DNA from: an uncultured Clostridia bacterium
GTDB lineage: Bacteria; Bacillota; Clostridia; Christensenellales; UBA1242
DNA length: 64,000 nucleotides
Direction of reading: 5' to 3'
Assembly (NCBI GenBank): GCA_947625515.1
Contig: CANQOO010000004.1
Span: forward strand, 62,001 to 126,000
Below, in pieces: positions 1 through 64,000 of this stretch (position 1 is the first letter of the stretch; each line of letters opens with the position of its first letter). The notes beneath the pieces were generated by a model. It was not told where the DNA came from and did not search any database. It was given only the letters and a program-made list of their open reading frames with translations. Made by a program: the position numbers and the translations under genes.

Positions 1-3000
1 TTGTCCAAGCTCAATAAAGCCGTGAGGGCTTGTTTAAGGGTGGAAGAAGCATACACGCTTTGCCTCAGCGACATGCCAGACGAAGAGGTGTTTGACAGAA
101 ACACCCCAACAAGGCGTTTGAGATTTTCTAGCCGGAGAGCGTCATAGTCAGAAATTTCAAGTTCAAGAGAAGTGTTTGGCAGCACACGGATGACCAATGT
201 GAGCGAAATTGTTGTAAGTTCTCCCAAATTGAAGTTATGGTCAATAAGTGGATTGTTTGTTATGTTTTCCGTCAGCGTCAAATCCAGTGTGAGCGAATAT
301 GTGCCTACATCCCCCACGCGGAAGGATTTTTGGTCTGGGCTTATCACTGCCCCAGAATCGGACGACAAAAGCATTTGCATGCCGATTGTCTTCACTTCTG
401 GCGAGAGCGTAATCAGGCTTGCCGCATTTGTGTCAATCACAAAGTGCTTGGCAGAATAATTCCCTTCCAAAAAGTAAGCTGCCAGTTGCACCAAATGCCC
501 CTCTTCCGTGTATATAAGCGGAGAAAGAGAGTTGTTGACAGAAAGAGCAAAATAATCTTCGTCAAACTGCCAACCAAAGCACAATGTCGTCGCCACCTCG
601 CCTGCGTTTTGCGGCAGGTGGAAGGATGGGAAACTGGAATTGAATACAAAGATGTTGGAAACTTTCTGCTTGCCGTCATCTGTCACTGCATACACGCCGT
701 CAAAAATGAAGCCGGCACGTTGAGCTGTGAAAGAATCAATGCCAAAAACGCCGCTTGAAATTTCAAGTGAGGAAAGTTGAGAGCCATAGATAATTGAATA
801 TGTTGCCGAAGCGGTGCCGTCAGTTTGTCCAAGCACACTGTCGGCTTGATTGAAGAGAATTTCAATTTGATATTCATTTGCTTCCCACTGTGCATACACC
901 ACAAAACTTTCGGTCTGCACAAACTTTTCTCCTTCAAAATATCCCGTCGCATCTTCACTGACACTGCCGTCAGCATTGAAAATTTTTGTGCCGCCGTTTG
1001 CAAACAGCGTCCAGCCGGTCAGGGTGTGACCGATTTTGGAAATTGGATAAACTTTGCCGCCCAACAAAAGAGATGCCATTTGTGAGGAGTCATACACATG
1101 GTCATATTGAAATTGAACTGTCTGCTGAGAATATGGCGTCGTTTCAAACTGTCCGCCATTTGAATGGAATGTGACAGCAACAGAGATGCTTTGCCACAGA
1201 CGATATACATCAATCTGAGCGGCGATTGTCTGGTCTTCAAACATTTCCACAGAAATGCTCAGGTTTGAAAGTGCCACTGTGCCTTCGGAGGAAGTTGATT
1301 TCCATGCCCAATATGGGCTTTCCAGCCTGTAACCAATGCGGCTGCGGAACAGGTCCTCCACGGAGACGTCCTGCATGCTGCCGTCACGATATGGCAGGAT
1401 ATCTGCAAGATTAAGCACGTCACCAAATTTCAAAGTCTGTCCAACCACTTGGCCATATTGATAAGTAAGGTCGGTTGTTTTTTCGCCGGTGCTGCTGAAC
1501 ACTTCTCCGCCAAGAGAATCTCCAAATTCGCTGCCTGCCTGTGTGCCAGAATGGAAGGTTATGGAAAGTGTCTTTCGCGTCAAAATTGGCACAATAAAGA
1601 AGTTTTCTTCTCTCACATTGCCATTCAAAAGTCTGCCGTCCTGCATTGCGTTTTTCAGCCAAGATAGGTCAAGCGTGATTTTCTTTGTTGTGGCACTTTC
1701 GTCCAAATCTGGGTCATACGGGGTGTAAATTCTCTCGTCGCCGTGCAAAAGTTCTCTGCCGTCTTGGTCAACTGCCATATATCCCGACAAATAATAGCCA
1801 TTTGAATTCTGCCCGCTCAACAAAAGCGTCGCCGCATCCACATCTTTTGCACCAGAATAAACATATTGCACCTGATGGTCTTGTGCCACTTTGGCATTTT
1901 GTAATTGAAGGTCAATTCCGCGGCGAGCAGCCTCGGTCAGGCTTATTGTTTCATCCTCAATCTTCACACGTTGAGCGATTGAAATTGTGGATTGTTTTCG
2001 CAGATACACCGCAAAAGCGTGAAGGACATTTTGCTCGTCCGGCTGAGCGGATTGTTGATAAATATCCTCAAATGCTTCATTTAGGTCAGCGGCGGAATAG
2101 ATTCTGTTGCTTTCTTCCGAACGCACAATCCAGCGGTGGAAGATATATCCGCCGTCGGAGCCGAGATTGGTGTGCAAAGAAAGAGTGTCGTCAAACTTGA
2201 CTGATGTCATAATTCCACTGTTTGCCTCATTTGAGTTCGTCTGCGTGGACGCAGTTGTGGAGACATCCGAAGCACTTTCCTCGTGCGGCTCATCCGATGC
2301 CGAGCAAAATTCTTGCACAAGCGTTTCCATATTCGGGTCGGCTTGAAGCTCTTGCAAAGAGATAAACTTTGTGCCATATTGCACCTCATAAAGTTCATCC
2401 GTGCAGACAAGCGTCACAGCATACTCTGCCGCCCTGAGATGATTGTCCTCAAACTGATTGAAGTTGAGCGTCAAAAGCACGCCGTCGTTTTCGAAAACAT
2501 AAGGGTCAGTGTCCAACATGACGGAGGTGCCTTTTGAAATGCTTTCAACGCTGCCGGAAAAATATGTGGCGTTGTCGTTGTTGAGAATTTGCACAAAGTT
2601 GCCAGTTTTGTCTTTCAGCGATTCTTCAAAAACAGAAACCCTGACGTTGAAGTTTGATGTGGAAGAAGTGCTGTAAAGTTTCAGCTCGCTGGTGCCGGTG
2701 CGGTCCTCAAAGAAGCGGAAACGGTCAGAATTTTGGATATACAGTTTAATTTGTCCCGCCTCGTTGACGTCCACCTCTGTGCCGCTTTGCCAAACGATGC
2801 GAGGCTCTTCATTTTGTCCGTTGACAAACATTGTTCTTGTGTCAGCGTCAAGGTCATTTTCATGCACAAAGTTGAAATTGAGTGCCGCACGCACATATTC
2901 TGTGACAGCATTGATTCTTTCTCGTCCTGTCACATTGTGCCAGCCGCTTGCAAACTGCACCATATATTTTGTGGAATTGTCAGAAGATGCACCATCGCCA

Positions 3001-6000
3001 GCAAATTTTTTCAGCGATTTGCCACTTACAACGCCAATGGCCGTGTCGTCATAGTTTTGCGGTCCAACGCTGCTGAACGAAACGCTGTCAGCCCCAGTGC
3101 GATTTTCAAATTCGGTTGAAAGCAAAATGACAAAAGAATTGAACGCCTGGTAGGAAATTTGCGAGGATGACGGCGAGGATGTGTCATAAGAAAGTTTCAC
3201 CTCATCCACCGCTCGGCTGAGATTGCAAAGGGTTATCTCTTCATATCTTCCACTTGTAGATTTGCTTATCGTGAATTCTGTGCCAACAATGGACAGATAA
3301 AGCCCATGGGAAAAGCTAGACAAATCCACCTGCACCGCATCATATTTGCCGCTTGAGAAAATGATTTGATTGTGAATTAGGTCGAAGGAAACATAAAGCC
3401 CCTCTTCCTCGCCTTGAAGCCAGTCAAACAGCCCCTGCCAGTCATATGTCAAACTTGCCTCAGTTTTGTGCAAAGCAACAAACTGCACAAGGTCAACGGC
3501 GTCATGCACGGAATTTCCGATTCTTAAATTGGAAGAAAATCCCACTCCGTCAGCAGACAGTGTCACCTTTTCGCTTGGACCAACGCCAACAAAAATTTCT
3601 CCACTGCTGAGGGTGAGCTTGTCTGTGTAGGTCTGTCTTGCGATTGTGAAAGAAATCACGTGGTCGCCAAGCAGGTTGAAAAATTTCAAATTGTTGAAAA
3701 TCTCCACTGAGAACACATCCTCAAAAGTGTCCACAGAGGTTTTTGGGGTGCCAAAATTTGTGTCATAACTTGATTCGTCAAAACTGCCGCCGTCAAACTG
3801 GATGCCGTCCAAATCAAGTGTATATCCGTTTGCAAGAGCAACCTCAAAACTTAGGAAGTTGTCGGCGAGGTCGCTGTGCAACGTGTTATATTGCAAAGTG
3901 AAGAAAGCTTTTGTGCCATCAGTCTGCATTACACTCTCTTTTTGTTGGTCAACAACAAAGGCTGTGCCCTCGCCCTTGCTGTAACCCAGCATCTTCACGC
4001 TTTCCACAGCGTCCGCAATGTTCACCTGAGAGTTTTCGCCTTCAAATTCAATGCGAACAGAATGGTTCTCTTCGTTTGTGCCTTGCCATTTGGCATAGAA
4101 TGTGTCGCCAAAATTGTCGTTGATAAGAGCAAAAGAGTTGCTGTCAAGCGGCTTGTCAAACGCGAATCCTTCCCCAGCATGGGAGCCAATGCTGTAAATG
4201 CCCGCAAGGTCAAAATCCTCTCCTCGAAGTTTTTGCGTCACCGTTTCATTTTGGAAATATGGCACTTGGAAAACAAATGGATTTTCGGACAGGAAGGAAT
4301 CGTATTTTAACTGATAATCCACATAAACTTGCCCGTTTTCATCCAAAAGAACTTGTGGAGCATGCCCAGAATTGTCGGTGGCAGGCTGCCCGTCAGAGCC
4401 AAGCACAGTTTTCCCAACATATTGTGCCGCGGTGTTTTTGGTGGCTGCAAAATTCGCTTTTTCATAGCCATTATACACAACCCTCACCGTCTGAGAGCTT
4501 TCCTGCCATTGTGCGGTCAGGCCGCTGACAAGATTTGCTTTGTCAAGAGAAGAAAAAGCGTTTGTCCAAGCATTTCTATCTGATGAATAAAGCAATTCAC
4601 CACCAGAGCGATAGCCTTGCAGCTTATATCCACGCCTTATCAGCACATCTTTTTCACCCAAAGAGGTGGAGCGATTTGGAAGCAGCGTCTGCCCAAAAGT
4701 TGCATCGGCAAAAGTTGGGTCAATTTCTTGCAATACGCGTCCACTTTCGCTTACCAAAAGGTGATATTCCCCAAAATAAAGTCCGCTCATCAAATTTTCC
4801 GCAGTAGCACTTTTGGAGAAGAAATTTCCGCCTTCGCCAGAAATGTAAATGTCCAAGCCACATTCATAGTGCATGCCGCTAAGTCGCAAAGTTTTCAAGT
4901 CTATCGCAATGTGCGAGCCGGAAAGGTCAGAGGTGTTGTTTTTGCCAAGAAAAACATAAAGTGTTCCGCCGGAAATTTTGCCGACAGAATTTTGTGAGGA
5001 GTTTTTGTCAACACAATTTACAAGATATGTGTTTGAAGAAACATTTGCCGCAATGTTACCTGTTGCGGCAACGGCTGGGTCCGCACCTTCAAAAGCAAAA
5101 TCTTTCACGCTTAAATTTTTGATGACTGCCCCACTGACATTGCCAAACAGCCCGTGAAATTCAAATCCGTCCTCGCTCAGGCAGCGAATGGAAGAAATTG
5201 TGTGACCGTTTCCGTCAAACACCCCTGAAAACGGATGTTGGAAATTTCCGATTGGCACCCAGCTTTTTCCAATCATGTCGATGTCATTTTGAAGAGAAAA
5301 ATATGCCAAATTATCGTCAACATCAGGCACGAACGCACCCTCATTGACAAGGTCAGAAAGCAGTCCAAGGTCGCCCGCAGTTTCAATCAAATAAGGCGAT
5401 TTTATTGTGCCATGCCCACGCAACTGTGTGCTGCCAGAAGAAGTGTCAAAATCGTTGTCACCGGTCGCATATTCGTCCTGCATGCTGCCAGGCACAAAAT
5501 TGAAGCATGGCAGATTTCCAGTCCCAATTTTCCAGCCTAGTTCGCCGGCGTCAAACGTCCATGCTTGCTCAGCAAAGAACTGCACATTGCGATAGAACTC
5601 TCGCGTGCGAGCCAAAAGGTCAAGATTCTCCGTCGCCCCTTGCTGGTTTTGCCAGGTAGCAGAAAGGCTGGCGTCAAAATATGTCGACTGTGCCGAAACT
5701 CTTGCACCAATGTCCGACTGATAAAGCGGGTGCACATTTTGGGAAAGCGAAGAAAATTCGTCACCGCCATTTGAAATGAAAAGAGCATTTTTAAGGTCGA
5801 TGGTGGCACTTGAAGGAGCATATCCAACAAGTCCGCTGACGTATGAACTATTCAATGACGACGGAGATGTCCATGCTGCTGCCGCATAAACACTTTCAAG
5901 GCTAAGCACGCCTTCATTTCGGCCAATCAATCCACCAAGATTTCCGGATGCAGTGCTTGACAAATCCATTTTTCCCGCGTTATATGCATTTGCAACGGTG

Positions 6001-6821
6001 CAATTTCCAATAACACGTCCAGCGATGCCGCCAACATAGCCCGCATTTGCCCTAATTGAGCCAGCAAAATAAGAAAATTCAATCTTGCCATTTTCAATCT
6101 GCCCAACAAGTCCACCGACGCCTGCATTAGAGCCAGCAGTTGCAGAAATCGAAATATCCGCCATGCTGTTTGTCACATCCACACCGGAAATTTTTCCTGC
6201 AATTCCACCGACATAGCACTGGGAGGTTGTGGAAACTTGAATTTCTCCCTTAACGGAGCAGTTGTCAGTTTTTGCCCCGCCCGTTGAACTTGTCATTTCG
6301 CCAACAAGGATGCCGACATATGTGGCATTTTCGCCCTGCACGTTCATATTGCGAAGGTTGAGATTTTTAAGGGCTCCGCCTTGGCCAATTTTGCCAAAAA
6401 GCCCCAGGTGTTCTATGCCGTCGGAAACAATATGCCCATTGAAGATGTAATGTCCATTGCCGTCAAACTGACCGTTGAATGGGTGCGTGCCAGAGCCAAT
6501 CGGTGCCCAATCATTTCCCGCAAGGTCGATGTCTGTCCCAAGCAAAATTGTGGAATTTGAAAAACTGTTGCTGCCGCTTGTAACCAAATGAGAAAAATAT
6601 GCAAAACCCGCAGCTGAATTTATGTAATATTCCGATTTGCCTGCATCGTAAAACCAACCGCCCGGCTCAAAATCCGCCTCGTCGTCCGGAACAACGCCGT
6701 CCCACACACTGACAGAAGAACTTGTGGCAAACGTGCCCTGCGGTACAGAGTCCACAAAGCAAAGTGAGCCACATATTCCAAACAAAAATCCAAACATGAC
6801 AATAAGTGCTTTCTTCTTCAT
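1..6821 (-). CDS. Giant secreted GLUG / InlB-repeat surface protein (3' end outside window)
   Basis: An uninterrupted minus-strand frame runs from an ATG at 6821 off the left edge (2273 codons seen). The start is set by a GAGG site 7 nt upstream and a hydrophobic signal peptide (MKKKALIVMFGFLFGICG). No clean lipobox is visible, so signal peptidase I export is more likely than lipidation. Roughly residues 100-320 and 430-580 carry GLUG-type beta-helix repeats (GGLVGQ, GGIAGR, GLFG motifs around 'dGnGh'). Later come several Listeria-Bacteroides/InlB-type repeats with the GWT...YAQW pattern, near residues 770 (TAQWQE), about 930 (YAKW) and 1930-1975 (GHTLTGW then YAQW). Such proteins are normally cell-surface or adhesive; the ligand is unknown. 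The wall-anchor end lies outside the window. Confidence 0.9.
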   Translation of the reverse strand, partial: MKKKALIVMFGFLFGICGSLCFVDSVPQGTFATSSSVSVWDGVVPDDEADFEPGGWFYDAGKSEYYINSAAGFAYFSHLVTSGSNSFSNSTILLGTDIDLAGNDWAPIGSGTHPFNGQFDGNGHYIFNGHIVSDGIEHLGLFGKIGQGGALKNLNLRNMNVQGENATYVGILVGEMTSSTGGAKTDNCSVKGEIQVSTTSQCYVGGIAGKISGVDVTNSMADISISATAGSNAGVGGLVGQIENGKIEFSYFAGSIRANAGYVGGIAGRVIGNCTVANAYNAGKMDLSSTASGNLGGLIGRNEGVLSLESVYAAAAWTSPSSLNSSYVSGLVGYAPSSATIDLKNALFISNGGDEFSSLSQNVHPLYQSDIGARVSAQSTYFDASLSATWQNQQGATENLDLLARTREFYRNVQFFAEQAWTFDAGELGWKIGTGNLPCFNFVPGSMQDEYATGDNDFDTSSGSTQLRGHGTIKSPYLIETAGDLGLLSDLVNEGAFVPDVDDNLAYFSLQNDIDMIGKSWVPIGNFQHPFSGVFDGNGHTISSIRCLSEDGFEFHGLFGNVSGAVIKNLSVKDFAFEGADPAVAATGNIAANVSSNTYLVNCVDKNSSQNSVGKISGGTLYVFLGKNNTSDLSGSHIAIDLKTLRLSGMHYECGLDIYISGEGGNFFSKSATAENLMSGLYFGEYHLLVSESGRVLQEIDPTFADATFGQTLLPNRSTSLGEKDVLIRRGYKLQGYRSGGELLYSSDRNAWTNAFSSLDKANLVSGLTAQWQESSQTVRVVYNGYEKANFAATKNTAAQYVGKTVLGSDGQPATDNSGHAPQVLLDENGQVYVDYQLKYDSFLSENPFVFQVPYFQNETVTQKLRGEDFDLAGIYSIGSHAGEGFAFDKPLDSNSFALINDNFGDTFYAKWQGTNEENHSVRIEFEGENSQVNIADAVESVKMLGYSKGEGTAFVVDQQKESVMQTDGTKAFFTLQYNTLHSDLADNFLSFEVALANGYTLDLDGIQFDGGSFDESSYDTNFGTPKTSVDTFEDVFSVEIFNNLKFFNLLGDHVISFTIARQTYTDKLTLSSGEIFVGVGPSEKVTLSADGVGFSSNLRIGNSVHDAVDLVQFVALHKTEASLTYDWQGLFDWLQGEEEGLYVSFDLIHNQIIFSSGKYDAVQVDLSSFSHGLYLSIVGTEFTISKSTSGRYEEITLCNLSRAVDEVKLSYDTSSPSSSQISYQAFNSFVILLSTEFENRTGADSVSFSSVGPQNYDDTAIGVVSGKSLKKFAGDGASSDNSTKYMVQFASGWHNVTGRERINAVTEYVRAALNFNFVHENDLDADTRTMFVNGQNEEPRIVWQSGTEVDVNEAGQIKLYIQNSDRFRFFEDRTGTSELKLYSTSSTSNFNVRVSVFEESLKDKTGNFVQILNNDNATYFSGSVESISKGTSVMLDTDPYVFENDGVLLTLNFNQFEDNHLRAAEYAVTLVCTDELYEVQYGTKFISLQELQADPNMETLVQEFCSASDEPHEESASDVSTTASTQTNSNEANSGIMTSVKFDDTLSLHTNLGSDGGYIFHRWIVRSEESNRIYSAADLNEAFEDIYQQSAQPDEQNVLHAFAVYLRKQSTISIAQRVKIEDETISLTEAARRGIDLQLQNAKVAQDHQVQYVYSGAKDVDAATLLLSGQNSNGYYLSGYMAVDQDGRELLHGDERIYTPYDPDLDESATTKKITLDLSWLKNAMQDGRLLNGNVREENFFIVPILTRKTLSITFHSGTQAGSEFGDSLGGEVFSSTGEKTTDLTYQYGQVVGQTLKFGDVLNLADILPYRDGSMQDVSVEDLFRSRIGYRLESPYWAWKSTSSEGTVALSNLSISVEMFEDQTIAAQIDVYRLWQSISVAVTFHSNGGQFETTPYSQQTVQFQYDHVYDSSQMASLLLGGKVYPISKIGHTLTGWTLFANGGTKIFNADGSVSEDATGYFEGEKFVQTESFVVYAQWEANEYQIEILFNQADSVLGQTDGTASATYSIIYGSQLSSLEISSGVFGIDSFTAQRAGFIFDGVYAVTDDGKQKVSNIFVFNSSFPSFHLPQNAGEVATTLCFGWQFDEDYFALSVNNSLSPLIYTEEGHLVQLAAYFLEGNYSAKHFVIDTNAASLITLSPEVKTIGMQMLLSSDSGAVISPDQKSFRVGDVGTYSLTLDLTLTENITNNPLIDHNFNLGELTTISLTLVIRVLPNTSLELEISDYDALRLENLKRLVGVFLSNTSSSGMSLRQSVYASSTLKQALTALLSLD

Positions 6822-6860
6822 ACTCAACCTCAAAAACAACAAATTTCTCTTGTAGATTTT

Positions 6861-6899
6861 TACAATTAAATTGTATCACTTTGCTCTGCCAAAAAGCAA
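6861..6899 (-). promoter_or_regulatory. Sigma-A-like promoter of the giant surface gene, with palindrome over the -10
   Basis: On the minus strand TTGCTT (6894-6899) and TACAAT (6870-6875) are 18 nt apart, about 50 nt upstream of the start codon. The -10 forms one arm of the perfect palindrome TACAATTAAATTGTA (6861-6875), which could be an operator; that is inference. Confidence 0.5.
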
Positions 6900-7714
6900 A
6901 TAAAAACATAAAAATATTATATATATAAAACACAAAAATAAACGCCCGTCCAACGTCAATTATTCGCCTAATTATTCCCCAATCTTTTGCAAAATTATTT
7001 GCAAATTTATTCGCATATGCTATTTGCGAAAAAATTACCTAAAATTTGTCAAAAACACTAAAAAAACAATTCAAAAATTGCCATAAAGATTATTACAAAA
7101 TTTGCTTTAAAAATTCATTGTTTTTTTCAAAAAATTATTTAATTTATTTCAAAAATTTGTTAAAAATGCAAAAAAAACAGGAAAAAATACAAAATTAAAA
7201 AAATACAAAAAAATTTAGAAAAAAGCAAAAAGATTAAAAACAAAAATAACAAAAAGTTCAAAAAGGGGCGAAAATGGGCGAAAAATTTTAACAATTTGAC
7301 AAAATAAAGGTGAAAAACAAGCAAAGAAAACAGATTATCAAAAAAAATTGTATGTAAATAAATTAAAATTGCATAAAAAATAATAAAAACCCAAAAAAAC
7401 CGCAAAATGCGGCATTTTTTGTAAAAAATTTTCATAAAAATTTCCAAAAATTATTGTTTACAATTAAATTTTATATTATTTTCACCATAATTTCCCTATT
7501 ATTTTGTTATTTTTTGATTTTATTTTGCTTATTTGCTTTTTATTCTTGCTTTTAATTTTTATTATTTCTTTTTTATTTTGTTGTTCTTATTTTTTGTTGT
7601 TTTTATTTTCTCTTTTTATTTTTTTTGTTGTTTTTATTTTTCTTTTTATTTATTGTTTTTTCTTTTTATTTTTGGTTTATTGGGATTTTTGAATGACTTT
7701 GCTTAATAAGGCAT
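6900..7714. other. AT-rich intergenic block without a credible gene
   Basis: About 0.8 kb composed almost entirely of A/T runs. The two open frames inside (about 7160-7447 minus and 7504-7692 plus) encode only Phe/Leu/Ile low-complexity residues and have no ribosome site. A short inverted repeat (TTCGCA...TGCGAA, 7010-7030) is visible. I see no RNA gene, promoter pair or repeat array. Confidence 0.6.
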
Positions 7715-7760
7715 TGAAAAAAAATAAAAAAGTCCAAAAAACACGTATTTTTTAGGCTTT
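7715..7760 (-). terminator. Rho-independent terminator after trpS
   Basis: Minus-strand hairpin with arms at 7729-7741 and 7748-7760 (AAAGCCTAAAAAA pairing with TTTTTTGGACTTT, one mismatch), followed by a T-rich run, about 20 nt after the trpS stop. Confidence 0.6.
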
Positions 7761-7781
7761 CTTTTGATTAATTTTGTTAAA

Positions 7782-8846
7782 TCATTTGCTTAGAAATTTA
7801 TAATAATTTATGCCCATGGCGTCTTTCATCTTTGCAATGGTGTCACGAGCAACTTCGCTTGCTTTTTTCGAATTTTCAAACAGCATTTCGTATATTTGGT
7901 CAAGATTTTTTTCAAGTTCTTTGCGTTTTTCTCTGATTGGGGAGAGAAGTTCTTGCAAAATGTTGTTCAAAAAAAGTTTAATTTTCACATCTCCAAGCCC
8001 GCCGCGACGATAGTGAGCCTTCAATTCATCCAAATTGGCGTATTCTGGCAAATATTTTGCAAAATGCTCATTTTTGCAGAAAGCGTCCAGATATGCAAAC
8101 ACCACATTGCCCTCCACCTTGCCCGGGTCGGTGATTTTGATATGATTCGGGTCGGTGTAGGCATTCATAATTTTTTGTTTGACAACATCCGGCTCGTCCT
8201 TCAAAAAGATGCAATTTCCCAAACTTTTGCTCATTTTTGCGTTCCCGTCCGTCCCAACAAGCCGCTGGCACGCCTTATTTTCCGGCAAGACTGCCTGCGG
8301 CAAGGAAAAGATGTTGCAGTTGTAGGTGCTGTGAAAAGCCCTGACAATTTCGCGAGTTTGCTCAATCATCGGCAGTTGGTCCTCCCCGACAGGGACGATG
8401 TTTGCACCAAATGCCAAAATGTCGGATGCTTGGCTGATTGGATAGCACAAAAATCCTGCCGGCAATCCGGCATTGAAGCCACGCTGCTTCATCTCGTCTT
8501 TAACCGTCGGGTTTCGATTCAATCTTGCCACCGTGACAAGATTCATAAAATACATGGTCATCTCGGCAAGTTCCGGCACCTGAGATTGGATGACGATGTC
8601 CACCTTGCTTGGGTCAATGCCGGCGGAAAGATAATCAATGGCAAGTTGTATCACGTTGTTTTTCACCTTATCAACATTGTCGGCGTTGTCCGTGAGAGCC
8701 TGCGTGTCGGCAATGAGAATGTAAAACTTGTCAAAATCGCCCTTTTCTTGCAATGAAAGACGGCTTGCCACAGAGCCAACATAGTGCCCAATATGCAAAT
8801 TTCCAGTCGGTCTGTCGCCCGTCAAAATAACTTTTCTTTGTTCCAT
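7782..8846 (-). CDS. trpS: Tryptophanyl-tRNA synthetase
   Basis: Class I aminoacyl-tRNA synthetase that charges tRNA-Trp in the cytoplasm. The protein begins with the family hallmark 'ILTGDRPTGNLHIGHYVGS', which holds the HIGH motif, and carries the KMSKS motif as AKMSKSLGN. The 354-residue length is normal. I place the start at the internal ATG (8846, protein MEQRKV) rather than five codons earlier, because a GGTG site lies 7 nt upstream of it and it matches the family N terminus. It is flanked by gltX upstream on the same strand, with 230 nt of AT-rich leader between. I looked for a T-box (conserved TGGNACCGCG) in that leader and did not find one. Confidence 0.95.
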   Translation of the reverse strand: MEQRKVILTGDRPTGNLHIGHYVGSVASRLSLQEKGDFDKFYILIADTQALTDNADNVDKVKNNVIQLAIDYLSAGIDPSKVDIVIQSQVPELAEMTMYFMNLVTVARLNRNPTVKDEMKQRGFNAGLPAGFLCYPISQASDILAFGANIVPVGEDQLPMIEQTREIVRAFHSTYNCNIFSLPQAVLPENKACQRLVGTDGNAKMSKSLGNCIFLKDEPDVVKQKIMNAYTDPNHIKITDPGKVEGNVVFAYLDAFCKNEHFAKYLPEYANLDELKAHYRRGGLGDVKIKLFLNNILQELLSPIREKRKELEKNLDQIYEMLFENSKKASEVARDTIAKMKDAMGINYYKFLSK

Positions 8847-9078
8847 TTTTTTCACCAACATTAAAAATTTTCTTGAAGCTACGCAAAACTGCTTGAAATT
8901 AAGAACAGCACTTTTTTTGATTTTTATTCGAAAAATACTATTTTTTGCTATTTATTCAAAAACCCCATATTCTTGCTATTTTATTCGAAAAAAGCCAATT
9001 TTTGCCGCTTTTTTGTCAAATTTTCATTTCTTTTTTTAATAAAATATCATTTTTGCTGCGTTTTTTGCTTTCATAATT

Positions 9079-10710
9079 TTATGCAATAAGAGAAAGTCTT
9101 CGTTGTACTTCTTTTTCTCCAAGCAGGGTCATGATTTCGAAAAGGTCAGGCGAATTCTTTCTGCCCGTGATTGCCACGCGAATATATTCGCAAACTTTGG
9201 CGGTGTTGCCCAAAAATGCCTGCGGATTTTTCTTATATTCGGCGTTGTCTGTGGCGTAGCCAAGTTCGGCAGCCATCTTCTTGACGTTTTCAAACCACGC
9301 CTCCTTGGATGACAATGTGAGATATTTTTTATATGCCCTGATGACATTTTCATATGCCTTGCGTTCGGACTCCTCCACCTCAAAAGTTTTTGGGGCCCCA
9401 AACATATAGTCAAACAGGTCAAAGAACATGCTCCACTTGAAAATATCTTTTCTCGGCTTCGGCTTTTCGCGGTCGATATTCAAAATTTTTGTGACAAATT
9501 CCCGCTGTTTTTCAAGATATTCAACATTTTCAGGAGAATTTTCCTTCGCCCAGAACAGCAAATTTTCGTAGCACTTTTCGGCGGAATAGTGAGAGATGCT
9601 TTCTTTGGAGATGTCGTTGAGTTTCATCAAATCAAAAATTGGAGTATTGGCAGTGATTTTGAAAGCATTGAATGGGAATTCCATTAAATCTGCCGTCGGA
9701 TTTTGTTTTCTCCATGTTTCAAAATTAGAATTTATGAGGTTGAGAAGATATTCCACAAGTGCCTCGGTTGGATAGCCCTCATTCTGGAAGAATCGCATGT
9801 CTGCTTCTGGGTGTTTTCGCTTGGACAGTTTAATTTTGTTGCCATTTTCGTTGAATTTATAAAGAAGTGGCGTGTGAATATATTTCGGCTGAGGACGATT
9901 GAGTGCAGCAAAAATCTCCACGTGAAGCGGATATGACGGCAGCCACTCTTCCCCTCGCACAACAACCGTCGTGCCCATAAGTGTGTCGTCAACTGCGTGT
10001 GCAAAATGATAGGTCGGCATCAAATCATCTTTCAGCAAAATGGCATCTTTTGCGTTTTCCTGAATTTCGATTACACCTTTCGCACCATCATTTAGTTTAA
10101 TTTTTTTGGTGCCATCGCCTGCACTTTTAAGGCGAATTGCAAATTTTTTGCCTGCCTTCAAATTCTCTTCAATTTGTTCCAGCGTCAAATTTCGGCAAGG
10201 GTCTTTTTCTTCAATTTTGCCAAGGGAAAAGTTTTTCTCTCTCTTCTCTTGCACATCAGCAAGCCCCTCAGTTTTTTTGCAGAAACACGGAAAAGCCTTG
10301 CCCTCAGCAACAAGTTTTTTTGCATAGGCATGATAAATCTCTGCACGCTCAGTTTGATAGTATGGACCATAATCGCCCACCGTCACGCCGCCTTTCAGCT
10401 GATATTCGTCTGGCGTCATACCATATCTTCCAAGCACGTCCATGACAATTTCACTGGCACCAGTCACCTCGCGTTTTTTGTCGGTGTCCTCAATGCGAAG
10501 ATAGAACACTCCTCCCGTGCGTTTTGCCAAATTGAAGTCAATAATAGCCTGATAAAAGCCGCCCAGGTGCATAAATCCAGTCGGGCTTGGAGCAAATCGC
10601 GTCACCTCGCCGCCCTTTGGCAAATCTCTTTTAGGATATTTTTTCTCAATTTCTTCCACTGTCATTTTGTTGTTTGGAAACAACATTTCTGCAAGTTTTT
10701 GATAATCCAT
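9079..10710 (-). CDS. gltX: Glutamyl-tRNA synthetase
   Basis: Charges tRNA-Glu (possibly also tRNA-Gln in organisms using the transamidation route). The catalytic signature RFAPSPTGFMHLGG gives the HIGH motif, and KLSKRKHPEADM is the KMSKS-equivalent loop. It has 543 residues, slightly long for bacterial GltX, with an N-terminal extension of about 35 residues before the Rossmann fold. The start is the ATG at 10710 (MDYQKL), preceded by GGAGAAGG; an upstream ATG in frame lacks a site. Catalytic core motifs are intact. The C-terminal helical region is divergent, but no domain is obviously missing. Confidence 0.93.
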   Translation of the reverse strand: MDYQKLAEMLFPNNKMTVEEIEKKYPKRDLPKGGEVTRFAPSPTGFMHLGGFYQAIIDFNLAKRTGGVFYLRIEDTDKKREVTGASEIVMDVLGRYGMTPDEYQLKGGVTVGDYGPYYQTERAEIYHAYAKKLVAEGKAFPCFCKKTEGLADVQEKREKNFSLGKIEEKDPCRNLTLEQIEENLKAGKKFAIRLKSAGDGTKKIKLNDGAKGVIEIQENAKDAILLKDDLMPTYHFAHAVDDTLMGTTVVVRGEEWLPSYPLHVEIFAALNRPQPKYIHTPLLYKFNENGNKIKLSKRKHPEADMRFFQNEGYPTEALVEYLLNLINSNFETWRKQNPTADLMEFPFNAFKITANTPIFDLMKLNDISKESISHYSAEKCYENLLFWAKENSPENVEYLEKQREFVTKILNIDREKPKPRKDIFKWSMFFDLFDYMFGAPKTFEVEESERKAYENVIRAYKKYLTLSSKEAWFENVKKMAAELGYATDNAEYKKNPQAFLGNTAKVCEYIRVAITGRKNSPDLFEIMTLLGEKEVQRRLSLIA

Positions 10711-10916
10711 TTTTCCTTCTCCGTTTTGTTTCATTGACAAGTTTTTGTTAGTCGCTGGTGTTTTATAAAAACCTCATGTCGTTCAACAAAGTTGTTATTT
10801 TCTATAAAAAGTCAAATTTTGATTTTTTGTCTTTATTGCTGTTTTTCACCAGTTTTTCAAACTTTTTTTATCATTTTTTAATTTTTTTGCAAAACTCCGT
10901 GTTTTTTTTGCAAAAT

Positions 10917-12011
10917 TTACGCCTGATAAATCAGCTGTGCAATGTTGTTCATAAAAGATGGCAAAGTTATGGAAACAAATTGTTCCATTTTTTCAAGATA
11001 CACATATCCAAATTCGTTGTCATCTTCCACATATTTTGCAAGGTCGTTTTTATAAGTGACAGCAAGCGTTCTGAAATCCATCTCTTCCACAGCCCTTGTG
11101 AACGCATCTGCCTCCACAAAAAATTCGTTGACAAGGTCCAAAAGTTGTGTAAAACTTTCTTTTGTGACATTTTGTTTGTATGCCGCTTTTGATAGAACAA
11201 ATTTCTGCTTGAAAGAAGAATATTGCAAATTGAGGTTGGAAAGCAGTTGGTCTATGCGTGCCTTGCAGTCGCCTGCTGCCTGAGCACTCCAAGTCATTTT
11301 GTTGGAAATTTCTGAAATTGGCAAATCGGTGAACAAATGCAGCATTCTTGCACGCATAAATTCTTTCACAATGCCAATATCGCTTGGCTGAGGGTCAACT
11401 TTTTTCAGGAGTTCAAAAATTTCGGTGGCTTCGATTGTTTGTGCAAGCGAAATTGAAAGTTTCACATTCTTCTCCACAAGTGAGCCAAAAACCGCCTTAA
11501 AATCACGCAGCACAGATTCATTTGTTTCGCTTGGAACAACTGTTTCGAGGTCGTCGAAATGGGATTGAAGAGACTCTCTTGCCTTGACAAAATTTTGAAT
11601 TTCTTTCGTGTATGATGTAAGGGCAGAATTCAATTCGTTCAGTTGTTGCTTTGCCTCAGAAGTGAGTTCGTCGTCCTCAAGTCCCAAAATGTAGTCACGA
11701 TTTTTGTGAATGTAATCCTCAGAAATGACAAGTGCGGCGTTATACACCGTTCTCAGTTCGCCAAAATTTCCCTGATTGCCGTCCACATACGTGTTGATTT
11801 TTGGCCCAAAGTTGACCTTATAATTTGTTTGCAGTGACTCAATTTCTCCACTTTCAAAAATGTTTGAATATTTGTCATATTCCGCATCCAGTGCCGCAAA
11901 ATTTTCTGCTATCGTTTTTATGCTTGTCCCTCCGCAGCCAGTCACGCCAAACACGCACATCACGCACGCAAGACATAACATTATCGAAACAAAAATGTTA
12001 TTTTTTTTCAT
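10917..12011 (-). CDS. Lipoprotein of unknown function, helical
   Basis: 364 residues starting MKKNNIFVSIML, with a lipoprotein signal ending in GVTGC (lipobox). The mature part is predicted mostly alpha-helical, with acidic and hydrophobic heptad-like stretches and no motif I recognise. The start is fixed by GGGAGGG 8 nt before ATG 12011. This site is formed by the last codons of the upstream gene, whose stop is 1 nt away, so the two are translationally coupled. Both face the outside of the membrane and probably work together. The neighbouring dnaB gives no functional hint. Confidence 0.75.
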   Translation of the reverse strand: MKKNNIFVSIMLCLACVMCVFGVTGCGGTSIKTIAENFAALDAEYDKYSNIFESGEIESLQTNYKVNFGPKINTYVDGNQGNFGELRTVYNAALVISEDYIHKNRDYILGLEDDELTSEAKQQLNELNSALTSYTKEIQNFVKARESLQSHFDDLETVVPSETNESVLRDFKAVFGSLVEKNVKLSISLAQTIEATEIFELLKKVDPQPSDIGIVKEFMRARMLHLFTDLPISEISNKMTWSAQAAGDCKARIDQLLSNLNLQYSSFKQKFVLSKAAYKQNVTKESFTQLLDLVNEFFVEADAFTRAVEEMDFRTLAVTYKNDLAKYVEDDNEFGYVYLEKMEQFVSITLPSFMNNIAQLIYQA

Positions 12012-12012
12012 T

Positions 12013-12879
12013 TTAAACCCTCCCATACAGCGTCACCCAACTGCCAGAGATGAAGCCTTGATATTCCGCGGCAGTTTTGCCATTGTCTTGAATGGTTTTG
12101 ACTTTTTGTTGAAGAATTGTGTTGTATGGATAGTTTAAAATCACATGCTCATTTTCCTTTACAAGATAGGCACTCACAAATTGAAGCAGCCCGCTGCCAA
12201 ACTTGGCATCCTGAGAGGAGTTTTTGGAAATATCCTCCATCATGTCAGTCATTGCGTCAAAGATTATGTCCGTAAAGCCGTTGTTTTGAATGCCGCCGTG
12301 CTCAATGTGATTTGGAACGCTGTCGCGATAAATCAGAATAAGTTTGGCAACGGCGTCTGCAGAGTTTTCAATCATTTCGTCCAAATCTTGTTTGCAGTCT
12401 GTCCATGTGGATGCCGTCCAGTATGCACTTCCCTGAGTTTTGGATTTCACATCAAGAATGTATTCTTTCAAGTTGTCAGCATTTTTTTGTGCTCTGGAAA
12501 GACTTTTTTCAACTGCTCCGTGATTGGTGTTGTAGGTTGTGGTGGCATCAGCAAAAAGCATCTCTCGTGCAAAAAACTCCACACTTATCTCAAAAGCGGA
12601 ATATGCATCAAGATAATTGGAAATTGTGTTGACTTCCCCCTGAGAAAGTTCTCCGGTCAGCGTTTTCAAATTTGTCAAATATTCTTTAATCAATTCATTC
12701 TCTTGTGAGCCTTGCTGAGTGTTTTGCTCGCTTGCCAAATATCCCGTCTGCGTGACTTCAAGCAAATTTTCTGAAAGTGCTTTTGTGTCGCGAACCTTGA
12801 AGAGGTTAATGAACACAATCGCCAGCACAACACCGATAATTGCCAGCACAAGAATGAGAATAAGCCACTTCTTTTTCAT
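12013..12879 (-). CDS. Membrane-anchored extracytoplasmic protein, unknown function
   Basis: 288 residues. A single N-terminal hydrophobic segment (residues about 4-27, LILILVLAIIGVVLAIVFI) follows MKKK, so the rest is expected outside the cell as an uncleaved anchor protein. The body is helical and Asn/Gln/Glu-rich. A GGAGAAGAAATG ribosome site sets the start. It is the first gene of a coupled pair with the following lipoprotein and lies 85 nt downstream of dnaB on the same strand. I do not recognise the family. Confidence 0.7.
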   Translation of the reverse strand: MKKKWLILILVLAIIGVVLAIVFINLFKVRDTKALSENLLEVTQTGYLASEQNTQQGSQENELIKEYLTNLKTLTGELSQGEVNTISNYLDAYSAFEISVEFFAREMLFADATTTYNTNHGAVEKSLSRAQKNADNLKEYILDVKSKTQGSAYWTASTWTDCKQDLDEMIENSADAVAKLILIYRDSVPNHIEHGGIQNNGFTDIIFDAMTDMMEDISKNSSQDAKFGSGLLQFVSAYLVKENEHVILNYPYNTILQQKVKTIQDNGKTAAEYQGFISGSWVTLYGRV

Positions 12880-12964
12880 TTCTTCTCCTTTATTTCATTC
12901 ATTCGGCAGTTTTAATCTAATTTTTCACACTTTTTTCGCTTAAATTTTCAGCCTTAATTTTCAT

Positions 12965-14344
12965 TTATTCGGTGGTTTCAACTTTGATTTTTTCATTAGG
13001 ATTGAGATAGGTCGTATATTCTCCCGCCCATTTAAGTTTAATCTCGCCAGTTTCACCATTTCTGTGTTTTGCAATGTTCAAATAGACAGTTCCCGGTTCA
13101 TCCTCCGGTTTTTCGGCGTGATATTTTGCAGGGTTATACAAGAAAAGCACAATGTCCGCGTCCTGCTCGATGGAGCCAGATTCTCGAAGGTCAGCCATGA
13201 TAGGGCGGTGGTCATCACGAAGGTCTGGTCCACGGTTGAGCTGAGCAAGCAAAATCACCGGCACATTCAACTCTTTTGCCATCTGTTTGAGGGCTTTTGT
13301 GATTTGAGTAACTTCCTGAGTGCGGTTTTCCGCGTGATAGCCCCGCGTTTTGTCGGAGGCACTGTTAAGATTCATCAAGGTCAGATAGTCAATCACAACC
13401 AAGTCCAGCCCCTCAGTCAACTTCAATTTTTGACATTTGGTGCGGACTTCAAAAGGCGAAATGCCTGCCGTCGGGTCGATGAAAATTCCTGCTGAGGACA
13501 ATTTCCTCTCCGCAGTCCACGCCCGCTTCCACTCTTCCGGAGTCAAGTCGCCGTTCAAGATTTTGGCAAGTTCCACTTTGGAAACGGAAGAGAGCGAACG
13601 TGCCATAAGCTGCTCACGAGCCATTTCCAGAGAAAACACTGCCACTTTTTTTGCAGCAGTGGTTGCCGCATGCACGGCAATGTTCATGGCAAAAGATGTT
13701 TTCCCCACGCCTGGACGTGCCGCCAAAATGATTAAGTCGCTGTTTTGCAAGCCATTTGTGATGGCGTCAAATTCTTTATATCCCGTTTCAATGCCACGCA
13801 ATTTTCCTTTGTTTTCGGAAAGAAAGGACATCTGCTTCAACAGATTTGTCATCGCACCGCCAGGAGCACCAACCGCTTCCAAATCCGTTTTCATATCTTT
13901 TTGAGAAAGATTGAAAATTTCCTTCTCGGCAAATCGCATAGCATCTTCGCCGTCCTGACTGTCGAAAGTGTTATTGATGATTTTTTGCGAGGTGGAAATA
14001 AGGTGTCTGCGAACCGAGGCATCTTTGACAATGTCAACATAGTGCTGAAAGTTTGCAGTGGCAGGCACATTGTTGGTCAGGAAAGAAATATATTCAATCC
14101 CGCCAACGTTTTCCAATTTCTTTTCGCTTTCAAGTTGACTTGTCAGGGTGACATAGTCAACCGGAATGCTTTTCATGTAAATTTTTTGCATGCTCTCAAA
14201 AATGTTTTTGTGGGCTTCGGAATAAAAATCCTCTGGCTGAACGTCCGCCAAAATATCACGCTGAATTTCGTTATCCAAAAGAATGCAACCCAAAAGTGCT
14301 TGCTCGGCTTCCAGACTGTTTGGCAAAATTTTATAATCAGCCAT
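12965..14344 (-). CDS. dnaB: Replicative DNA helicase DnaB
   Basis: Hexameric 5'-3' helicase of the replication fork. The N-terminal primase/loader-interacting domain begins with the classic 'LPNSLEAEQALLGCILLD'. The RecA-like C-terminal domain has Walker A (AARPGVGKTSFAMN) and Walker B (LDLVVIDYLTLM), followed by the family stretch LLAQLNRGPD. At 459 residues it is full length. The start is ATG 14344 (MADYKI), with GGAGG 5 nt upstream; an ATG four codons earlier overlaps that site. No intein is present, although dnaB is a common intein site. Confidence 0.96.
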   Translation of the reverse strand: MADYKILPNSLEAEQALLGCILLDNEIQRDILADVQPEDFYSEAHKNIFESMQKIYMKSIPVDYVTLTSQLESEKKLENVGGIEYISFLTNNVPATANFQHYVDIVKDASVRRHLISTSQKIINNTFDSQDGEDAMRFAEKEIFNLSQKDMKTDLEAVGAPGGAMTNLLKQMSFLSENKGKLRGIETGYKEFDAITNGLQNSDLIILAARPGVGKTSFAMNIAVHAATTAAKKVAVFSLEMAREQLMARSLSSVSKVELAKILNGDLTPEEWKRAWTAERKLSSAGIFIDPTAGISPFEVRTKCQKLKLTEGLDLVVIDYLTLMNLNSASDKTRGYHAENRTQEVTQITKALKQMAKELNVPVILLAQLNRGPDLRDDHRPIMADLRESGSIEQDADIVLFLYNPAKYHAEKPEDEPGTVYLNIAKHRNGETGEIKLKWAGEYTTYLNPNEKIKVETTE

Positions 14345-14540
14345 CTTTTCCTCCAAATTGTAAATTTTAGTGTTTTTATTTATTTTCTTGTGTTTTTTCT
14401 TGTTGTCTTTTTTGTTTTTGTTTTTTACTTTTGTTTTTGTATTTTTGTTTTTTGTGTTTCTTATTTTTTGTCTTTAATTGCGTTTACTTTTTAATGTTTT
14501 TTTTGCAAAAACAGGCATTTTTCGCGTGTTTTTGCAATTT

Positions 14541-14669
14541 TTATTTAAAATCTTTTTCGTCCTGCAGAGGAATTATGTCAATCGCCGGCTCTTCAAATGG
14601 ATGAACTTTTCGAAGTTTGGAAATCACCCGCTCGACTATTTAGGCAACATCTACTCTCACGAGAACGGG
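14541..14669 (-). pseudogene. Remnant of a COG3323/YqfO PII-like (CutA-fold) protein
   Basis: Downstream of, and overlapping, the small membrane gene, one minus-strand frame reads VLVRVDVA, then a stop at 14640-14642, then IVERVISKLRKVHPFEEPA and IDIIPLQ before a TAA at 14541. 'HPFEEPAIDIIPL' matches the hallmark HPYEEPAYDIYPL at the end of the PII-like YqfO/COG3323 family, and the preceding helix and strand also match in order. The usual N-terminal two thirds are missing and no start codon or ribosome site fits, so I call it a decayed 3' fragment. It could instead be a very short peptide gene, which I think less likely. Confidence 0.5.
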
Positions 14670-14908
14670 TCCTTTTTCTTGCTGAGACGTTCTTGTTTTT
14701 TCTTGTCAATTTTGCTGCATATCCAAACATAGAGGAAATACAGCACAAAAAGCATCACCACCAGCACCAAAATGTTCAGCCATTGTGGCACGTGGGCATA
14801 GAATTGCAGCAGAATTGCAACCACCATGGCAGGCAGAAAAACGATGAGCATAAACAGCCCAAGCCGTTTGAGTTTTTGCTTTAATTCGTTGCTTTCCGAC
14901 CTTCTCAT
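14657..14908 (-). CDS. Small two-helix membrane protein
   Basis: 83 residues: a charged N terminus (MRRSESNELKQKLKRLG), two hydrophobic helices (about 18-37 and 44-65) and a Lys-rich tail. No family is recognised. A consensus promoter places the transcription start at or next to the ATG, so it may be translated from a leaderless mRNA. No ribosome site precedes it and no alternative start fits downstream. Its 3' end overlaps the remnant of a PII-like gene. Confidence 0.55.
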   Translation of the reverse strand: MRRSESNELKQKLKRLGLFMLIVFLPAMVVAILLQFYAHVPQWLNILVLVVMLFVLYFLYVWICSKIDKKKQERLSKKKDPFS

Positions 14909-14914
14909 GAAACA

Positions 14915-14943
14915 AGTATAACAACAAACTTGAAATTTGTCAA
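14915..14943 (-). promoter_or_regulatory. Consensus sigma-A promoter of the small membrane gene
   Basis: Minus strand TTGACA (14938-14943), a 17-nt spacer, and TATACT (14915-14920). The predicted transcription start falls at about 14907-14909, on the start codon itself. Confidence 0.75.
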
Positions 14944-14954
14944 CTTTATGAAAA

Positions 14955-14997
14955 AGAATAAAAAAAGAAAGCCTCCAAATTGATGAAGCATTCTTTT
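14955..14997 (-). terminator. Rho-independent terminator after typA
   Basis: Arms 14963-14972 and 14988-14997 (AAAAGAATGC pairing with GCTTTCTTTT, one mismatch) followed on the minus strand by a T run. It ends the typA transcript just before the next promoter. Confidence 0.6.
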
Positions 14998-15125
14998 CTA
15001 AAAATGGCAGTTTGATAATTTTTCAAACTTGCATGCTAATTTTTCAAACTTCTTGTTGTGCCAAATTTACAATTGCAAATTTTTGTATCAAGTTGAAAAT
15101 CGTGCAAAATTTTATGCCGCTCGAT

Positions 15126-16958
15126 TTAAATCTCGCCGCGGAGCATTTTGCCGCGTTCACGAAGGCGCATGTTATGGTCAAGGATGATTTTTCTGATGCG
15201 GATGGATTGTGGGGTCACTTCCAAATATTCATCATCGCCCAAAAATTCGATGCAATCCTCCAAACTCATCAATCTTGGTGGGGTGAGTCTCAGTGCGTCA
15301 TCCGAGCCGGACGCACGGCAGTTTGAAAGATGTTTGGTTTTGCAAACATTGACAACAATATCGCCACCCTTTGGATTGGAGCCGACAACCATGCCGCCAT
15401 ACACAGCGGTGCCAGGCCCGATGAAGAGTTCGCCGCGTTCCTGAGCGTTATACAGCCCATACACAATCGCCTTGCCCTCTTCGTGTGCGATAAGCGAGCC
15501 ATAATCTCTGCGATTGATTTCGCCCTTGTATGGCTCATAATCATAGAAGATGGAGTTGATGATGCCCTCACCGCGAGTGTCGGTGAGATATTCACTCTTA
15601 AAGCCAAAAAGCCCACGCGAAGGAATGAGAAATTCCATTTTCATGCGGTTGCCGTGAGGCGTCATGCCCTGCAAATCGCCCTTACGCACGCCCATTTTGT
15701 TCATGACGGTGCCGACGCAGTCTTCTGGCACATCCAAAAACAGGCGGTCGATAGGCTCGCACTTCACGCCGTTTATCTCTTTAATCAGCACTTTTGGCTG
15801 GCTGACCTGAAATTCATATCCGTCACGACGCATGTTTTCAATCAGAATGGAAAGATGCATTTCGCCGCGTCCACGCACCTTAAATTTTTCAGCGGTGTCG
15901 CCGTCTTCAACACGCAGGGACAAATCCTTGACCGCTTCTTTATAAAGCCTGTCGCGAAGGTGACGGGACGTCACAAATTTGCCTTCCTTGCCGGCAAACG
16001 GGCTGTCGTTGACCATGAAAGTCATCTCCACACTAGGCTCAGCAATTTTGACAAATTCCACCGGCTCAATCGCGTTTTCGTCGCAGATTGTGTCGCCAAT
16101 GGTCACATCTTCCAGCCCTGCCACGCAGACAATTTCGCCCACTTTGGCACTTTCAACTGGCACGCGTTTTAAGCCTTCATACACAAACAGGCTGACAATC
16201 TTTGAACGCACCTTCTTGGCTTCATCATGGAAATTGCACACCACAACACTTTGCCCAACTTTGATTGTGCCACGCTCCACTTTGCCCACCGCCAGTTTGC
16301 CGACATAGTCATTGTGCTCCGCAGCCGAAACAAGCATTTTAAGTGCCCCATTTTCATCCCCTTGCGGTGCAGGAATGTGCGACAAGATGGTGTCGAAAAG
16401 TGGCTTCATATCTGTGCCTTTCTCGTTCATGTCCAGCGATGCAACACCCATTCGGGCGGAAGCAAAAACAAACGGCGAATTGAGTTGCTCTTCGTCTGCG
16501 TCCAGTTCAAGGAAAAGTTCCAAAACTTCGTCCACAACTTCTTTAATGCGGGCGTCTGGGCGGTCAATTTTGTTGACAACAACCACCACTTTCAGCCCGA
16601 GGGAAAGAGCCTTTTCAAGCACAAATCGCGTCTGCGGCATTGGACCCTCGAAAGCATCCACAACCAAAAGCACACCGTCCACCATTTTCAGGACGCGTTC
16701 CACCTCACCACCAAAATCAGCATGACCCGGGGTGTCCACAACATTGATTTTTACGCCGTTATAAAAGCAAGATGTGTTTTTGGAAAGAATGGTGATGCCA
16801 CGCTCTCTTTCAAGGGCGTTGCTGTCCATGACGCGGTCCTCCACAACTTGATTTTCTCTGAAAACATTGCCCTGCTTTAACAATTCGTTGACAAGCGATG
16901 TTTTGCCGTGGTCAACGTGAGCAATTATGGCGACATTTCTTATTTCTTTGTTTTCCAT
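15126..16958 (-). CDS. typA: GTP-binding protein TypA/BipA
   Basis: Translational GTPase that binds the ribosome and helps stress adaptation and ribosome assembly. Clear G motifs: AHVDHGKTS (G1, residues about 13-21), RGITI (G2), DTPGHADFGG (G3), NKIDRPDA (G4). The C-terminal part has the family's EF-G domain III/V-like region and the TypA-specific end (EVTPQSIRIRK, then MRLRERGKML). 610 residues is typical. An AGGACTT site precedes ATG 16958. It is transcribed alone from its own promoter, which overlaps the terminator of the gene upstream. Confidence 0.96.
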   Translation of the reverse strand: MENKEIRNVAIIAHVDHGKTSLVNELLKQGNVFRENQVVEDRVMDSNALERERGITILSKNTSCFYNGVKINVVDTPGHADFGGEVERVLKMVDGVLLVVDAFEGPMPQTRFVLEKALSLGLKVVVVVNKIDRPDARIKEVVDEVLELFLELDADEEQLNSPFVFASARMGVASLDMNEKGTDMKPLFDTILSHIPAPQGDENGALKMLVSAAEHNDYVGKLAVGKVERGTIKVGQSVVVCNFHDEAKKVRSKIVSLFVYEGLKRVPVESAKVGEIVCVAGLEDVTIGDTICDENAIEPVEFVKIAEPSVEMTFMVNDSPFAGKEGKFVTSRHLRDRLYKEAVKDLSLRVEDGDTAEKFKVRGRGEMHLSILIENMRRDGYEFQVSQPKVLIKEINGVKCEPIDRLFLDVPEDCVGTVMNKMGVRKGDLQGMTPHGNRMKMEFLIPSRGLFGFKSEYLTDTRGEGIINSIFYDYEPYKGEINRRDYGSLIAHEEGKAIVYGLYNAQERGELFIGPGTAVYGGMVVGSNPKGGDIVVNVCKTKHLSNCRASGSDDALRLTPPRLMSLEDCIEFLGDDEYLEVTPQSIRIRKIILDHNMRLRERGKMLRGEI

Positions 16959-17046
16959 TTTTTTAAGTCCTTTGTTGAGTTATCCTTAAAATTTTGCCGC
17001 CCCAAACTTTCACAACACTGACAGAATGGAGCCTTACAACTTGTGT

Positions 17047-17075
17047 ATTATATCACCAAAAAAGAAAAAAAACAA
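17047..17075 (-). promoter_or_regulatory. typA promoter
   Basis: Minus strand TTGTTT (17070-17075), a 17-nt spacer and TATAAT (17047-17052), about 90 nt before the typA start. The -35 lies in the T tract of the preceding terminator. Confidence 0.6.
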
Positions 17076-17091
17076 GGGCATTTCGCCCTTT
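17063..17091 (-). terminator. Terminator of the lipoprotein operon
   Basis: Minus strand AAGGGC-gaaat-GCCCTT hairpin (about 17074-17090) followed by GTTTTTTTT. It closes the transcript of the 17217-18122 gene, and its U tract overlaps the typA promoter. Confidence 0.7.
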
Positions 17092-17216
17092 TTGCAAGAT
17101 TTTCTTGGAAACTGCATCGTCTTTGCTTCATTTCTTGCAATGTTTTTTCATTTTGCCATGGCAAAATCTATGCTTTTTGGAAGCCTTCATGCATTCCCAT
17201 CATTGTTGCCCGCTTC

Positions 17217-18122
17217 TTATTTTTGCTTGCTTTCAGGTGAAGAGTCCTTCCTTGCACCTTTGCCGCTTGCTGCATTTTGACGCGAACGCAGTGCAAAGTA
17301 TGCCACCAGCATTCCAAGAAGCGTCACCACCACCGCAGCAGCATACCAAACAGGGGTGTTTGGCTGCGTTGTATAGAAAGTGATGGTGGTGTCGCCGTCG
17401 GCAATGTCTTGGGCAGACTTGATGAACACATTATGGTGCAGCACGCCATCGTCAAAGCAAAGTTCTGATTTAATGGCGGACTGAGTGGAGGAAAAATAAT
17501 ACATAAAATTGCTTTTTTCATACATTTGCAGCAGCGTTTCAACATCGGCATAATCCGCTGCACTTGCCCAGTTTGTGAGAGCAATTGTGCAAACCTGCTT
17601 CAAATTTTCCGCACCCTGAGTGGTTGAAACGGGAAATGTTGTGGAAATTTCCGTCTTTTTCATGAAAAATCCGCTTGTCTTGGTGCTGGACGAAGAGTCT
17701 TCCTCCTCTTGCGGCTGGTCTTGTACGCCGAAAAACTCTTTCTGTGCTTCAATATCCGCAAAAGTGATGGAAAAAGCAAAGCCATCGATGTCTGTGAATT
17801 CCGCAACCGGACTGACCTTCACGCCCTGCCCGGCACGCAACCTGTTCTGCTCGGCAACCGCCCTAACATTGAGGCTGAGAAAATATCGAAAAGCGTTGAC
17901 ATCGTTTTGCGTCAGTCCATTTTGCAGAAAAATTTCGCTGTTGATGGGAAAGATGTATGCCACAGCAATGGAGCCATCGTCATTTGCTTGCCTCATAATG
18001 CGAAAGGCGTTTGTTTGATTGACCACCTCGGCGTCCACCTGAGACTCCCCGCAGCCTGCAAGCAAAAAGGGACAAAAAACGCTCAAAAAACACAATAAAA
18101 CTGTAAAAAGTGACTTTTTCAT
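17217..18122 (-). CDS. Lipoprotein with C-terminal membrane anchor, partner of the giant lipoprotein
   Basis: 301 residues from MKKSLFTVLL; lipobox FLLAGC near residue 22, so the N terminus is lipidated. The middle is a globular extracytoplasmic domain with a Ser/Glu-rich linker (EEEDSSSSTKT). Near the C terminus a hydrophobic helix (AAAVVVTLLGMLVAYFAL) followed by basic residues anchors it again, leaving the tail inside. The longer in-frame start lacks a signal sequence, so I chose 18122. It begins 63 nt after the 11-kb gene with no terminator between, so the two are likely one operon, and it may anchor or help export the giant protein. The family is not recognised. Confidence 0.75.
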   Translation of the reverse strand: MKKSLFTVLLCFLSVFCPFLLAGCGESQVDAEVVNQTNAFRIMRQANDDGSIAVAYIFPINSEIFLQNGLTQNDVNAFRYFLSLNVRAVAEQNRLRAGQGVKVSPVAEFTDIDGFAFSITFADIEAQKEFFGVQDQPQEEEDSSSSTKTSGFFMKKTEISTTFPVSTTQGAENLKQVCTIALTNWASAADYADVETLLQMYEKSNFMYYFSSTQSAIKSELCFDDGVLHHNVFIKSAQDIADGDTTITFYTTQPNTPVWYAAAVVVTLLGMLVAYFALRSRQNAASGKGARKDSSPESKQK

Positions 18123-18185
18123 ATAATATTTATACTCTTTTTCTCTTCTCAATATTCTCTTCTGCAAAATTCCACCCATCTTGCA

Positions 18186-21100
18186 TCAAGTTGCTCTTGT
18201 TGTTGCAATAATGTCTCCATGCACCCAGTTTTGTGAGGCAATATTCATCTGTTCCAGCGTGCCATGGTTGACATTTTGACTGCCAGTGTCTCCCATGTTC
18301 TTGCCAAGCACCACCACGCCTGCCATATAGCATTTCACATAGCAGTTTTCGCCACCTTCAACATAGATATCAAAATTGTTGGTGCAAGCGGTCATTTTCT
18401 CGCCGCCGCTGTTGGTGTTGGTGATGGCAATTCCTCCAATTTGCACAAAACTTGCATCGTTTGTGCAGATGATTTCCAGCTTGTTTGTCCTCAGCGAGCC
18501 AAGCTCATATGTCCTTTCTGAGCCAGAGGTGCAGTTTCGCACAGTGGCATCATTGGTGTAAACAATGCCGCTGGCAAAAATGAATTGCATCTGCCCGCTG
18601 TCGCTTATGGAAATGTCGGTTGTAACAGAGCAGTTTTCCATAATTGCGTCAGTGCCAATGTTTCTGCCAACAAGTCCGGCATAAACCATGACATCATTTG
18701 CGTTTTGAGCCACAAAATGATTGGAAAATCCAACAAGCTCCACGCCGCTGATTTGCCCATTGTTTGTCACCGCAAGACCTGCCATGATGGCAAAACCTCC
18801 CACATTGACAAGAGAGTCGGTGTTGCCATATTTGACAGAAATTTTTAAGTTGCTGATTTTTGCCGAGCTGGCAACATTTTCGAACAGTGACGCCCCACGC
18901 ACAAAATCTATTTTTCGCTGTCCTGTGGTGATTTCCGCCACATTGTCGGACGCCAAGATTGTCACTTTTTGTTCAAGCGAGATTGTTCGCGTGACAACAT
19001 ATGAAATTTCATGATTGTCGCCGTCAATTTCCCCCTCAAAACTGCCCGCAAAAAGCACGCCTTCAAAAATTTCCACATTCACATCCTCTGCGAGGCGGAA
19101 ATAATATTTTTCAGCTTCAATCACGGTCTGACTGCTGCCAATCTGCTCAAATTTGCAAAGATATTGTGGGCGTTTTGTTTGACGCAAAGCAATGTTTTGA
19201 AATTGCTGTTTTGCACTGACCGGCTGATTTTCGCCCGAGATGATGTATGGATTTTCTTGTGTGCCTTGACCACAGGCGAAGATGTCAAAATTGACATACT
19301 CTCTGCCCGCGTCAGTTTGCACGCCCTCACCCACAAGATGAGAAAGTTCTTCCGATTGCAAACTGCTGTCGCCATACTTAATTCGCACGCTCAGTTCCAC
19401 CTGACCAATGATGGTCGGCTGAAAAATTGTGCTGGTGGAGTGATAAATTCTTGTGGTTGTCCTTGTGCCTTGTGCAGTGAGGGAAATTTTGTAGGTGTAG
19501 GTTGCCTGAATGACATATTCTCTGACGTCCTCACTGGCGGCAGTCCAAGAAAATTCTCCACGGGTCTGATTCCAACTTATGAACGCACCTTCCGCCCACT
19601 CTGCACGAGTCAAGTTGAACGACTGGCTGACGTCGCTGGAAAGCACATCCGTCAGCCCGCTCACAACAAATGAAACTTCGGCAGCCACATTTTCTTTGAT
19701 GACCAAAATGGCAGTTCTCACAAATCTGTCGCCGCTGCCAAACACAACGTTTGAAAGTTCAACATCGTCATTGAAAATGTAAATCTTATCAGCGTTGACA
19801 GAGAATTGCACCTCTTGTGCTTCGCCGCCCAACATAAATGTTGCCGTGATGAGATTGTCCTTTTTTGCAACATCTGCGAAATATTTTTCAAAACTCAAAA
19901 TTTCGCAACTTGTGGTCGTCTCCAAGCCTTGTGCCCCTTTCACAGTGGCAGTTCCTGTGAGGACCTCAAAGTCTTGCTCTTCAATTTGTGCAACTTTTGT
20001 GACCTCTCCACTTCGTCCAAGCGAACGCACCAAATTGCCGCTGTTGCCGGCTGCCGCTGTTGCATAGACGGTCAGTGTGTGCAGCCCGCCTGCAAGTTCG
20101 CCCGCGTTTTCGGTGAACATAATCTTGAATGTCCTTCCGCCGCTTTCGTTTTCAATGGAAACGCTGAACTGTCCCAAAATTTGCTTAACTTTTCCGTCAA
20201 TCTTTTCGGTCACAATAAAATCTATGAAGTCCTTAAAGTTCTCCTCAGTCAAAGAGGTGTCTGTGGTGCGATATAGCCATGTCAGCACCCTGTCCTCAAC
20301 TTTCACTGAGTCAGCAACGACCGTTGGAAGTTGTCGGATGCCGTCCATCACTGCTCCTTCGCCCATGAGGGCATACTTTCCGCTTTCAAATCTCACATTG
20401 CCGCCAGCGACACCGCCGTCATCAAGGTTGATGGCAGAATAGCCTCGCTGCAATGCAAGTGCTCGAACGCAAACGCTGTATTCAAGGCTTTCAACATCGT
20501 CAGAAGAAGAGTCGGTCAGAGTGCTGAAATCGAAATAAGTGTTTGTCGTGTAAATTGTTTTTGCATAGTCATTCTTCACGCTGCCGTCCAAAGCATGAGC
20601 ATATCTTTGGATGTCCAGCCGATAGACAATCACTGCCTGCTGTGGCAAAGTTTCGCCTTCTCGTCCAGTGACTGCTTGCCAAGAAAGCATGCTTTGCTGG
20701 TCAATTTCCAGGTCTTGCACAGCATCCAGCATACGTGCGGAAAGAGTTGCCCCTGCACTTGAAGCCGCAACACATATTCCCGAGCCAGGGTCAATCACGC
20801 CGTTTATGCTTTGGCAGAGCAATTTCTTGACATTGTATTGGTCGGTCGGCTGAGGTGCAAGCGTGGCGGTGGTGCCAAGTGCCTGCACAATAAATTCAGT
20901 TGCACGCTGCTCAGTGTTTTTATATGCAAACGCCTCGCTGCCCGCACTCAGTCCCGTCACGCCTGGGGCATACAGAAGTTCTTTCTGATGTTCGTCCTCC
21001 GCCCGCGTGTCAGGGAATTTGTAACCCAGGGAGGAAGCATTGTTTTTGATTTCATACATAAAGGTGCTGCCGCCGTCAGAATAAATATTTTTAAGCACCT

Positions 21101-24100
21101 CAATGTTGTGCTGGTCGGCGGTGATGCCAATATGCCCAATATTGTTGGAAAGGATTGGAGCATACAGTTTGTAGATGTTGTTCACCACATATATGTTGCT
21201 GTCCACAAAACACATGTCTGGTTCCAAATCTTTCTCGTCGCATGTCAGCAAGAATTTTGCATATGGATATTGTCCCGCACCCAAGTTTTCTGGGATGGCA
21301 AAAGAGCTTGTGTCCACCACTTCGGTGTGCAAAATTGTGCTGTCCTGCTGTTGAAGAACAATCTTGGTCTTGACAAATCTGTTTGGCGATGTCCACTGGA
21401 ATACGCCATCATTGATGGCAAAATTGTTGAAAGTCAAGAATATCACACGGAGTTTGTCCGATTTGCTGGAAAGTGAAGTTTCATTTCCGACAGCACAAAT
21501 TTCAAAAATTTGCTCTGCGTTGTTGTTTGGCAAGTCTTCTCCAAACACCCCAAGCAGACTGTCGCCGCCATTGAGATTGAGGAAGAAGGAAAGATATTCT
21601 CCCTCGTCCTTCACGGTGATGGACCTTGCTTCGTCGCCAACAAGGCTGAGTTTGTATGTGGCGTCAATTTTGGAAATTTTGAAGCTGCGAGTGCCAATGC
21701 GGACATAATAGCTTTCTGCGACCGCGTCAGCAGTTGCAGTTTCAATTCTGCTCTTTTTAATCATCACTTTAAAGTTGTTTAAGAGGTTGTCCTCAGTATC
21801 CGATTCTGCTGTCTTGACAATTTGCACCGACGGAGCGGCGTTCACGCCAAAGAGGTTGGTGCCGGTCTGTGTATTGACAAAACTATACCACTCCGAATTT
21901 AAGGTGTGAGCGTTGCCCAGCACGCAATATTCCATTGTATATCTGCCCGCCTGCAAAGCTTCAAGGTAGTCATCCATAAACACCTTGCTGTTGCCGATGC
22001 CGGAATTTTTGCTGGAAACTTTGGCAAAGAAATCCGTCATCAAATTGTGAATTTCTTCCCCAAACGCATCACTTGTGAGGTTGCCAAAAAGTTCGCTGAG
22101 CGAAAGTCTCAATTCAAGGGAATCATAATATTTTGCAATATCTTCCAAAATCATGAAAGAATCGATGTTGAATGTGGCATAAGTGCCAAGCGTGTCTCCG
22201 ACAGGTTTGAAGCGAAGACGAATGTTGACCTGACCATTCAAAAGGTCTTGCAATGTGAATGTAAATGGGCTTGTGAACACTTTTGTGGCAAGCAGGTTTG
22301 CAACAGTTTCATACGAAACATCAGGGTTTTGCGACTTCATTTTCAGTGCTGTCACAAAATTATTTTCGTCGTCATCATTTTCGGCAAAATTGATGATAAG
22401 CTCTCCGTTTGCACGCAAAGAAAGTGGACTTTGTTTTGCGTTGAGCTGATTTTTGTAAACAACCGTCAGCTTTTCGCTGCCGTCATCCAAACTGTCCGTC
22501 TTGTAGGAAATTTTTGATGCCAGCACAAATACGTCGTCAAAATCCACGCTTTGCACTGCGAGATAATAAGAATGACTTTCAAGAGCATAGTCGGATGCAT
22601 TCAAGAAATTTTTTGGCACAACTTTTCCGTCCACCTCATTTTTGCCTGGACGGATGATTCTGTAACTTGCCGGTTGACCTTCTTCATCCACGTCAAAGAA
22701 ATATACAAAGAATTCATCCACCTTGTCCTCAGCGGCTTGCCAAGAAAGGTTGCCCTCGCGAAGTTGGATTGCCAGTGCTGGCTGCAACCTCTGGAAGTGA
22801 AGGTCTTTTTCTTCCCATGTCGTCACCCAACGCGAAACGCTGTAAACGCCATTGATTGTGCCAACCTTCATCACGGCAATGTCAAAGTCGCCGGACAATG
22901 CCCAAAGCGGCAATGGATTGTCGGGGTCGGAATCCAAGATATTCATGTCAAAAATGTTGTTGAGGTTGATGGCATAAGTGCCTGATTGCAATGTGGTGTC
23001 AAAAGTTGTGACAAATTGGTTGTAAACCCTGCCAGAAGAGTGGGTGATTTTGACGTTGATGCCAAGGGTCACACGCTCGGATGTGTCAATGTTGTCAAAC
23101 AAGAGGAACGTGTTGATGTAGCCTTGGGCAAACTCTTCTTGCTCACCCTTGATGTCTTGCAGCCTTGCCACCTGTTTGACTGCAAATTCGGTTTCAATGG
23201 AGAATTCAAACTGGTCAAACACCTGAGAAACAACATATTGTGTCGCACCTTCGCTTTCTTTGTATGCCCAGAAATAGATTTTGGAGTTGGAGGAATATTT
23301 CACCCCTGCCGCATCCAATTTGTTGAGAATGTCCACCAAGGAAACTGTGCATTGGTCGGTTTCAGCCCCGTCTTCCAAGTCCACGCGAACTGCCTGCCCG
23401 CTGGTTATGGCATCTTCGCTGACGCCAGCAAACACACTGTGAACATCCTGTCCGTTTGTGGCAAATGTGACAAGCACTTTTTCGCTGTCATTTGCATATG
23501 AAACGCTGACAATTTCTTTCAGTTTCTCGAATGTGAAACTGTCGTCCTCTTTTGTGGTGAAGATGACGGAGTCAATATCAAAATGCGAATTGGTGGAAAC
23601 GTTCTCGTCGGCAAGCACAAAAATGTCCACGTCAAATCTCGGGTCAAGCATATTGTCAAATTCAGACGAGAACACATCCAATATTCCGCTTGTCGGCATA
23701 TCCGCCCAAGCAGTCAGCTGCAAAGAGCTGTTTGGACGCACAAAACGATATTTGTAAGTTTTGCCGGTCTGCGGGCGGAAATACGCCAGCCCGTCTTTGA
23801 CAAAGACATCTGACGGAGAAATCTCGTGCGGCTGAATTGTTGGATGAATGGAAGTTGGAATGGCGTTGTTGTGCGTTGCGTCGCCAAGAGCGGTGATTTC
23901 CACAACAAGCGAAACTGGGGAAGAGAAATCCCAGCCAAAAACAGCACTGCTTGCGTTAGCGAACATCTCAGAAATTTTGGAGTAGTTTTCACCTAAAAGC
24001 TCTGAAAGCTCGCAAGACACTTTGCCTGCGGCCTTGTCAACATCAATTTCTGCCACAAAGGCAAGTTTTTGTCCGTCGGCATCCTTAATGAACGCCTGAA

Positions 24101-27100
24101 CAAGATATCCGCTTGCGTTTTCAACACTTGTCCATTCAAAGCGAAGTGACAAGTCTGGGGCGCGTTTCAAAGAAACTTCTCCCACGCTGTCCAGCCGTTG
24201 AAGGGCATATGTCAGTTCTGCCTTTTTGGAAACGATATATTTTCCGTCATGAACAGCATATAGCACAATGGTGCCTTCCGATGCGTCCCAATTTGAAGGA
24301 ATGACAAATTCAAACGCATCCACTGTCTTGGTGATGTTGACAGTTTCGGTCATGCCAGTTATTGTCTTAAATTGCAAAACATATATTGTGTCGTCATCGT
24401 TGAAGTTGACATTTTCAATCTTCAACCCTTCTTTTGTGCGAACAATGTTTTCTTGCTTCACACTTTGCAACACAACATATTCGTCGCTTGCCTGCTCTTT
24501 GGAACATGCAATTACAAAAATTTGATGCTCCATATCCACAAAGTTGTCGGCATATGCACTGACAACAATCTCGCCGCCATTTTCAAGTTGCTTGTCAACA
24601 AGGTTTTGCAGCCACAAAATTGTCTCGTCGGAGAATGTGATTACGCCGTCGCTGACAAGCGGTTTGACAGAAACAAACTGAACGCTTTGCTCTGCCCCGT
24701 TTGGAGTGTAGGTTATTTTCAGCACAACATTGCCCACAAATTGCTCTTGCGTGTTTTGTGGAATGGTCAGCCTCAGAAGGCGAGAATATCCATGCCCAAA
24801 ATCGCTTGGCAAAAATTCCACTGTTGAAATTTGACTGGCACGTTGCAAACTGATTGCAGTGCCAGACGAAGGCAGGCTGCCTACGCCGCTTCCTGTGCCA
24901 CCTTCAATGGCGAAGATGGTCAGCTTCATGTTCTGCCCGTCTTGTGCCGCAAATGAATATTGTGTCGGCGTGAGTTGGAAATAATATTCTCCCTCGCCAG
25001 ATTTTACAAAGTCCACGCCTTCAAGCGGGGTTGAGTCTTGGTTGATGTAAACACAGAAACTTGCATTCTCGCCATAATTGCCGCGAATTGTCACTTTGAT
25101 TGTTGGAGATTGAGCATTTTCCCAATCCTGCTGAGTGGTTCTTTCTGCGTTAAAGCCCACAAACTCAACATTTGTAACTTCCGGTGCGGTCAGTTTGGAA
25201 ATTTCGCACACGTCCGCAAAAAGATAATAGTTGAATTCCTCTTTTCCGGACAGCGGCAAAGTTTGAGATGGTTCATAGAAAATGGTCTCACCCAAAGCAA
25301 ATTCTTTGGCAAAAACATGTGCCGCCACCTGAACTTGCACCTTGTCAGCGGCAAGCTTGCTGATGATTTCTCTAAGGGCGGTGTTGGTCTGGAAATTGAC
25401 ATACGCTTGCGAAGTCTCTTCCGCCGTTGTGGTGTAGGTGAGAAGTTGATTCTGCGAATCTTTGAAGAACAGAACATATTCCATCACGCCGTTCAGCCCT
25501 TCTGTGAAAGGATTCTGCCACGAAATGATGTTTCCGTCAAAGTTGACTTTTGGCTTCTCTTCTTTTGCAATGGAAGTCAACTTTGTGACCTGCCAAGATG
25601 TGATGTCGCTGTTAAGATAATACAGTGTTGCGTCATTTGCATTGTCTTGAACAGTGTCCGCACCAATATATTGGAAAGAATATATTCCCTCGCCGGAGAT
25701 TGTCAATTTCCCACTCTCTCCGCCAGGCAGGTTGACGCCATCTTTTTTGATGTCGATTCTTTTGAAGAAACTTGCATTTGGGATGGCAAAGCTGAGTGTG
25801 CCGTTTTCGTCCAATCTCACTTTTGTGAGTTTGGAGTTTTTCAGAATGCAAATTTTGTTGGAACTTGACGCGTCCAGGAATTTTGGATTTGTGGCAACAA
25901 CATAGTATGTGAATCTCTTATCCGTCTCCGTTTCAAAAACGGCGTTTTCCAAACTGAACGCAAGGCCCGGGAATGGCTCTGGCGACAGCATTACAATCCC
26001 ACTTTCGGTGGCTTGATATACAATATATTTCGTCTGTGCCACGGTGGCAGCGTCTGCATCCACCGCGTCCCAAGAGAGAGTATGTTTTCCGTCTTCTGCA
26101 AGGTGGAATTTGATTGTCAATTTTTGCATCTTCTTGATTGAAAGAACTTCGCTGCTGTCCTGCGTTTTTGCATTGGCGGAGGAAAGTTCCACAATTCCCT
26201 CGTCCGTCTTATCATTCAAGAATTTTGCCCAAAGCGAAACATCCACGGTGGTGACATTTTTATATATGCTTGCCAGCATGGTGGATTTTTCCGCAAGTGT
26301 TCTTAAAAGCTTGTCAAGTTTAAACTGCACTCCGCCGCCCACAGGAGAGAACAGGTTGCCGTCAGCTGCATCCACAACAAAATCGACGCTTGTGCCGCCA
26401 TACTCCACCACAATTCTGTTTGGGTTGCCTTCATAATTTATGTAAGCCCGCACTGATTGGTCACCTATCGGCGAGCCTTTGAAAACGCAGTCCAAAACAT
26501 ATGTCACATTTGGCCGAGCGATATCTTTTTCGTGCATATAAGACAACATGCCGCCTTCATATGCAAGGCTTGTCGGCGTGCTGAGCCGCTCAAATTTCAG
26601 TTGCACTGGCTCTGAGGAAAGATAAATCATTCTTGTTTGCTCAACGTCAATAAATGAAAATTCTTTATCTTCTCTGGCGGACACCGAAACTCGTTGCAGC
26701 CTAAGCGTGATGCCCGTTTTGTCGCCCAGCACCACCCGCGTGAAGTCGTCTTCATATTCCGGCTCAATCAAGCCGTTTTCAATGTCTTGCACCTCAACTT
26801 GTTTTGTGCCAACTCCGTTTTGCACAGAAAACTCAAAAGTCCTTTCGTCAAATTCAAGGTCACCAAAAGAAACTTTTTTCAGTCGGGTCACGTCAAAAGT
26901 TTCTTCCGCCGGCAAATATATCAAATCATCATTTTCGCCTTCCCCATCCTTCCAATGTGCCTCAACACGAATGTGATATAATTTTTCTTCTGCAAAATCC
27001 TCTTGCAACCCATATATGTTTTCGGCAGATTTTGAATAGGTCAATTTTTGGTCGTCAACATAGATGTCAAAACCGTTCACATTTTCATCAGACGTTGTCA

Positions 27101-29432
27101 CCTTCACATAATAGCCCGAAAAGCCTTCACCCAAGCTCTTGACATTTTCATCAAAGCCAAATTTGACGCTTTCTATGTGAAGTTGCTCCGAAACTGCCAA
27201 CAAAACAGGCAAGAAGTCGTGTGAAGAAAGTTGATGATTTGCATCCCCAGTGACTGCGAAAATTTTAAGATAATAATATCCCTCTTCAAGAATTTCAATC
27301 CCAAGCCCATAGTTTTTATCCCGCTCTTGCAATAAGTTCGCCTGCTCCCTTGCAACAATGCCCAGCGGGTCATACTCATTGACCTTGCCGCGATACTCTT
27401 CAAAAGTTGTTTTGTTTATCTTGAAAGTTTCCACACGATATTCCGCTGGGCTCTCTCCTTCCGCACTACGCCAAACAAGCGGTGTGCCCACCCTGATGTT
27501 GTCCGTGTCCGTGACCAAAATTGGGCTACTGAGCGTTTGCAAGGATTTTTCCGTCAGCGAGCCGATTGTGATGTGCGGCTTGTCGGAGTCCGCCTCTATG
27601 CAAAAAGCATATCCTCCATTCACAGGCTCAAACATTCTTTCAATGCTGTCGTTAAACACAAATTTAATACCCTGCCCGTCACCAGTTTCTTCTTGCACAA
27701 ACAGCCCTTCATCCACGTCCTCAAAACGTCCGTCCGCTGTCTGTCTTTTCAGTTTGTAAGAAATGGTGCCTTCATACGGCAAAACGCTTGACACATCAAT
27801 TTTCTTAAATATCAGCACAGATTTTTCTTGACCATTTTCGCCGATATATTCGTGCGTCACTCCACCAGAAATTGTGGGAAGTTTGGCAAACTGAGTGGTC
27901 GGTCCGCGGTCACTGTTGACGGCAAAGACCTCGTGTTCAGCCACCAAGTTTTGGCGTTGCCGCGGAAACTGTGTGAGTGCAAACTCAAAAATTCCGCTGC
28001 CAGTGCCGTCCGGCAGGGTTATATCAAAAGTTTTTTCCAGGTTGTCCACCTCAAAGCCGCCAACTGTTCGATTGAGGTTGGAAATCAACAATCTTGAAGC
28101 TATCGGGGCAACATCCGTTCTTGCCAAAGCATGGAAAGTCAAAGAATCTGCTTGATTGTGCTGCATTTCGTCGCCAAAAAGTGTGGCCTTGGAGAGCTTG
28201 ACAATTTTGTTTTCCACCACATTTGGCTTGCTTCGGAAGAAGAACATATCGTCGGTGTCTTGGCAGCGTTCAATCACCTGCAAAGAATAAACTCCGGCAG
28301 GCAACGGCTGGTCAAGTTCGGATTCGTCAAATGTTGTCTTAACAGATTGCTGTCTGTTGTTCAGCAATGTGGCAGTGTAAAGGGTCGGTTCAACATCAGC
28401 AGTCTCGGAACTCAGTTGAACATCAAACATCTCGGCATTGTCCTGCGACAAAATTTCAATCAACCCGCCGTTTGTTAGGTCAAAGACATAGTTCACCTGT
28501 GGAACTTGAAGTTTGGTGATGTTCACACTTTCGCTTTCTTTGGCAAATTTTTTGTCCTCCGATTCAGAGTCGTCAAACACCACAACACTTGCCGTATGCA
28601 CGCCCGCTGACGTGGAGTCAGAATCCAAAATTGGGGTCAAATCAAAACTTGTCTGCGATTGAGGCTCTCCAACAAGGAAACCATCAAACTTCACCTGAAA
28701 TTTTCTTTCCGTCTGCAAAACATCCGCGTTCCAAGAAAGCACGCCGTCCGAAAAAGAGAGGTTGTCTTTTGTGAGTTGAGGCATATACCCGGCAAAGAAT
28801 GTTGCTTCATCGCTTGCAATGCCGTTTGAAAAATATCCATTTTGCACAGCACTGATGCGAAGGTGATATTCGCCATTTTCACTAAGCGTGAAGGTTTGCC
28901 CAGAAACAGTTTGATTGATTGGATGAGTTTCCACAACTTCGCCCAGTCCATTGTCAGAGCGAATCACTCTTTCGCCCTGAACCAAAAATTGCGTCGCGGC
29001 TGTCACCTCTGTTTCGCCGTCAAAAATGCCCGAAACAGCATCCCAAGTCACATATCCCCGCTCGTCCCATCTCACATTTTCAGGTGCATCAAAAGGTCGT
29101 CGCAGCACAAGTTCCATTTGGGCAAGATTGTTGCCGTCATATGTAGCATACACAAAGCCCCTGCCAGACTGTCCAGCATTGCCTGACACATGCCCGTTTG
29201 AAACAGAAAAAAGTGCCGAGTTGGAAACGGCAAAACCAAACGATTGTTTGTCAGCATGCTCCACATTCAGAAGAGCCGCCAAATCAACACTTTGTCCAGC
29301 GTCAAACACGCACTGCTCTTGCAAGAAGTTCACCTTGATGTCCTTAAACGAGCAAGCTGCAAGCAAGGTTGAAAGCAGCAGCGTGCAAGCCGAAAGAAGC
29401 ACAATGCCAAGTCTTTTGTTTATCCTTTTCAT
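18186..29432 (-). CDS. Giant lipoprotein (3748 aa) of fibronectin-III-like modules
   Basis: Starts MKRINKRLGIVLLSACTLLL, with lipobox LLAAC near residue 26 and a strong GGAGGAATT site before the ATG. Nearly the whole length is a chain of beta-sandwich modules, each opening with a strand of the form 'G.(L/I)SW....'. Examples are GYVTWDAVSG, GVLSWNAD, NIISWQNP, LRFEWTSVENASGY, GNLSWQAAED, MLSWQAVTG and GVFQWTSP. The spacing and W...Y pattern fit fibronectin type III-like domains, though sequence identity between modules is low. The last 400 residues or so switch to GLUG-type beta-helix repeats (FAGSFEGEIDGDNHEI, AGLVGRNIGTDAI). It is probably a fibre tethered by its N-terminal lipid and reaching beyond the wall; ligand unknown. 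The 11.2-kb frame has no interruption. Confidence 0.92.
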   Translation of the reverse strand: MKRINKRLGIVLLSACTLLLSTLLAACSFKDIKVNFLQEQCVFDAGQSVDLAALLNVEHADKQSFGFAVSNSALFSVSNGHVSGNAGQSGRGFVYATYDGNNLAQMELVLRRPFDAPENVRWDERGYVTWDAVSGIFDGETEVTAATQFLVQGERVIRSDNGLGEVVETHPINQTVSGQTFTLSENGEYHLRISAVQNGYFSNGIASDEATFFAGYMPQLTKDNLSFSDGVLSWNADVLQTERKFQVKFDGFLVGEPQSQTSFDLTPILDSDSTSAGVHTASVVVFDDSESEDKKFAKESESVNITKLQVPQVNYVFDLTNGGLIEILSQDNAEMFDVQLSSETADVEPTLYTATLLNNRQQSVKTTFDESELDQPLPAGVYSLQVIERCQDTDDMFFFRSKPNVVENKIVKLSKATLFGDEMQHNQADSLTFHALARTDVAPIASRLLISNLNRTVGGFEVDNLEKTFDITLPDGTGSGIFEFALTQFPRQRQNLVAEHEVFAVNSDRGPTTQFAKLPTISGGVTHEYIGENGQEKSVLIFKKIDVSSVLPYEGTISYKLKRQTADGRFEDVDEGLFVQEETGDGQGIKFVFNDSIERMFEPVNGGYAFCIEADSDKPHITIGSLTEKSLQTLSSPILVTDTDNIRVGTPLVWRSAEGESPAEYRVETFKINKTTFEEYRGKVNEYDPLGIVAREQANLLQERDKNYGLGIEILEEGYYYLKIFAVTGDANHQLSSHDFLPVLLAVSEQLHIESVKFGFDENVKSLGEGFSGYYVKVTTSDENVNGFDIYVDDQKLTYSKSAENIYGLQEDFAEEKLYHIRVEAHWKDGEGENDDLIYLPAEETFDVTRLKKVSFGDLEFDERTFEFSVQNGVGTKQVEVQDIENGLIEPEYEDDFTRVVLGDKTGITLRLQRVSVSAREDKEFSFIDVEQTRMIYLSSEPVQLKFERLSTPTSLAYEGGMLSYMHEKDIARPNVTYVLDCVFKGSPIGDQSVRAYINYEGNPNRIVVEYGGTSVDFVVDAADGNLFSPVGGGVQFKLDKLLRTLAEKSTMLASIYKNVTTVDVSLWAKFLNDKTDEGIVELSSANAKTQDSSEVLSIKKMQKLTIKFHLAEDGKHTLSWDAVDADAATVAQTKYIVYQATESGIVMLSPEPFPGLAFSLENAVFETETDKRFTYYVVATNPKFLDASSSNKICILKNSKLTKVRLDENGTLSFAIPNASFFKRIDIKKDGVNLPGGESGKLTISGEGIYSFQYIGADTVQDNANDATLYYLNSDITSWQVTKLTSIAKEEKPKVNFDGNIISWQNPFTEGLNGVMEYVLFFKDSQNQLLTYTTTAEETSQAYVNFQTNTALREIISKLAADKVQVQVAAHVFAKEFALGETIFYEPSQTLPLSGKEEFNYYLFADVCEISKLTAPEVTNVEFVGFNAERTTQQDWENAQSPTIKVTIRGNYGENASFCVYINQDSTPLEGVDFVKSGEGEYYFQLTPTQYSFAAQDGQNMKLTIFAIEGGTGSGVGSLPSSGTAISLQRASQISTVEFLPSDFGHGYSRLLRLTIPQNTQEQFVGNVVLKITYTPNGAEQSVQFVSVKPLVSDGVITFSDETILWLQNLVDKQLENGGEIVVSAYADNFVDMEHQIFVIACSKEQASDEYVVLQSVKQENIVRTKEGLKIENVNFNDDDTIYVLQFKTITGMTETVNITKTVDAFEFVIPSNWDASEGTIVLYAVHDGKYIVSKKAELTYALQRLDSVGEVSLKRAPDLSLRFEWTSVENASGYLVQAFIKDADGQKLAFVAEIDVDKAAGKVSCELSELLGENYSKISEMFANASSAVFGWDFSSPVSLVVEITALGDATHNNAIPTSIHPTIQPHEISPSDVFVKDGLAYFRPQTGKTYKYRFVRPNSSLQLTAWADMPTSGILDVFSSEFDNMLDPRFDVDIFVLADENVSTNSHFDIDSVIFTTKEDDSFTFEKLKEIVSVSYANDSEKVLVTFATNGQDVHSVFAGVSEDAITSGQAVRVDLEDGAETDQCTVSLVDILNKLDAAGVKYSSNSKIYFWAYKESEGATQYVVSQVFDQFEFSIETEFAVKQVARLQDIKGEQEEFAQGYINTFLLFDNIDTSERVTLGINVKITHSSGRVYNQFVTTFDTTLQSGTYAINLNNIFDMNILDSDPDNPLPLWALSGDFDIAVMKVGTINGVYSVSRWVTTWEEKDLHFQRLQPALAIQLREGNLSWQAAEDKVDEFFVYFFDVDEEGQPASYRIIRPGKNEVDGKVVPKNFLNASDYALESHSYYLAVQSVDFDDVFVLASKISYKTDSLDDGSEKLTVVYKNQLNAKQSPLSLRANGELIINFAENDDDENNFVTALKMKSQNPDVSYETVANLLATKVFTSPFTFTLQDLLNGQVNIRLRFKPVGDTLGTYATFNIDSFMILEDIAKYYDSLELRLSLSELFGNLTSDAFGEEIHNLMTDFFAKVSSKNSGIGNSKVFMDDYLEALQAGRYTMEYCVLGNAHTLNSEWYSFVNTQTGTNLFGVNAAPSVQIVKTAESDTEDNLLNNFKVMIKKSRIETATADAVAESYYVRIGTRSFKISKIDATYKLSLVGDEARSITVKDEGEYLSFFLNLNGGDSLLGVFGEDLPNNNAEQIFEICAVGNETSLSSKSDKLRVIFLTFNNFAINDGVFQWTSPNRFVKTKIVLQQQDSTILHTEVVDTSSFAIPENLGAGQYPYAKFLLTCDEKDLEPDMCFVDSNIYVVNNIYKLYAPILSNNIGHIGITADQHNIEVLKNIYSDGGSTFMYEIKNNASSLGYKFPDTRAEDEHQKELLYAPGVTGLSAGSEAFAYKNTEQRATEFIVQALGTTATLAPQPTDQYNVKKLLCQSINGVIDPGSGICVAASSAGATLSARMLDAVQDLEIDQQSMLSWQAVTGREGETLPQQAVIVYRLDIQRYAHALDGSVKNDYAKTIYTTNTYFDFSTLTDSSSDDVESLEYSVCVRALALQRGYSAINLDDGGVAGGNVRFESGKYALMGEGAVMDGIRQLPTVVADSVKVEDRVLTWLYRTTDTSLTEENFKDFIDFIVTEKIDGKVKQILGQFSVSIENESGGRTFKIMFTENAGELAGGLHTLTVYATAAAGNSGNLVRSLGRSGEVTKVAQIEEQDFEVLTGTATVKGAQGLETTTSCEILSFEKYFADVAKKDNLITATFMLGGEAQEVQFSVNADKIYIFNDDVELSNVVFGSGDRFVRTAILVIKENVAAEVSFVVSGLTDVLSSDVSQSFNLTRAEWAEGAFISWNQTRGEFSWTAASEDVREYVIQATYTYKISLTAQGTRTTTRIYHSTSTIFQPTIIGQVELSVRIKYGDSSLQSEELSHLVGEGVQTDAGREYVNFDIFACGQGTQENPYIISGENQPVSAKQQFQNIALRQTKRPQYLCKFEQIGSSQTVIEAEKYYFRLAEDVNVEIFEGVLFAGSFEGEIDGDNHEISYVVTRTISLEQKVTILASDNVAEITTGQRKIDFVRGASLFENVASSAKISNLKISVKYGNTDSLVNVGGFAIMAGLAVTNNGQISGVELVGFSNHFVAQNANDVMVYAGLVGRNIGTDAIMENCSVTTDISISDSGQMQFIFASGIVYTNDATVRNCTSGSERTYELGSLRTNKLEIICTNDASFVQIGGIAITNTNSGGEKMTACTNNFDIYVEGGENCYVKCYMAGVVVLGKNMGDTGSQNVNHGTLEQMNIASQNWVHGDIIATTRAT

Positions 29433-29479
29433 AATTCCTCCAAAATGGGCGAGAATTTCAGGTCTAAATTTATAAATTT

Positions 29480-29509
29480 ATTTTAACACTTTTATAAAAA
29501 AATTATCAA
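29480..29509 (-). promoter_or_regulatory. Promoter of the giant lipoprotein gene
   Basis: Minus strand TTGATA (29504-29509), an 18-nt spacer and TAAAAT (29480-29485), about 50 nt upstream of the start codon. Confidence 0.55.
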
Positions 29510-29992
29510 ACAAAATTACGCCAAAATTAATGAAAAATTTAAAAGAAAAAATATGAAAAAAATAAACAAAAAATTCTTTATTGTCTGTTTCGATTGTCTT
29601 TTTCGCTGCCTAAGTGGATTTTTTATGTTTTTTTGTACAAAAACAAAATTTTGAAAAGATTTTTTGCATTTTGAAGGAGTTTTTGTGATTTTTCCAATAT
29701 TTAATCAAACCCTACATTTGCGATATTTAAAGAAGAAAAAATAAATTAAAAATTGACTACCAAAAATTTTATCTTAAAATAAAAAAACGCATAAAAAACG
29801 GGGTTTTTACACATTTTTTTTAAATTTTTCATTATTTTAGGCTATTTTCTAAATACTTTTTTTGTTTTTTTAATTTTTACATTTTTTTATTTTTTCAATT
29901 ATAATTGTTATTTTTTGATTTTTTCAATTTTTTTTGCATTTTTCCGCTTATTTTAGGGTATTTTTAATTTTTATTTTTTCTCCTTAGTCTGA
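29510..29992. other. AT-rich spacer
   Basis: About 480 nt of A/T-rich DNA between the giant gene's promoter and the next stop codon. I see no open frame with a ribosome site, no convincing terminator and no RNA motif. Confidence 0.5.
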
Positions 29993-30454
29993 TTAGTCCA
30001 AAACGTTTGCTCGAAAATAATTTTGCTTCAAAAGTTTCAATGACGCTTTTTTGCTGTCCAAAACTTTTTTCAAATGCACTTTTATCTCAGGATTATCAAT
30101 CTTAGAAATGGCACTTTTAAGGTCTATGATGTTAATTTCCAAAAGCTCGATGTCGGCAAGAAATATCTTGTTTGCATCCTTCACATAGCACACTGATTGC
30201 GTGCCAAGGTGCCTTCGTGAGGACGAATAATATTGTGGGTCTGCCCCCATTTCCTGCAAAATTTTTCCCAGCATGAGACAATTTTCAATTTCAGTCTGAT
30301 ATAAAATTTTCAAACAATCCGCAAGCGTCATTTCATGCGAAATTTGAAATTGATAAAAAAATTGCAAAAACGCTGTCAAACAGCCGTTTTTGCCAGCATA
30401 CAAATTTTGCACCAACCCCATATAATAAGAATTTGCTTCGCTAATTTTTTGCAT
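29993..30454 (-). CDS. Ferritin-like (manganese-catalase/rubrerythrin-type) protein with lost metal ligands
   Basis: 153 residues, all helical. The pattern 'YAGKNG.LTA.LQ..YQ' followed by 'IEN..MLGKILQEMGADPQYY' and 'DNPEIKVHLKKVLDSKKASLKLLKQ' follows the clostridial ferritin-like family, which normally reads YAGK.SELTA, VEM.HLE.LG...LGGDP and DEE.HI.L. Here the first Glu is replaced by Cys (GCLTA), the ExxH of helix 2 is ExxN (EIEN), and the helix-4 DEExH is DSKKAS. It therefore probably no longer binds a di-metal centre. Function unknown. The ribosome site is weak (AAAAAGAT). It stands alone between long AT-rich gaps. Confidence 0.5.
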   Translation of the reverse strand: MQKISEANSYYMGLVQNLYAGKNGCLTAFLQFFYQFQISHEMTLADCLKILYQTEIENCLMLGKILQEMGADPQYYSSSRRHLGTQSVCYVKDANKIFLADIELLEINIIDLKSAISKIDNPEIKVHLKKVLDSKKASLKLLKQNYFRANVLD

Positions 30455-30653
30455 ATCTTTTTTTATGCAAAAATGGCAAATTTTGTGTCAAAATTCGCCG
30501 CTCAACGAAGTGACAGGATTAATTGAATGAACAAAGAGAATTGATTTTTTAACAAAAAGAATTTAATTTTTTATATAGGAAATTGAATTTTTAACAAAAA
30601 GATTTAAATAATTAAAAACAAAATCAAATTGAAAATTTAGCAAAATTCTTGAA

Positions 30654-31478
30654 TTAGATTGACGGCTTGAAATAAGCCCAAGAAGGGAGCATCTCAAATT
30701 GTTGAAAATTCAACCCTTCAATGCCGACAAAATCAAATTTAAGACAAAAACATGCCAATTTTTGCCTGTTTTCGTGAAATTTTTTGTTTGTCTCGTTTTT
30801 GCCATACTTGCCGTCGCCCACAATTGGATGCCCTAAATACGCAAGGTGAGCCCTGATTTGATGCGTCCTGCCGGTGAGAAGTTCCACTTGCAAAATGCTG
30901 GATTGCCCACTTGATTTAAGGGTTTTGATTTTGGTCGAGATTGGCAAAGCATCCTTTTGCGGCTTATCAAAAATTTTGACCTCCGCTTTTTGGGCATCCT
31001 TCACCAAGAATGCGTTGAAGGTGCCATCAACCTTAAATTCACCCACAACCTCCGCGAGATAAAATTTGTGAATTTGGCGATTTTTTATTGCTTTTTCCAG
31101 CAATTTTGCGGCTTTTTCGTTTTTTGCAAACATCACAAGCCCTTCCGTGTTTCGGTCAAGGCGATGCACGGCAGTCAGTTTCAGGACGCTTGACAGTCCA
31201 TTTTCGCCATCCGTTTCAATCCCGGCGTGTTTGAAAACAATCAGCACATCGTCATCCTCAAAGACTTTGTCACATTTCTTTTCCAGCAGTCCGTCCTCAA
31301 AAAACACAGTCACAACCTGCCCAGGTTGCACCAAGATGTTGTCCTTGATGCGTTGGCCGTCCACCTTGACATCCTTATTTCTCATAAGTTTGCAGGCATC
31401 GCCATATGAAAATCCAAAATCTTGCAAAATTTGCACGATTTTTTTCGATTTTTCGACTATTAACTCTTTTTTGTTCAT
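30654..31478 (-). CDS. RluA-family 23S rRNA pseudouridine synthase
   Basis: 274 residues from MNKKELIVEK. An N-terminal S4-like RNA-binding segment (residues about 5-55) is followed by the RluA catalytic domain. The signature HRLDRNTEGLVMFAK holds the catalytic Asp, and RTHQIRAHLAYLGHPIVGDGKYG is the other conserved block. It isomerises uridines in 23S rRNA; the exact site (RluC- or RluD-type) cannot be read from sequence. The 12-codon longer start overlaps the promoter, so I use ATG 31478. The promoter puts the transcript start at or next to that ATG and there is no Shine-Dalgarno site, so it may be leaderless. It is divergent from yabP. Confidence 0.88.
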   Translation of the reverse strand: MNKKELIVEKSKKIVQILQDFGFSYGDACKLMRNKDVKVDGQRIKDNILVQPGQVVTVFFEDGLLEKKCDKVFEDDDVLIVFKHAGIETDGENGLSSVLKLTAVHRLDRNTEGLVMFAKNEKAAKLLEKAIKNRQIHKFYLAEVVGEFKVDGTFNAFLVKDAQKAEVKIFDKPQKDALPISTKIKTLKSSGQSSILQVELLTGRTHQIRAHLAYLGHPIVGDGKYGKNETNKKFHENRQKLACFCLKFDFVGIEGLNFQQFEMLPSWAYFKPSI

Positions 31479-31485
31479 ATAAAAT

Positions 31486-31514
31486 ATTATAATTCTTTTG
31501 CTAAATTTTTGCAA
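31486..31514 (-). promoter_or_regulatory. Promoter of the RluA-family gene
   Basis: Minus strand TTGCAA (31509-31514), a 17-nt spacer and TATAAT (31486-31491). The predicted start is at about 31478-31480. The palindromic ATTATAAT core also gives a -10 on the plus strand (31488-31493), but no good -35 for yabP is seen there. Confidence 0.6.
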
Positions 31515-31535
31515 GCAATAAGGGAGGCTTTGAAA

Positions 31536-31784
31536 ATGGAAAGCATTTGCATTGAAGATAGGAAGAAAATCGACATTTCTGGTGCAACACGGGTTGTTTC
31601 CGCAACCGACACTCAGGCCGTGGTGGAAGTTGGCGGAAGCAACGTCGTCATTTCAGGCTCTGAAATTGAGGTGACCAAGCTGGACCTTGAAAACAAGCAG
31701 GTTTGTTTTTCCGGCAACATTACAGGCATCAAATATGCTCAAAAAACTGAAAAGGGCAGCCTGATGAAGAGGCTGTTTAAGTAA
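31536..31784 (+). CDS. yabP: Spore-associated protein YabP
   Basis: 82 residues. YabP family members are small beta-strand proteins needed for sporulation, expressed in the mother cell. The sequence shows the expected pattern: 'IEDRKKIDISGATRVVSATDTQAVVE' split over two strands, then 'VVISGSEIEVTKLDLENKQV' and 'FSGNITGIKYAQK', like the family's 'L.I.G..L.V..L.L..G.....G.I..L.Y'. GGGAGGC lies 7 nt before ATG 31536; an upstream in-frame ATG is ignored. yabQ follows 1 nt after the stop, the usual order. Confidence 0.85.
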   Translation: MESICIEDRKKIDISGATRVVSATDTQAVVEVGGSNVVISGSEIEVTKLDLENKQVCFSGNITGIKYAQKTEKGSLMKRLFK

Positions 31785-31785
31785 A

Positions 31786-32163
31786 ATGCTTTACGAGGTG
31801 ATATCTCAACCGTCAGTTTTTCTTTGGCTGGCACTGGGCGGTTTCGCTGCTGGCATATTGTTTGATTTGCGAACAATTTTTCTTCTTTTTTTCAAGAAAA
31901 AAAATGTTGTTTCGCAAATTTTACTATTTTTTTCATCATTTTTAGCACTTTTTTTGTGTTTTTTCCTCAATTTAAAAACAAATTATGGCGAGTTTCGAAT
32001 TTTTCCTGTTTTTGCGTTTATATTGGCGTTTGCAGTTGAAAGATTTTTTGCACAAAATTTCCTTGCAAAACCATTGTCAAAATGTTACAATAAACTGAAA
32101 GGAAAGTTGGATGAAAAACGAAGAAGAAATGAGGCTGCACAGCCAACAGAACAGCAAAAATAA
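31786..32163 (+). CDS. yabQ: Spore cortex protein YabQ
   Basis: 125 residues with three hydrophobic segments (about 12-30, 42-60, 70-88) and a basic C-terminal tail. It starts like YabQ proteins, with a membrane helix ending in GILFDLRTIFLLFF. In Bacillus YabQ is a mother-cell membrane protein required for cortex formation. It is directly coupled to yabP (stop TAA, one A, then ATG) and overlaps the next gene by 53 nt. Identification rests on gene order plus topology, as the family is poorly conserved. Confidence 0.75.
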   Translation: MLYEVISQPSVFLWLALGGFAAGILFDLRTIFLLFFKKKNVVSQILLFFSSFLALFLCFFLNLKTNYGEFRIFPVFAFILAFAVERFFAQNFLAKPLSKCYNKLKGKLDEKRRRNEAAQPTEQQK

Positions 32164-32494
32164 CCCGCAAAAAGGAATGCAAAACATGCTAGGCTCACAG
32201 AATAGCCCTCAACAAGTGACACAAAATTGGACACAAAGCAAGCCTCAGCAGGAGTTTCAAAATACTCAAAACAACAATTCTGAGCAGACGATAAATGCAG
32301 AAAAAACGGCAAAAAAGCCGGAAAAACGCTCAATTTTTCGGATTGTGGCAATTATTTTGACCGTTCTTTTGGCTATTGTAATTATTGTGGAAGTTGCAAT
32401 AATGATTTGGTTTAAAGTTGACACGGAAAATTTAAAAAACAAAAACGACGCTCTTCCAAAAGAAAGCGTTTGCGTGACAATTTCTGAAAGTTAA
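32111..32494 (+). CDS. DivIC/FtsB-position single-pass membrane protein, short ectodomain
   Basis: 127 residues: a Gln/Asn-rich cytoplasmic stretch (1-60), a basic patch KKPEKRS, a transmembrane helix (about 75-98), then only about 27 residues outside. AAGGAAAGTTGG precedes the ATG, which lies 53 nt inside yabQ. In Bacillus and Clostridia the gene after yabQ is divIC, a division protein with the same topology but a longer coiled-coil ectodomain. Here the coiled coil is barely begun (VDTENLKNKNDAL). The +1 frame continues with VNLDGSTAQNSVATQ past the stop, so a frameshift near 32480 is possible. Assignment is by position only. Confidence 0.6.
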   Translation: MKNEEEMRLHSQQNSKNNPQKGMQNMLGSQNSPQQVTQNWTQSKPQQEFQNTQNNNSEQTINAEKTAKKPEKRSIFRIVAIILTVLLAIVIIVEVAIMIWFKVDTENLKNKNDALPKESVCVTISES

Positions 32495-32530
32495 CTTGGA
32501 TGGCAGCACGGCACAAAATTCTGTTGCCAC

Positions 32531-33196
32531 TCAATAAAAAATGTGCAAAATTTTGGCAAATAAGTTCTCATATAAAAAGTTTGAAACGGTGCCGCTGCGA
32601 ACAAATTGCAGCAGTGCTGGGCTGAGCAAGGCGTTCGCCAGCGTGCTTATGATGACGAAAAGGATGCCAAACATCACAAGCCCCTTGGCAAGTCCGAGCA
32701 GCCCACCCAAAATGCGATTACCAACTGAAAGACCACATTTTTTTATTAATTTGTTCAAGAAAAAGCGAATTGTCTTCAAAAGAATTTCCAAAAGCAGAAA
32801 AATAATTAAAAAAGTTGCAACGGTCAGCAAAATTTGCGAAAGCGTAGGAGCAAAAATTTGTCCCGCCGTCAAACTGCCGTCAAAAGAGATGTTTGAAAGC
32901 AGTTTTGACACAATTACGCCAAAAATTTCGCCAATTTTGGATTGCCTCAGCCCTAGTTCCAGTTGCTCAATTGACGAAAATTGCCCTGGCAAAATGCCGT
33001 CAATGAATGTTTTTATGGCGTCAAATGTCACATCTCCCGCAAAATTTTGAACGGTTGGCAAAAAAATTGCGGTCAATTTCCAGGACACAATTGCCACAAA
33101 AAATACGCCCAAAAGTGAAAAAATCATGGACAAAAAGCCCTTAAAGCACCCTCGCACAAAATAAAATGTCAAAATTCCAAGCAAGAGAAAATCCAT
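32531..33196 (-). CDS. CvpA family membrane protein
   Basis: 221 residues, with about four hydrophobic segments and the CvpA pattern. The N terminus 'FYFVRGCFKGFLSMIFSLLG' resembles the family's 'RG...G....i..l.g', and near the C terminus comes 'NRILGGLLGLAKGLVMFGIL', the classic G(G/A)..G...G. CvpA is an inner-membrane protein first tied to colicin V export; its general role is in envelope homeostasis. There is an insertion of about 60 residues between helices 2 and 3, predicted outside. No clear ribosome site is visible. It is convergent with the yabPQ operon. Confidence 0.8.
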   Translation of the reverse strand: MDFLLLGILTFYFVRGCFKGFLSMIFSLLGVFFVAIVSWKLTAIFLPTVQNFAGDVTFDAIKTFIDGILPGQFSSIEQLELGLRQSKIGEIFGVIVSKLLSNISFDGSLTAGQIFAPTLSQILLTVATFLIIFLLLEILLKTIRFFLNKLIKKCGLSVGNRILGGLLGLAKGLVMFGILFVIISTLANALLSPALLQFVRSGTVSNFLYENLFAKILHIFY

Positions 33197-33355
33197 GCAA
33201 TGATTTTTGACATTTTTTTGTTCTTTTTTTCAAATTTTCAGCAGCGATTTAATATTTTCGGCATTTTTTTCAAACTGTTCAGATTTATGTTTTCTTTTTT
33301 ATTAGACTTTGAAAGTAAGAAATTATTAAATTTCTTAGAAATTTTTGCGTTTTTC

Positions 33356-34075
33356 TCAGTTTTTCAGTAATTTTTCAAGTTGTTTGCACTTCCGCACATC
33401 CATATTAGGCACATCCTGCAACTTATAAGCTATGCCAAGTGCCTCATATTTCTTTTTCGCCATGTCGTGATATGGCAAAAGTTCAATTTTTTCCACATTT
33501 TTAAGGTCTTTTGCAAAATTATTAAGTTTAAAAACACTCTCTTTTGTGTCGTTATATCCTGGCACAATCACTTGCCTAAGCCACAATTTTTTGTTTTTTT
33601 CCTGACATTTGTGCAAAAAAATGCGGAATTTGTCCATTTTTTGACCCACAAGCGAAAAATATTTGTCATCATCAAGTTCTTTGACGTCCAAAATCACTAG
33701 GTCGGTGTTATCCAAAAGTTGGTCGCTTGCATTTCCAAATCCAGACGTGTCCAGGCAGGTGTGAATGCCCTCTTTTTTGCAAAGTTTGAAAACTTCCGTC
33801 ACAAAATCCGCCTGCAAAAGCGGCTCTCCACCCGACATTGTCACGCCGCCCTCGCCCTTGAAGTATGGACGATATCTTTTAATTTTCTCCACCAGCTCCT
33901 CGGGGGACATTTCAATCTTTTTGCTTGACGCATTCCACATCTCGGGATTGTGACAGTATGCACATCTCAGTGGACAGCCCTGCAAGAAAACAACAAACCT
34001 CACACCCGGTCCGTCCACAAGTCCCATGCTTTCAAAACTTGCAATATTTCCCACAATTTTGCTAATTTTTTTCAT
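33356..34075 (-). CDS. pflA: Pyruvate formate-lyase activating enzyme
   Basis: Radical SAM enzyme that installs the glycyl radical on PflB. CPLRCAYCHNPE carries the CxxxCxxC cluster motif, and GGVTMSGGEPLLQ is the SAM-binding GGE region. 239 residues is normal. ATG 34075 (MKKISK) is the family-like start. A GGAGG lies 21 nt upstream, but a 6-bp hairpin between the two would bring it to 4 nt. It follows pflB on the same strand after about 280 nt of AT-rich DNA with no obvious terminator. Confidence 0.93.
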   Translation of the reverse strand: MKKISKIVGNIASFESMGLVDGPGVRFVVFLQGCPLRCAYCHNPEMWNASSKKIEMSPEELVEKIKRYRPYFKGEGGVTMSGGEPLLQADFVTEVFKLCKKEGIHTCLDTSGFGNASDQLLDNTDLVILDVKELDDDKYFSLVGQKMDKFRIFLHKCQEKNKKLWLRQVIVPGYNDTKESVFKLNNFAKDLKNVEKIELLPYHDMAKKKYEALGIAYKLQDVPNMDVRKCKQLEKLLKN

Positions 34076-34079
34076 TTTT

Positions 34080-34101
34080 AAGCGATTTCTTCGCTTCCTC
34101 C
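34080..34101 (-). promoter_or_regulatory. Shine-Dalgarno separated from the pflA start by a hairpin
   Basis: On the minus strand GGAGG (34097-34101) is followed directly by AAGCGA-AGAAA-TCGCTT (34096 down to 34080), then AAAA and ATG. The linear spacing is 21 nt, too long to initiate well, but the folded spacing is 4 nt. The effect on translation is inference. Confidence 0.5.
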
Positions 34102-34355
34102 AATTCAAAAAATGTTTTTTTTAAATTATTTTTTTTTGAAAATTATTTTTCTTTTTCAAAAACGCCGTATTTTAAGGCGGAAAAATTGTTTTTTAATAAA
34201 TTTTTTATGTTATTTTTATTCAAAATGCCCTATTTTTTCAAAAAAATATTTTTAATAATTATTTTTTTATAAATTTTTCAAAATATTTTTTTTTGCAATT
34301 TTTTCAGATCTTTTGGGATTTTTCCAGATTTTTCCATAATTTTTTCAAAATTTTT

Positions 34356-36581
34356 TTATCTTTTTTCGTGGAAGGTGCGGTCAATCACTTCCTGCTGGTG
34401 GGCACGCGAAAGCCGATTGAAGTTGACGGCGTATCCGGACACGCGGATGGTAAGTGAAGGATATTTCCACGGATTGTTCATCGCGTCTATAAGCAAATCA
34501 CGATTCAACACGTTGACATTCAGGTGCTGAGCGTTTTGGGCAAAATATCCGTCCAAAATCTGCACCAAGTTTTCCACGCGGGCTTTTTCATCGTGCCCCA
34601 AAGCGTCGGGGACGATTGAGAAGGTGTTGGAAATTCCATCTTGGCAACAATTTTGATAAGGGATTTTTGCCACCGAATTCAAACTTGCGAGGGCACCATT
34701 GATGTCGCGATTATGCATTGGGTTTGCACCCGGTGCAAAGGCTTGTCCGGCCTTCCTGCCGTCCGGCGTTGCACCTGTTTTCTTGCCATACATGACATTT
34801 GAGGTGATTGTCAAAATTGAAAGCGTGTGCTTGGCATTGCGATAAAGTTTGTGTTTTTGCAGGCAGTTGAAGAAGAATTGTGCCACCTCCACCGCCAGCT
34901 TGTCCACTCTGTCGTCGTCATTGCCAAACTTAGGGAAGTCGCCCTCAATTTTGAAGTCAATCGCCACGCCATTTTCGTTGCGAACGGGCGTGACTTTCGC
35001 ATATTTTATCGCCGACAAACTGTCCGCAACCACAGAAAAGCCTGCCGCACCAAACGCCATAAGTCGCTGCACAAACGTGTCGTGAAGTGCCATTTGCTCT
35101 CGCTCGTAGGCATATTTATCGTGCATAAAATGGATGATGTTCATGGCATCAACATATGTTTTTGCCACTTTTTCCAGCGTTTTTTTATAGTTTTTCATCA
35201 CTTTGGAAAAATTCAGCACCTCGTCTGTGCATTTTTCCAGCCCGTCAACAACCTGAACGCCGCTCATCTCGTCCTCGCCGCCGTTTATGGAATAGAGCAG
35301 TGCCTTAGCCAAATTGCATCTTGCACCAAAAAACTGCATTTGCTTGCCGACGGTCATGGCGGACACACAGCATGCGATGGCGTAGTCGTTGCCATACAGC
35401 GGCCTCATCACCTCGTCGCCCTCATATTGAATGGCATCGGTCAAAATGGAAATTTTTGCGCAGAATTTCTTGAAATTTGTCGGCAAATTCTCCGACCAGA
35501 GCACGGTCAAGTTTGGCTCTGGGCTTGGCTTGAGGTTGATGAGAGTTTGAAGATATCTGAAAGATGTTTTTGTGACAAGACTCTTTTTTTCGTCCACCAT
35601 GCCCGCGATACTTTCTGTCACCCATGTTGGGTCACCGCCGAAAATGACGTCATAGTCCGGCGTGCGAAGATGTCGCACAAGGCGAAGTTTGATGATAAAC
35701 TGGTCCACAAGTTCTTGAGCGTCCTGCTCGCTAAGCAAGCCGTTTTTGATGTCCCGCTCGATGAACACATCCAAAAAAGTGGACGTCCTGCCCAGGCTCA
35801 TTGCCGCACCATTGTTTTCCTTGACGCTGGCAAGATAGGCAAAATACAGCCACTGAACCGCCTCGCGTGCATTTTTTGCGGGGCCAGAAATGTCGAAGCC
35901 ATAGCCAAAAGCCATTTTTTTAAGCTCTTCCAAAGCCTTAATTTGCTCTGAAACTTCCTCCCTCAGACGAATGTTTTCTTCGCAAGAAACATCAATGCCA
36001 AGTTTATCTTTCTGCTTTTGCTGAATGAGAAAATCCACGCCATACAATGCCACGCGGCGATAGTCACCAATAATTCTTCCGCGGCCATAACTGTCCGGCA
36101 GCCCGGTCAAAAGCCCAGCAGTGCGGGCCTTGCGAATCTCCGGCGTGTAGGCATCATAAACACCGTCATTGTGCGTTTTGCGATATTCCAAAAAGTGCCG
36201 CTCGATTGTGGGGTCAAGCTTCTTGTCATATGCGGCAAGGGCCTTTTCCGCCATCCTTGTGCCGCCATACAAATTGACAATGCGTTTAAGCGGGGCATCC
36301 GTTTGTAGCCCAAAAATAACCTCGTTTTGTTTGTCTATGTAGCCCGGAGCAAAAGTGTTGATGCCCGAAATTGCGTGCAGTTCCACGTCCAAAAGCCCCG
36401 TTTTTGCCTCTTCTGCCAGCAGTTTTTCGCATTTTTGCCACAATTTTGCCGTCTTTGGCGACGCCCCTTGCAAAAATTTGTCGTCGCCTTTATATTCTTT
36501 ATAGTTGTTTAAAATAAAATCCGAAACATCAATTTCGTTTTTCCATTTTGTGCCTTTAAAGCCTGTCCACGCCTCTTGCAT
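34356..36581 (-). CDS. pflB: Formate C-acetyltransferase (pyruvate formate-lyase)
   Basis: Converts pyruvate and CoA to acetyl-CoA and formate under anaerobiosis. The adjacent catalytic cysteines are Cys404-Cys405 (IACCVSAM) and the glycyl radical site is Gly716 in RVSGYAV, 25 residues from the end, as expected. 741 residues from ATG 36581 ([10 protein letters not shown]); GGAGG lies just upstream, and a start 13 codons earlier is rejected. The substrate-binding region fits true PFL rather than a diol dehydratase homologue, since both Cys residues are present. The activase gene follows. An inverted repeat 37 nt upstream may end the previous transcript or regulate this one. Confidence 0.97.
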
Positions 36582-36617
36582 ACGCCCTCCTTCTTGTAAC
36601 TTTACAATAAAAAAATG

Positions 36618-36644
36618 CAATATAAATCTTGCCGATTTATATTG
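36618..36644. repeat. Perfect 11-bp inverted repeat upstream of pflB
   Basis: CAATATAAATC-ttgcc-GATTTATATTG. On the minus strand it is followed by CATTTTTTTATTG, so it could be an AT-rich terminator for the gene ending at 36694. It could equally be an operator for the oxygen/redox-controlled pflBA genes. Sequence alone does not decide. Confidence 0.6.
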
Positions 36645-36693
36645 TATTAAAATTGAAAAAATATGTCAAACAATTTTCCGCCGTCCTTGAAAA

Positions 36694-37431
36694 TTAAATG
36701 TCCGAAAGCTGGATGTTTTGCAGATTTTTTGAGTCCAAATTTTGCTTGTCATCCGTTGTGTCTTGCGTCTGCTCGGCACTCAAATTTTGTGGATTTTTGT
36801 TTTCGTTTTGCTCTTCTGATTGCGACCGTGAATGTGTGGCAGAATCCGCCTCATTCTCTGCGTGCTGTCCTTCTTCTGCCACTTGCTGCAGCTGTATCTC
36901 ATCTCGCTCTTGCGATGCAATTTTTTGTTGAGAGGAGCCAATTTCTTCTTGCACATTCGGCAGGGCAGCAAGTTTTTCTTGCACCTGAGGCAGAGAGTTT
37001 ACAAAATCCGAAAAATTCTGCATTGTTTTGCCGTTGAGGTCAACATATATGCATCTGCCCTGAACAATGCCGTGATTTGCTCGGCAGAGATTGAAGCCGA
37101 ACGCCTCTGGGCTAACACGGAACCAAAGTTCGTCCAGCGGCAAGTCGTTGATTTCAATTGGGACATCAAATTTCAAGGACACAAAAATGCCGTCTTGAAG
37201 GTCCGTTTTAAACTCGTTGTCAAACACCACGCCAAGAGCGGGCAGCGTGTGGGAATTCTCGAAAAGTGTTTCAATTTGCTGTTTCAAATCTGCCTGCTCT
37301 GTTTCCGTCAGCACAATTTCGTGCCCATTGACAAACAAATTCTGCGATTGCACAAACGGCAACGCATCGGTCACTTGAAAAAAGGACATAATCATCATTG
37401 GCACTCCCAAAGCAAAGAAAATAAATCTCAT
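36694..37431 (-). CDS. Secreted protein, unknown function
   Basis: 245 residues. It has an N-terminal hydrophobic signal (MRFIFFALGVPMMIMSFFQV) and an extracytoplasmic domain of about 110 residues. That domain contains LTETEQADLKQQIETLFE and the phrase HGIVQGRCIYVDLNGKTMQNF, which looks enzymatic or binding but matches no family I know. A long Gln/Glu/Asn/Ser-rich, disordered tail follows from about residue 150. GGTGG precedes ATG 37431. It is possibly in the operon of the ABC exporter upstream, through the overlapping small frame at 37428-37655, and could be a chaperone or cargo for it. Confidence 0.7.
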   Translation of the reverse strand: MRFIFFALGVPMMIMSFFQVTDALPFVQSQNLFVNGHEIVLTETEQADLKQQIETLFENSHTLPALGVVFDNEFKTDLQDGIFVSLKFDVPIEINDLPLDELWFRVSPEAFGFNLCRANHGIVQGRCIYVDLNGKTMQNFSDFVNSLPQVQEKLAALPNVQEEIGSSQQKIASQERDEIQLQQVAEEGQHAENEADSATHSRSQSEEQNENKNPQNLSAEQTQDTTDDKQNLDSKNLQNIQLSDI

Positions 37432-37655
37432 ATTTCACCACCTTTGCGATTATTTTGTGGCATTTCTTTGCTTTTATTACATTTTTTTGTTATGCAGACA
37501 ATTTCGCCACAAGGTGAGCAGAATTGCGGCATCCCCCGCCACAAAAAGCGTTTTCTTTTGCACCACAGACTGCTGGCGATTTCATTTTTATTGAAATTGA
37601 CCGATGTGATTTTTATGGCTCTTGGGCATTTTGAATGGAATTGACTGTTTTTCAT
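37428..37655 (-). CDS. Possible 75-residue coupled ORF
   Basis: Its ATG overlaps the stop of the ABC gene (TAATG) and its TGA overlaps the ATG of the next gene (ATGA), the arrangement expected for translational coupling. The protein is Lys/Cys/Asn-rich with four Cys in its second half, and its composition does not look clearly coding. It has no ribosome site of its own. It may be a real small gene or a chance open frame in a 224-nt spacer. Confidence 0.3.
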   Translation of the reverse strand: MKNSQFHSKCPRAIKITSVNFNKNEIASSLWCKRKRFLWRGMPQFCSPCGEIVCITKKCNKSKEMPQNNRKGGEI

Positions 37656-39586
37656 TATTGAAACTGGCTGTTGTATATGTCGGCATAGAATCCGCCCTTT
37701 TTAAGCAGTTGTTCGTGCGTGCCTTTTTCCACAATATCGCCATCTTTGAGGACCAAAATCAGGTCGGCATTTTTGATGGTAGAAAGTCTGTGGGCAATGA
37801 TGAAAGATGTGCGACCTTCCATCACTTTGTCCATCGCCTGTTGCAGCAAAATTTCCGTTCGCGTGTCCACAGAACTTGTCGCCTCGTCCAAAATCATCAT
37901 TGGGCGATTTTCAATCATGGTGCGGGCGATGGTCAGCAGTTGTTTCTGCCCGGCGGAGAGGTTGACGGCGTCGTCAATCACGGTGTCATAGCCGTGCGAA
38001 AGCGTTTGGATGAAGTGGTCAATGCCCACCTTTTTGCAGGCGTCCACAATTTGCTGGTCGGTGACATTTTGGCTGTTATATCGCAAATTTTCTTTGATTG
38101 TGCCCTCAAAAAGCCAGGTGTCTTGCAGCACCATGCCGAAAAGTTTATGCACATTTTCGCGAGTGATGTCTTTGGTGGAAACGCCGTCAATTTTGATGTC
38201 GCCCTTGTCAAGTTCGTAGAATCTCATAAGCAGATTGACCAGCGTGGTTTTGCCGGCACCCGTCGGCCCGACAATGGCAATTTTTTGTCCCGCCTTGACA
38301 TCTGCCGAAAAATCTTTGATGATGATTTTGTCTTTGTTATATCCAAAAACAACATGGTCAAACTCCACATCACCTTTCACATCGTCAAGCACCAGAGTTT
38401 TGCCGGACTCATCCGAAAGTTCTTGCCCTTCCAAGAAGTCAAACACGCGGATTGACGCGGCGGAGGTCGCTTGAAGGCTGGTCAGGCTTTGGGCAATTTG
38501 AGAAAGCGGATTGGAGAACAAGCGGACATAAATCATAAACGCCGTGATGACGCCGATGTATTCCACGCCACGCTGGCTGGCAAGAATTGCCCCCACAACG
38601 CAGACGGCAACATATCCAAAATTGCCGACAAAGCCCATGATTGGTCCCATCACGCCCGAGATGAATTGCGACTTCCAGCCGGAAGTGAAAAGTTGCTTGT
38701 TGATTCTTTGAAATTCTTTGCGGGTCTGTGTTTTGGCGTTGAAGAGTTGCACAACATTATGCCCAGAATAGACTTCTTCAATGTGAGAGTTAAGTTCGCC
38801 CAAATTACGCTGATTTTGATTGAAATATTTTTGTGCACGCGTCATAAAAATCAGCGAAAAAGCAAACCCAAGCAGCGTTGCCACAATCACTGTGAAAGCC
38901 ATAATCCACTCTATGGCAAACATGGCAATAAGCACTGCCACCAAAAGCAGAAGTGAGTGGAAAAGTGTGCCGATGCTTTCGCTGAGGCTTTGCCCAACGC
39001 GGTCAACGTCGTTTGTGACGCGGCTGAGGATGTCGCCATACATGTGCGTATCAAAATATCCCAGCGGCAATTTATTGATTTTGTGCGAGATGTCGTGACG
39101 AAATTTTTTGGAAATTTTTTGAGTGACCGTCGCCAAAATGAATTGTTCGAAATATGAAAGCACCGCCCCGGCAGCATAGATGCACACCAAAAATATGGCA
39201 ATATTGGTGACAGCAGCAATGTCAATGCCCGTGACAAGGCCGGTGGTGATGAGATTGGTCATGTCCTTGATTTTGTTTGGACCCAAAATTTGAAACACCA
39301 CGCCAATCGCCCCGCACACAAGTGCCAGCCCAATCCAAATCCATTGTTTTTTGCAATACAGCACCAACTTCTTTATGCTTGGCAAAAAGTCACCTTTTTT
39401 CTTGTGAGTTCTTTTTGCAATTTTGGCATTTTTGCGGGTTTTTGCGGCATTTTTTGATTTTTTCGCCTTTCCATTGCCGCCATTATCCACTTCTTCGCTC
39501 GAAAATTTTGAGGAGGCATACACAATTTCTTCTTTTTCGGCAAGTTTGCAAACTTTGCCAAAATCGGATTTCAGTTTTGACGTCAT
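37655..39586 (-). CDS. ABC exporter subunit with canonical ATPase site
   Basis: 643 residues. A Lys-rich cytoplasmic extension (about 1-75) precedes six transmembrane helices of the type IV exporter (MsbA-like) fold and an ATPase domain. Motifs: Walker A GPTGAGKTTL, signature LSAGQKQ, Walker B MMILDEATSS with the catalytic Glu, and H-loop IIAHRLS. It starts at ATG 39586 (MTSKLKS) with AAGGAGG 9 nt upstream; the upstream subunit's stop is 1 nt away, so they are coupled. With its partner it forms a heterodimeric drug/lipid/peptide exporter of the LmrCD/TM287-288 kind. Substrate unknown. Confidence 0.9.
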   Translation of the reverse strand: MTSKLKSDFGKVCKLAEKEEIVYASSKFSSEEVDNGGNGKAKKSKNAAKTRKNAKIAKRTHKKKGDFLPSIKKLVLYCKKQWIWIGLALVCGAIGVVFQILGPNKIKDMTNLITTGLVTGIDIAAVTNIAIFLVCIYAAGAVLSYFEQFILATVTQKISKKFRHDISHKINKLPLGYFDTHMYGDILSRVTNDVDRVGQSLSESIGTLFHSLLLLVAVLIAMFAIEWIMAFTVIVATLLGFAFSLIFMTRAQKYFNQNQRNLGELNSHIEEVYSGHNVVQLFNAKTQTRKEFQRINKQLFTSGWKSQFISGVMGPIMGFVGNFGYVAVCVVGAILASQRGVEYIGVITAFMIYVRLFSNPLSQIAQSLTSLQATSAASIRVFDFLEGQELSDESGKTLVLDDVKGDVEFDHVVFGYNKDKIIIKDFSADVKAGQKIAIVGPTGAGKTTLVNLLMRFYELDKGDIKIDGVSTKDITRENVHKLFGMVLQDTWLFEGTIKENLRYNSQNVTDQQIVDACKKVGIDHFIQTLSHGYDTVIDDAVNLSAGQKQLLTIARTMIENRPMMILDEATSSVDTRTEILLQQAMDKVMEGRTSFIIAHRLSTIKNADLILVLKDGDIVEKGTHEQLLKKGGFYADIYNSQFQ

Positions 39587-39587
39587 C

Positions 39588-41315
39588 TTACAGTTCCTCC
39601 TTTGAAAATTGTGAAAGTGCAATTTCTTGATAAACTGGGCAGGATTTGAGAAGTTCTTCGTGCGTGCCGATGCCCACCATATTGCCGCTGTCCAGCACAA
39701 TAATTTTGTCGGCGTCCATAATTGTGCCAATTCGCTGGGCGACAATAAATTTTGTGGCATTTTTTGTGTGTTTTTTCAGTGCCGCACGCAATTTTTGGTC
39801 GGTCTTGAAATCAAGAGCGGAAAAACTGTCGTCAAAGATGAAAATCTCTGGCTTTCTTGCAATGGCACGAGCAATGGAAAGCCTCTGCTTTTGCCCGCCG
39901 GAGACGTTTGCCCCGCCCTGAGCGATGTTGCTTTCCACGCCCTCCGGCATTTTGCTGACAAAACTGCTTGCCTGAGCCACAGAAATTGCCTCTTTGATTC
40001 CGGCATCGTCTGCGTTGTTGTCGCCAAAGTTGACGTTGCTCTTCACTGAGCCCTTGAAAAGCACGCCCCGCTGCGGAACATATCCAATTTTCTTGTTAAG
40101 TGTTTCAAAATCATATTCCTTCACATCTTTGCCATCCAAAAGCACTCTGCCCTCTGTGGCGTCATACAGCCGCGGGATGAGGTTGATGAGCGTGCTTTTG
40201 CCGCTGCCTGTGCTGCCAATGAAAGCCACAGTTTCTCCGGCATTTGCCGTGAAGGAAATGTTGTGAAGCACATATTCATCCGCATCGGGATATTTGAAAG
40301 ACACATTTTCAAACACCACGCTGGCGGTGCCGTCAAATTTATCCTCTTTAAAGTCGCCGGGCAGAATGCTGTCTTTGGTGTCAAGCACCTCGTTGATACG
40401 CTTTGAGGAAACAAGTGCCCTCGGCATGAGGATGAAAATCATGATAAGCAGCATAAATGCCATCACAACCTGCATGGCGTAGCTCATAAACTCCGTCATC
40501 GCACCCAGTTTGGCGGGAGAATCCACAATATATGCCCCAATCCAATAAATCGCCAGCGACAGCCCGCTGATGAGCAGGTTCATGCCCGGGTTCATTATGC
40601 CCATAACGCGGGAGGCAAAAAGGTTGTTTTTGGTGAGAGCGTCATTGCACTGCTCAAACTTTTCGTTTTGAAACTGCTCTGCATTTGCCGCACGAATCAC
40701 TCGCAGTCCTGTCAGATTCTCTCGCGTAACGCGGTTCATGTTGTCCGTCAAGGTTTGAATTTTCTTGAATTTTGGAATGGCGAAAATTGTGACAATCAGC
40801 ACCAAAATAATGAGAAAACATATTGCAAGAGCGGTTGCCGTTGTCCACTGCCAGCTGACATTGACAATTTTTGTCACAGCCCAAACTGCCATGATTGGAG
40901 CCTTGATGAGTGCCTGCATGCCCATTGCAATGAAAAATTGCACGTTCATGATGTCGTTTGTGGTGCGGGTGATGAGGCTGGCTGTGGAAAATTTGTTGAT
41001 TTCCGTCAAAGAGAAGCCTTGAATCTTGTCATACACCTTTCCTCGCAGAGTGAAAGTTAGGCGGGAAGCGATGTTGGACACAAAAAGCCCCACCAGAATG
41101 GCACTTGCAAGGCTGCCAAAAGCACACGCAAGCATCAGCCCGCCGTTTTGCAAGATGAAAGAGGTGTTTGCACTGCCGGTGGAAAGTTCTTTCACCATCG
41201 CACCGGTGTATTCCGGCATCCTTAAATCCAGAAAAACCTGCAAGACAATCAGCCCAACAATGATTGTCAGGAAAAGAAAATCAATTTTTTTGAAGTTTCT
41301 GAGAAGTTTAAACAT
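39588..41315 (-). CDS. ABC exporter subunit with degenerate ATPase site
   Basis: 575 residues from MFKLLRNFKK (GAAGGTG before ATG 41315; the 23-codon longer start is rejected). Six transmembrane helices are followed by an ATPase domain with Walker A GSTGSGKST and signature VSGGQKQR. Walker B ends FIFDDSFSALD, so the catalytic Glu is Asp, and the H-loop His is Gln (IVAQRIG). Both changes are hallmarks of the degenerate half of heterodimeric exporters such as TM287. The partner gene with intact residues follows at once, so this is one functional heterodimer. Confidence 0.9.
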   Translation of the reverse strand: MFKLLRNFKKIDFLFLTIIVGLIVLQVFLDLRMPEYTGAMVKELSTGSANTSFILQNGGLMLACAFGSLASAILVGLFVSNIASRLTFTLRGKVYDKIQGFSLTEINKFSTASLITRTTNDIMNVQFFIAMGMQALIKAPIMAVWAVTKIVNVSWQWTTATALAICFLIILVLIVTIFAIPKFKKIQTLTDNMNRVTRENLTGLRVIRAANAEQFQNEKFEQCNDALTKNNLFASRVMGIMNPGMNLLISGLSLAIYWIGAYIVDSPAKLGAMTEFMSYAMQVVMAFMLLIMIFILMPRALVSSKRINEVLDTKDSILPGDFKEDKFDGTASVVFENVSFKYPDADEYVLHNISFTANAGETVAFIGSTGSGKSTLINLIPRLYDATEGRVLLDGKDVKEYDFETLNKKIGYVPQRGVLFKGSVKSNVNFGDNNADDAGIKEAISVAQASSFVSKMPEGVESNIAQGGANVSGGQKQRLSIARAIARKPEIFIFDDSFSALDFKTDQKLRAALKKHTKNATKFIVAQRIGTIMDADKIIVLDSGNMVGIGTHEELLKSCPVYQEIALSQFSKEEL

Positions 41316-41621
41316 TTTGTCACCTTCATTTATTTCAATTTTAAAGCACAATTTTATAAGCAAAAATCCTTTATTCGTTCCCAAAGCAGAATTTTGTGAG
41401 CAAAATTTTCTAGTTTATCTCTAAGGCAAAATTATCCTTTTTAGAGGCAAAATAAGAAAATTTGTCGCGTTTTTTGTGCTTCAAAAAGAATATTATATTT
41501 CAAAAGCACCGCAAATGCAACAAATTTCTATATGAATATATCAACTTTTTTGTTCTATTTTAAGGAATTTTCAGCAAATTTTTAAAAAGTTTGACGAGTT
41601 AATTTTAAGCCTTTCATTAAT
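41316..41621. other. AT-rich spacer between the exporter and the TIR-like receptor gene
   Basis: About 300 nt of AT-rich DNA upstream of the exporter. It should hold the exporter's promoter, but I do not see a convincing -35/-10 pair, nor a strong terminator for the receptor gene. Confidence 0.4.
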
Positions 41622-44600
41622 TCAACCGTCTTGACCTTGCCCCGCATTTTGCCACACAAAGGTTGGCAAAAAAGTGGACAAATCCCAAATCTCGTCGTCA
41701 AAACGGAATTTCGGGTCATATCCGTCGCACACCTCGCAGCCATACACCCCGCCGGCGGGCTGCAACAAAGAGCCATACACTGGCAGTTCGCCAACAGCAA
41801 AGCAGTTTTCCATTCTTCCGCCAAGTGAGCCGACCAGTGCCCCCGCCGGCACGCCTTGGATGGTGAGTGCTGCATATGAGTTGGTGATTTTTTCGGAGAT
41901 GTGAGAGTTGGAGTATGAGCCGCAAAGCCCGCCAACAGAAGAGCGTGTGATGTCTGTCGCTGTGATTGTGCCGCGAGCGAAGTTGTCGTGACTGGCACTT
42001 TTGCCGCTGCCAACAAGCCCGCCTGCCGTCAAGCGAACAGCGTCGGAAACAGAAATTTCGCCGCTGGAAAAGCATTCAAAAATTTGGCTTGCACCACTTT
42101 CTTTTCCAATCAGTCCGCCCACTGTTGCCTGGCGAGTGCATTCCACCTGCAAACTGCCCAAAAACGAGCATTTTGAAATCTCACTGCCATTTTTGCCGCC
42201 TTCATTTTCGCCAATCAATCCGCCAGCAACAGCATCTCCTTCTTTTTGAATCACAATTTCCACGCTGGACTGGCAGGCTGTGACGTTGCCATGATTTTTC
42301 CCAACAAGGCCACCCACAATTTCGCCCGCAGAGAGGGAAAGTTTTCCGCCCACAAAACAATCTTCCAACGTTCCAAAATTTTCATATGCCAAAATGCCAA
42401 AAGTGCTTGCATCGTCAATTTGCATGTCCACTTCAAGTGAAACGCCCCTCACCGTCCCATAATTTGCCGACAAAAGTGCATCCGAAAGATTGGAAAGCGA
42501 GTGCTTTTTGCCGTCAAGCGTGCCGTGAAGGACAAGTGGCGTCCACTCGGTTTCGGCAAAATCCAAATCTTCTTGCAGCACAAAGTTGCAATAAGGTGCG
42601 TTTTTCAATAAAGTTTGCAGTTCGCCCACATCAGATATGGAAATTGTGCCTGGCAGAACATAGAATGTCAATAAAAACGCCAAAAGATTAACTATTCCAA
42701 GCCCCACAAGCGAAAAGAGGATAGCCTTTCTGCCTTTTGTCAAAGTTTTTCTTTTGATAAGCCAATACAGAAGGTTGCCGCCCGTCAAAAGAAGGGAGAA
42801 GATTAAGAGAATTATCAGGCTGGTCTGAGAGAAATATGCATATGCACTTTTTGGCAAGAAAATTGAAAGCACAAACAGCAAGGCACTGAACGCCAACGGG
42901 AAAAATTCCAAGAAAATTGTCAAGAAGTTTTTCAAGAATTGTTTTTGCTTTTGCGACTGCTTGGCAGATTCATATTCCCTGCTTGGCGAAGCGGAAATTT
43001 CCACATTCTGCATGCCGCCGGCACGCTCCTGCACTCCAAGCACGCTTATGGAACTTTCCAACGAAAGGTCAAGTGCCGCAAGCCTGTCAGAAATTTTGCT
43101 GACAAGGTCGCAATAAGATGCAAAGTCCTCAGTTTGGTCAATCTGCGGCAGATATTTTTCAAAAGGTTGCATTTGAAGGGCAAAATAGTCCACACCCTTC
43201 TTGACCGCAGCCCCTTCTTGCTTTTCAATTTCCAACAAAACATTGTTGTTTCTTTGCAAAAACGCCTGCAACTTTTCTTTCAGTTCCACTTTGTCCATCA
43301 TGTTAGGGGCAAACACTCTCTTGCCAGAAAACATGTTGTTTTTGCTGACAATGGCACCATATGCCTCGTCATGCTGGTCGTCGCCCACCGCAAGCAAAGT
43401 TTCCCACTCTGGCAAATCGATTGGGCGAAGCTGCGACATCACAAGTTCTTCGTCGGTGCGGCAATGACATTTTGTTTTGATAAGCTCCCAAAACAATTCC
43501 GTTTTCTGGGTTTTTTGCTCTTCCAAGTCTTCCATTTTGGAAATGGCTATGGAAAAATATTTCTCCGCCGCCTGGAAAAACTGCATTTGCTGAAATTGAC
43601 TGGCGATTCTTTTCAAAAGCGAAATAAGTGCGGCTTTGTCCTGGATGTAGGCAAGATAAAAATCGAGTTGTTTTTCGGCCTCTTGCAGGTTGAAGAACGC
43701 GATTGGCAGCACCATCTCCACAACGGCAGACACAAACGCCACGCGGGAATTTTCTTCCAGGAATTTGAGCATATTTTCCACTTCTGCCCGTTCGCGATAT
43801 GTCAGTTTGTCGGTTGGCGTTTTAAACTTTCGCAGCATCAAAACAATGTTGCTTTCCTCATGCCCTGCATCCAACTGCAAAATCTTTTGATAATATTTCT
43901 TGTCGTCACTTTTTTGTGCCAAGAGGAAATAAAACTGCACAAAACGGTCCACCTCATCCGCCCCAAAGCACTTTTCAACATTTTCAATCAGTTGCGGATT
44001 GAGGGTTTCCACTGCCTTGTCCTGTGCTGCGGCGATAAATTTTTCTCGGTTTGGCGTTTTGAAAGAAACAAGAAACTGAAAATATTGATTGTAACTCTCT
44101 TCGTCGTCCGCCTGCTGCACCAGCCCTTCCCAGCGGTCCACAAAATCTTCGGCAAAATCTTTGTTTGCATATCTCAAAATGTCGCCCAGTCGCTCTTTGT
44201 CCGAAAAGTTGGAAAGTTTGGCAAAAAAGTCATCCACCGTGCGAATTCCTTTGTCCGCCAAAAGTGCGGCAAACAAAAGTTCGCTGTTATATGGGTCGGC
44301 TTCAAGTTCTTTTTTTGCAAGTGACTGTGCGGTGGCGAAGTCGCCGTTTTTGAGAGCAAGAAAAATCATCTTTTTCTTGGACTCTGCAGTGGCTGCCACA
44401 TTTTCAACATTAAAACTTCCAAGCTCCACCGGAGAAATGCTTTCAACATCCACATATTCTTTCCTCTGCGGATTTGCTTTTTGAATTTTGATGGTGTCGA
44501 TGCGGGCAAGCTCTTTTTCACTGTTTTTGCACTCATTTGAAAGGCGAACGTCCAGGTCTTGCAGGAAGGAAATGGAATAAACTTCCAGCACATTGATGCT

Positions 44601-45386
44601 TTGCGAGAAGTTTTTTGGAAGCCGCGACAACTTCACTTTTTTGCCGTTGATGCAAAGCACAAAACTTGACCGTGTTTTCTTATGAAGCAAAATTTGATGA
44701 AAATATTCATCAAAGAGGTCGCGATTTTGTTGAACGGCGTCGGACTGCTCGTTCAGCAAAACACAGACAAAAACTTTGGCAGTTTCCACCGCCCGGAACG
44801 TCATCTCTTCCGACGCCCCAGCGTCAAACACGGACAACTTCTTTTGCTGGCAAATTTTTTGAATTTCCTCTTTCAGCTGTGCCACTTTTTCGGCGTCCTG
44901 CCCGTCCACACAGAGGATGACATCAAAAGATTGTTTGCTGGCAAGGGCGTCATATTGCGTTTTTGCGTCCTGCACACTCTGCAAAATTTCTCGAAAGGTT
45001 TTTGCTCTCTCTGCCGGGGCAAGCGAGAGTGCTTTTTGCACAGACTCATCCTCTTGCAAGAGGTCAATTTTTTCGCCAAAAAAACAAGGGCGAGTCAAAA
45101 GCCCTGTTTTGTCTGGGTAAAGCACAATTTTGTGTTTTGCAAGTGCCAATCCAAAAAATCCCTCAAAAGACATCGGGAAAAGATTGACAATTTTGTCAAA
45201 CTGCTCAATCGCTTTTGCAAACTGCAAATCTCGCAGCAGGTCATTGGCACGAGCCAGCAAAAACTCCTCGTCCTTAGAGCCTTGTTCATCCACGTAAAGC
45301 GTGCCGCAAAACATGCACTTGACCATGTTCTGCCCAACGACTTCATATTTTTTTCCGCCGCAATTTTTGCACGCTCTTTCTCTCAT
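41622..45386 (-). CDS. Zinc ribbon - TPR - TIR-like - membrane - GLUG receptor protein
   Basis: 1254 residues. Cys6/Cys9 and Cys24/Cys27 form a zinc ribbon. Helical TPR-like segments (about 40-90) precede a TIR-like domain (about 153-285): SFDVILCVDG, a helix, LSVFDAG, then ETAKVFVCVLLNE. This follows clostridial zinc-ribbon/TIR proteins (FISYK..., VFF, ...AKVM.V.GT). The catalytic Glu may be Glu227, though the WxxNEW-like motif has drifted (QQNRDLFDEYF). Then come about 500 residues of TPR-like helices, three transmembrane segments (about 822-844, 856-877, 889-911) and an exterior domain (913-1254) of GLUG repeats (GGLVGKNHG, GGLIGENEG, GGLVGSGKS). AAGGCAAGAG lies before the ATG. It lies downstream of the ESCRT-like genes on the same strand and could sense surface state and signal inward. 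Confidence 0.85.
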   Translation of the reverse strand: MRERACKNCGGKKYEVVGQNMVKCMFCGTLYVDEQGSKDEEFLLARANDLLRDLQFAKAIEQFDKIVNLFPMSFEGFFGLALAKHKIVLYPDKTGLLTRPCFFGEKIDLLQEDESVQKALSLAPAERAKTFREILQSVQDAKTQYDALASKQSFDVILCVDGQDAEKVAQLKEEIQKICQQKKLSVFDAGASEEMTFRAVETAKVFVCVLLNEQSDAVQQNRDLFDEYFHQILLHKKTRSSFVLCINGKKVKLSRLPKNFSQSINVLEVYSISFLQDLDVRLSNECKNSEKELARIDTIKIQKANPQRKEYVDVESISPVELGSFNVENVAATAESKKKMIFLALKNGDFATAQSLAKKELEADPYNSELLFAALLADKGIRTVDDFFAKLSNFSDKERLGDILRYANKDFAEDFVDRWEGLVQQADDEESYNQYFQFLVSFKTPNREKFIAAAQDKAVETLNPQLIENVEKCFGADEVDRFVQFYFLLAQKSDDKKYYQKILQLDAGHEESNIVLMLRKFKTPTDKLTYRERAEVENMLKFLEENSRVAFVSAVVEMVLPIAFFNLQEAEKQLDFYLAYIQDKAALISLLKRIASQFQQMQFFQAAEKYFSIAISKMEDLEEQKTQKTELFWELIKTKCHCRTDEELVMSQLRPIDLPEWETLLAVGDDQHDEAYGAIVSKNNMFSGKRVFAPNMMDKVELKEKLQAFLQRNNNVLLEIEKQEGAAVKKGVDYFALQMQPFEKYLPQIDQTEDFASYCDLVSKISDRLAALDLSLESSISVLGVQERAGGMQNVEISASPSREYESAKQSQKQKQFLKNFLTIFLEFFPLAFSALLFVLSIFLPKSAYAYFSQTSLIILLIFSLLLTGGNLLYWLIKRKTLTKGRKAILFSLVGLGIVNLLAFLLTFYVLPGTISISDVGELQTLLKNAPYCNFVLQEDLDFAETEWTPLVLHGTLDGKKHSLSNLSDALLSANYGTVRGVSLEVDMQIDDASTFGILAYENFGTLEDCFVGGKLSLSAGEIVGGLVGKNHGNVTACQSSVEIVIQKEGDAVAGGLIGENEGGKNGSEISKCSFLGSLQVECTRQATVGGLIGKESGASQIFECFSSGEISVSDAVRLTAGGLVGSGKSASHDNFARGTITATDITRSSVGGLCGSYSNSHISEKITNSYAALTIQGVPAGALVGSLGGRMENCFAVGELPVYGSLLQPAGGVYGCEVCDGYDPKFRFDDEIWDLSTFLPTFVWQNAGQGQDG

Positions 45387-45740
45387 CTCTTGCCTTTTGT
45401 GTTTGAATTTATGGATTATTTTTTTTATTTTTTTGGATTATTTTTTTATTTTTTCAATGATTTTTTATATTTTTTCCAGTTTTAAAAATAATTTTCTTCT
45501 AAGTTAATTTTAACGATTTTAAGTTTTTTAAATTTATTAATTTGATGATTTTTTATAAATATTTAGCAAATTAATTCCGTTAGAATATATGCTTTTTAAG
45601 GATTTTTTAATAATATTTTATTTCTTTTAATTTTTTTATTTAATTTCTTGTGCTTTTTGTTCAAAATTTATTATTTTAAGATTTTTTTAATAATTTTTTT
45701 CAAATTTTTTAAGTAATTTTTTTAATTTTTAATGACTTCC
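45387..45740. other. AT-rich spacer inside the ESCRT-like locus
   Basis: About 350 nt of A/T runs between the Vps4-like gene and the receptor gene. There is no credible frame, no clear terminator and no clear promoter pair, so it is unresolved whether the receptor gene is co-transcribed. Confidence 0.4.
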
Positions 45741-46883
45741 TTATTTTGCATCGCTTGCTTTTCTTTTCCTGCCGCCAAGCCCGCTTTCTTGATTATATTT
45801 TTCAAATTCCGCAATTTCTTTTGGCGTGACGCTTGGAGGCATCTCTTGCAAAACGCGGTCAAAATCGGCATTTGTGACAAGCACCACTTTGTCGGTGGCG
45901 ATGGCCTGCAAAAGTGGCTCGTCCTTCGCTCGGTCGCAAAGCTCTTCCAAATCCGCCCCGCTGTATCCCTCAGTCTGCTGCACAATGCGGTCGGCGTCAA
46001 AATCTTGGCTGACAGGCACGCCCTTCATGTTTTTTTCAATCATAAACTTCCTTGCCGAAGCGTCCGGAAGAGGAAGATATATTTTCTGTGAAAATCTGCC
46101 CGACCTCATCGCGGCGGAATCAATGTCCCACGGACGGTTTGTCGCCCCCAGCAGCAACAAATTTGGGTTTCTGCCCGCAAAGCCGTCAATTTGCTGCAAA
46201 AATTCGTTCACCCGCTTATCGTTGTGGGTGTCCAGGCCGCGTTTGCCAATCAGGCTGTCCATTTCGTCGATGAAGATGATGGCACGCTCTTGCTTGTTTG
46301 CCTCAGCAAAAAGGGAGTTGATGTTTTTCTCACTGTCGCCCACCCATTTGCTGACAATGTCGCTGCCCTTGACGGCATAAAATTTTGCCCCGACCTCGTT
46401 TGCGATGGCTTTTGCAATCATGGTCTTGCCGGTGCCGGGAGGACCATAAAGCAGCACGCCGCCGCCCGTCTTTTTGCCATACATGCGATATTTTTCAGGA
46501 TATTTGGCAGGGTTTATCATCTTGATGGTGATGGCTTTTTTCACATCGTCCAGCCCCGCGACATCGGCAAATGTTATGTTTGGAATTTGTGCCGTCTGCC
46601 ATTTTTTCAGGTCCTCATCTTCATCCTCGCTTGCGTCGTCCTTATTTTCTTTGTGAGGATTTTTTTGCAAATTGTCCGAAATTTTCACCAAGCCTCTTGC
46701 CCGCTCCATGCGAACCTCTTTCAGTTTGCCCTGACTTTGTTTTGCCATTTGCATCATTGTTTCGCTTGCCAGCAAAAAATTACGCTTGGCGAGTGTCAAG
46801 TTTCCTTGTTCACGTGCCAACCTTCCTTTTTTCATGTAAAGCTCAAATTGCTCGGAAAGAATGTTGATGCTTGTCTCTTCCAT
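45741..46883 (-). CDS. Vps4-like AAA ATPase with N-terminal MIT-like helical region
   Basis: 380 residues, one classical AAA module. Residues 1-73 are three helices with MIT-like character (FELYMKKGRLAREQGNLTLA, then NFLLASETMMQM), followed by an acidic linker (80-92). The ATPase begins ITFADVAGLDDVKKAI. It has Walker A GPPGTGKT (147-154), pore loop VSKWVGDSEKN (177-187, Lys-Trp-Val as in Vps4's KWM/KWV), Walker B IIFIDEMDSL (202-211), sensor Asn249 in ATNRPWDIDS, and arginine fingers Arg260/Arg263. 'SDIVSKW.G.SEK' is diagnostic of the Vps4/katanin/spastin group rather than FtsH or ClpX. The Vps4 beta-domain insert is absent. The C-terminal helix PPSVTPKEIAEFEKYN resembles Cdc48/CdvC. It lies 24 nt after an ESCRT-III-like gene and presumably disassembles that polymer. 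Confidence 0.88.
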   Translation of the reverse strand: MEETSINILSEQFELYMKKGRLAREQGNLTLAKRNFLLASETMMQMAKQSQGKLKEVRMERARGLVKISDNLQKNPHKENKDDASEDEDEDLKKWQTAQIPNITFADVAGLDDVKKAITIKMINPAKYPEKYRMYGKKTGGGVLLYGPPGTGKTMIAKAIANEVGAKFYAVKGSDIVSKWVGDSEKNINSLFAEANKQERAIIFIDEMDSLIGKRGLDTHNDKRVNEFLQQIDGFAGRNPNLLLLGATNRPWDIDSAAMRSGRFSQKIYLPLPDASARKFMIEKNMKGVPVSQDFDADRIVQQTEGYSGADLEELCDRAKDEPLLQAIATDKVVLVTNADFDRVLQEMPPSVTPKEIAEFEKYNQESGLGGRKRKASDAK

Positions 46884-46907
46884 ATTTCTCCAAACGCGTC
46901 AAGGCTC

Positions 46908-47513
46908 TTATGCCTGCCCGTCCACTTCGCTGTCAATCTTTTTTCGAACTTCTTCCATTTCTTTTTCGATGTTTTCTGCCGAAAGTTCGTCCTGACTTGC
47001 CTGCTCCATAATGAATTTTTCAAGTTCGGCATCCGTCATGCCTTTGCCGCTCTTGTCTTTTCCAGCGTTGTAGAAAGTTTCTTGGCTCATTTCCATAAAG
47101 TTGTCCATTTGGTCGGTCTGAGTTTCAACTGCCAGCATTGCCTGCTCAAACTGAGCCTGAATTTTGGCAAATTCTTTGGCATCAGCAAGTTTTGTCATTT
47201 CCTTTGAAATGTCGCTCATGCCACGCAAGAATTCGCTGGTCATCATTGTGACGTCCTTCATTTGAGCGGTAATTTCAAAATTCAGCAACATTTCTTGTGC
47301 ACGCTTTTGCTGCTGCACCGTCATTTTATATCCCGAAAGTGCCAAATTGAATTGTGCGTCCAACCCTTTAAGTTTTGCTCTCTTGGCGGCGTCAATGAAC
47401 ACCTGCTTTTGGTCTTCCAAGCGGTTGATTTGTTTGTTCATTGCGTTGATTGTCCGCTTGATGAGCATCTTCTTTTCAATTTCTTTTTGTTGTTTTGTTT
47501 TGAAAATTCCCAT
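46908..47513 (-). CDS. ESCRT-III (Snf7/CHMP2-like) protein
   Basis: 201 residues, almost all helix: a basic first half and an acidic second half, as in ESCRT-III. The order of features follows CHMP2/Vps2. A long basic hairpin (KEIEKKMLIKRTINAMNKQI, later KRAKLKGLDAQFNLAL) is followed by 'MLLNFEITAQMKDVTMMTSEF'-type helix 3, a Met-rich helix (FLRGMSDISKEMTKL), and 'FAKIQAQFEQAM' then 'QTDQMDNFMEMSQETFY', close to CHMP2's 'LPQIQKIMMEFE...MDMKEEMMNDA'. Near the C terminus I182-E185-M186-V189-R190 has the MIM1 spacing LxxRLxxLK with conservative swaps, a plausible docking site for the MIT-like region of the next gene's ATPase. GGAGG overlaps the end of the upstream gene, so the two are coupled. 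PspA/Vipp1 is the alternative family but fits less well. Confidence 0.8.
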   Translation of the reverse strand: MGIFKTKQQKEIEKKMLIKRTINAMNKQINRLEDQKQVFIDAAKRAKLKGLDAQFNLALSGYKMTVQQQKRAQEMLLNFEITAQMKDVTMMTSEFLRGMSDISKEMTKLADAKEFAKIQAQFEQAMLAVETQTDQMDNFMEMSQETFYNAGKDKSGKGMTDAELEKFIMEQASQDELSAENIEKEMEEVRKKIDSEVDGQA

Positions 47514-47517
47514 TTTT

Positions 47518-48126
47518 TCAATCCTCCATTTTCATTTTTTTCTTTTTATTTGAAGTTTTGTGCTCTTCCAAAAGTTCTTGCTGTTCGCTAAGGGCATTTT
47601 CCTTTTCGAACATTGTCAAAATTTCATCTTCCGTTTTGCCAACGCCATAAATTGGCTGGCTCACTTCATATGCAGACTGCACCTCGTTGAAAAGTTCGTC
47701 GGCAGATGTGAGCACGTCCTCGCTGGCAATGCGCGTTTCCAACGCCTTATTCAAGAATTTTGCCAGCCGCTTTTGGTCGGCAAGAAGTTCGGAGAGCGGC
47801 ACTTTTGTTTGCGTTTTGAAAAAAGTGTTGCTGTCATACGCCTCTTTCAGTTTGTTCATAAGGCGGATGTTGTAGAGAAGATACATCCCCCGCTCCATGC
47901 AAGTTGCCTTTTCTTCATTCAGATGCGAAATTTTCTTGGCATAAAACAGTTGCAAATCGCGATTTTTTTCTTTCTTCCCCTTATCCATAAGGGCGTCAAT
48001 TTCTTTGATTTTTTGCAAAACTTCCGCTTCCACTGTGCGTTCTTGGCGTTCAAGCTCGCAAATGGAGTTGACCAAATCTTCGCGATTGAGATTTTTGAAT
48101 CTGTTTCTTCTAAATGGCCACCACAT
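47518..48126 (-). CDS. Second ESCRT-III-like protein with membrane-inserting N terminus
   Basis: 202 residues from ATG 48126 (MWWPFRRNRF), whose Trp/Phe/Arg-rich start resembles the membrane-inserting helix 0 of ESCRT-III and PspA. Residues about 14-90 form a long charged helical hairpin (DLVNSICELERQERTVEAEV, HLNEEKATCMERGMYLLYNI), followed by shorter helices and an acidic region (about 150-190). The tail is basic (KKKKMKMED). Topology fits an ESCRT-III subunit acting as membrane nucleator, with the next gene as its polymer partner. The family assignment rests on architecture and position; similarity to CHMPs is weaker than for its neighbour. Its ATG overlaps the stop of the TPR-like gene (TGATG). 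Confidence 0.6.
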   Translation of the reverse strand: MWWPFRRNRFKNLNREDLVNSICELERQERTVEAEVLQKIKEIDALMDKGKKEKNRDLQLFYAKKISHLNEEKATCMERGMYLLYNIRLMNKLKEAYDSNTFFKTQTKVPLSELLADQKRLAKFLNKALETRIASEDVLTSADELFNEVQSAYEVSQPIYGVGKTEDEILTMFEKENALSEQQELLEEHKTSNKKKKMKMED

Positions 48127-48485
48127 CAATAATTGTCCCCCTGATTTATTTTGTTTATCCTTTCAAGCAAGTCGTCAAAAATGGCCTTTTGACTTTCGCT
48201 GGCATATTCCAACGCTTTTTGACACTCCGGCAAAAACAAAATGCTTTTAAATTTGACTGGCTGGATAAAAAGTTCGTCCTCATTTGAAATTTGAAATTTG
48301 CAAAGTGCCAGTCCCCACCAGGCGTCAGCACAGCGTTCGTCCATGCCAAGCGAAACCTTAAAATTCAGTTCCGCCTGAGCAAAGCAGCCGTCCGCCAAGT
48401 TGAGATAGCCAAGTTTCAATTCTTTTTCCACCTTTGTTTTTTCTTCTTGCGAAAGCGAGTCGCTTGCAACATGTTGTCTTTTCAT
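48126..48485 (-). CDS. Small TPR-like protein of the ESCRT-like operon
   Basis: 119 residues. A TPR-like helical pair is visible (ELKLGYLNLADGCFAQAELN then FKVSLGMDERCADAWWGLAL), matching the W/L/G/Y/A/P spacing of tetratricopeptide repeats, with helices before and after. No signal sequence, so it is cytoplasmic. It overlaps the membrane-protein gene upstream by 4 nt (ATGA) and the second ESCRT-III-like gene downstream (TGATG), which argues for a tightly coupled operon and a stoichiometric role such as adaptor. Confidence 0.75.
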   Translation of the reverse strand: MKRQHVASDSLSQEEKTKVEKELKLGYLNLADGCFAQAELNFKVSLGMDERCADAWWGLALCKFQISNEDELFIQPVKFKSILFLPECQKALEYASESQKAIFDDLLERINKINQGDNY

Positions 48486-48889
48486 ACCGCCTGCTCGTCC
48501 TTTTTCCGCTGAACAATGTATGCCTCAATTTCTTCCAGCACGCGGAAGCATGTTTCCTGCGTGTTGTCTTTTGCCACCATAATCTTCAAGTCGTCCAGCC
48601 GATTTGCCAGCTTGCTGTCCACAAGCAAGACCTTTTCGTTTGTGGTCGGATTGAAAAAACGGATGTTGTCCTTCACCTCCACAAGGCGTCGGCACAACTG
48701 GTCATTGCCGTTGGCATAGACAATGATGCTTTCCACGTTCGCCACCATGCTCTCAATTTGTTTTTTATTTTTCAGCACGCCGTGCGAACCTGACTCGTGG
48801 ATATCTGGCGTTTTTCTTGTTTCACGCACAACAAAGAACACAGCAAGTCCAACAATCAGAACAAGAATGGAAATATATACGTAAATCAT
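48482..48889 (-). CDS. Single-pass membrane protein of the ESCRT-like operon
   Basis: 135 residues from ATG 48889 (MIYVYISILV; AAGGAGAG upstream). One N-terminal transmembrane helix (about 2-22) is followed by basic RETRKTPD, then about 110 residues that look cytoplasmic and helical (QIESMVANVESIIVYANGND, LCRRLVEVKDNIRFF, VLLVDSKLANRLDDLKIMVA). No known family. It may fix the assembly to the membrane. The last 4 nt overlap the TPR-like gene. Confidence 0.75.
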   Translation of the reverse strand: MIYVYISILVLIVGLAVFFVVRETRKTPDIHESGSHGVLKNKKQIESMVANVESIIVYANGNDQLCRRLVEVKDNIRFFNPTTNEKVLLVDSKLANRLDDLKIMVAKDNTQETCFRVLEEIEAYIVQRKKDEQAV

Positions 48890-49023
48890 TTTCTCTCCTT
48901 TTGGAATTTGCAATTTTTGATTTTTCAAATTTTTATATCTTTTTCGAATTTTGTTAAAGTTTTTGGTTAAGATTTTTCAGTTTTAATTAGCGTTTTTAAA
49001 TTGAATTTTAAACTCTTTATATT

Positions 49024-49857
49024 TCACAATTTTTGTCCGCAGTTGTGGCAGAATTTTGCGTTTTGCGGATTTTCCTCATTGCAGTTTGGGCAAATTTTTC
49101 CGCCATCCAGGGCCTGCCCGCAGTTTTCGCAAAACTTTGCGTTGCCGCTCACCTCGCTGCCGCAGTTTGGACAAAAAGAATTTTTGCTTTTGGACGTCTT
49201 GCCCAGGCTGCTCAGCCGACGATAGTCCTCGCTGTCAATGATTATGTTTGCAATGTTGAAAGAAAACACCGCAATGCCATATTCGCTTTGAAGTTTGTGC
49301 GACAATGCGGAAAGCACTTTTTCGGACATTTCCTTTTTGTGGACGGAAAGCTGATTGAATGGCACGTGATTTTCTTTGATATAGTCCAAAATGACAAGCT
49401 CCATCACGGACACGACATTGGAACGCAGCCGCTCTTGCAAGTCAGATGCTGAAAGCCCTTCATTTGTGCCGATGAGATATAGATAGCATTTTCGCGGGTC
49501 GCCAATTTGCACCTCAAAGTCGCCGCTGAACCCGACATGATAATTCTCCCCAGTCGCCTCGTCAAAAAGAACAAGTTTTTGATTTGTCCCCCAGAGCAGT
49601 TTACGTTTGGCGGTTTTGCTTAGATAAAGCAATTCAAACTGGCTGTCTGCATCTTGCTTGAAGTCCACAAAATCGGCAAGTGCGAATTTGCCCGAAGAGA
49701 GCGTTTGCAGCATTTGCCCATCCTTGATGAGGATGGCGTTGTGAGTTTCCGGCACAATCAGCGAAAGTTTTGGCGAAAGAGAGTCAATGACCACTCTTGA
49801 AAAAAGTTTGTCATTGTTCCCAGAAAATTTGATTGTGGATGCCTGATTTTTGTCCAT
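49024..49857 (-). CDS. SPFH-domain protein with two C-terminal zinc ribbons (YdjI-like)
   Basis: 277 residues. Residues about 20-225 match the SPFH/virion-core-type family: 'IVPETHNAILIKDGQMLQTLSSGKF' (split here as strands), 'LLWGTNQKLVLFDE', and a C-terminal coiled helix 'YGIAVFSFNIANIIIDSEDY'. The last 50 residues hold eight Cys in two zinc ribbons (CPNCG...CENCG and CPNC...CHNCG). In Bacillus subtilis, YdjI, an SPFH protein, is encoded with a PspA homologue and a zinc-ribbon membrane protein that together respond to envelope damage. GGGGAG lies before the ATG. It is the first gene after the operon promoter; 134 nt separate it from the next gene. Confidence 0.85.
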   Translation of the reverse strand: MDKNQASTIKFSGNNDKLFSRVVIDSLSPKLSLIVPETHNAILIKDGQMLQTLSSGKFALADFVDFKQDADSQFELLYLSKTAKRKLLWGTNQKLVLFDEATGENYHVGFSGDFEVQIGDPRKCYLYLIGTNEGLSASDLQERLRSNVVSVMELVILDYIKENHVPFNQLSVHKKEMSEKVLSALSHKLQSEYGIAVFSFNIANIIIDSEDYRRLSSLGKTSKSKNSFCPNCGSEVSGNAKFCENCGQALDGGKICPNCNEENPQNAKFCHNCGQKL

Positions 49858-49869
49858 ACACTCCCCACC

Positions 49870-49898
49870 GTCTGCCTTTTGAGCCGCACAAGGCAGAC
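49870..49898 (-). promoter_or_regulatory. 5'-terminal hairpin of the ESCRT-like operon mRNA
   Basis: Perfect 9-bp stem (GTCTGCCTT with AAGGCAGAC, 11-nt loop) beginning about 6 nt after the predicted transcription start and ending just before the GGTGGGGAG ribosome site. On the minus strand no U run follows, so it is not a terminator for this operon; it may protect the 5' end or control access to the ribosome site. Confidence 0.6.
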
Positions 49899-49910
49899 TT
49901 TTTCATGTTT

Positions 49911-49940
49911 AGTATAGCAAAAAATTTCTTGCAAAGTCAA
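49911..49940 (-). promoter_or_regulatory. Promoter of the ESCRT-like operon
   Basis: Minus strand TTGACT (49935-49940), an 18-nt spacer and TATACT (49911-49916), giving a start near 49904 and a 5' leader of about 45 nt. Confidence 0.65.
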
Positions 49941-50124
49941 AGAACTTGCAAGATTTTCAAAATTTTTGGAAGAAAAAAATGGACTTATCAAAATTTTGAT
50001 GGAAAGTTATCTAAAAACAATTCCTCAATTTGTCACACTTTTTGAGCATTTGAAATAAATTGATAACGTGCAAAGGTTTAAAGCACATAAAAGTCGTACA
50101 TAAGAAAATTTTTAGGAGGCACAA

Positions 50125-50331
50125 ATGAACTTTTTTGGAGGCTCAAATTGTGGCAATGTTGGGGACAACTGTGGCGGCGGAAATGACTGCTGCTCTCTCA
50201 TCTTCCTGCTTCTGCTCTTGCAAAACTGCGGGTGCGGGTTTGGTGGCTTTAAGGGCGGAATCAATATCGACTGCGAAACACTTTTGTTCTTGATTTTGCT
50301 TTCAAACCTTGGCTGCGGCTGCGGCAAGTAA
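50125..50331 (+). CDS. Small Cys/Gly-rich hydrophobic protein
   Basis: 68 residues. An AGGAGGCACAAATG ribosome site of near-perfect quality sets the start, and a strong terminator follows 15 nt after the stop, so this is a dedicated small gene. Ten Cys, many Gly and two Leu/Ile clusters (LIFLLLLLQ and LLFLILLSN) alternate, with ends CGCGFGG and LGCGCGK. It resembles short high-cysteine or spore-coat-like peptides of Clostridia but I cannot name the family. It is divergent from the ESCRT-like operon. Confidence 0.7.
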   Translation: MNFFGGSNCGNVGDNCGGGNDCCSLIFLLLLLQNCGCGFGGFKGGINIDCETLLFLILLSNLGCGCGK

Positions 50332-50346
50332 AGCCAAAAACAAAAA

Positions 50347-50373
50347 TTCCCCTCTTAAAAGGGGATTTTTTTA
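50347..50373 (+). terminator. Terminator of the Cys/Gly-rich gene
   Basis: TCCCCT-cttaa-AAGGGGA hairpin followed by seven T, 15 nt after the stop codon. Confidence 0.8.
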
Positions 50374-50573
50374 TATGTTCTTCAATGATTTTTGCAAATT
50401 TCAATCCCAATTTGCAAAACAGCATTTTTTTCGGTGAAAATGTTGTGATTTTTCTAATACGCCAAATTTTCACATCAATTTGTTGTGTTTATTATCATAA
50501 TCGCAAGTTTTTCGCATTAAATTGTTGCAAATTTTCCGAAATTGCTTGTTTTTTAGGCAAGATTGTTGTAGAA

Positions 50574-50611
50574 TATAATTGAAGAATGTGAGCCGCAGCC
50601 GCGGCCGCACA
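50574..50611 (+). promoter_or_regulatory. -10 element and GC-rich 5' hairpin of the PH-like gene
   Basis: TATAAT at 50574-50579 (no good -35 seen), then a stem TGTG-a-GCCGC-agcc-GCGGC-cg-CACA (50587-50611) starting about where transcription should begin. This GC-only patch stands out in very AT-rich DNA. It mirrors the hairpin at the start of the divergent operon. Confidence 0.5.
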
Positions 50612-50631
50612 CAAATTTTTGGAGAAGAACA

Positions 50632-51027
50632 ATGACACAAATTGAAAAAAAATATGGAGAAGGTGCAGAACTGATTTGGCGGGACAGAAAAAGATATTTT
50701 GGCATTCCGCTTTCTTTCACAACATACAGTCTTGTCAAAAAGCCGGGTGCGTGGGTGAAAGTGTTTTTAAGTGTTGGGCTTTTGTCGTCCAATATTGACG
50801 AAATCAACGCATATCGCATCTGTGACATCCAAATGAAGCAGTCCCTTCTGGGCAAGATTTTCAACTATGGCGACGTCACCCTGCTCAGCAGTGACGAAAC
50901 AAAGCCAACCTTGCTTTTGAAAAACATCAAAAACCCATATCAAGTTCGCGATATGTTTTCTAACATTGCCGAAGAGCAACGCAAACTCAACAACATTCGC
51001 GTCGCAGAATTCCATAATCACGACTAA
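50632..51027 (+). CDS. PH-like (bacterial PH) domain protein
   Basis: 131 residues, single domain, no membrane segment. The strand pattern 'LIWRDRKRYFGIPLSFTTYSL', 'EINAYRICDIQMKQSL', 'NYGDVTLLSSDETKPTLLLK' and the final helix 'PYQVRDMFSNIAEEQRKL' follow the bacterial PH fold (conversion-type 'i.Yr.Id.v....sl....GdI.l.s.......l..i.np..v...i'). GGAGAAG lies before the ATG. Such domains often bind membranes or envelope-stress partners. Its location next to the ESCRT-like operon is suggestive only. Confidence 0.7.
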   Translation: MTQIEKKYGEGAELIWRDRKRYFGIPLSFTTYSLVKKPGAWVKVFLSVGLLSSNIDEINAYRICDIQMKQSLLGKIFNYGDVTLLSSDETKPTLLLKNIKNPYQVRDMFSNIAEEQRKLNNIRVAEFHNHD

Positions 51028-51197
51028 TCACAGCGTTCAAATCACAGCAACTGGCATTTAATAACGCGGCTAATAATGCGTTTATAAAATTTTTAAATTC
51101 GATAAATCAACAAGTTGGATAAATGGCATCGTTCATGCACACCACTTTGGCATAATGATGTCAACTTACATAAACTAAAATTTCAAAAGTCATAAAG

Positions 51198-51216
51198 CCA
51201 CCTTGGGTGGTTTTTT
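51198..51216 (+). terminator. Terminator downstream of the PH-like gene
   Basis: CCACC-ttg-GGTGG followed by six T. It lies 170 nt after the PH-like stop; the space between could be a long 3' UTR or hold a small RNA, but I see no known RNA motif. Confidence 0.75.
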
Positions 51217-51272
51217 CATGCAAATTTTGCAGCGTTTGACAAATTGCATGCTGCAAACAATATCTTTTGTTG

Positions 51273-51398
51273 GATTTTTGCAATCAATTTTTCGGATTTA
51301 TAATGATGCTTTTAGATTTTTGCAATCAATTTCTTGAATTTGTGATTATGCTTTTATATGTTTGCAACGAATTTTCAGATTTTGCAAAGAATTTTTGA
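51273..51398. repeat. Three imperfect 42-bp direct repeats
   Basis: Copies begin near 51273, 51315 and 51357, each of the form GATTTTTGCAATCAATTT followed by an AT-rich stretch ending TATGCTTTTA or similar. The third is the most diverged. They end just before the tRNA promoter. Confidence 0.55.
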
Positions 51399-51405
51399 AA
51401 AATTG

Positions 51406-51434
51406 TTGACAAAAAAAGTTTTTTATGCTAAAAT
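51406..51434 (+). promoter_or_regulatory. tRNA-Ala promoter
   Basis: TTGACA (51406-51411), a 17-nt spacer and TAAAAT (51429-51434), about 20 nt before the tRNA. Confidence 0.8.
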
Positions 51435-51453
51435 GCAAAAGCAAACTTGTTTT

Positions 51454-51529
51454 GGGGGTTTAGCTCAGTTGGTAGAGCACTTGCCTTGCAAGCAAGGGGT
51501 CAAGAGTTCGAATCTCTTAATCTCCACCA
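51454..51529 (+). tRNA. tRNA-Ala (anticodon TGC)
   Basis: 76 nt including an encoded CCA end. The acceptor GGGGGTT pairs with AATCTCC and includes the G3-U70 wobble that identifies tRNA-Ala. The D arm GCTCAGTTGGTAGAGC, anticodon stem CTTGC/GCAAG with loop CTTGCAA, and T arm AAGAG-TTCGAAT-CTCTT are all standard. It stands alone between its own promoter and terminator. Confidence 0.96.
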
Positions 51530-51532
51530 AAA

Positions 51533-51560
51533 AAGCTGTGTTTCAAAGCACAGTTTTTTT
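51533..51560 (+). terminator. tRNA-Ala terminator
   Basis: CTGTG-tttcaaag-CACAG hairpin flanked by A and followed by seven T, directly after the tRNA. Confidence 0.75.
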
Positions 51561-51627
51561 ATTTAGCAAGACGGAATGAAATAAAATGCCTTTATAAAGT
51601 TATTAATTGGCAAATTTAATTTTTCAA

Positions 51628-51653
51628 AACAAAAAAACGAGGAAATTTCCTCG
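51628..51653 (-). terminator. Terminator after mscL
   Basis: CGAGGAAATTTCCTCG palindrome (51638-51653) followed on the minus strand by seven T, about 100 nt after the mscL stop. Confidence 0.7.
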
Positions 51654-51755
51654 CTCTTTCTTTTTAATGTGTTTTCAAATATGCAGCACTTTTTTGGTCA
51701 CTTTTTAATTCAGAATACGTTGCCAATTTTGTGAGGGTTGCTTGCCACGCTGCAT

Positions 51756-52358
51756 TTATTTCTTTGCAGGTTTTCGTTCTGTTGTGTTCTGCTTTTTAAG
51801 CTCTTCCAAAATGCCCGTCAAAAGTTCTTCCTGAGTTGGCTTTGGTGCAGGTGGAACAGGTTTGTTCTTTTCGCGAAGTTCCAAAGTTGCTTTTTTCACA
51901 GCCGCATGGTCTTTCATGTCCACGCCTTGTTCTTTGAGAACTTTTCTTTCTTCATGGGTTGGATGCCCCTCAACAGCCTTGTTGGCAAGATTTTTGGCGT
52001 TCATAATTGCCTTGATAATCAAGAACAGAATGAGAGCAATCAGCAAGAAATCCACAATCGCACTGATGAATGCACCCCAATCTATGTAAAGTGTCGCGTC
52101 CCAGTTGATGACCTTCACCATCTCGCCATTGACAAGCTCGGTGGTATAGACAGGGTTGCCCAAAATTGTGCGTGCAGCTTCCAGTCCGCCTGCCCCGCCA
52201 ATTGCCCAGTTGATGAGCGGCATGAGGATTTTGTTGGCAAGTGCAGTGACGATGGCACTGAACGCACCGCCGATGATGACGCCAACAGCCAAATCAAGCA
52301 CATTTCCGCGAGAAATGAATGCTTTGAAATCACTGAAAAACTTTTTAATTCTTTTCAT
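51756..52358 (-). CDS. mscL: Large-conductance mechanosensitive channel MscL
   Basis: 200 residues. Starts MKRIKKFFSDFKAFISRGNV, then TM1 with the family signature LDLAVGVIIGGAFSAIVTAL, a periplasmic loop, TM2 (FISAIVDFLLIALILFLIIKAI) and the cytoplasmic helix. It is a pentameric emergency valve against osmotic downshock. It is longer than the usual 130-150 residues through an enlarged loop and a Pro/Lys-rich insertion (KNKPVPPAPKPTQEELL) before the final bundle helix, which ends KQNTTERKPAKK. GGAGAAGC precedes the ATG. Confidence 0.95.
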   Translation of the reverse strand: MKRIKKFFSDFKAFISRGNVLDLAVGVIIGGAFSAIVTALANKILMPLINWAIGGAGGLEAARTILGNPVYTTELVNGEMVKVINWDATLYIDWGAFISAIVDFLLIALILFLIIKAIMNAKNLANKAVEGHPTHEERKVLKEQGVDMKDHAAVKKATLELREKNKPVPPAPKPTQEELLTGILEELKKQNTTERKPAKK

Positions 52359-52475
52359 TTGCTTCTCCTTTATTTTCTTTCTTCAAAAAACATTGTATCA
52401 AACTTGAAACAAAAAAATCAAGCAAATTTTGCCTGATTTTCATTTATTTTCGCTCATTTTGAAATTGACCTTTTT

Positions 52476-54383
52476 TCATAATCTGATTTGCGAACTTGCC
52501 AAAATGAGTTGCATGCTTTGCTCGCCTTCAAAAAACACATCCGCAAGCGGGAATGCCAGCACAAGATAGTTATCGGAATTTGCCCTCATCACGAAGGACT
52601 GCGGCACACCGCCGCGACTTGCCAGGCTGTCTTGCAGGGTGAATTCTTTGCCATCGCCAAGCTGAGAAACATCCCCTCGCACTTTAAGGCGGAAGAACAC
52701 CGATTGCCCAAATGTCATTGTGCGATGCTTTGTGTCCTCAACACTGGTGAGAGACGTCCACGCCAAAGACGCCACGCTGGTGGAGTCGCTTGCAATGGCG
52801 AAGGCGACACTTTCCACACGCTCGTCGTCAAAGTCATAGCTTATTGCCACCTCTTTTTCCAGAAGTTTGAAGCTTTGGAACACAAAATTGGTGTTTGCTG
52901 TCGCCTGAAATTCCAGTTGAAACTCGTCATATTTATGCGTCTGCGGATTGACAAAAGCACGAAGTGTAAAAGAATCTTGTTCAATCACCAAATCATCTTC
53001 GCCGTCTGCGACCATTTCTTTTATGTTGAAAAGTTTGCTGCCGTTTTGCAAAACGTCATAGTCATAAATGTCACAAGGCGTGTAATAGATGTCGTTATAG
53101 GACGGATATTTCCAATACAAAGCCATCTTGGTGTTTTGAAAAGCAATTTGGTTGCCGGCGTCGTCATAGCCAACCACCTTCGACCGCTGCCCGTTTCCGT
53201 CCACCGCAAAAAAGTTTGGCTGAACAAACTGGGAAGCATAGCTTTCAAACGTCGAACTGTTCAGCGTCACCACGCTTTTGCCTGGATAAGTGATGCCGGT
53301 CAAGCGGAACTTGAAATCCGCCTCCCCACCCGTTGAACTTGGAGTTATGCCACTTGGCAGCACAAAAGTCAAACTTTGGTCTGTGTTTTCGCTTTGGCTG
53401 TCAAGTTGAAGTTGACGATTGTTTAGATACGCCTTCACAGCCGATTTGTTCATCACGGCATCCGCCATCACCTTGGTGACGGTGATTTTGTCGGACGTTT
53501 CATATGACAGCGTGTGCTTGCCGCTTTCAACCGAGGTTTCAAACGTCATGTTGTCTTGTGGAAGGCTCAGCGTAAATTCCCGGCATTCCAAGTCTTGAAA
53601 ATCGGTGAGAATTTTCACAGCCGCCTTGTTTTCAATTTCGCCAAGCGAGAATGTGTATATGCCGCCCGAATAGGAAACGCCTTGCATGCCACGCGTCACA
53701 ACCTCATGCTCGGAGTTTTCATATTGGAGTTGAAATGGATTGGAGTGGGTGATAACATATGGGTCGATGCCATCATTTGAGCCGCTGCCAACAAATTTCA
53801 TCTGGAAAGAGCGTGCTTCGGAGTTTTGTCCAACAATGTCAATCGTAAATGGCTTGCCCTCTTGAAGAAAATTGTAAAAGTTGACAAACATTGGGCTGCC
53901 TGGAAGTTTTATGTATGCCATTTTCAGTCTTTGCTCTGCCTCCGTGCCTTCCACATTTTCAAAAGCGAACTCGTTGCTGAAACTTTCCACGCCAGAGATT
54001 TCAATCTTCAAACTTGAATCGATATCCGGGAAAAGAACATAGCCAAAATATAAGTCCCCGCCGGCGGTCAAGGAATCAAAATCCGAATTGTATGTCCAAA
54101 CTTGTCGCTCTTTGCCGTTTGCCACGACATGAAGGCCGCTCATGTCCACGCCATACTGGCGGGCATAAATTCGCACCCGCACATTTGAGCCTGTGGCGAC
54201 CTGATATCTTCCGTCCGACCCTGCACGCACGCTTTCTCCGTCCACCTCAACCTCGACAGACACCAAATCCGACCGCTGCAAGGAAAAAGAAATATGAGTG
54301 GCACCGCCAGAACATGCTGTCAGAACCCCTCCAAAAAGTAAGGTCAATGCCGCACAAAAAACAACTGTCAGGATTTTTTTCAT
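52476..54383 (-). CDS. Large lipoprotein, beta-rich, unknown function
   Basis: 635 residues from MKKILTVVFC; lipobox GVLTAC near residue 24. The mature part is predicted beta-rich throughout, with repeated strand pairs typical of extracellular adhesive or carbohydrate-binding sandwiches, but no named domain is recognised. GAGGTGCG precedes ATG 54383; the 19-codon longer frame has no signal start. It is flanked by mscL and the adh gene on the same strand, with AT-rich gaps either side. It shares style with the other envelope proteins of this window but no obvious repeats with them. Confidence 0.8.
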   Translation of the reverse strand: MKKILTVVFCAALTLLFGGVLTACSGGATHISFSLQRSDLVSVEVEVDGESVRAGSDGRYQVATGSNVRVRIYARQYGVDMSGLHVVANGKERQVWTYNSDFDSLTAGGDLYFGYVLFPDIDSSLKIEISGVESFSNEFAFENVEGTEAEQRLKMAYIKLPGSPMFVNFYNFLQEGKPFTIDIVGQNSEARSFQMKFVGSGSNDGIDPYVITHSNPFQLQYENSEHEVVTRGMQGVSYSGGIYTFSLGEIENKAAVKILTDFQDLECREFTLSLPQDNMTFETSVESGKHTLSYETSDKITVTKVMADAVMNKSAVKAYLNNRQLQLDSQSENTDQSLTFVLPSGITPSSTGGEADFKFRLTGITYPGKSVVTLNSSTFESYASQFVQPNFFAVDGNGQRSKVVGYDDAGNQIAFQNTKMALYWKYPSYNDIYYTPCDIYDYDVLQNGSKLFNIKEMVADGEDDLVIEQDSFTLRAFVNPQTHKYDEFQLEFQATANTNFVFQSFKLLEKEVAISYDFDDERVESVAFAIASDSTSVASLAWTSLTSVEDTKHRTMTFGQSVFFRLKVRGDVSQLGDGKEFTLQDSLASRGGVPQSFVMRANSDNYLVLAFPLADVFFEGEQSMQLILASSQIRL

Positions 54384-54532
54384 ACGCACCTCAATTTGCT
54401 TTTCAAATAGTTTACCACAAAAATTGGAAAATGCAAACAATTCCTAAAAATACAATTTATTTGAATATAAATAATTTCTAAAAAATGCAATTTCAAAAAA
54501 CAATTTTTCGGGATGTAAAAAATTTTAAACAC

Positions 54533-54572
54533 TGCACGTTCTTAAAATATTAAATAAACCCTAAGAATTGCA
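54533..54572. repeat. Imperfect inverted repeat after the alcohol dehydrogenase gene
   Basis: Arms TGCACGTTCTTA (54533-54544) and TAAGAATTGCA (54562-54572), 17-nt loop, downstream of the adh stop on the minus strand. Possible weak terminator. Confidence 0.35.
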
Positions 54573-54588
54573 CACTCATCTTTTATTT

Positions 54589-55797
54589 TCAGTCTATCTT
54601 GCCCGCCCTGACCTGCATTAGAATTTTTTCCAACCGTTTGGCGTCAAAAATCACAGGCACGGGATATAGGGGGTTCGCTTCCGCCTCTGCCGTGGCGGCA
54701 AGCTGTGGAATATCCTGGTCTTGAATGTCCAATGTTTTTGGAATGCCCATGTTTTTGTTCATCTCTTCAATCTTTTCGATGAACGCTCTCGCCGCCTCTT
54801 GTTTTAAGGCCTTATTCCCGAAAAGTCCTGCAAAAACGCCCATTTTCCACAATTTTTTGTGGATTTTGCTTCCATAATTTTTCAGAACATATGGCAAAAT
54901 GACCGCGTTTGCCAGCCCGTGAGCGATGTTATATTTCCCGCCAAGAGCATGGGCAAGGGCGTGGACGTAGCCCACATAACTTTGCGTGAAAGCCAGCCCC
55001 GCAAGATAGGACGCGTGCAGCATTTTTGCCCGTGCCACCTCGTTTGTGGGGTCTTTGTTGTCCGTTTCAAGATTTTCAAAAATCATTTTAATCGCCATTA
55101 AAGCTTCTTGGCGGGTCTTTTTGGTGGTGCTTCTGCCAAGATATGCCTCAATCGCGTGCGTCAACGCATCCATGCCGGTGGTGGCGGTGACAAATGGCGG
55201 AAGCCCCAGCGTCAGTTTGGCGTCCAAAACAGCATATTTTGGGATGAGCGGAAAGTCACTTATTGCATATTTGTGCCTGGTTTCGCTGTCAGTTATCACA
55301 GCGGCAAGCGTTGTTTCGCTGCCCGTGCCGGCAGTGGTCGGAATGGCGACAAGCAGCGGAATTTTATGCCGAACTTTCAGCACTCCCTTCATTTGCCCCA
55401 GCGATTTTTTTGGACAAGCCAGCCTCGCCCCCACCGCCTTGGCACAATCCATAACCGAGCCTCCTCCAAAAGCAATCAGGCAGTCGCAGTTGTTTTTGAG
55501 ATATTTTTCAAGAGCCTCTTCCACATTTTGTGTGGTCGGGTTTGCCACCGTGCCGTCAAAAATTGTAACTTTTCCAAAAGCGGATTTAAGTGCTTTTTCC
55601 AGCGGCTGCGTCAAGCCAAGTTTGCGTATGCTCTTATCCGTCACAAGAAGAGGTTTTTGCTTGTTTTCATTTTGCAAGACATCGCAGACTTTGAGGGTGT
55701 CCGTCAAAAGTTGAGGCTCTCGATAAGGCAAAAACGGCAGCATGGCACGCATCCCCATTTGAAATATCCTACAATACAATTTCTTGAAAATGTTCAC
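54589..55797 (-). CDS. Iron-containing (group III) alcohol dehydrogenase
   Basis: 402 residues with a GTG start at 55797, chosen because GGGAG lies 6 nt upstream; the TTG further upstream has no site. NAD(P)-binding GGGSVMDCAKAV, then IPTTAGTGSE. Metal ligand region: DALTHAIEAYL, HALAHALGGKYNIAHGLANA (His residues) and a late Asn/Asp-rich helix. It reduces acetaldehyde or another aldehyde to alcohol, regenerating NAD. It sits 42 nt after the phosphoketolase gene, so it is probably one operon disposing of reducing power from that pathway. Exact substrate not readable. Confidence 0.9.
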   Translation of the reverse strand: MNIFKKLYCRIFQMGMRAMLPFLPYREPQLLTDTLKVCDVLQNENKQKPLLVTDKSIRKLGLTQPLEKALKSAFGKVTIFDGTVANPTTQNVEEALEKYLKNNCDCLIAFGGGSVMDCAKAVGARLACPKKSLGQMKGVLKVRHKIPLLVAIPTTAGTGSETTLAAVITDSETRHKYAISDFPLIPKYAVLDAKLTLGLPPFVTATTGMDALTHAIEAYLGRSTTKKTRQEALMAIKMIFENLETDNKDPTNEVARAKMLHASYLAGLAFTQSYVGYVHALAHALGGKYNIAHGLANAVILPYVLKNYGSKIHKKLWKMGVFAGLFGNKALKQEAARAFIEKIEEMNKNMGIPKTLDIQDQDIPQLAATAEAEANPLYPVPVIFDAKRLEKILMQVRAGKID

Positions 55798-55839
55798 AAT
55801 TTTCTCCCGTTTTTGATGTTCAAAATCTGTCAAATTCTG

Positions 55840-58206
55840 TCAGTCGTTCCAGTTCCAGTCGGCAACTTCGCTCATGTCCACGCCGTGTTCGTTGATATAT
55901 TCCCTGTGCTGCAAAAGTTTTTCTTGCATATCCTTTTCAATCTTCGCTTTTGTCTTTTTATCCAGGTCAAGATGCCGAACAATTTTCAGCATAAGGTCAA
56001 AGCGGTCAATTTTGTTTCGCACTCGCATATCAAATGGAGTGGTGATGGTGCCTTCTTCCATATATCCCGAAACATGCATGTGGGTGTTGTGGCGATTGTG
56101 AACAAGCATGTGGATAAGTTGCGGATAGCCATGGAAATTGAATATAATTGGCTTGTCCGTGGTGAAAATTTTGTCATATTCTTGGTCGGTCAGGCCGTGC
56201 GGATGTGCTTTGCTGGAAACAAGCTTCATAAGGTCCACCACATTGACAAAACGCACATTCAGTTTTGGCAGATATTTTTTCAGCAGCGTGATTGTGGCAA
56301 GGGCCTCCAAGGTTGGTGTGTCGCCGCAACATGCAAGCACGAGGTCAGGGTGAGCCGTATCGTTCATGCCCGCCCATTTCCACTCGCTGACGCCCTTGGC
56401 ACAGTGTTTTTTCGCCTCTTCCATGTTCAGCCACTGGAATGACGGATGCTTGGACGCCACAATGATGTTGACATAGTTTTTCGAGCGGGCACAATGGTCA
56501 TAGCAAGAAAGCAAACAGTTTGCATCTGGCGGGAGATAAATTCTCACAACGTCCGCTTTTTTGTTGACGATGTGGTCCAGCATCCCTGGGTCCTGATGTG
56601 TGAAGCCATTGTGGTCCTGCTGCCAAACATTGCTTGTGAGAATGAGATTGAGGGACGAAACGGGTGCTCGCCATGGGATTTCGTTGCAAGTTTTCAGCCA
56701 TTTGGCGTGCTGCGAAACCATGCTGTCAACCACACGGGCAAACGCCTCATAACTATCGAAAAAGCCGTGCCTGCCGGTGAGAAGATAGCCTTCCAGCCAG
56801 CCTTCACACATATGCTCCGAAAGAAAACTGTCCATGATTCTTCCGTCGTGAGCCAGCCCCTCGTCCGACGGCACAATGTTTGAGAACGCCCGATTTTCCA
56901 CCTCAAAAACGTGATAAAGCCTGTTGCTCATCGCCTCGTCAGGGCTGAAAATGCGGAAGTTTTTGTTTTTGGCGTTCAATCGGAAAATGTCCCGCACAAA
57001 AGCACTCAGCTGCAACATGTCTTGCGTGCGGACGGTGCCATGACCTTTAAATTGCACGGCATAGTCGTCCATATTTGGCAGGATAAGTTCTTTCAGAAGC
57101 CTGCCGCCGTTTGCATACGGCGAGCCGGTCATGCGTTTGTCCTTTTTTGGCACGACGGACAGCACTTCTTTCACCGGGCGATAGTCTTTGTCAAAAAGTT
57201 TGTCTGGGTGATAACTCAAAAGCCAATCTTCCAACATTTTCAGGTCGGATTCACTTTCAATTTGAAGTGGAATTTGATGAGCCCGGAATGTGCCTTCCAC
57301 CGCTTTGCCCGCAACAACTTTTGGCCCCGTCCAGCCTTTCTTTGTGCGAAGGACAATCATTGGATATCTCACCTCGCACGCATCACCCGTCTTTGCACAC
57401 TGCTTGGCGTGGAGTTTGATTTGCTGAATTTCTTCCATGCACTTGTCCATTTCCTGAGCCATGAGTTTGTGCATTTTCGCTGGGTCGTCGCCTTCCACAA
57501 AATGCACGCAATAGCCATATCCTTCCATAAGTTTTTTCAGGTCTGCTTTTTTCATTCGTGAAAGCACAGTTGGATTGTTAATCTTAAAGCCGTTCAAATG
57601 CAAAATCGGCAAAACAACTCCGTCCGAAAGCGGATTGACGAATTTGTTGCTGTGCCAAGATGTGGCAAGAGGGCCGGTCTCCGCCTCCCCGTCGCCGACA
57701 ATCGCCACCGCGATGAGGTTTGGATTGTCAAACACCGCCCCATAGGCGTGGGCAAGCACATAGCCAAGTTCCCCGCCCTCGTGGATGGAGCCAGGCGTCT
57801 CCGGGACGCAGTGTGAGCCAATCCCGCCCGGGAAAGAAAATTGTTTGCAAAATTTTTGCATGCCGTCATGCGACTGCGACATTTCGGGATAGTATTCGCT
57901 GTAAACTCCTTCCAAAAAACTGTTTGCGGTCAAAAAATTTCCACCATGCCCAGGCCCGGAAAGCAGAATCATGTTCACGTCATATTTTTGAATGACGCGA
58001 TTGCAATGTGCATACACAAAATTTTGCCCCGGCACAGTGCCCCAGTGGCCCACCAATTTTTTCTTCACATCGTCCATGCAAAGTTTGTGGTCACGCAAAA
58101 GTGGGTTGTCTTTCAGATAAAGTTGTGCCGCGGAAAGATAGTTTGCCGCATCCCAATATAGATTTAAATTTTTCAGATATTTTTCGGACGAAAATTTGTC
58201 TTCCAT
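55840..58206 (-). CDS. xfp: Xylulose-5-phosphate/fructose-6-phosphate phosphoketolase
   Basis: 788 residues, the family's usual length. Thiamine-diphosphate enzyme that splits xylulose 5-P (and usually fructose 6-P) with phosphate to acetyl phosphate. Family hallmarks: GHWGTVPGQNFVYAHCNRV, GPGHGGN, the TPP motif IVGDGEAETGPLATSWH, and later FSPDEAMSNRL and QDHNGFTHQDPG. GAGGTG precedes the ATG. With pflBA and adh it gives routes to acetyl phosphate, formate and ethanol. Confidence 0.96.
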   Translation of the reverse strand: MEDKFSSEKYLKNLNLYWDAANYLSAAQLYLKDNPLLRDHKLCMDDVKKKLVGHWGTVPGQNFVYAHCNRVIQKYDVNMILLSGPGHGGNFLTANSFLEGVYSEYYPEMSQSHDGMQKFCKQFSFPGGIGSHCVPETPGSIHEGGELGYVLAHAYGAVFDNPNLIAVAIVGDGEAETGPLATSWHSNKFVNPLSDGVVLPILHLNGFKINNPTVLSRMKKADLKKLMEGYGYCVHFVEGDDPAKMHKLMAQEMDKCMEEIQQIKLHAKQCAKTGDACEVRYPMIVLRTKKGWTGPKVVAGKAVEGTFRAHQIPLQIESESDLKMLEDWLLSYHPDKLFDKDYRPVKEVLSVVPKKDKRMTGSPYANGGRLLKELILPNMDDYAVQFKGHGTVRTQDMLQLSAFVRDIFRLNAKNKNFRIFSPDEAMSNRLYHVFEVENRAFSNIVPSDEGLAHDGRIMDSFLSEHMCEGWLEGYLLTGRHGFFDSYEAFARVVDSMVSQHAKWLKTCNEIPWRAPVSSLNLILTSNVWQQDHNGFTHQDPGMLDHIVNKKADVVRIYLPPDANCLLSCYDHCARSKNYVNIIVASKHPSFQWLNMEEAKKHCAKGVSEWKWAGMNDTAHPDLVLACCGDTPTLEALATITLLKKYLPKLNVRFVNVVDLMKLVSSKAHPHGLTDQEYDKIFTTDKPIIFNFHGYPQLIHMLVHNRHNTHMHVSGYMEEGTITTPFDMRVRNKIDRFDLMLKIVRHLDLDKKTKAKIEKDMQEKLLQHREYINEHGVDMSEVADWNWND

Positions 58207-58220
58207 ATTTCACCTCACCA

Positions 58221-58236
58221 TGATATATCAATTATA
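58221..58236 (-). promoter_or_regulatory. -10 element and palindrome at the phosphoketolase promoter
   Basis: Minus-strand TATAAT (58231-58236) followed at once by TGATATATCA, a 10-bp perfect palindrome covering the expected transcription start. No good -35 is visible. Operator function is inference. Confidence 0.4.
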
Positions 58237-58301
58237 CAACAACTTAAAAAAATAATTAAAATTTTTTGCAACAAATTTTCAATTTCAAAATTAAAAAAGA
58301 T

Positions 58302-58382
58302 TTGATTTTATTTTAATATTAAAAATTTTGATTTTATTTTCTAAATAAAAAAGTTCTTGATTTTATTTTAATATTAAAAATT
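58302..58382. repeat. AT-only direct repeat in the 58.2-58.5 kb spacer
   Basis: TTGATTTTATTTTAATATTAAAAATT occurs at 58302 and again at 58357, with a partial copy at 58328. The rest of this 350-nt spacer shows only a promoter end and a terminator. Confidence 0.4.
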
Positions 58383-58454
58383 CTCAACTTTATTTTTTTA
58401 ATAATTTTTAATTTCAATATTCAACAAATAATTTTGACTAAAATTTTTTAATGC

Positions 58455-58483
58455 AAAAAAGAGGACTTTTTGCCCTCTTTTTT
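58455..58483 (-). terminator. Bidirectional terminator below the beta-helix lipoprotein gene
   Basis: AGAGGA-ctttttg-CCCTCT hairpin with an A run on one side and a T run on the other, about 80 nt after the stop at 58563. Confidence 0.7.
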
Positions 58484-58562
58484 TGTTTTTTTATTTTAAA
58501 TCGCTGTTTTTTTTTATCAATTTTTAACATTTTAAATTTTAATATGTTTAATCAACCTAAAT

Positions 58563-59405
58563 TTAAGCGGCTGTGTTGACATCCAAAACTTGAACGCCCT
58601 CTGGAAGTTCGTCTTTTGCGGCTTGATATATACTATCGCCCAGCTCGGTTTTGTTCAATTTCACAGAAACAGTCTCTGTTCCTTCATATGTGAAAGATGA
58701 CTCTGTGTTGGTGTGTTGGTTAAGTTTGTAAATTGGAAGAATTCCAGCCTGAGTGCGAGTTCCTTCATCAACGCCTGTCCAGTCAATTTCAACATTGTTG
58801 AAGACAAACTTTCCCGTCAAAGCACCGCTTCCAGTGATTCTGCCCTTGTTGAGAGTGACATTTTCAAAAGTTGCAGTTCCAACGTCGCCGGCAGTATTGC
58901 CTACTATGCCGACATTGTTGAAGTAGATTGAGCCAGCAAAGTCATAGTCAGATGGAGCATTGCAAGTCACATTTTTGAGAGTGACATTTTTGCCAAGGAC
59001 TTCAATCACTTTGTTGACTTCTTTCTTGCAGACAAGTGTGACGTTTTCAAGAGTGAAATTGTCGCCAAACACTGTCATGAAGTTTTGAGAAGACCAAATT
59101 CCGTTTTCTGAATCATGCGAAGACATCAGAACAACGCCGTTTTGCCCTTTGATTGTGACATTGTTTGCCCAAATTGGCAAATACCAGTTGCCTTCATCTG
59201 GCTGCTCTGCATATGCAACCATAGGTGCGATGTCATATGTGCCTGCCTTCAAAACAATGGTGTCGCCGTCCTTCTGAGCTTCAAGTGCCGCATAAAGTTC
59301 GGTCACATTGTTGACAGTCGGGGTTGGCTCTCCGCACGCTGCCAAAGTCACGCCTCCAACAACAATCATTGCTAGGCATGCCAAAATTGATAAAATTTTC
59401 TTCAT
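58563..59405 (-). CDS. Beta-helix lipoprotein
   Basis: 280 residues. Signal with lipobox TLAAC (residue about 24), then a right-handed beta-helix of the pectate-lyase-like type. The opening 'NVTELYAALEAQKDGDTIVLKAGTYD' (split: VTELYAALEAQKDG, DTIVLKAGTY) is the classic first turn, followed by rungs NNVTIKGQNGVVLM, FTLENVTLV, VTLKNVTC and ATFENVTLNKG. No catalytic residues of a lyase are evident, so it may be a binding protein or a non-enzymatic surface scaffold. AAAGGAGAAAGG precedes the ATG. Monocistronic, with its own terminator. Confidence 0.85.
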   Translation of the reverse strand: MKKILSILACLAMIVVGGVTLAACGEPTPTVNNVTELYAALEAQKDGDTIVLKAGTYDIAPMVAYAEQPDEGNWYLPIWANNVTIKGQNGVVLMSSHDSENGIWSSQNFMTVFGDNFTLENVTLVCKKEVNKVIEVLGKNVTLKNVTCNAPSDYDFAGSIYFNNVGIVGNTAGDVGTATFENVTLNKGRITGSGALTGKFVFNNVEIDWTGVDEGTRTQAGILPIYKLNQHTNTESSFTYEGTETVSVKLNKTELGDSIYQAAKDELPEGVQVLDVNTAA

Positions 59406-59618
59406 ATCCTTTCTCCTTTTGATGCTTTTTGCATCTTCATAAACATATTATCATATCGCCCAAAGTCGTGTCAAACAAAACTCGCCACATTTGAGAAAAA
59501 GTTTGGTCTATTTTTGTCGAATTTAGAGTTGTTTGTATTTTCTTAAAAGCGGCATTTAACTTTTCTCTAAGAGTGTTTAAGTCTTTAATAAGTTGCTTTA
59601 TTTTCTTTAAGGATGCAT

Positions 59619-60491
59619 TTATATTTTCGGCTTGGCACGCTTCTCGTTTTTGTCAAAATATTTTTCATATGATTTTTTGCAATATTTCTTGTGAGTTTGT
59701 TCTTCTTTTTCATCAAAATGGTCAAAATCATATGCACCATTCACCTTCCACTTGTCAAAAAGTCCAATTTTTATGGCGTTTGCGGGGCAGTTGAACGAGC
59801 AACGCATGCACATCAGGCAATCTTTGCCAAATTTGAATTCGCCGTTTTCGATTGTGATGTTGTGAGCCGGACATTTCTTGACGCACAGCCCGCATTTGAG
59901 GCACTTGTCGCTGACTTTATAGCGTTTGCCATTAAATTTTCCGCCCCAATGCTCAATCCTAAATGTCCACGCCAGGAAATGCCCAAACGGGACATATCCA
60001 AGTTTTGACTTTTCGCCGTCCACAATCTGCTGGCAATCAAGCGGAATGACATTTTGTGCCGTCTCCCACATTTTGTGTGCCATGTTGTCGGTGTGGCGGA
60101 AAATGATGTTGTATGGCATGCAATAGTGATATTCATTCGTCAGCACAAAGCCCCGCTTTTTCATGATGGAGTTGAGTTTTATGGACGAAATGTTGTTCAG
60201 TTTCAGCGGCTCGCCGGAGGAATTTATGACAAAATATGCCTTCTTTGTTTTCTTTGGAAGTTTTTGAATGGTCTTTGCAAACTCCAAGACATTGGCGGGT
60301 GCGTTGAACGCGTGGACAGGATAGGCAATTCCAAAAAGTTCAAACTTTGAAATGTCGCCGCCAAACGCCCCGTCATCAATATTGTGCAAAACAACTTCAA
60401 AATCATTCTTTTGAAATGTTTTTGCAAATTCATCAACCACTTTTTTCGTGTTTCCCGTGCCGGAAAAGTAGCAAATCAAAACCGATTTCAT
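59619..60491 (-). CDS. EFR1-like flavodoxin - double [4Fe-4S] ferredoxin fusion
   Basis: 290 residues from MKSVLICYFSGTGNTKK (GGAGAAA upstream). An N-terminal flavodoxin fold (about 1-150), with phosphate loop SGTGNTKK and 'GIAYPVHAFNAP', is followed by two [4Fe-4S] motifs: CLKCGLCVKKCP and CLMCMRCSFNCP. A Lys-rich tail follows. It matches the EFR1 group of anaerobe electron carriers and probably shuttles electrons between flavin and ferredoxin partners. It lies 116 nt after the SDR gene, possibly in one operon. Redox partner unknown. Confidence 0.9.
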   Translation of the reverse strand: MKSVLICYFSGTGNTKKVVDEFAKTFQKNDFEVVLHNIDDGAFGGDISKFELFGIAYPVHAFNAPANVLEFAKTIQKLPKKTKKAYFVINSSGEPLKLNNISSIKLNSIMKKRGFVLTNEYHYCMPYNIIFRHTDNMAHKMWETAQNVIPLDCQQIVDGEKSKLGYVPFGHFLAWTFRIEHWGGKFNGKRYKVSDKCLKCGLCVKKCPAHNITIENGEFKFGKDCLMCMRCSFNCPANAIKIGLFDKWKVNGAYDFDHFDEKEEQTHKKYCKKSYEKYFDKNEKRAKPKI

Positions 60492-60607
60492 ATTTTCTCC
60501 ATTTTGCTTTTTCATTTGACTTTTTTATTTTTTCTTTTCAAATTTCGCTTTTCAAATTGTCATCATTTGATTTTGAATTCAAAATTTGATTTTTATTTTT
60601 TTATTTT

Positions 60608-62197
60608 TCAAATTTTCGGCTTTGGCATTTTTTTAATTGTTTCATTGCCAGTTTTCAACTTTAAATTTTCCATTTTCGCCACAAAATTTTTGTCATAGGA
60701 ATATAACTTGTCCTCGTTTTGAGCGTGGGTGTCATACCAAACTTGGGCGTATATTTTGTCCTTCTTGGCAAGGCGGTCAAAATCCCATACATTTTCCGTA
60801 TAGCCCGCATTCATCCAATGCCCAGCCTTGACTACGGAAAACGGCCTTGCCTCAAAGTTTTGCCCGTCCGAATTTTGCCATTGCAGTTTTTCATACATGG
60901 AAGCGAATTTTGAAGAGAGCAATCTTCCGCCGTGCATCTGGGCATATTTTTGCAAGTCCTTTATGCTCAGTTTTTCGCTGTCCACATCAATCCCGAGGTC
61001 CACAAGTTTGGCACAACTTTTGTCTTTAAGTTTGGCATAATCCATTGGCCGTGCCTCCTCGTCTTTGTTCTCCACAAAAAGTCCAAAATCCTTCCACTCT
61101 TTTGGCAACTGGGCATATTTGTCTTTTCCGCCAAAATAGGCAAAAAGTTTTGCTTCGTCCTGGTGTTTCGCCCAATATTTTGCCGCATTCGGGCTTTTGA
61201 AAAGCCGCTTTATCGCAAATTGTTTTATTAGTTTCTTTGGCACAAGCTTGCCAAGTTTGAAATAAGGATTTGCCTTGTCAAGTTCTTTCCAAAAATCCGC
61301 CGTGGTCTGCGACTGATAGTGAAACATATCTTCAAGTTTGTTGCCGTCAAAGAACCACATCCCGTGAAAGTTTCGCGTGGCGTTGAAATTTGGCTCAAAG
61401 AAGTCTTTTGCACTCCCGCCAATCAGTTTGAAGCCGTCGTTTAGGGTGTCATAGCCAGTCACACAGTTTTCCAGTCCGCCAGCAATGTTGAACACCCTTT
61501 TCCAAAAGATTTTGCTTAAATCTTCCTTCAAATCCTTGCGGATGATGTTTGCAATAAGCACGCCGGAATCGTGAGCCGTCACCCATTCCAGCGGAGCGTT
61601 GAAACATGTGTGGAACATCAGCCCGTCGCTCATGTTGTCCGCCAACATGCGGCCATGAAGCATGGCGGTTTGACGAAGCACAACAAAATTTTCCACATCC
61701 GATTCCAGCACGCGAAATTCGCCGCGAAGTTTGGTGATGGCATAAATATCAAACGCACTGACAAGCAGCGGGTCGCCCACGCGTCCCCAAGGATGCAGCG
61801 AGTTTCTGTTGCCATAGAGTGCCATTGTGGAAATATGTATCAGTTTTGGCTGCTTTTTCATCCGCTCAATCACGCCTACCAAAGTGTCAACGCCAACCTG
61901 ATTGCATTCAATCGCCTTGTCCGGATGCTGGTCGGAGTGTGGAGGAATGACGGCCGCCATGTTTATCACATATTCCGCACCTTGCACCAGTCTTTTGCAT
62001 GCCACTTTGTCCACGATGTTTCCACTGACAATTTCCAGCCTGTTTTTGTTTTGTTTGTTTTTCTTCAAAAGTTCTTTAAGCCGCTTGTCGCCCGGAAGCA
62101 CAAGCAGTCTCAGCGTGTCAACCTCTGGAATTTTCAAAAGTTGCTCCACCGTGGCCTGTCCCATATTTCCTGTGGCACCCGTCAATGCAATAATCAT
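60608..62197 (-). CDS. NAD-dependent epimerase/dehydratase-type SDR with C-terminal extension
   Basis: 529 residues. The extended-SDR half has the nucleotide loop TGATGNMG (6-13), a catalytic triad including Ser123 (HISTMALYG), Tyr152 and Lys156 (YAITK), and NMAAVIPP. The last 230 residues or so are an all-helical/mixed domain rich in Lys, Trp and Asp (e.g. KYWAKHQDEAKLFAYFGG) that I do not recognise. The substrate is probably a nucleotide sugar or other metabolite and cannot be named. GAGGTG precedes the ATG. It is divergent from the plus-strand genes at the right end and heads a short operon with the EFR1-like gene. Confidence 0.88.
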   Translation of the reverse strand: MIIALTGATGNMGQATVEQLLKIPEVDTLRLLVLPGDKRLKELLKKNKQNKNRLEIVSGNIVDKVACKRLVQGAEYVINMAAVIPPHSDQHPDKAIECNQVGVDTLVGVIERMKKQPKLIHISTMALYGNRNSLHPWGRVGDPLLVSAFDIYAITKLRGEFRVLESDVENFVVLRQTAMLHGRMLADNMSDGLMFHTCFNAPLEWVTAHDSGVLIANIIRKDLKEDLSKIFWKRVFNIAGGLENCVTGYDTLNDGFKLIGGSAKDFFEPNFNATRNFHGMWFFDGNKLEDMFHYQSQTTADFWKELDKANPYFKLGKLVPKKLIKQFAIKRLFKSPNAAKYWAKHQDEAKLFAYFGGKDKYAQLPKEWKDFGLFVENKDEEARPMDYAKLKDKSCAKLVDLGIDVDSEKLSIKDLQKYAQMHGGRLLSSKFASMYEKLQWQNSDGQNFEARPFSVVKAGHWMNAGYTENVWDFDRLAKKDKIYAQVWYDTHAQNEDKLYSYDKNFVAKMENLKLKTGNETIKKMPKPKI

Positions 62198-62413
62198 ATT
62201 TCACCTCACATCTTTTTCATTTTATCAACTCGCCTGTTAAAATTTGCCTCACATGGCAAAATGAGATTCCCTATTTTGCAAACATTCAGGCATTTTTCTT
62301 TTAGCAAAAATAATTATACAACATTTCGTGATAAAAAGCATAGCACAAAACAGCACTTTTGCAAAAATCTTGCAAATTCTCTGCAAAAATTTCTGAAAAA
62401 TAGCCTATTTGAT

Positions 62414-62442
62414 TTGATATTAAATTCATGTAATGTTAAAAT
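62414..62442 (+). promoter_or_regulatory. Promoter of the CMD-cupin operon
   Basis: TTGATA (62414-62419), a 17-nt spacer and TAAAAT (62437-62442), about 80 nt before the start codon. On the minus strand a lone TATAAT (62313-62318) may serve the SDR gene. The remaining spacer is AT-rich with nothing further seen. Confidence 0.55.
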
Positions 62443-62523
62443 TATTATATATAATGATTTCATATAAACGTCGCACGTCGCAAATTTAAAGAAAACGGCA
62501 AGTGTCCATAAAGGAGATAAAAA

Positions 62524-63276
62524 ATGAAAAAGATAACACAAGATGCAGGAAAAAAAGAGTTGGGAGATTTCGCCCCAGACTTTGCACATTTCAATGATGA
62601 TGTGCTTTTTGGCGAGAATTGGAACAATGGCGACATTGACCTTAAAACGAGATGTATAATCACGGTTGTTGGGCTTATGTCGTCAGGAATAACGGACAGC
62701 TCGCTTGTATATCACTTGCAAAATGCAAAAAACAATGGAGTTAACAAAAAAGAAATTGCAGCCATAATCACTCATTGTGCTTTTTATGTCGGTTGGCCAA
62801 AAGCATGGGCTGTTTTCCGCATGGCAAAAGATGTTTGGAACGAAAAAGTTGATGCAAAAACCGAAAAAGAAATTTATCAAAACACAATTTTCTTCCCTAT
62901 TGGCAGTCCAAATGACGCTTTTAAAGATTATTTTGTTGGACAAAGTTATCTTGCACCAATTTGCAAAGAACAAGGCATTTTTAATGTGACTTTTGAACCA
63001 GGATGCAGAAATAATTGGCATATCCATCGAGCAAAAAGTGGCGGCGGACAAATTCTTATATGTGTTGGCGGCAGAGGATATTATCAAGAATTTGGCAAAA
63101 AGGCAATTGAATTAAAGCCCGGCGATTGTGTGAACATTCCAGCAAATGTCAAACATTGGCACGGTGCGGCAAAAGACAGTTGGTTTTCACATCTTGCAAT
63201 CGAAGTGCCGGGAACAAAAACTTCAAACGAGTGGTTACAGCCCGTCGATGATAAACAATATAACAAACTGAAATAA
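62524..63276 (+). CDS. Carboxymuconolactone decarboxylase - cupin fusion
   Basis: 250 residues. Residues about 10-115 are an AhpD/CMD-type helical domain (DLKTRCIITVVGLMSSG; NGVNKKEIAAIITHCAFYVGWPKA), and about 135-225 a cupin with motif 1 'WHIHRAKSGGGQILICVGGRG' (two His ligands; split WHIH, GGQIL, GGRG) and motif 2 PGDCVNIPANVKHWHGA. Such fusions are common in gut anaerobes, usually as small-molecule oxidoreductases or dehalogenase-like enzymes of unproven role. AAAGGAG precedes the ATG. The next gene begins 12 nt after its stop. Confidence 0.9.
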   Translation: MKKITQDAGKKELGDFAPDFAHFNDDVLFGENWNNGDIDLKTRCIITVVGLMSSGITDSSLVYHLQNAKNNGVNKKEIAAIITHCAFYVGWPKAWAVFRMAKDVWNEKVDAKTEKEIYQNTIFFPIGSPNDAFKDYFVGQSYLAPICKEQGIFNVTFEPGCRNNWHIHRAKSGGGQILICVGGRGYYQEFGKKAIELKPGDCVNIPANVKHWHGAAKDSWFSHLAIEVPGTKTSNEWLQPVDDKQYNKLK

Positions 63277-63288
63277 AAGAAGTGAATT

Positions 63289-64000
63289 ATGGAAGAATTA
63301 AAAATTACAAAAGTATGGGATAAAACATTCCCAAAAAGTGAAAAAGTTAGCCACAAGAAAGTGCAATTTACAAATCGTTTTGGCATAACTTTGGTGGCAG
63401 ATATGTATAAGCCTAAAAATGCAAATGGGCTTTTGCCTGCTATTGCAGTTTGCGGGCCTTTTGGTGCAGTTAAAGAACAAGCGTCTGGTCTTTATGCACA
63501 AACAATGGCAGAAAATGGCTTTTTGACTATTGCTTTTGACCCGTCTTTCACAGGCGAAAGTGGAGGCCAGCCAAGATATGTTGCAAGCCCAGACATCAAC
63601 ACAGAGGATTTTCAAGCGGCAGTTGACTTTTTGTCCGCTTGCAAAGATGTTGACAAAGACAGAATTGGCATAATTGGCATTTGCGGTTGGGGTGGAATGG
63701 CCTTAAATGCCGCTGCAATAGACACGCGAATTAAAGCGACCGTTGTTTCAACAATGTATGACATGAGCCGAGTTAATGCTTATGGCTATTTTGACAGCGT
63801 TGACGAAAACGGCAGATATGAAATGAAAAAGGCATTAAACGAACAACGCATTAAAGATTTTGAAAGTGGGAAATATGAACTTGCTGGCGGGGTTGTTGAC
63901 CCGTTGCCAAAAGATGCCCCTTTCTATGTGAAAGATTATTATGATTACTACAAAACAAAGCGTGGCTATCATAAGCGTTCGCTAAATTCAAATGGCGGTT
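63289..64000 (+). CDS. Alpha/beta hydrolase with Cys in the nucleophile elbow (3' end outside window)
   Basis: 237 codons are visible from ATG 63289. Early strands and the oxyanion region (LLPAIAVCGPFGAVKEQ), FLTIAFDPSFTGESGG, then the nucleophile elbow IGIIGICGWGG. The GxC at the elbow, rather than GxSxG, resembles dienelactone-hydrolase relatives, where Cys is the nucleophile. Asp and His of the triad lie beyond the edge or are not yet assignable. It follows the CMD-cupin gene after 12 nt in the same operon, so the two may act on one substrate. Confidence 0.88.
   Translation, partial: MEELKITKVWDKTFPKSEKVSHKKVQFTNRFGITLVADMYKPKNANGLLPAIAVCGPFGAVKEQASGLYAQTMAENGFLTIAFDPSFTGESGGQPRYVASPDINTEDFQAAVDFLSACKDVDKDRIGIIGICGWGGMALNAAAIDTRIKATVVSTMYDMSRVNAYGYFDSVDENGRYEMKKALNEQRIKDFESGKYELAGGVVDPLPKDAPFYVKDYYDYYKTKRGYHKRSLNSNGG

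Follow-up and report, generated by a model that had tools for sequence, protein, structure and literature searches.

Does a gut-type bacterium of the class Clostridia encode an ESCRT-III protein together with an ATPase of its own to disassemble it? This question is raised by a gene cluster in the 64,000-nucleotide stretch of DNA analysed here (the window), for which the initial annotation had proposed an SPFH protein, two ESCRT-III-like helical proteins (E3a and E3b), a Vps4-like ATPase and a membrane receptor with TIR-like and GLUG regions, in seven same-strand genes.

Layout and conservation of the operon

Reading the window sequence directly, we found seven ORFs, all on the minus strand between 41622 and 49857 as annotated, in the 5′–3′ order SPFH-TM-TPR-E3a-E3b-ATPase-receptor (Table 1). 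The coupled or very short junctions that had been described were also recovered: the TM and TPR genes overlap in an ATGA at 48482–48485, the TPR and E3a genes share a TGATG, E3a starts at ATG 48126 and not at TTG 48129, and gaps of 4 nt and 24 nt separate E3a from E3b and E3b from the ATPase gene, respectively. A spacer of 134 nt lies between the SPFH stop (49024) and the ATG of the TM gene (48889), and the ATPase and receptor genes are 354 nt apart (86% A+T), a gap that looks local, since its median among the related loci described below is 10 nt (53 pairs, range −23 to 1781).

Table 1. Features of the seven-gene operon in the window
Feature	Coordinates	Strand	Length and basis
SPFH (Band_7_1) protein with C-terminal double zinc ribbon	49024..49857	-	277 aa; Pfam
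Small membrane protein, one N-terminal hydrophobic helix and cytoplasmic part	48482..48889	-	135 aa; hydropathy
TPR-like adaptor, resembling the receptor's N-terminal TPR region	48126..48485	-	119 aa; weak TPR_16, blastp
E3a, ESCRT-III-like helical protein	47518..48126	-	202 aa from ATG 48126
E3b, Snf7/ESCRT-III family protein	46908..47513	-	201 aa; via relatives
MIM1-like C-terminal tail of E3b, residues 182-192	46938..46970	-	sequence pattern
ATPase, Vps4-like layout	45741..46883	-	380 aa; Pfam and reading
MIT-like N-terminal region of ATPase, about residues 1-75	46659..46883	-	via relatives
Vps4_C-like C-terminal segment of ATPase, residues 335-368	45780..45881	-	Pfam, above cut-off
Receptor-like protein, multi-domain with GLUG	41622..45386	-	1254 aa; Pfam Glug, hydropathy
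Degenerate TIR-like region of receptor, about residues 153-262	44601..44930	-	alignment with outgroup TIR domains

The families named for the window proteins (SPFH, double zinc ribbon, AAA, Vps4_C and GLUG) all passed their Pfam cut-offs, with E values of 2.9e-16 for Band_7_1 and 1.2e-11 for DZR in the SPFH protein. The small membrane protein has a single hydrophobic segment (residues 3–21, in a 136-aa reading) and matched no Pfam family above the cut-off. For the TPR-like adaptor, the best Pfam sign was TPR_16 at an E value of only 0.075, and blastp aligned it to the receptor N-terminus with 27% identity over 110 aa (E 3e-4).

Conservation was assessed in 80 named loci from MAGs, nearly all labelled Clostridia, which were fetched through E3b, so that E3b occurs in 80/80 by construction. 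The ATPase model matched on the same strand in all 80, and this co-occurrence is not by construction and lies far beyond chance. E3a was found in 77 loci, SPFH and TM in 74 each, a receptor-type protein in 69 and a short match to the TPR/receptor model in 40; record ends are scored as absence in these counts, and a receptor is any match to that model above 300 aa, which can take in other TPR proteins. The TPR model had absorbed receptor sequences, and its long 'TPRa' rows are receptors. The gene order was conserved, as the initial annotation had suggested checking: 35 of the 80 loci have the full order and 19 more have it minus the TPR gene, with the receptor at the end or not (13 + 6). The position of the receptor relative to the ATPase varies among loci, and its link is looser than that of the other partners. 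In three distant stretches (L057, L177 and L181), E3b is present and the ATPase gives no match.

At the genome level, E3b is found patchily, in 33 of 297 genomes of the order, a count that, like that of 30/101, still holds one untrusted row (G053 and G038, respectively), weak and within a long unrelated frame. Operons of the window's type occupy a conserved place, with the flanking genes found nearby in 27 to 30 of 37 loci (2 of the 27 matches to the first flanking ABC gene are only 24–28% identical), and a mobile island is therefore unlikely for this type. FtsZ was detected in 58 of 61 relatives, the window's own genome among them; this argues against replacement of the divisome and makes it unlikely that the operon took over division. 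SpoIVA was present in 55 of the 61, again including the window's own genome, which supports the label of spore-former given to this organism.

Affiliation of the two helical proteins

The window's own E3b gave no match to Snf7 (PF03357), nor did any other protein of its genome, and relatives were therefore needed; the window protein is tied to them through the E3b family model. Three E3b relatives passed the Snf7 cut-off of 27.3 bits, with 33.3, 28.0 and 27.9 bits, and in the 297 genomes of the order these three, each an E3b locus found independently by the family model, were the only ones to do so among 19 matches. Of the 16 matches under the cut-off, three are E3b (G293, G193 and G142), and three more (G219, G079 and G203) are proteins of about 205 aa that the E3b model misses and that directly precede an ATPase matching the operon ATPase model at 238–244 bits; the remaining 10 are unexplained and were treated as noise. 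No match exceeded the cut-off in 391 genomes of the class, where 21 weaker matches were taken as noise. Snf7 was also matched by more E3b members than any other Pfam family (18 of 49 at E ≤1, best 1.4e-4).

Profile comparison with hhalign gave the same affiliation. E3b aligned to ESCRT-III with P 3.3e-5 over 161 columns (5.4e-5 with the wider alignment A3), where the yardstick of PspA against ESCRT-III, published homologues, gave P 8.9e-4. Reversed controls for E3b and E3a fell at 0.16–0.29, and none of 100 block shuffles, made for alignments A1 and A2 only, matched either score. Alignment to PspA was weak, with P 0.12 (A1), 0.33 (A2), 0.043 (A3) and 0.078 (A4), and PspA_IM30 (PF04012) was matched in none of the 61 relatives' genomes; PspA/Vipp1 identity was thus rejected. 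The alignments hold part of the available members (49 in A3, 42 in A4, 43 in A5 and 41 in A6), leaving out near-duplicates and most window-type loci; the E3b starts of L135 and L139 were trimmed, over-long starts remain for L099 and L134 in A3 and for L107 in both A5 and A6, and A4 contains some over-long (L120) and short (L122) rows.

Forty-seven of the 49 E3b members carry a MIM1-like tail, I-x-x-[EKRQ]-[LMIV]-x-x-[LVIA], within the last 30 residues, a pattern built on what we take to be the MIM1 consensus. In the two without it (L058 and L059), the N-terminus of the ATPase resembles that of the window less than in any other member (14% each), and these two are also the most diverged overall.

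The AF2 model of E3b, of middling confidence (pLDDT 70), has helices at residues 7–48, 52–109, 112–149, 161–172 and 179–200. In Foldseek, the top two rows were S. islandicus CdvB at a nonsignificant E of 0.07, and the lower rows held CHMP1B/IST1, CdvB2, CHMP2A-CHMP3 and Asgard ESCRT-IIIB amid designed bundles, BAR domains and ferritins. The apparent fold match to the Snf7 core was set aside, as many helical bundles tie and the alignment falls on residues 78–155 and not on the N-terminal hairpin, so that the match is out of register. PDB sequence searches with E3b and E3a returned nothing meaningful. Judged by profiles, and through its relatives, E3b is a Snf7/ESCRT-III protein.

For E3a, hhalign to ESCRT-III gave P 9.8e-4 over 142 columns, dropping to P 0.0086 with the wider A4. 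Snf7 was absent from all 16 families listed for 20 E3a members and from the best 25 of 40 families for 42 members, and the E3a and E3b profiles gave no alignment with each other. The top two chains aligned by Foldseek to the E3a model (pLDDT 68.5, middling) were CdvB2 filaments, with a best E of 0.33, not significant. E3a is probably a second, diverged ESCRT-III subunit, with weaker support than E3b. Non-ESCRT-III folds for both helical proteins, which the initial annotation had named as evidence against its own reading, were not found: the profiles are strong for E3b and weaker for E3a, and the Foldseek scores are not significant.

The ATPase and the receptor

The ATPase passed the Pfam cut-offs for AAA (4e-42), AAA_lid_3 and Vps4_C (3.3e-5), Vps4_C being matched by 38 of 43 family members at E ≤0.1 (best 2.6e-12), and Walker A, Walker B and arginine-finger motifs were recognized by reading. 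It aligned to the CdvC model NF041006 over 25–364 of its 380 residues with 203.5 bits, short of the equivalog cut-off of 650 bits; what we take to be the S. acidocaldarius CdvC sequence scores 698.9 bits on this model. The MIT-like N-terminus claimed for the ATPase is supported through relatives and not by the window copy, which is under the Pfam threshold: MIT was matched by 7 of 41 family N-termini at E ≤1 (best 1.2e-4), less often than DUF1771 (13/41) and TPR_8 (9/41). Against MIT references, hhalign gave P 1e-4 across 70 columns, with 0.035 and 0.0085 for the reversed controls, and the P value against TPR was about as good but covered 34 columns.

In an unrooted AAA tree of 26 rows, with eight references only, most of them unverified sequences, a branch with 97/95 support parts Cdc48, FtsH and PAN from the operon family together with Vps4, CdvC, katanin and spastin. 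The family forms its own branch, split from the Vps4 side with 56/5, and its grouping with Cdc48 D2 was not rejected (p-AU 0.095). The arginine finger reads RxGRF, as in Cdc48, FtsH and PAN, whereas the Vps4-type references have an RRF-type finger. Because of the separate branch, the root dependence, the RxGRF motif and the Cdc48 D2 result, descent from Vps4 is not established; a grouping with FtsH or proteasomal AAA, named in the initial annotation as evidence against its reading, was not found. Thus, the ATPase has a Vps4-like layout with an AAA core on a separate branch, and whether it is kin to Vps4 depends on where the tree is rooted. In the available text of a 2024 survey (Makarova et al. 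2024, PMC10936438), either an MIT domain or neighbouring ESCRT component genes suffice as working criteria for Vps4; the operon ATPase adjoins E3b and E3a, and it is present in 80/80 of the loci found through E3b.

The receptor comprises, in order, a zinc ribbon (by reading), a TPR-like region, a degenerate TIR-like region, a second TPR-like region, hydrophobic segments (824–842, 850–873 and 888–906, with another at 549–567, by hydropathy) and a C-terminal GLUG region (Glug E 1.4e-7, above the Pfam cut-off). Many orthologues match a family TIR model, and TIR_2 exceeded its cut-off in 7 of 10 receptor-type proteins examined (E 1e-9 to 1e-11). The window copy gives no TIR match, and its TIR-like region became apparent when aligned with the canonical TIR domains that outgroup operons encode. 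The conserved glutamate, which we take to be catalytic (NADase), is lacking from the window receptor and from 26/26 window-type named loci with a TIR match, and is present in 32/32 outgroup loci with such a match (40 of 41 matching rows). The alignments indicate that the receptor is of TIR ancestry and that its glutamate was lost in the window's operon type and kept in outgroup operons; the annotated TIR-like domain is real, although degenerate and sub-threshold in the window.

Known systems, proposed function and alternatives

As in archaeal ESCRT/Cdv (CdvB with CdvC/Vps4), an ESCRT-III protein and an AAA ATPase with a MIT-like region share one locus, and archaeal Meth_adaptin ESCRT loci carry an SPFH protein with a coiled coil and a zinc ribbon (available text of PMC10936438). 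Unlike those systems, this operon is bacterial, its ATPase forms its own branch with RxGRF, and it has a TIR/GLUG receptor and a TPR adaptor; no winged-helix or adaptin family was listed by Pfam for its seven proteins. In the Bacillus subtilis PspA-YdjGHI operon, an SPFH protein likewise adjoins an ESCRT-III superfamily protein and membrane partners (excerpts of PMC8581546), and the Bacillus band-7 protein also ends in zinc ribbons (excerpts of PMC11237479). The difference is that the ESCRT-III protein here is Snf7-like and not PspA, that there are two such proteins and that they have a dedicated ATPase; Pfam listed neither TPM (YdjH-type) nor PspA among the seven proteins, and the SPFH-zinc ribbon is present. 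The parts of Ravi et al. 2024 (PMC11237479) available to us describe Vps4-like ATPases that moved to bacteria, TM-bearing Snf7 homologues beside AAA+ ATPases, Snf7-AAA+ operons with ABC, permease and PBPB/OmpA genes, and an snf7 displaced by a TPR/6TM gene beside a Vps4-like ATPase, and do not describe a set of SPFH, two ESCRT-III, MIT-AAA and TIR proteins. The MIM1-like tail, the layout of a MIT-like region before AAA and the CHMP-type helical plan recall eukaryotic ESCRT-III/Vps4, but the Vps4 reference has RRRF and the likeness is at profile level only; no ESCRT-I/II was found among the seven proteins.

Building on what was computed, namely the conserved operon, E3b in Snf7 via relatives, the Vps4-like layout, the SPFH-zinc ribbon and TIR ancestry, we consider it likely that the operon encodes a bacterial ESCRT-III system and, with it, an ATPase dedicated to its disassembly, a candidate machine for envelope repair or remodelling rather than division. 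E3b and E3a would assemble into a polymer on the cytoplasmic face of the cell membrane, and the SPFH protein with its zinc ribbons and the single-helix membrane protein would direct this polymer to its site, like YdjI and YdjG/H with PspA in Bacillus. The MIT-like N-terminus of the ATPase would hold the MIM1-like tail of E3b and unthread subunits, leading to polymer turnover. The receptor, with GLUG outside and TPR and TIR-like regions inside, may sense an envelope or infection signal, which the TPR adaptor may relay.

The TIR ancestry also invites an infection-response reading, in which the receptor senses or signals phage, ESCRT-III and the ATPase seal or shed membrane, and the window TIR is a non-catalytic sensor. 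The TIR_2 matches, the intact glutamate of the outgroup, the patchy presence in the order and a TIR-NB-ARC as second gene after the divergent core of L174 speak for it. We nevertheless regard it as rather doubtful: the window TIR lacks the glutamate, the window-type operon sits in a conserved place, unlike a mobile island, and PADLOC models of known anti-phage systems gave the ATPase only general AAA matches, with IetA best, and the other operon proteins tested none. An accessory role in sporulation or cell division, closing membranes beside FtsZ, would suit the SpoIVA record, the fusion of an E3b domain to an FtsK/SpoIIIE motor in L171, L172 and L174, and the work of archaeal ESCRT-III in division (available text of PMC10936438). 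This is improbable, however, as congeners with FtsZ and SpoIVA have no E3b match (e.g. G002, G004 and G005) and the SPFH and receptor partners would suit envelope sensing better.

The RxGRF motif, the Cdc48 D2 grouping that was not rejected, the weak structure scores and the TPR matches of the ATPase N-terminus could instead mean that the helical proteins are generic coiled coils, that the ATPase is a Cdc48-type unfoldase of unrelated origin whose substrate domain is TPR-like, and that the resemblance to ESCRT arose by convergence. Against this stand the relatives of E3b above the Snf7 cut-off, the Snf7 matches beside family ATPases in further genomes, the shuffles that never reached the hhalign score, and the recurrence of the MIM1-like tail and Vps4_C, and we judge convergence very unlikely. 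A bacterial ESCRT-III system remains our preferred reading, and we offer one extension of it tentatively, at somewhat less than even confidence. The operon may represent a true bacterial ESCRT branch that kept a chassis of MIM-like-tailed ESCRT-III and MIT-like ATPase while the AAA motor was swapped (Vps4/Cdc48-like; CbbX-like plus Vps4/Cdc48-like; CbbX-like alone; in addition to fusions of ESCRT-III with motors of FtsK or RuvB type); it would have been wired ancestrally to a catalytic TIR receptor, with remodelling as an immune or damage output and the window TIR as a pseudo-enzyme sensor.

A 2024 survey, in its available text, confines the pairing of ESCRT-III and Vps4 to archaea and eukaryotes; the present operon, which occurs across one order of Clostridia, is in its architecture a counter-example. 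With it, the origin of the ESCRT motor can be put to the test: the motor may have been transferred from archaea, or bacteria may have joined MIT and AAA to ESCRT-III independently. The SPFH protein of the operon connects the Bacillus PspA-YdjI system with those archaeal ESCRT loci that carry SPFH. Both the proposed exchange of motors on an unchanged MIT-like module and the TIR receptors point to uses of ESCRT that the cited literature, in its available parts, does not describe.

Conservation and genomic setting of the operon

The seven genes proposed in the initial annotation were all found on the minus strand, and its four consecutive coupled or very short junctions were borne out (ATGA, TGATG, 4 nt, and 24 nt). 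The SPFH and TM (one-helix membrane protein) genes are separated by 134 nt, and the ATPase and receptor genes by 354 nt (A+T, 86%), compared with a median of 10 nt at the named loci; this latter gap may contain a promoter or reflect a local expansion. The source genome is 1.1 Mb in 11 contigs and 81% complete.

Searching with E3b, the second ESCRT-III-like protein, matched 30 of 101 genomes, own genome included, one of the matches (G038) being weak and untrusted. With the E3b family model, matches came from 33 of 297 genomes of the order, spread over 19 of 125 genera (one match, G053, weak and untrusted), and from 4 of 391 in the class, all four belonging to the same order as the window. From 90 relatives in a scan of named genomes, 80 loci were kept, and gene presence was counted with record ends scored as absence. 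The ATPase model matched all 80, followed by E3a (77/80), SPFH and TM (74/80 each), the receptor-type protein (69/80), and the short TPR gene (40/80), and the complete seven-gene order was conserved at 35 of them. Most of the distant loci keep the E3b-ATPase pair; the ATPase match was absent from the examined stretch at three loci (L057, L177, and L181) despite the presence of E3b. The operon-bearing named records are MAGs, almost all labeled Clostridia, Clostridiales, Eubacteriales, or Christensenella (exceptions: one Bacilli, two just "bacterium"); they include Candidatus Caccovivens faecavium and Coproplasma, and several titles name animal guts.

Three more divergent pairs (L192, L194, and L195) consist of a small protein of ~205 aa with a weak Snf7 match, directly 5′ of an ATPase of the operon's kind, and one or two related 200-aa genes lie ahead of them. 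The E3b model gave no match to this small protein.

Operons of the window's type occupy one genomic place (37 loci). Since the flanking genes are conserved, the operon looks inherited rather than hopping within this type. Operons of other types nevertheless occur in the same genus (G009, G015, G024, G046, and G055), with an E3b identity of 44 to 53%, versus 56% for a genome of a different family (G091), a pattern that points to an older transfer, or to duplication and loss. Among 61 relatives, FtsZ was found in 58, SpoIVA in 55, and PspA in none, the same PspA search matching 9 of 14 controls.

Features of the operon, its surroundings, and related loci
Feature	Location	Strand or side	Remark
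Seven-gene operon	49857..41622	minus	same strand throughout
ATPase-receptor gap	window 45387-45740		
Two ABC transporter genes (by reading)	window 37655-41384	downstream	within reach in 27/37 loci each, two weak
131-aa protein gene	window 50632-51027	upstream	within reach in 30/37 window-type loci
MscL-like gene (by reading)	window 51756-52358	upstream	12/37 window-type loci
E3b-type ESCRT-III domain + FtsK/SpoIIIE DNA-translocase fusion	L171:9506-11419		FtsK_SpoIIIE
E3b-type ESCRT-III domain + FtsK/SpoIIIE DNA-translocase fusion	L172:9769-11670		FtsK_SpoIIIE
E3b-type ESCRT-III domain + FtsK/SpoIIIE DNA-translocase fusion	L174:7719-9254		FtsK_SpoIIIE
E3b domain + RuvB-like AAA motor fusion	L175:6966-8633		
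RuvB-type motor protein	L176:3791-6325		adjoins E3b
~500-aa ATPase	L053:2748-4250		
~500-aa ATPase	L099:9584-11140		
TIR + BspA-type leucine-rich repeats	L126:4063-6054		receptor-type
TIR-NB-ARC-APAF1_C protein	L174:11390-14713		1107 aa
Small protein; ATPase	L192:1480-2100; 2119-3306		divergent pair
Small protein; ATPase	L194:1477-2085; 2100-3194		divergent pair
Small protein; ATPase	L195:882-1493; 1503-2600		divergent pair

Domains and ancestry of the ATPase

AAA, AAA_lid_3, and Vps4_C each scored over the cut-off in the window ATPase, and Vps4_C was listed for 38 of 43 family members. The claimed MIT-like N terminus was supported in part: Pfam MIT matched 7 of 41 N termini (best, 1.2 × 10−4), but DUF1771 and TPR_8 matched more members. 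With hhalign, the N terminus aligned with MIT over 70 columns at P = 1 × 10−4 (reversed controls, 0.035 and 0.0085) and with TPR over 34 columns at P = 1.5 × 10−4; the MIT and TPR references themselves resemble each other. The CdvC model alignment starts at residue 25 of the window ATPase and residue 6 of that at L053, thus reaching into the MIT-like region. Section 5 of PMC10936438 gives as working criteria for Vps4 an MIT domain or ESCRT genes alongside; the operon ATPase has ESCRT genes alongside and likely also an MIT domain in that sense.

On the ATPase, the top-scoring NCBIfam models for CDC48, CdvC, FtsH, and PAN all gave 193 to 215 bits, far below their cut-offs. In an unrooted tree that included eight references, Cdc48, FtsH, and PAN were parted by a 97/95 branch from the Vps4-type references and the family itself, but the family formed a separate branch of its own, and the branch separating the Vps4-type references reached 56/5. 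A first tree, with two additional, very divergent members, gave the same reference split (98/95), the family here being separated from all eight references (89/85). Without these two members, holding the family together with Cdc48 D2 was not rejected. The ATPase shares the RxGRF motif of its SRH with Cdc48, FtsH, and PAN. The ~500-aa ATPases of L053 and L099 carry an extra C-terminal part, alike in both and ending in EEDYD(L/I).

Receptor and TIR-like region

TIR_2 exceeded the cut-off in 7 of the 10 receptor-type proteins given, all seven from outgroup operons; of the remaining three, one (L179) had a weaker TIR and two were of the window's type. A TIR model built from outgroup receptor-type proteins matched 58 of the 80 named loci. 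The conserved glutamate, which we take to be the NADase catalytic residue, was present in 32 of these (40 of 41 match rows), which all lie outside the window's type, and missing in 26, all of the window's type. The model found no match at the other 22 loci (11 of the window's type), some being cut by record ends. The window copy of the receptor, for which the initial annotation claimed a TIR-like domain, aligns with TIR but is not matched by the model. The product of the short TPR gene is similar to the receptor N terminus (27% over 110 aa).

The receptor-type protein at L126 combines TIR with leucine-rich repeats of the BspA type, the sensing part thus being swapped. At L174, the TIR-NB-ARC-APAF1_C protein is encoded by the second gene past a divergent ESCRT core, and the gene after it is SpoIVA-like by reading.

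Motor exchange and relation to known systems

In outgroup operons the ATPase is often ~650 to 730 aa long. That of L050 carries a CbbX-type AAA (AAA_lid_6) between the MIT-like region and a second AAA, and two P-loops also occur in L117, L127, and L128; the ATPase of L052 has the CbbX-type AAA alone, as do those of L130, L175, and L176 by reading, Pfam support for such swaps being confined to L050 and L052. In L050, L117, and L127 the MIT-like module is linked to both a CbbX/SpoVK-type AAA and a second AAA, and in L052 and L130 to a CbbX-type AAA alone, the remaining operon being kept. Motors are also fused to E3b: FtsK_SpoIIIE matched the three translocase fusions with E values of 2 × 10−28 to 8 × 10−47, and the RuvB-like fusion of L175 is one of three proteins over the Snf7 cut-off. 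The N terminus of the L176 RuvB-type protein weakly matches the operon ATPase model. Motors change; the MIT-like module and ESCRT-III stay.

The search described by Makarova et al. 2024 (PMC10936438) was confined to archaea. Passages of Ravi et al. 2024 (PMC11237479) describe bacterial Vps4-like ATPases with snf7 displaced and Snf7 homologues alongside other AAA+ ATPases, and a 2025 review (PMC7618577) states that bacteria have ESCRT-III-like proteins, naming PspA/Vipp1. In searches of open-access articles, screened by title and abstract start, no paper on such an operon was listed. In B. subtilis, as PMC8581546 describes, the SPFH protein YdjI and the membrane proteins YdjG/H bring the ESCRT-III relative PspA to the membrane. 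An SPFH protein of this kind, a membrane protein, and ESCRT-III are likewise present in the operon, which, unlike PspA-YdjGHI, adds a motor and a receptor. Our favored inference is that it serves in envelope repair or remodeling with active disassembly.
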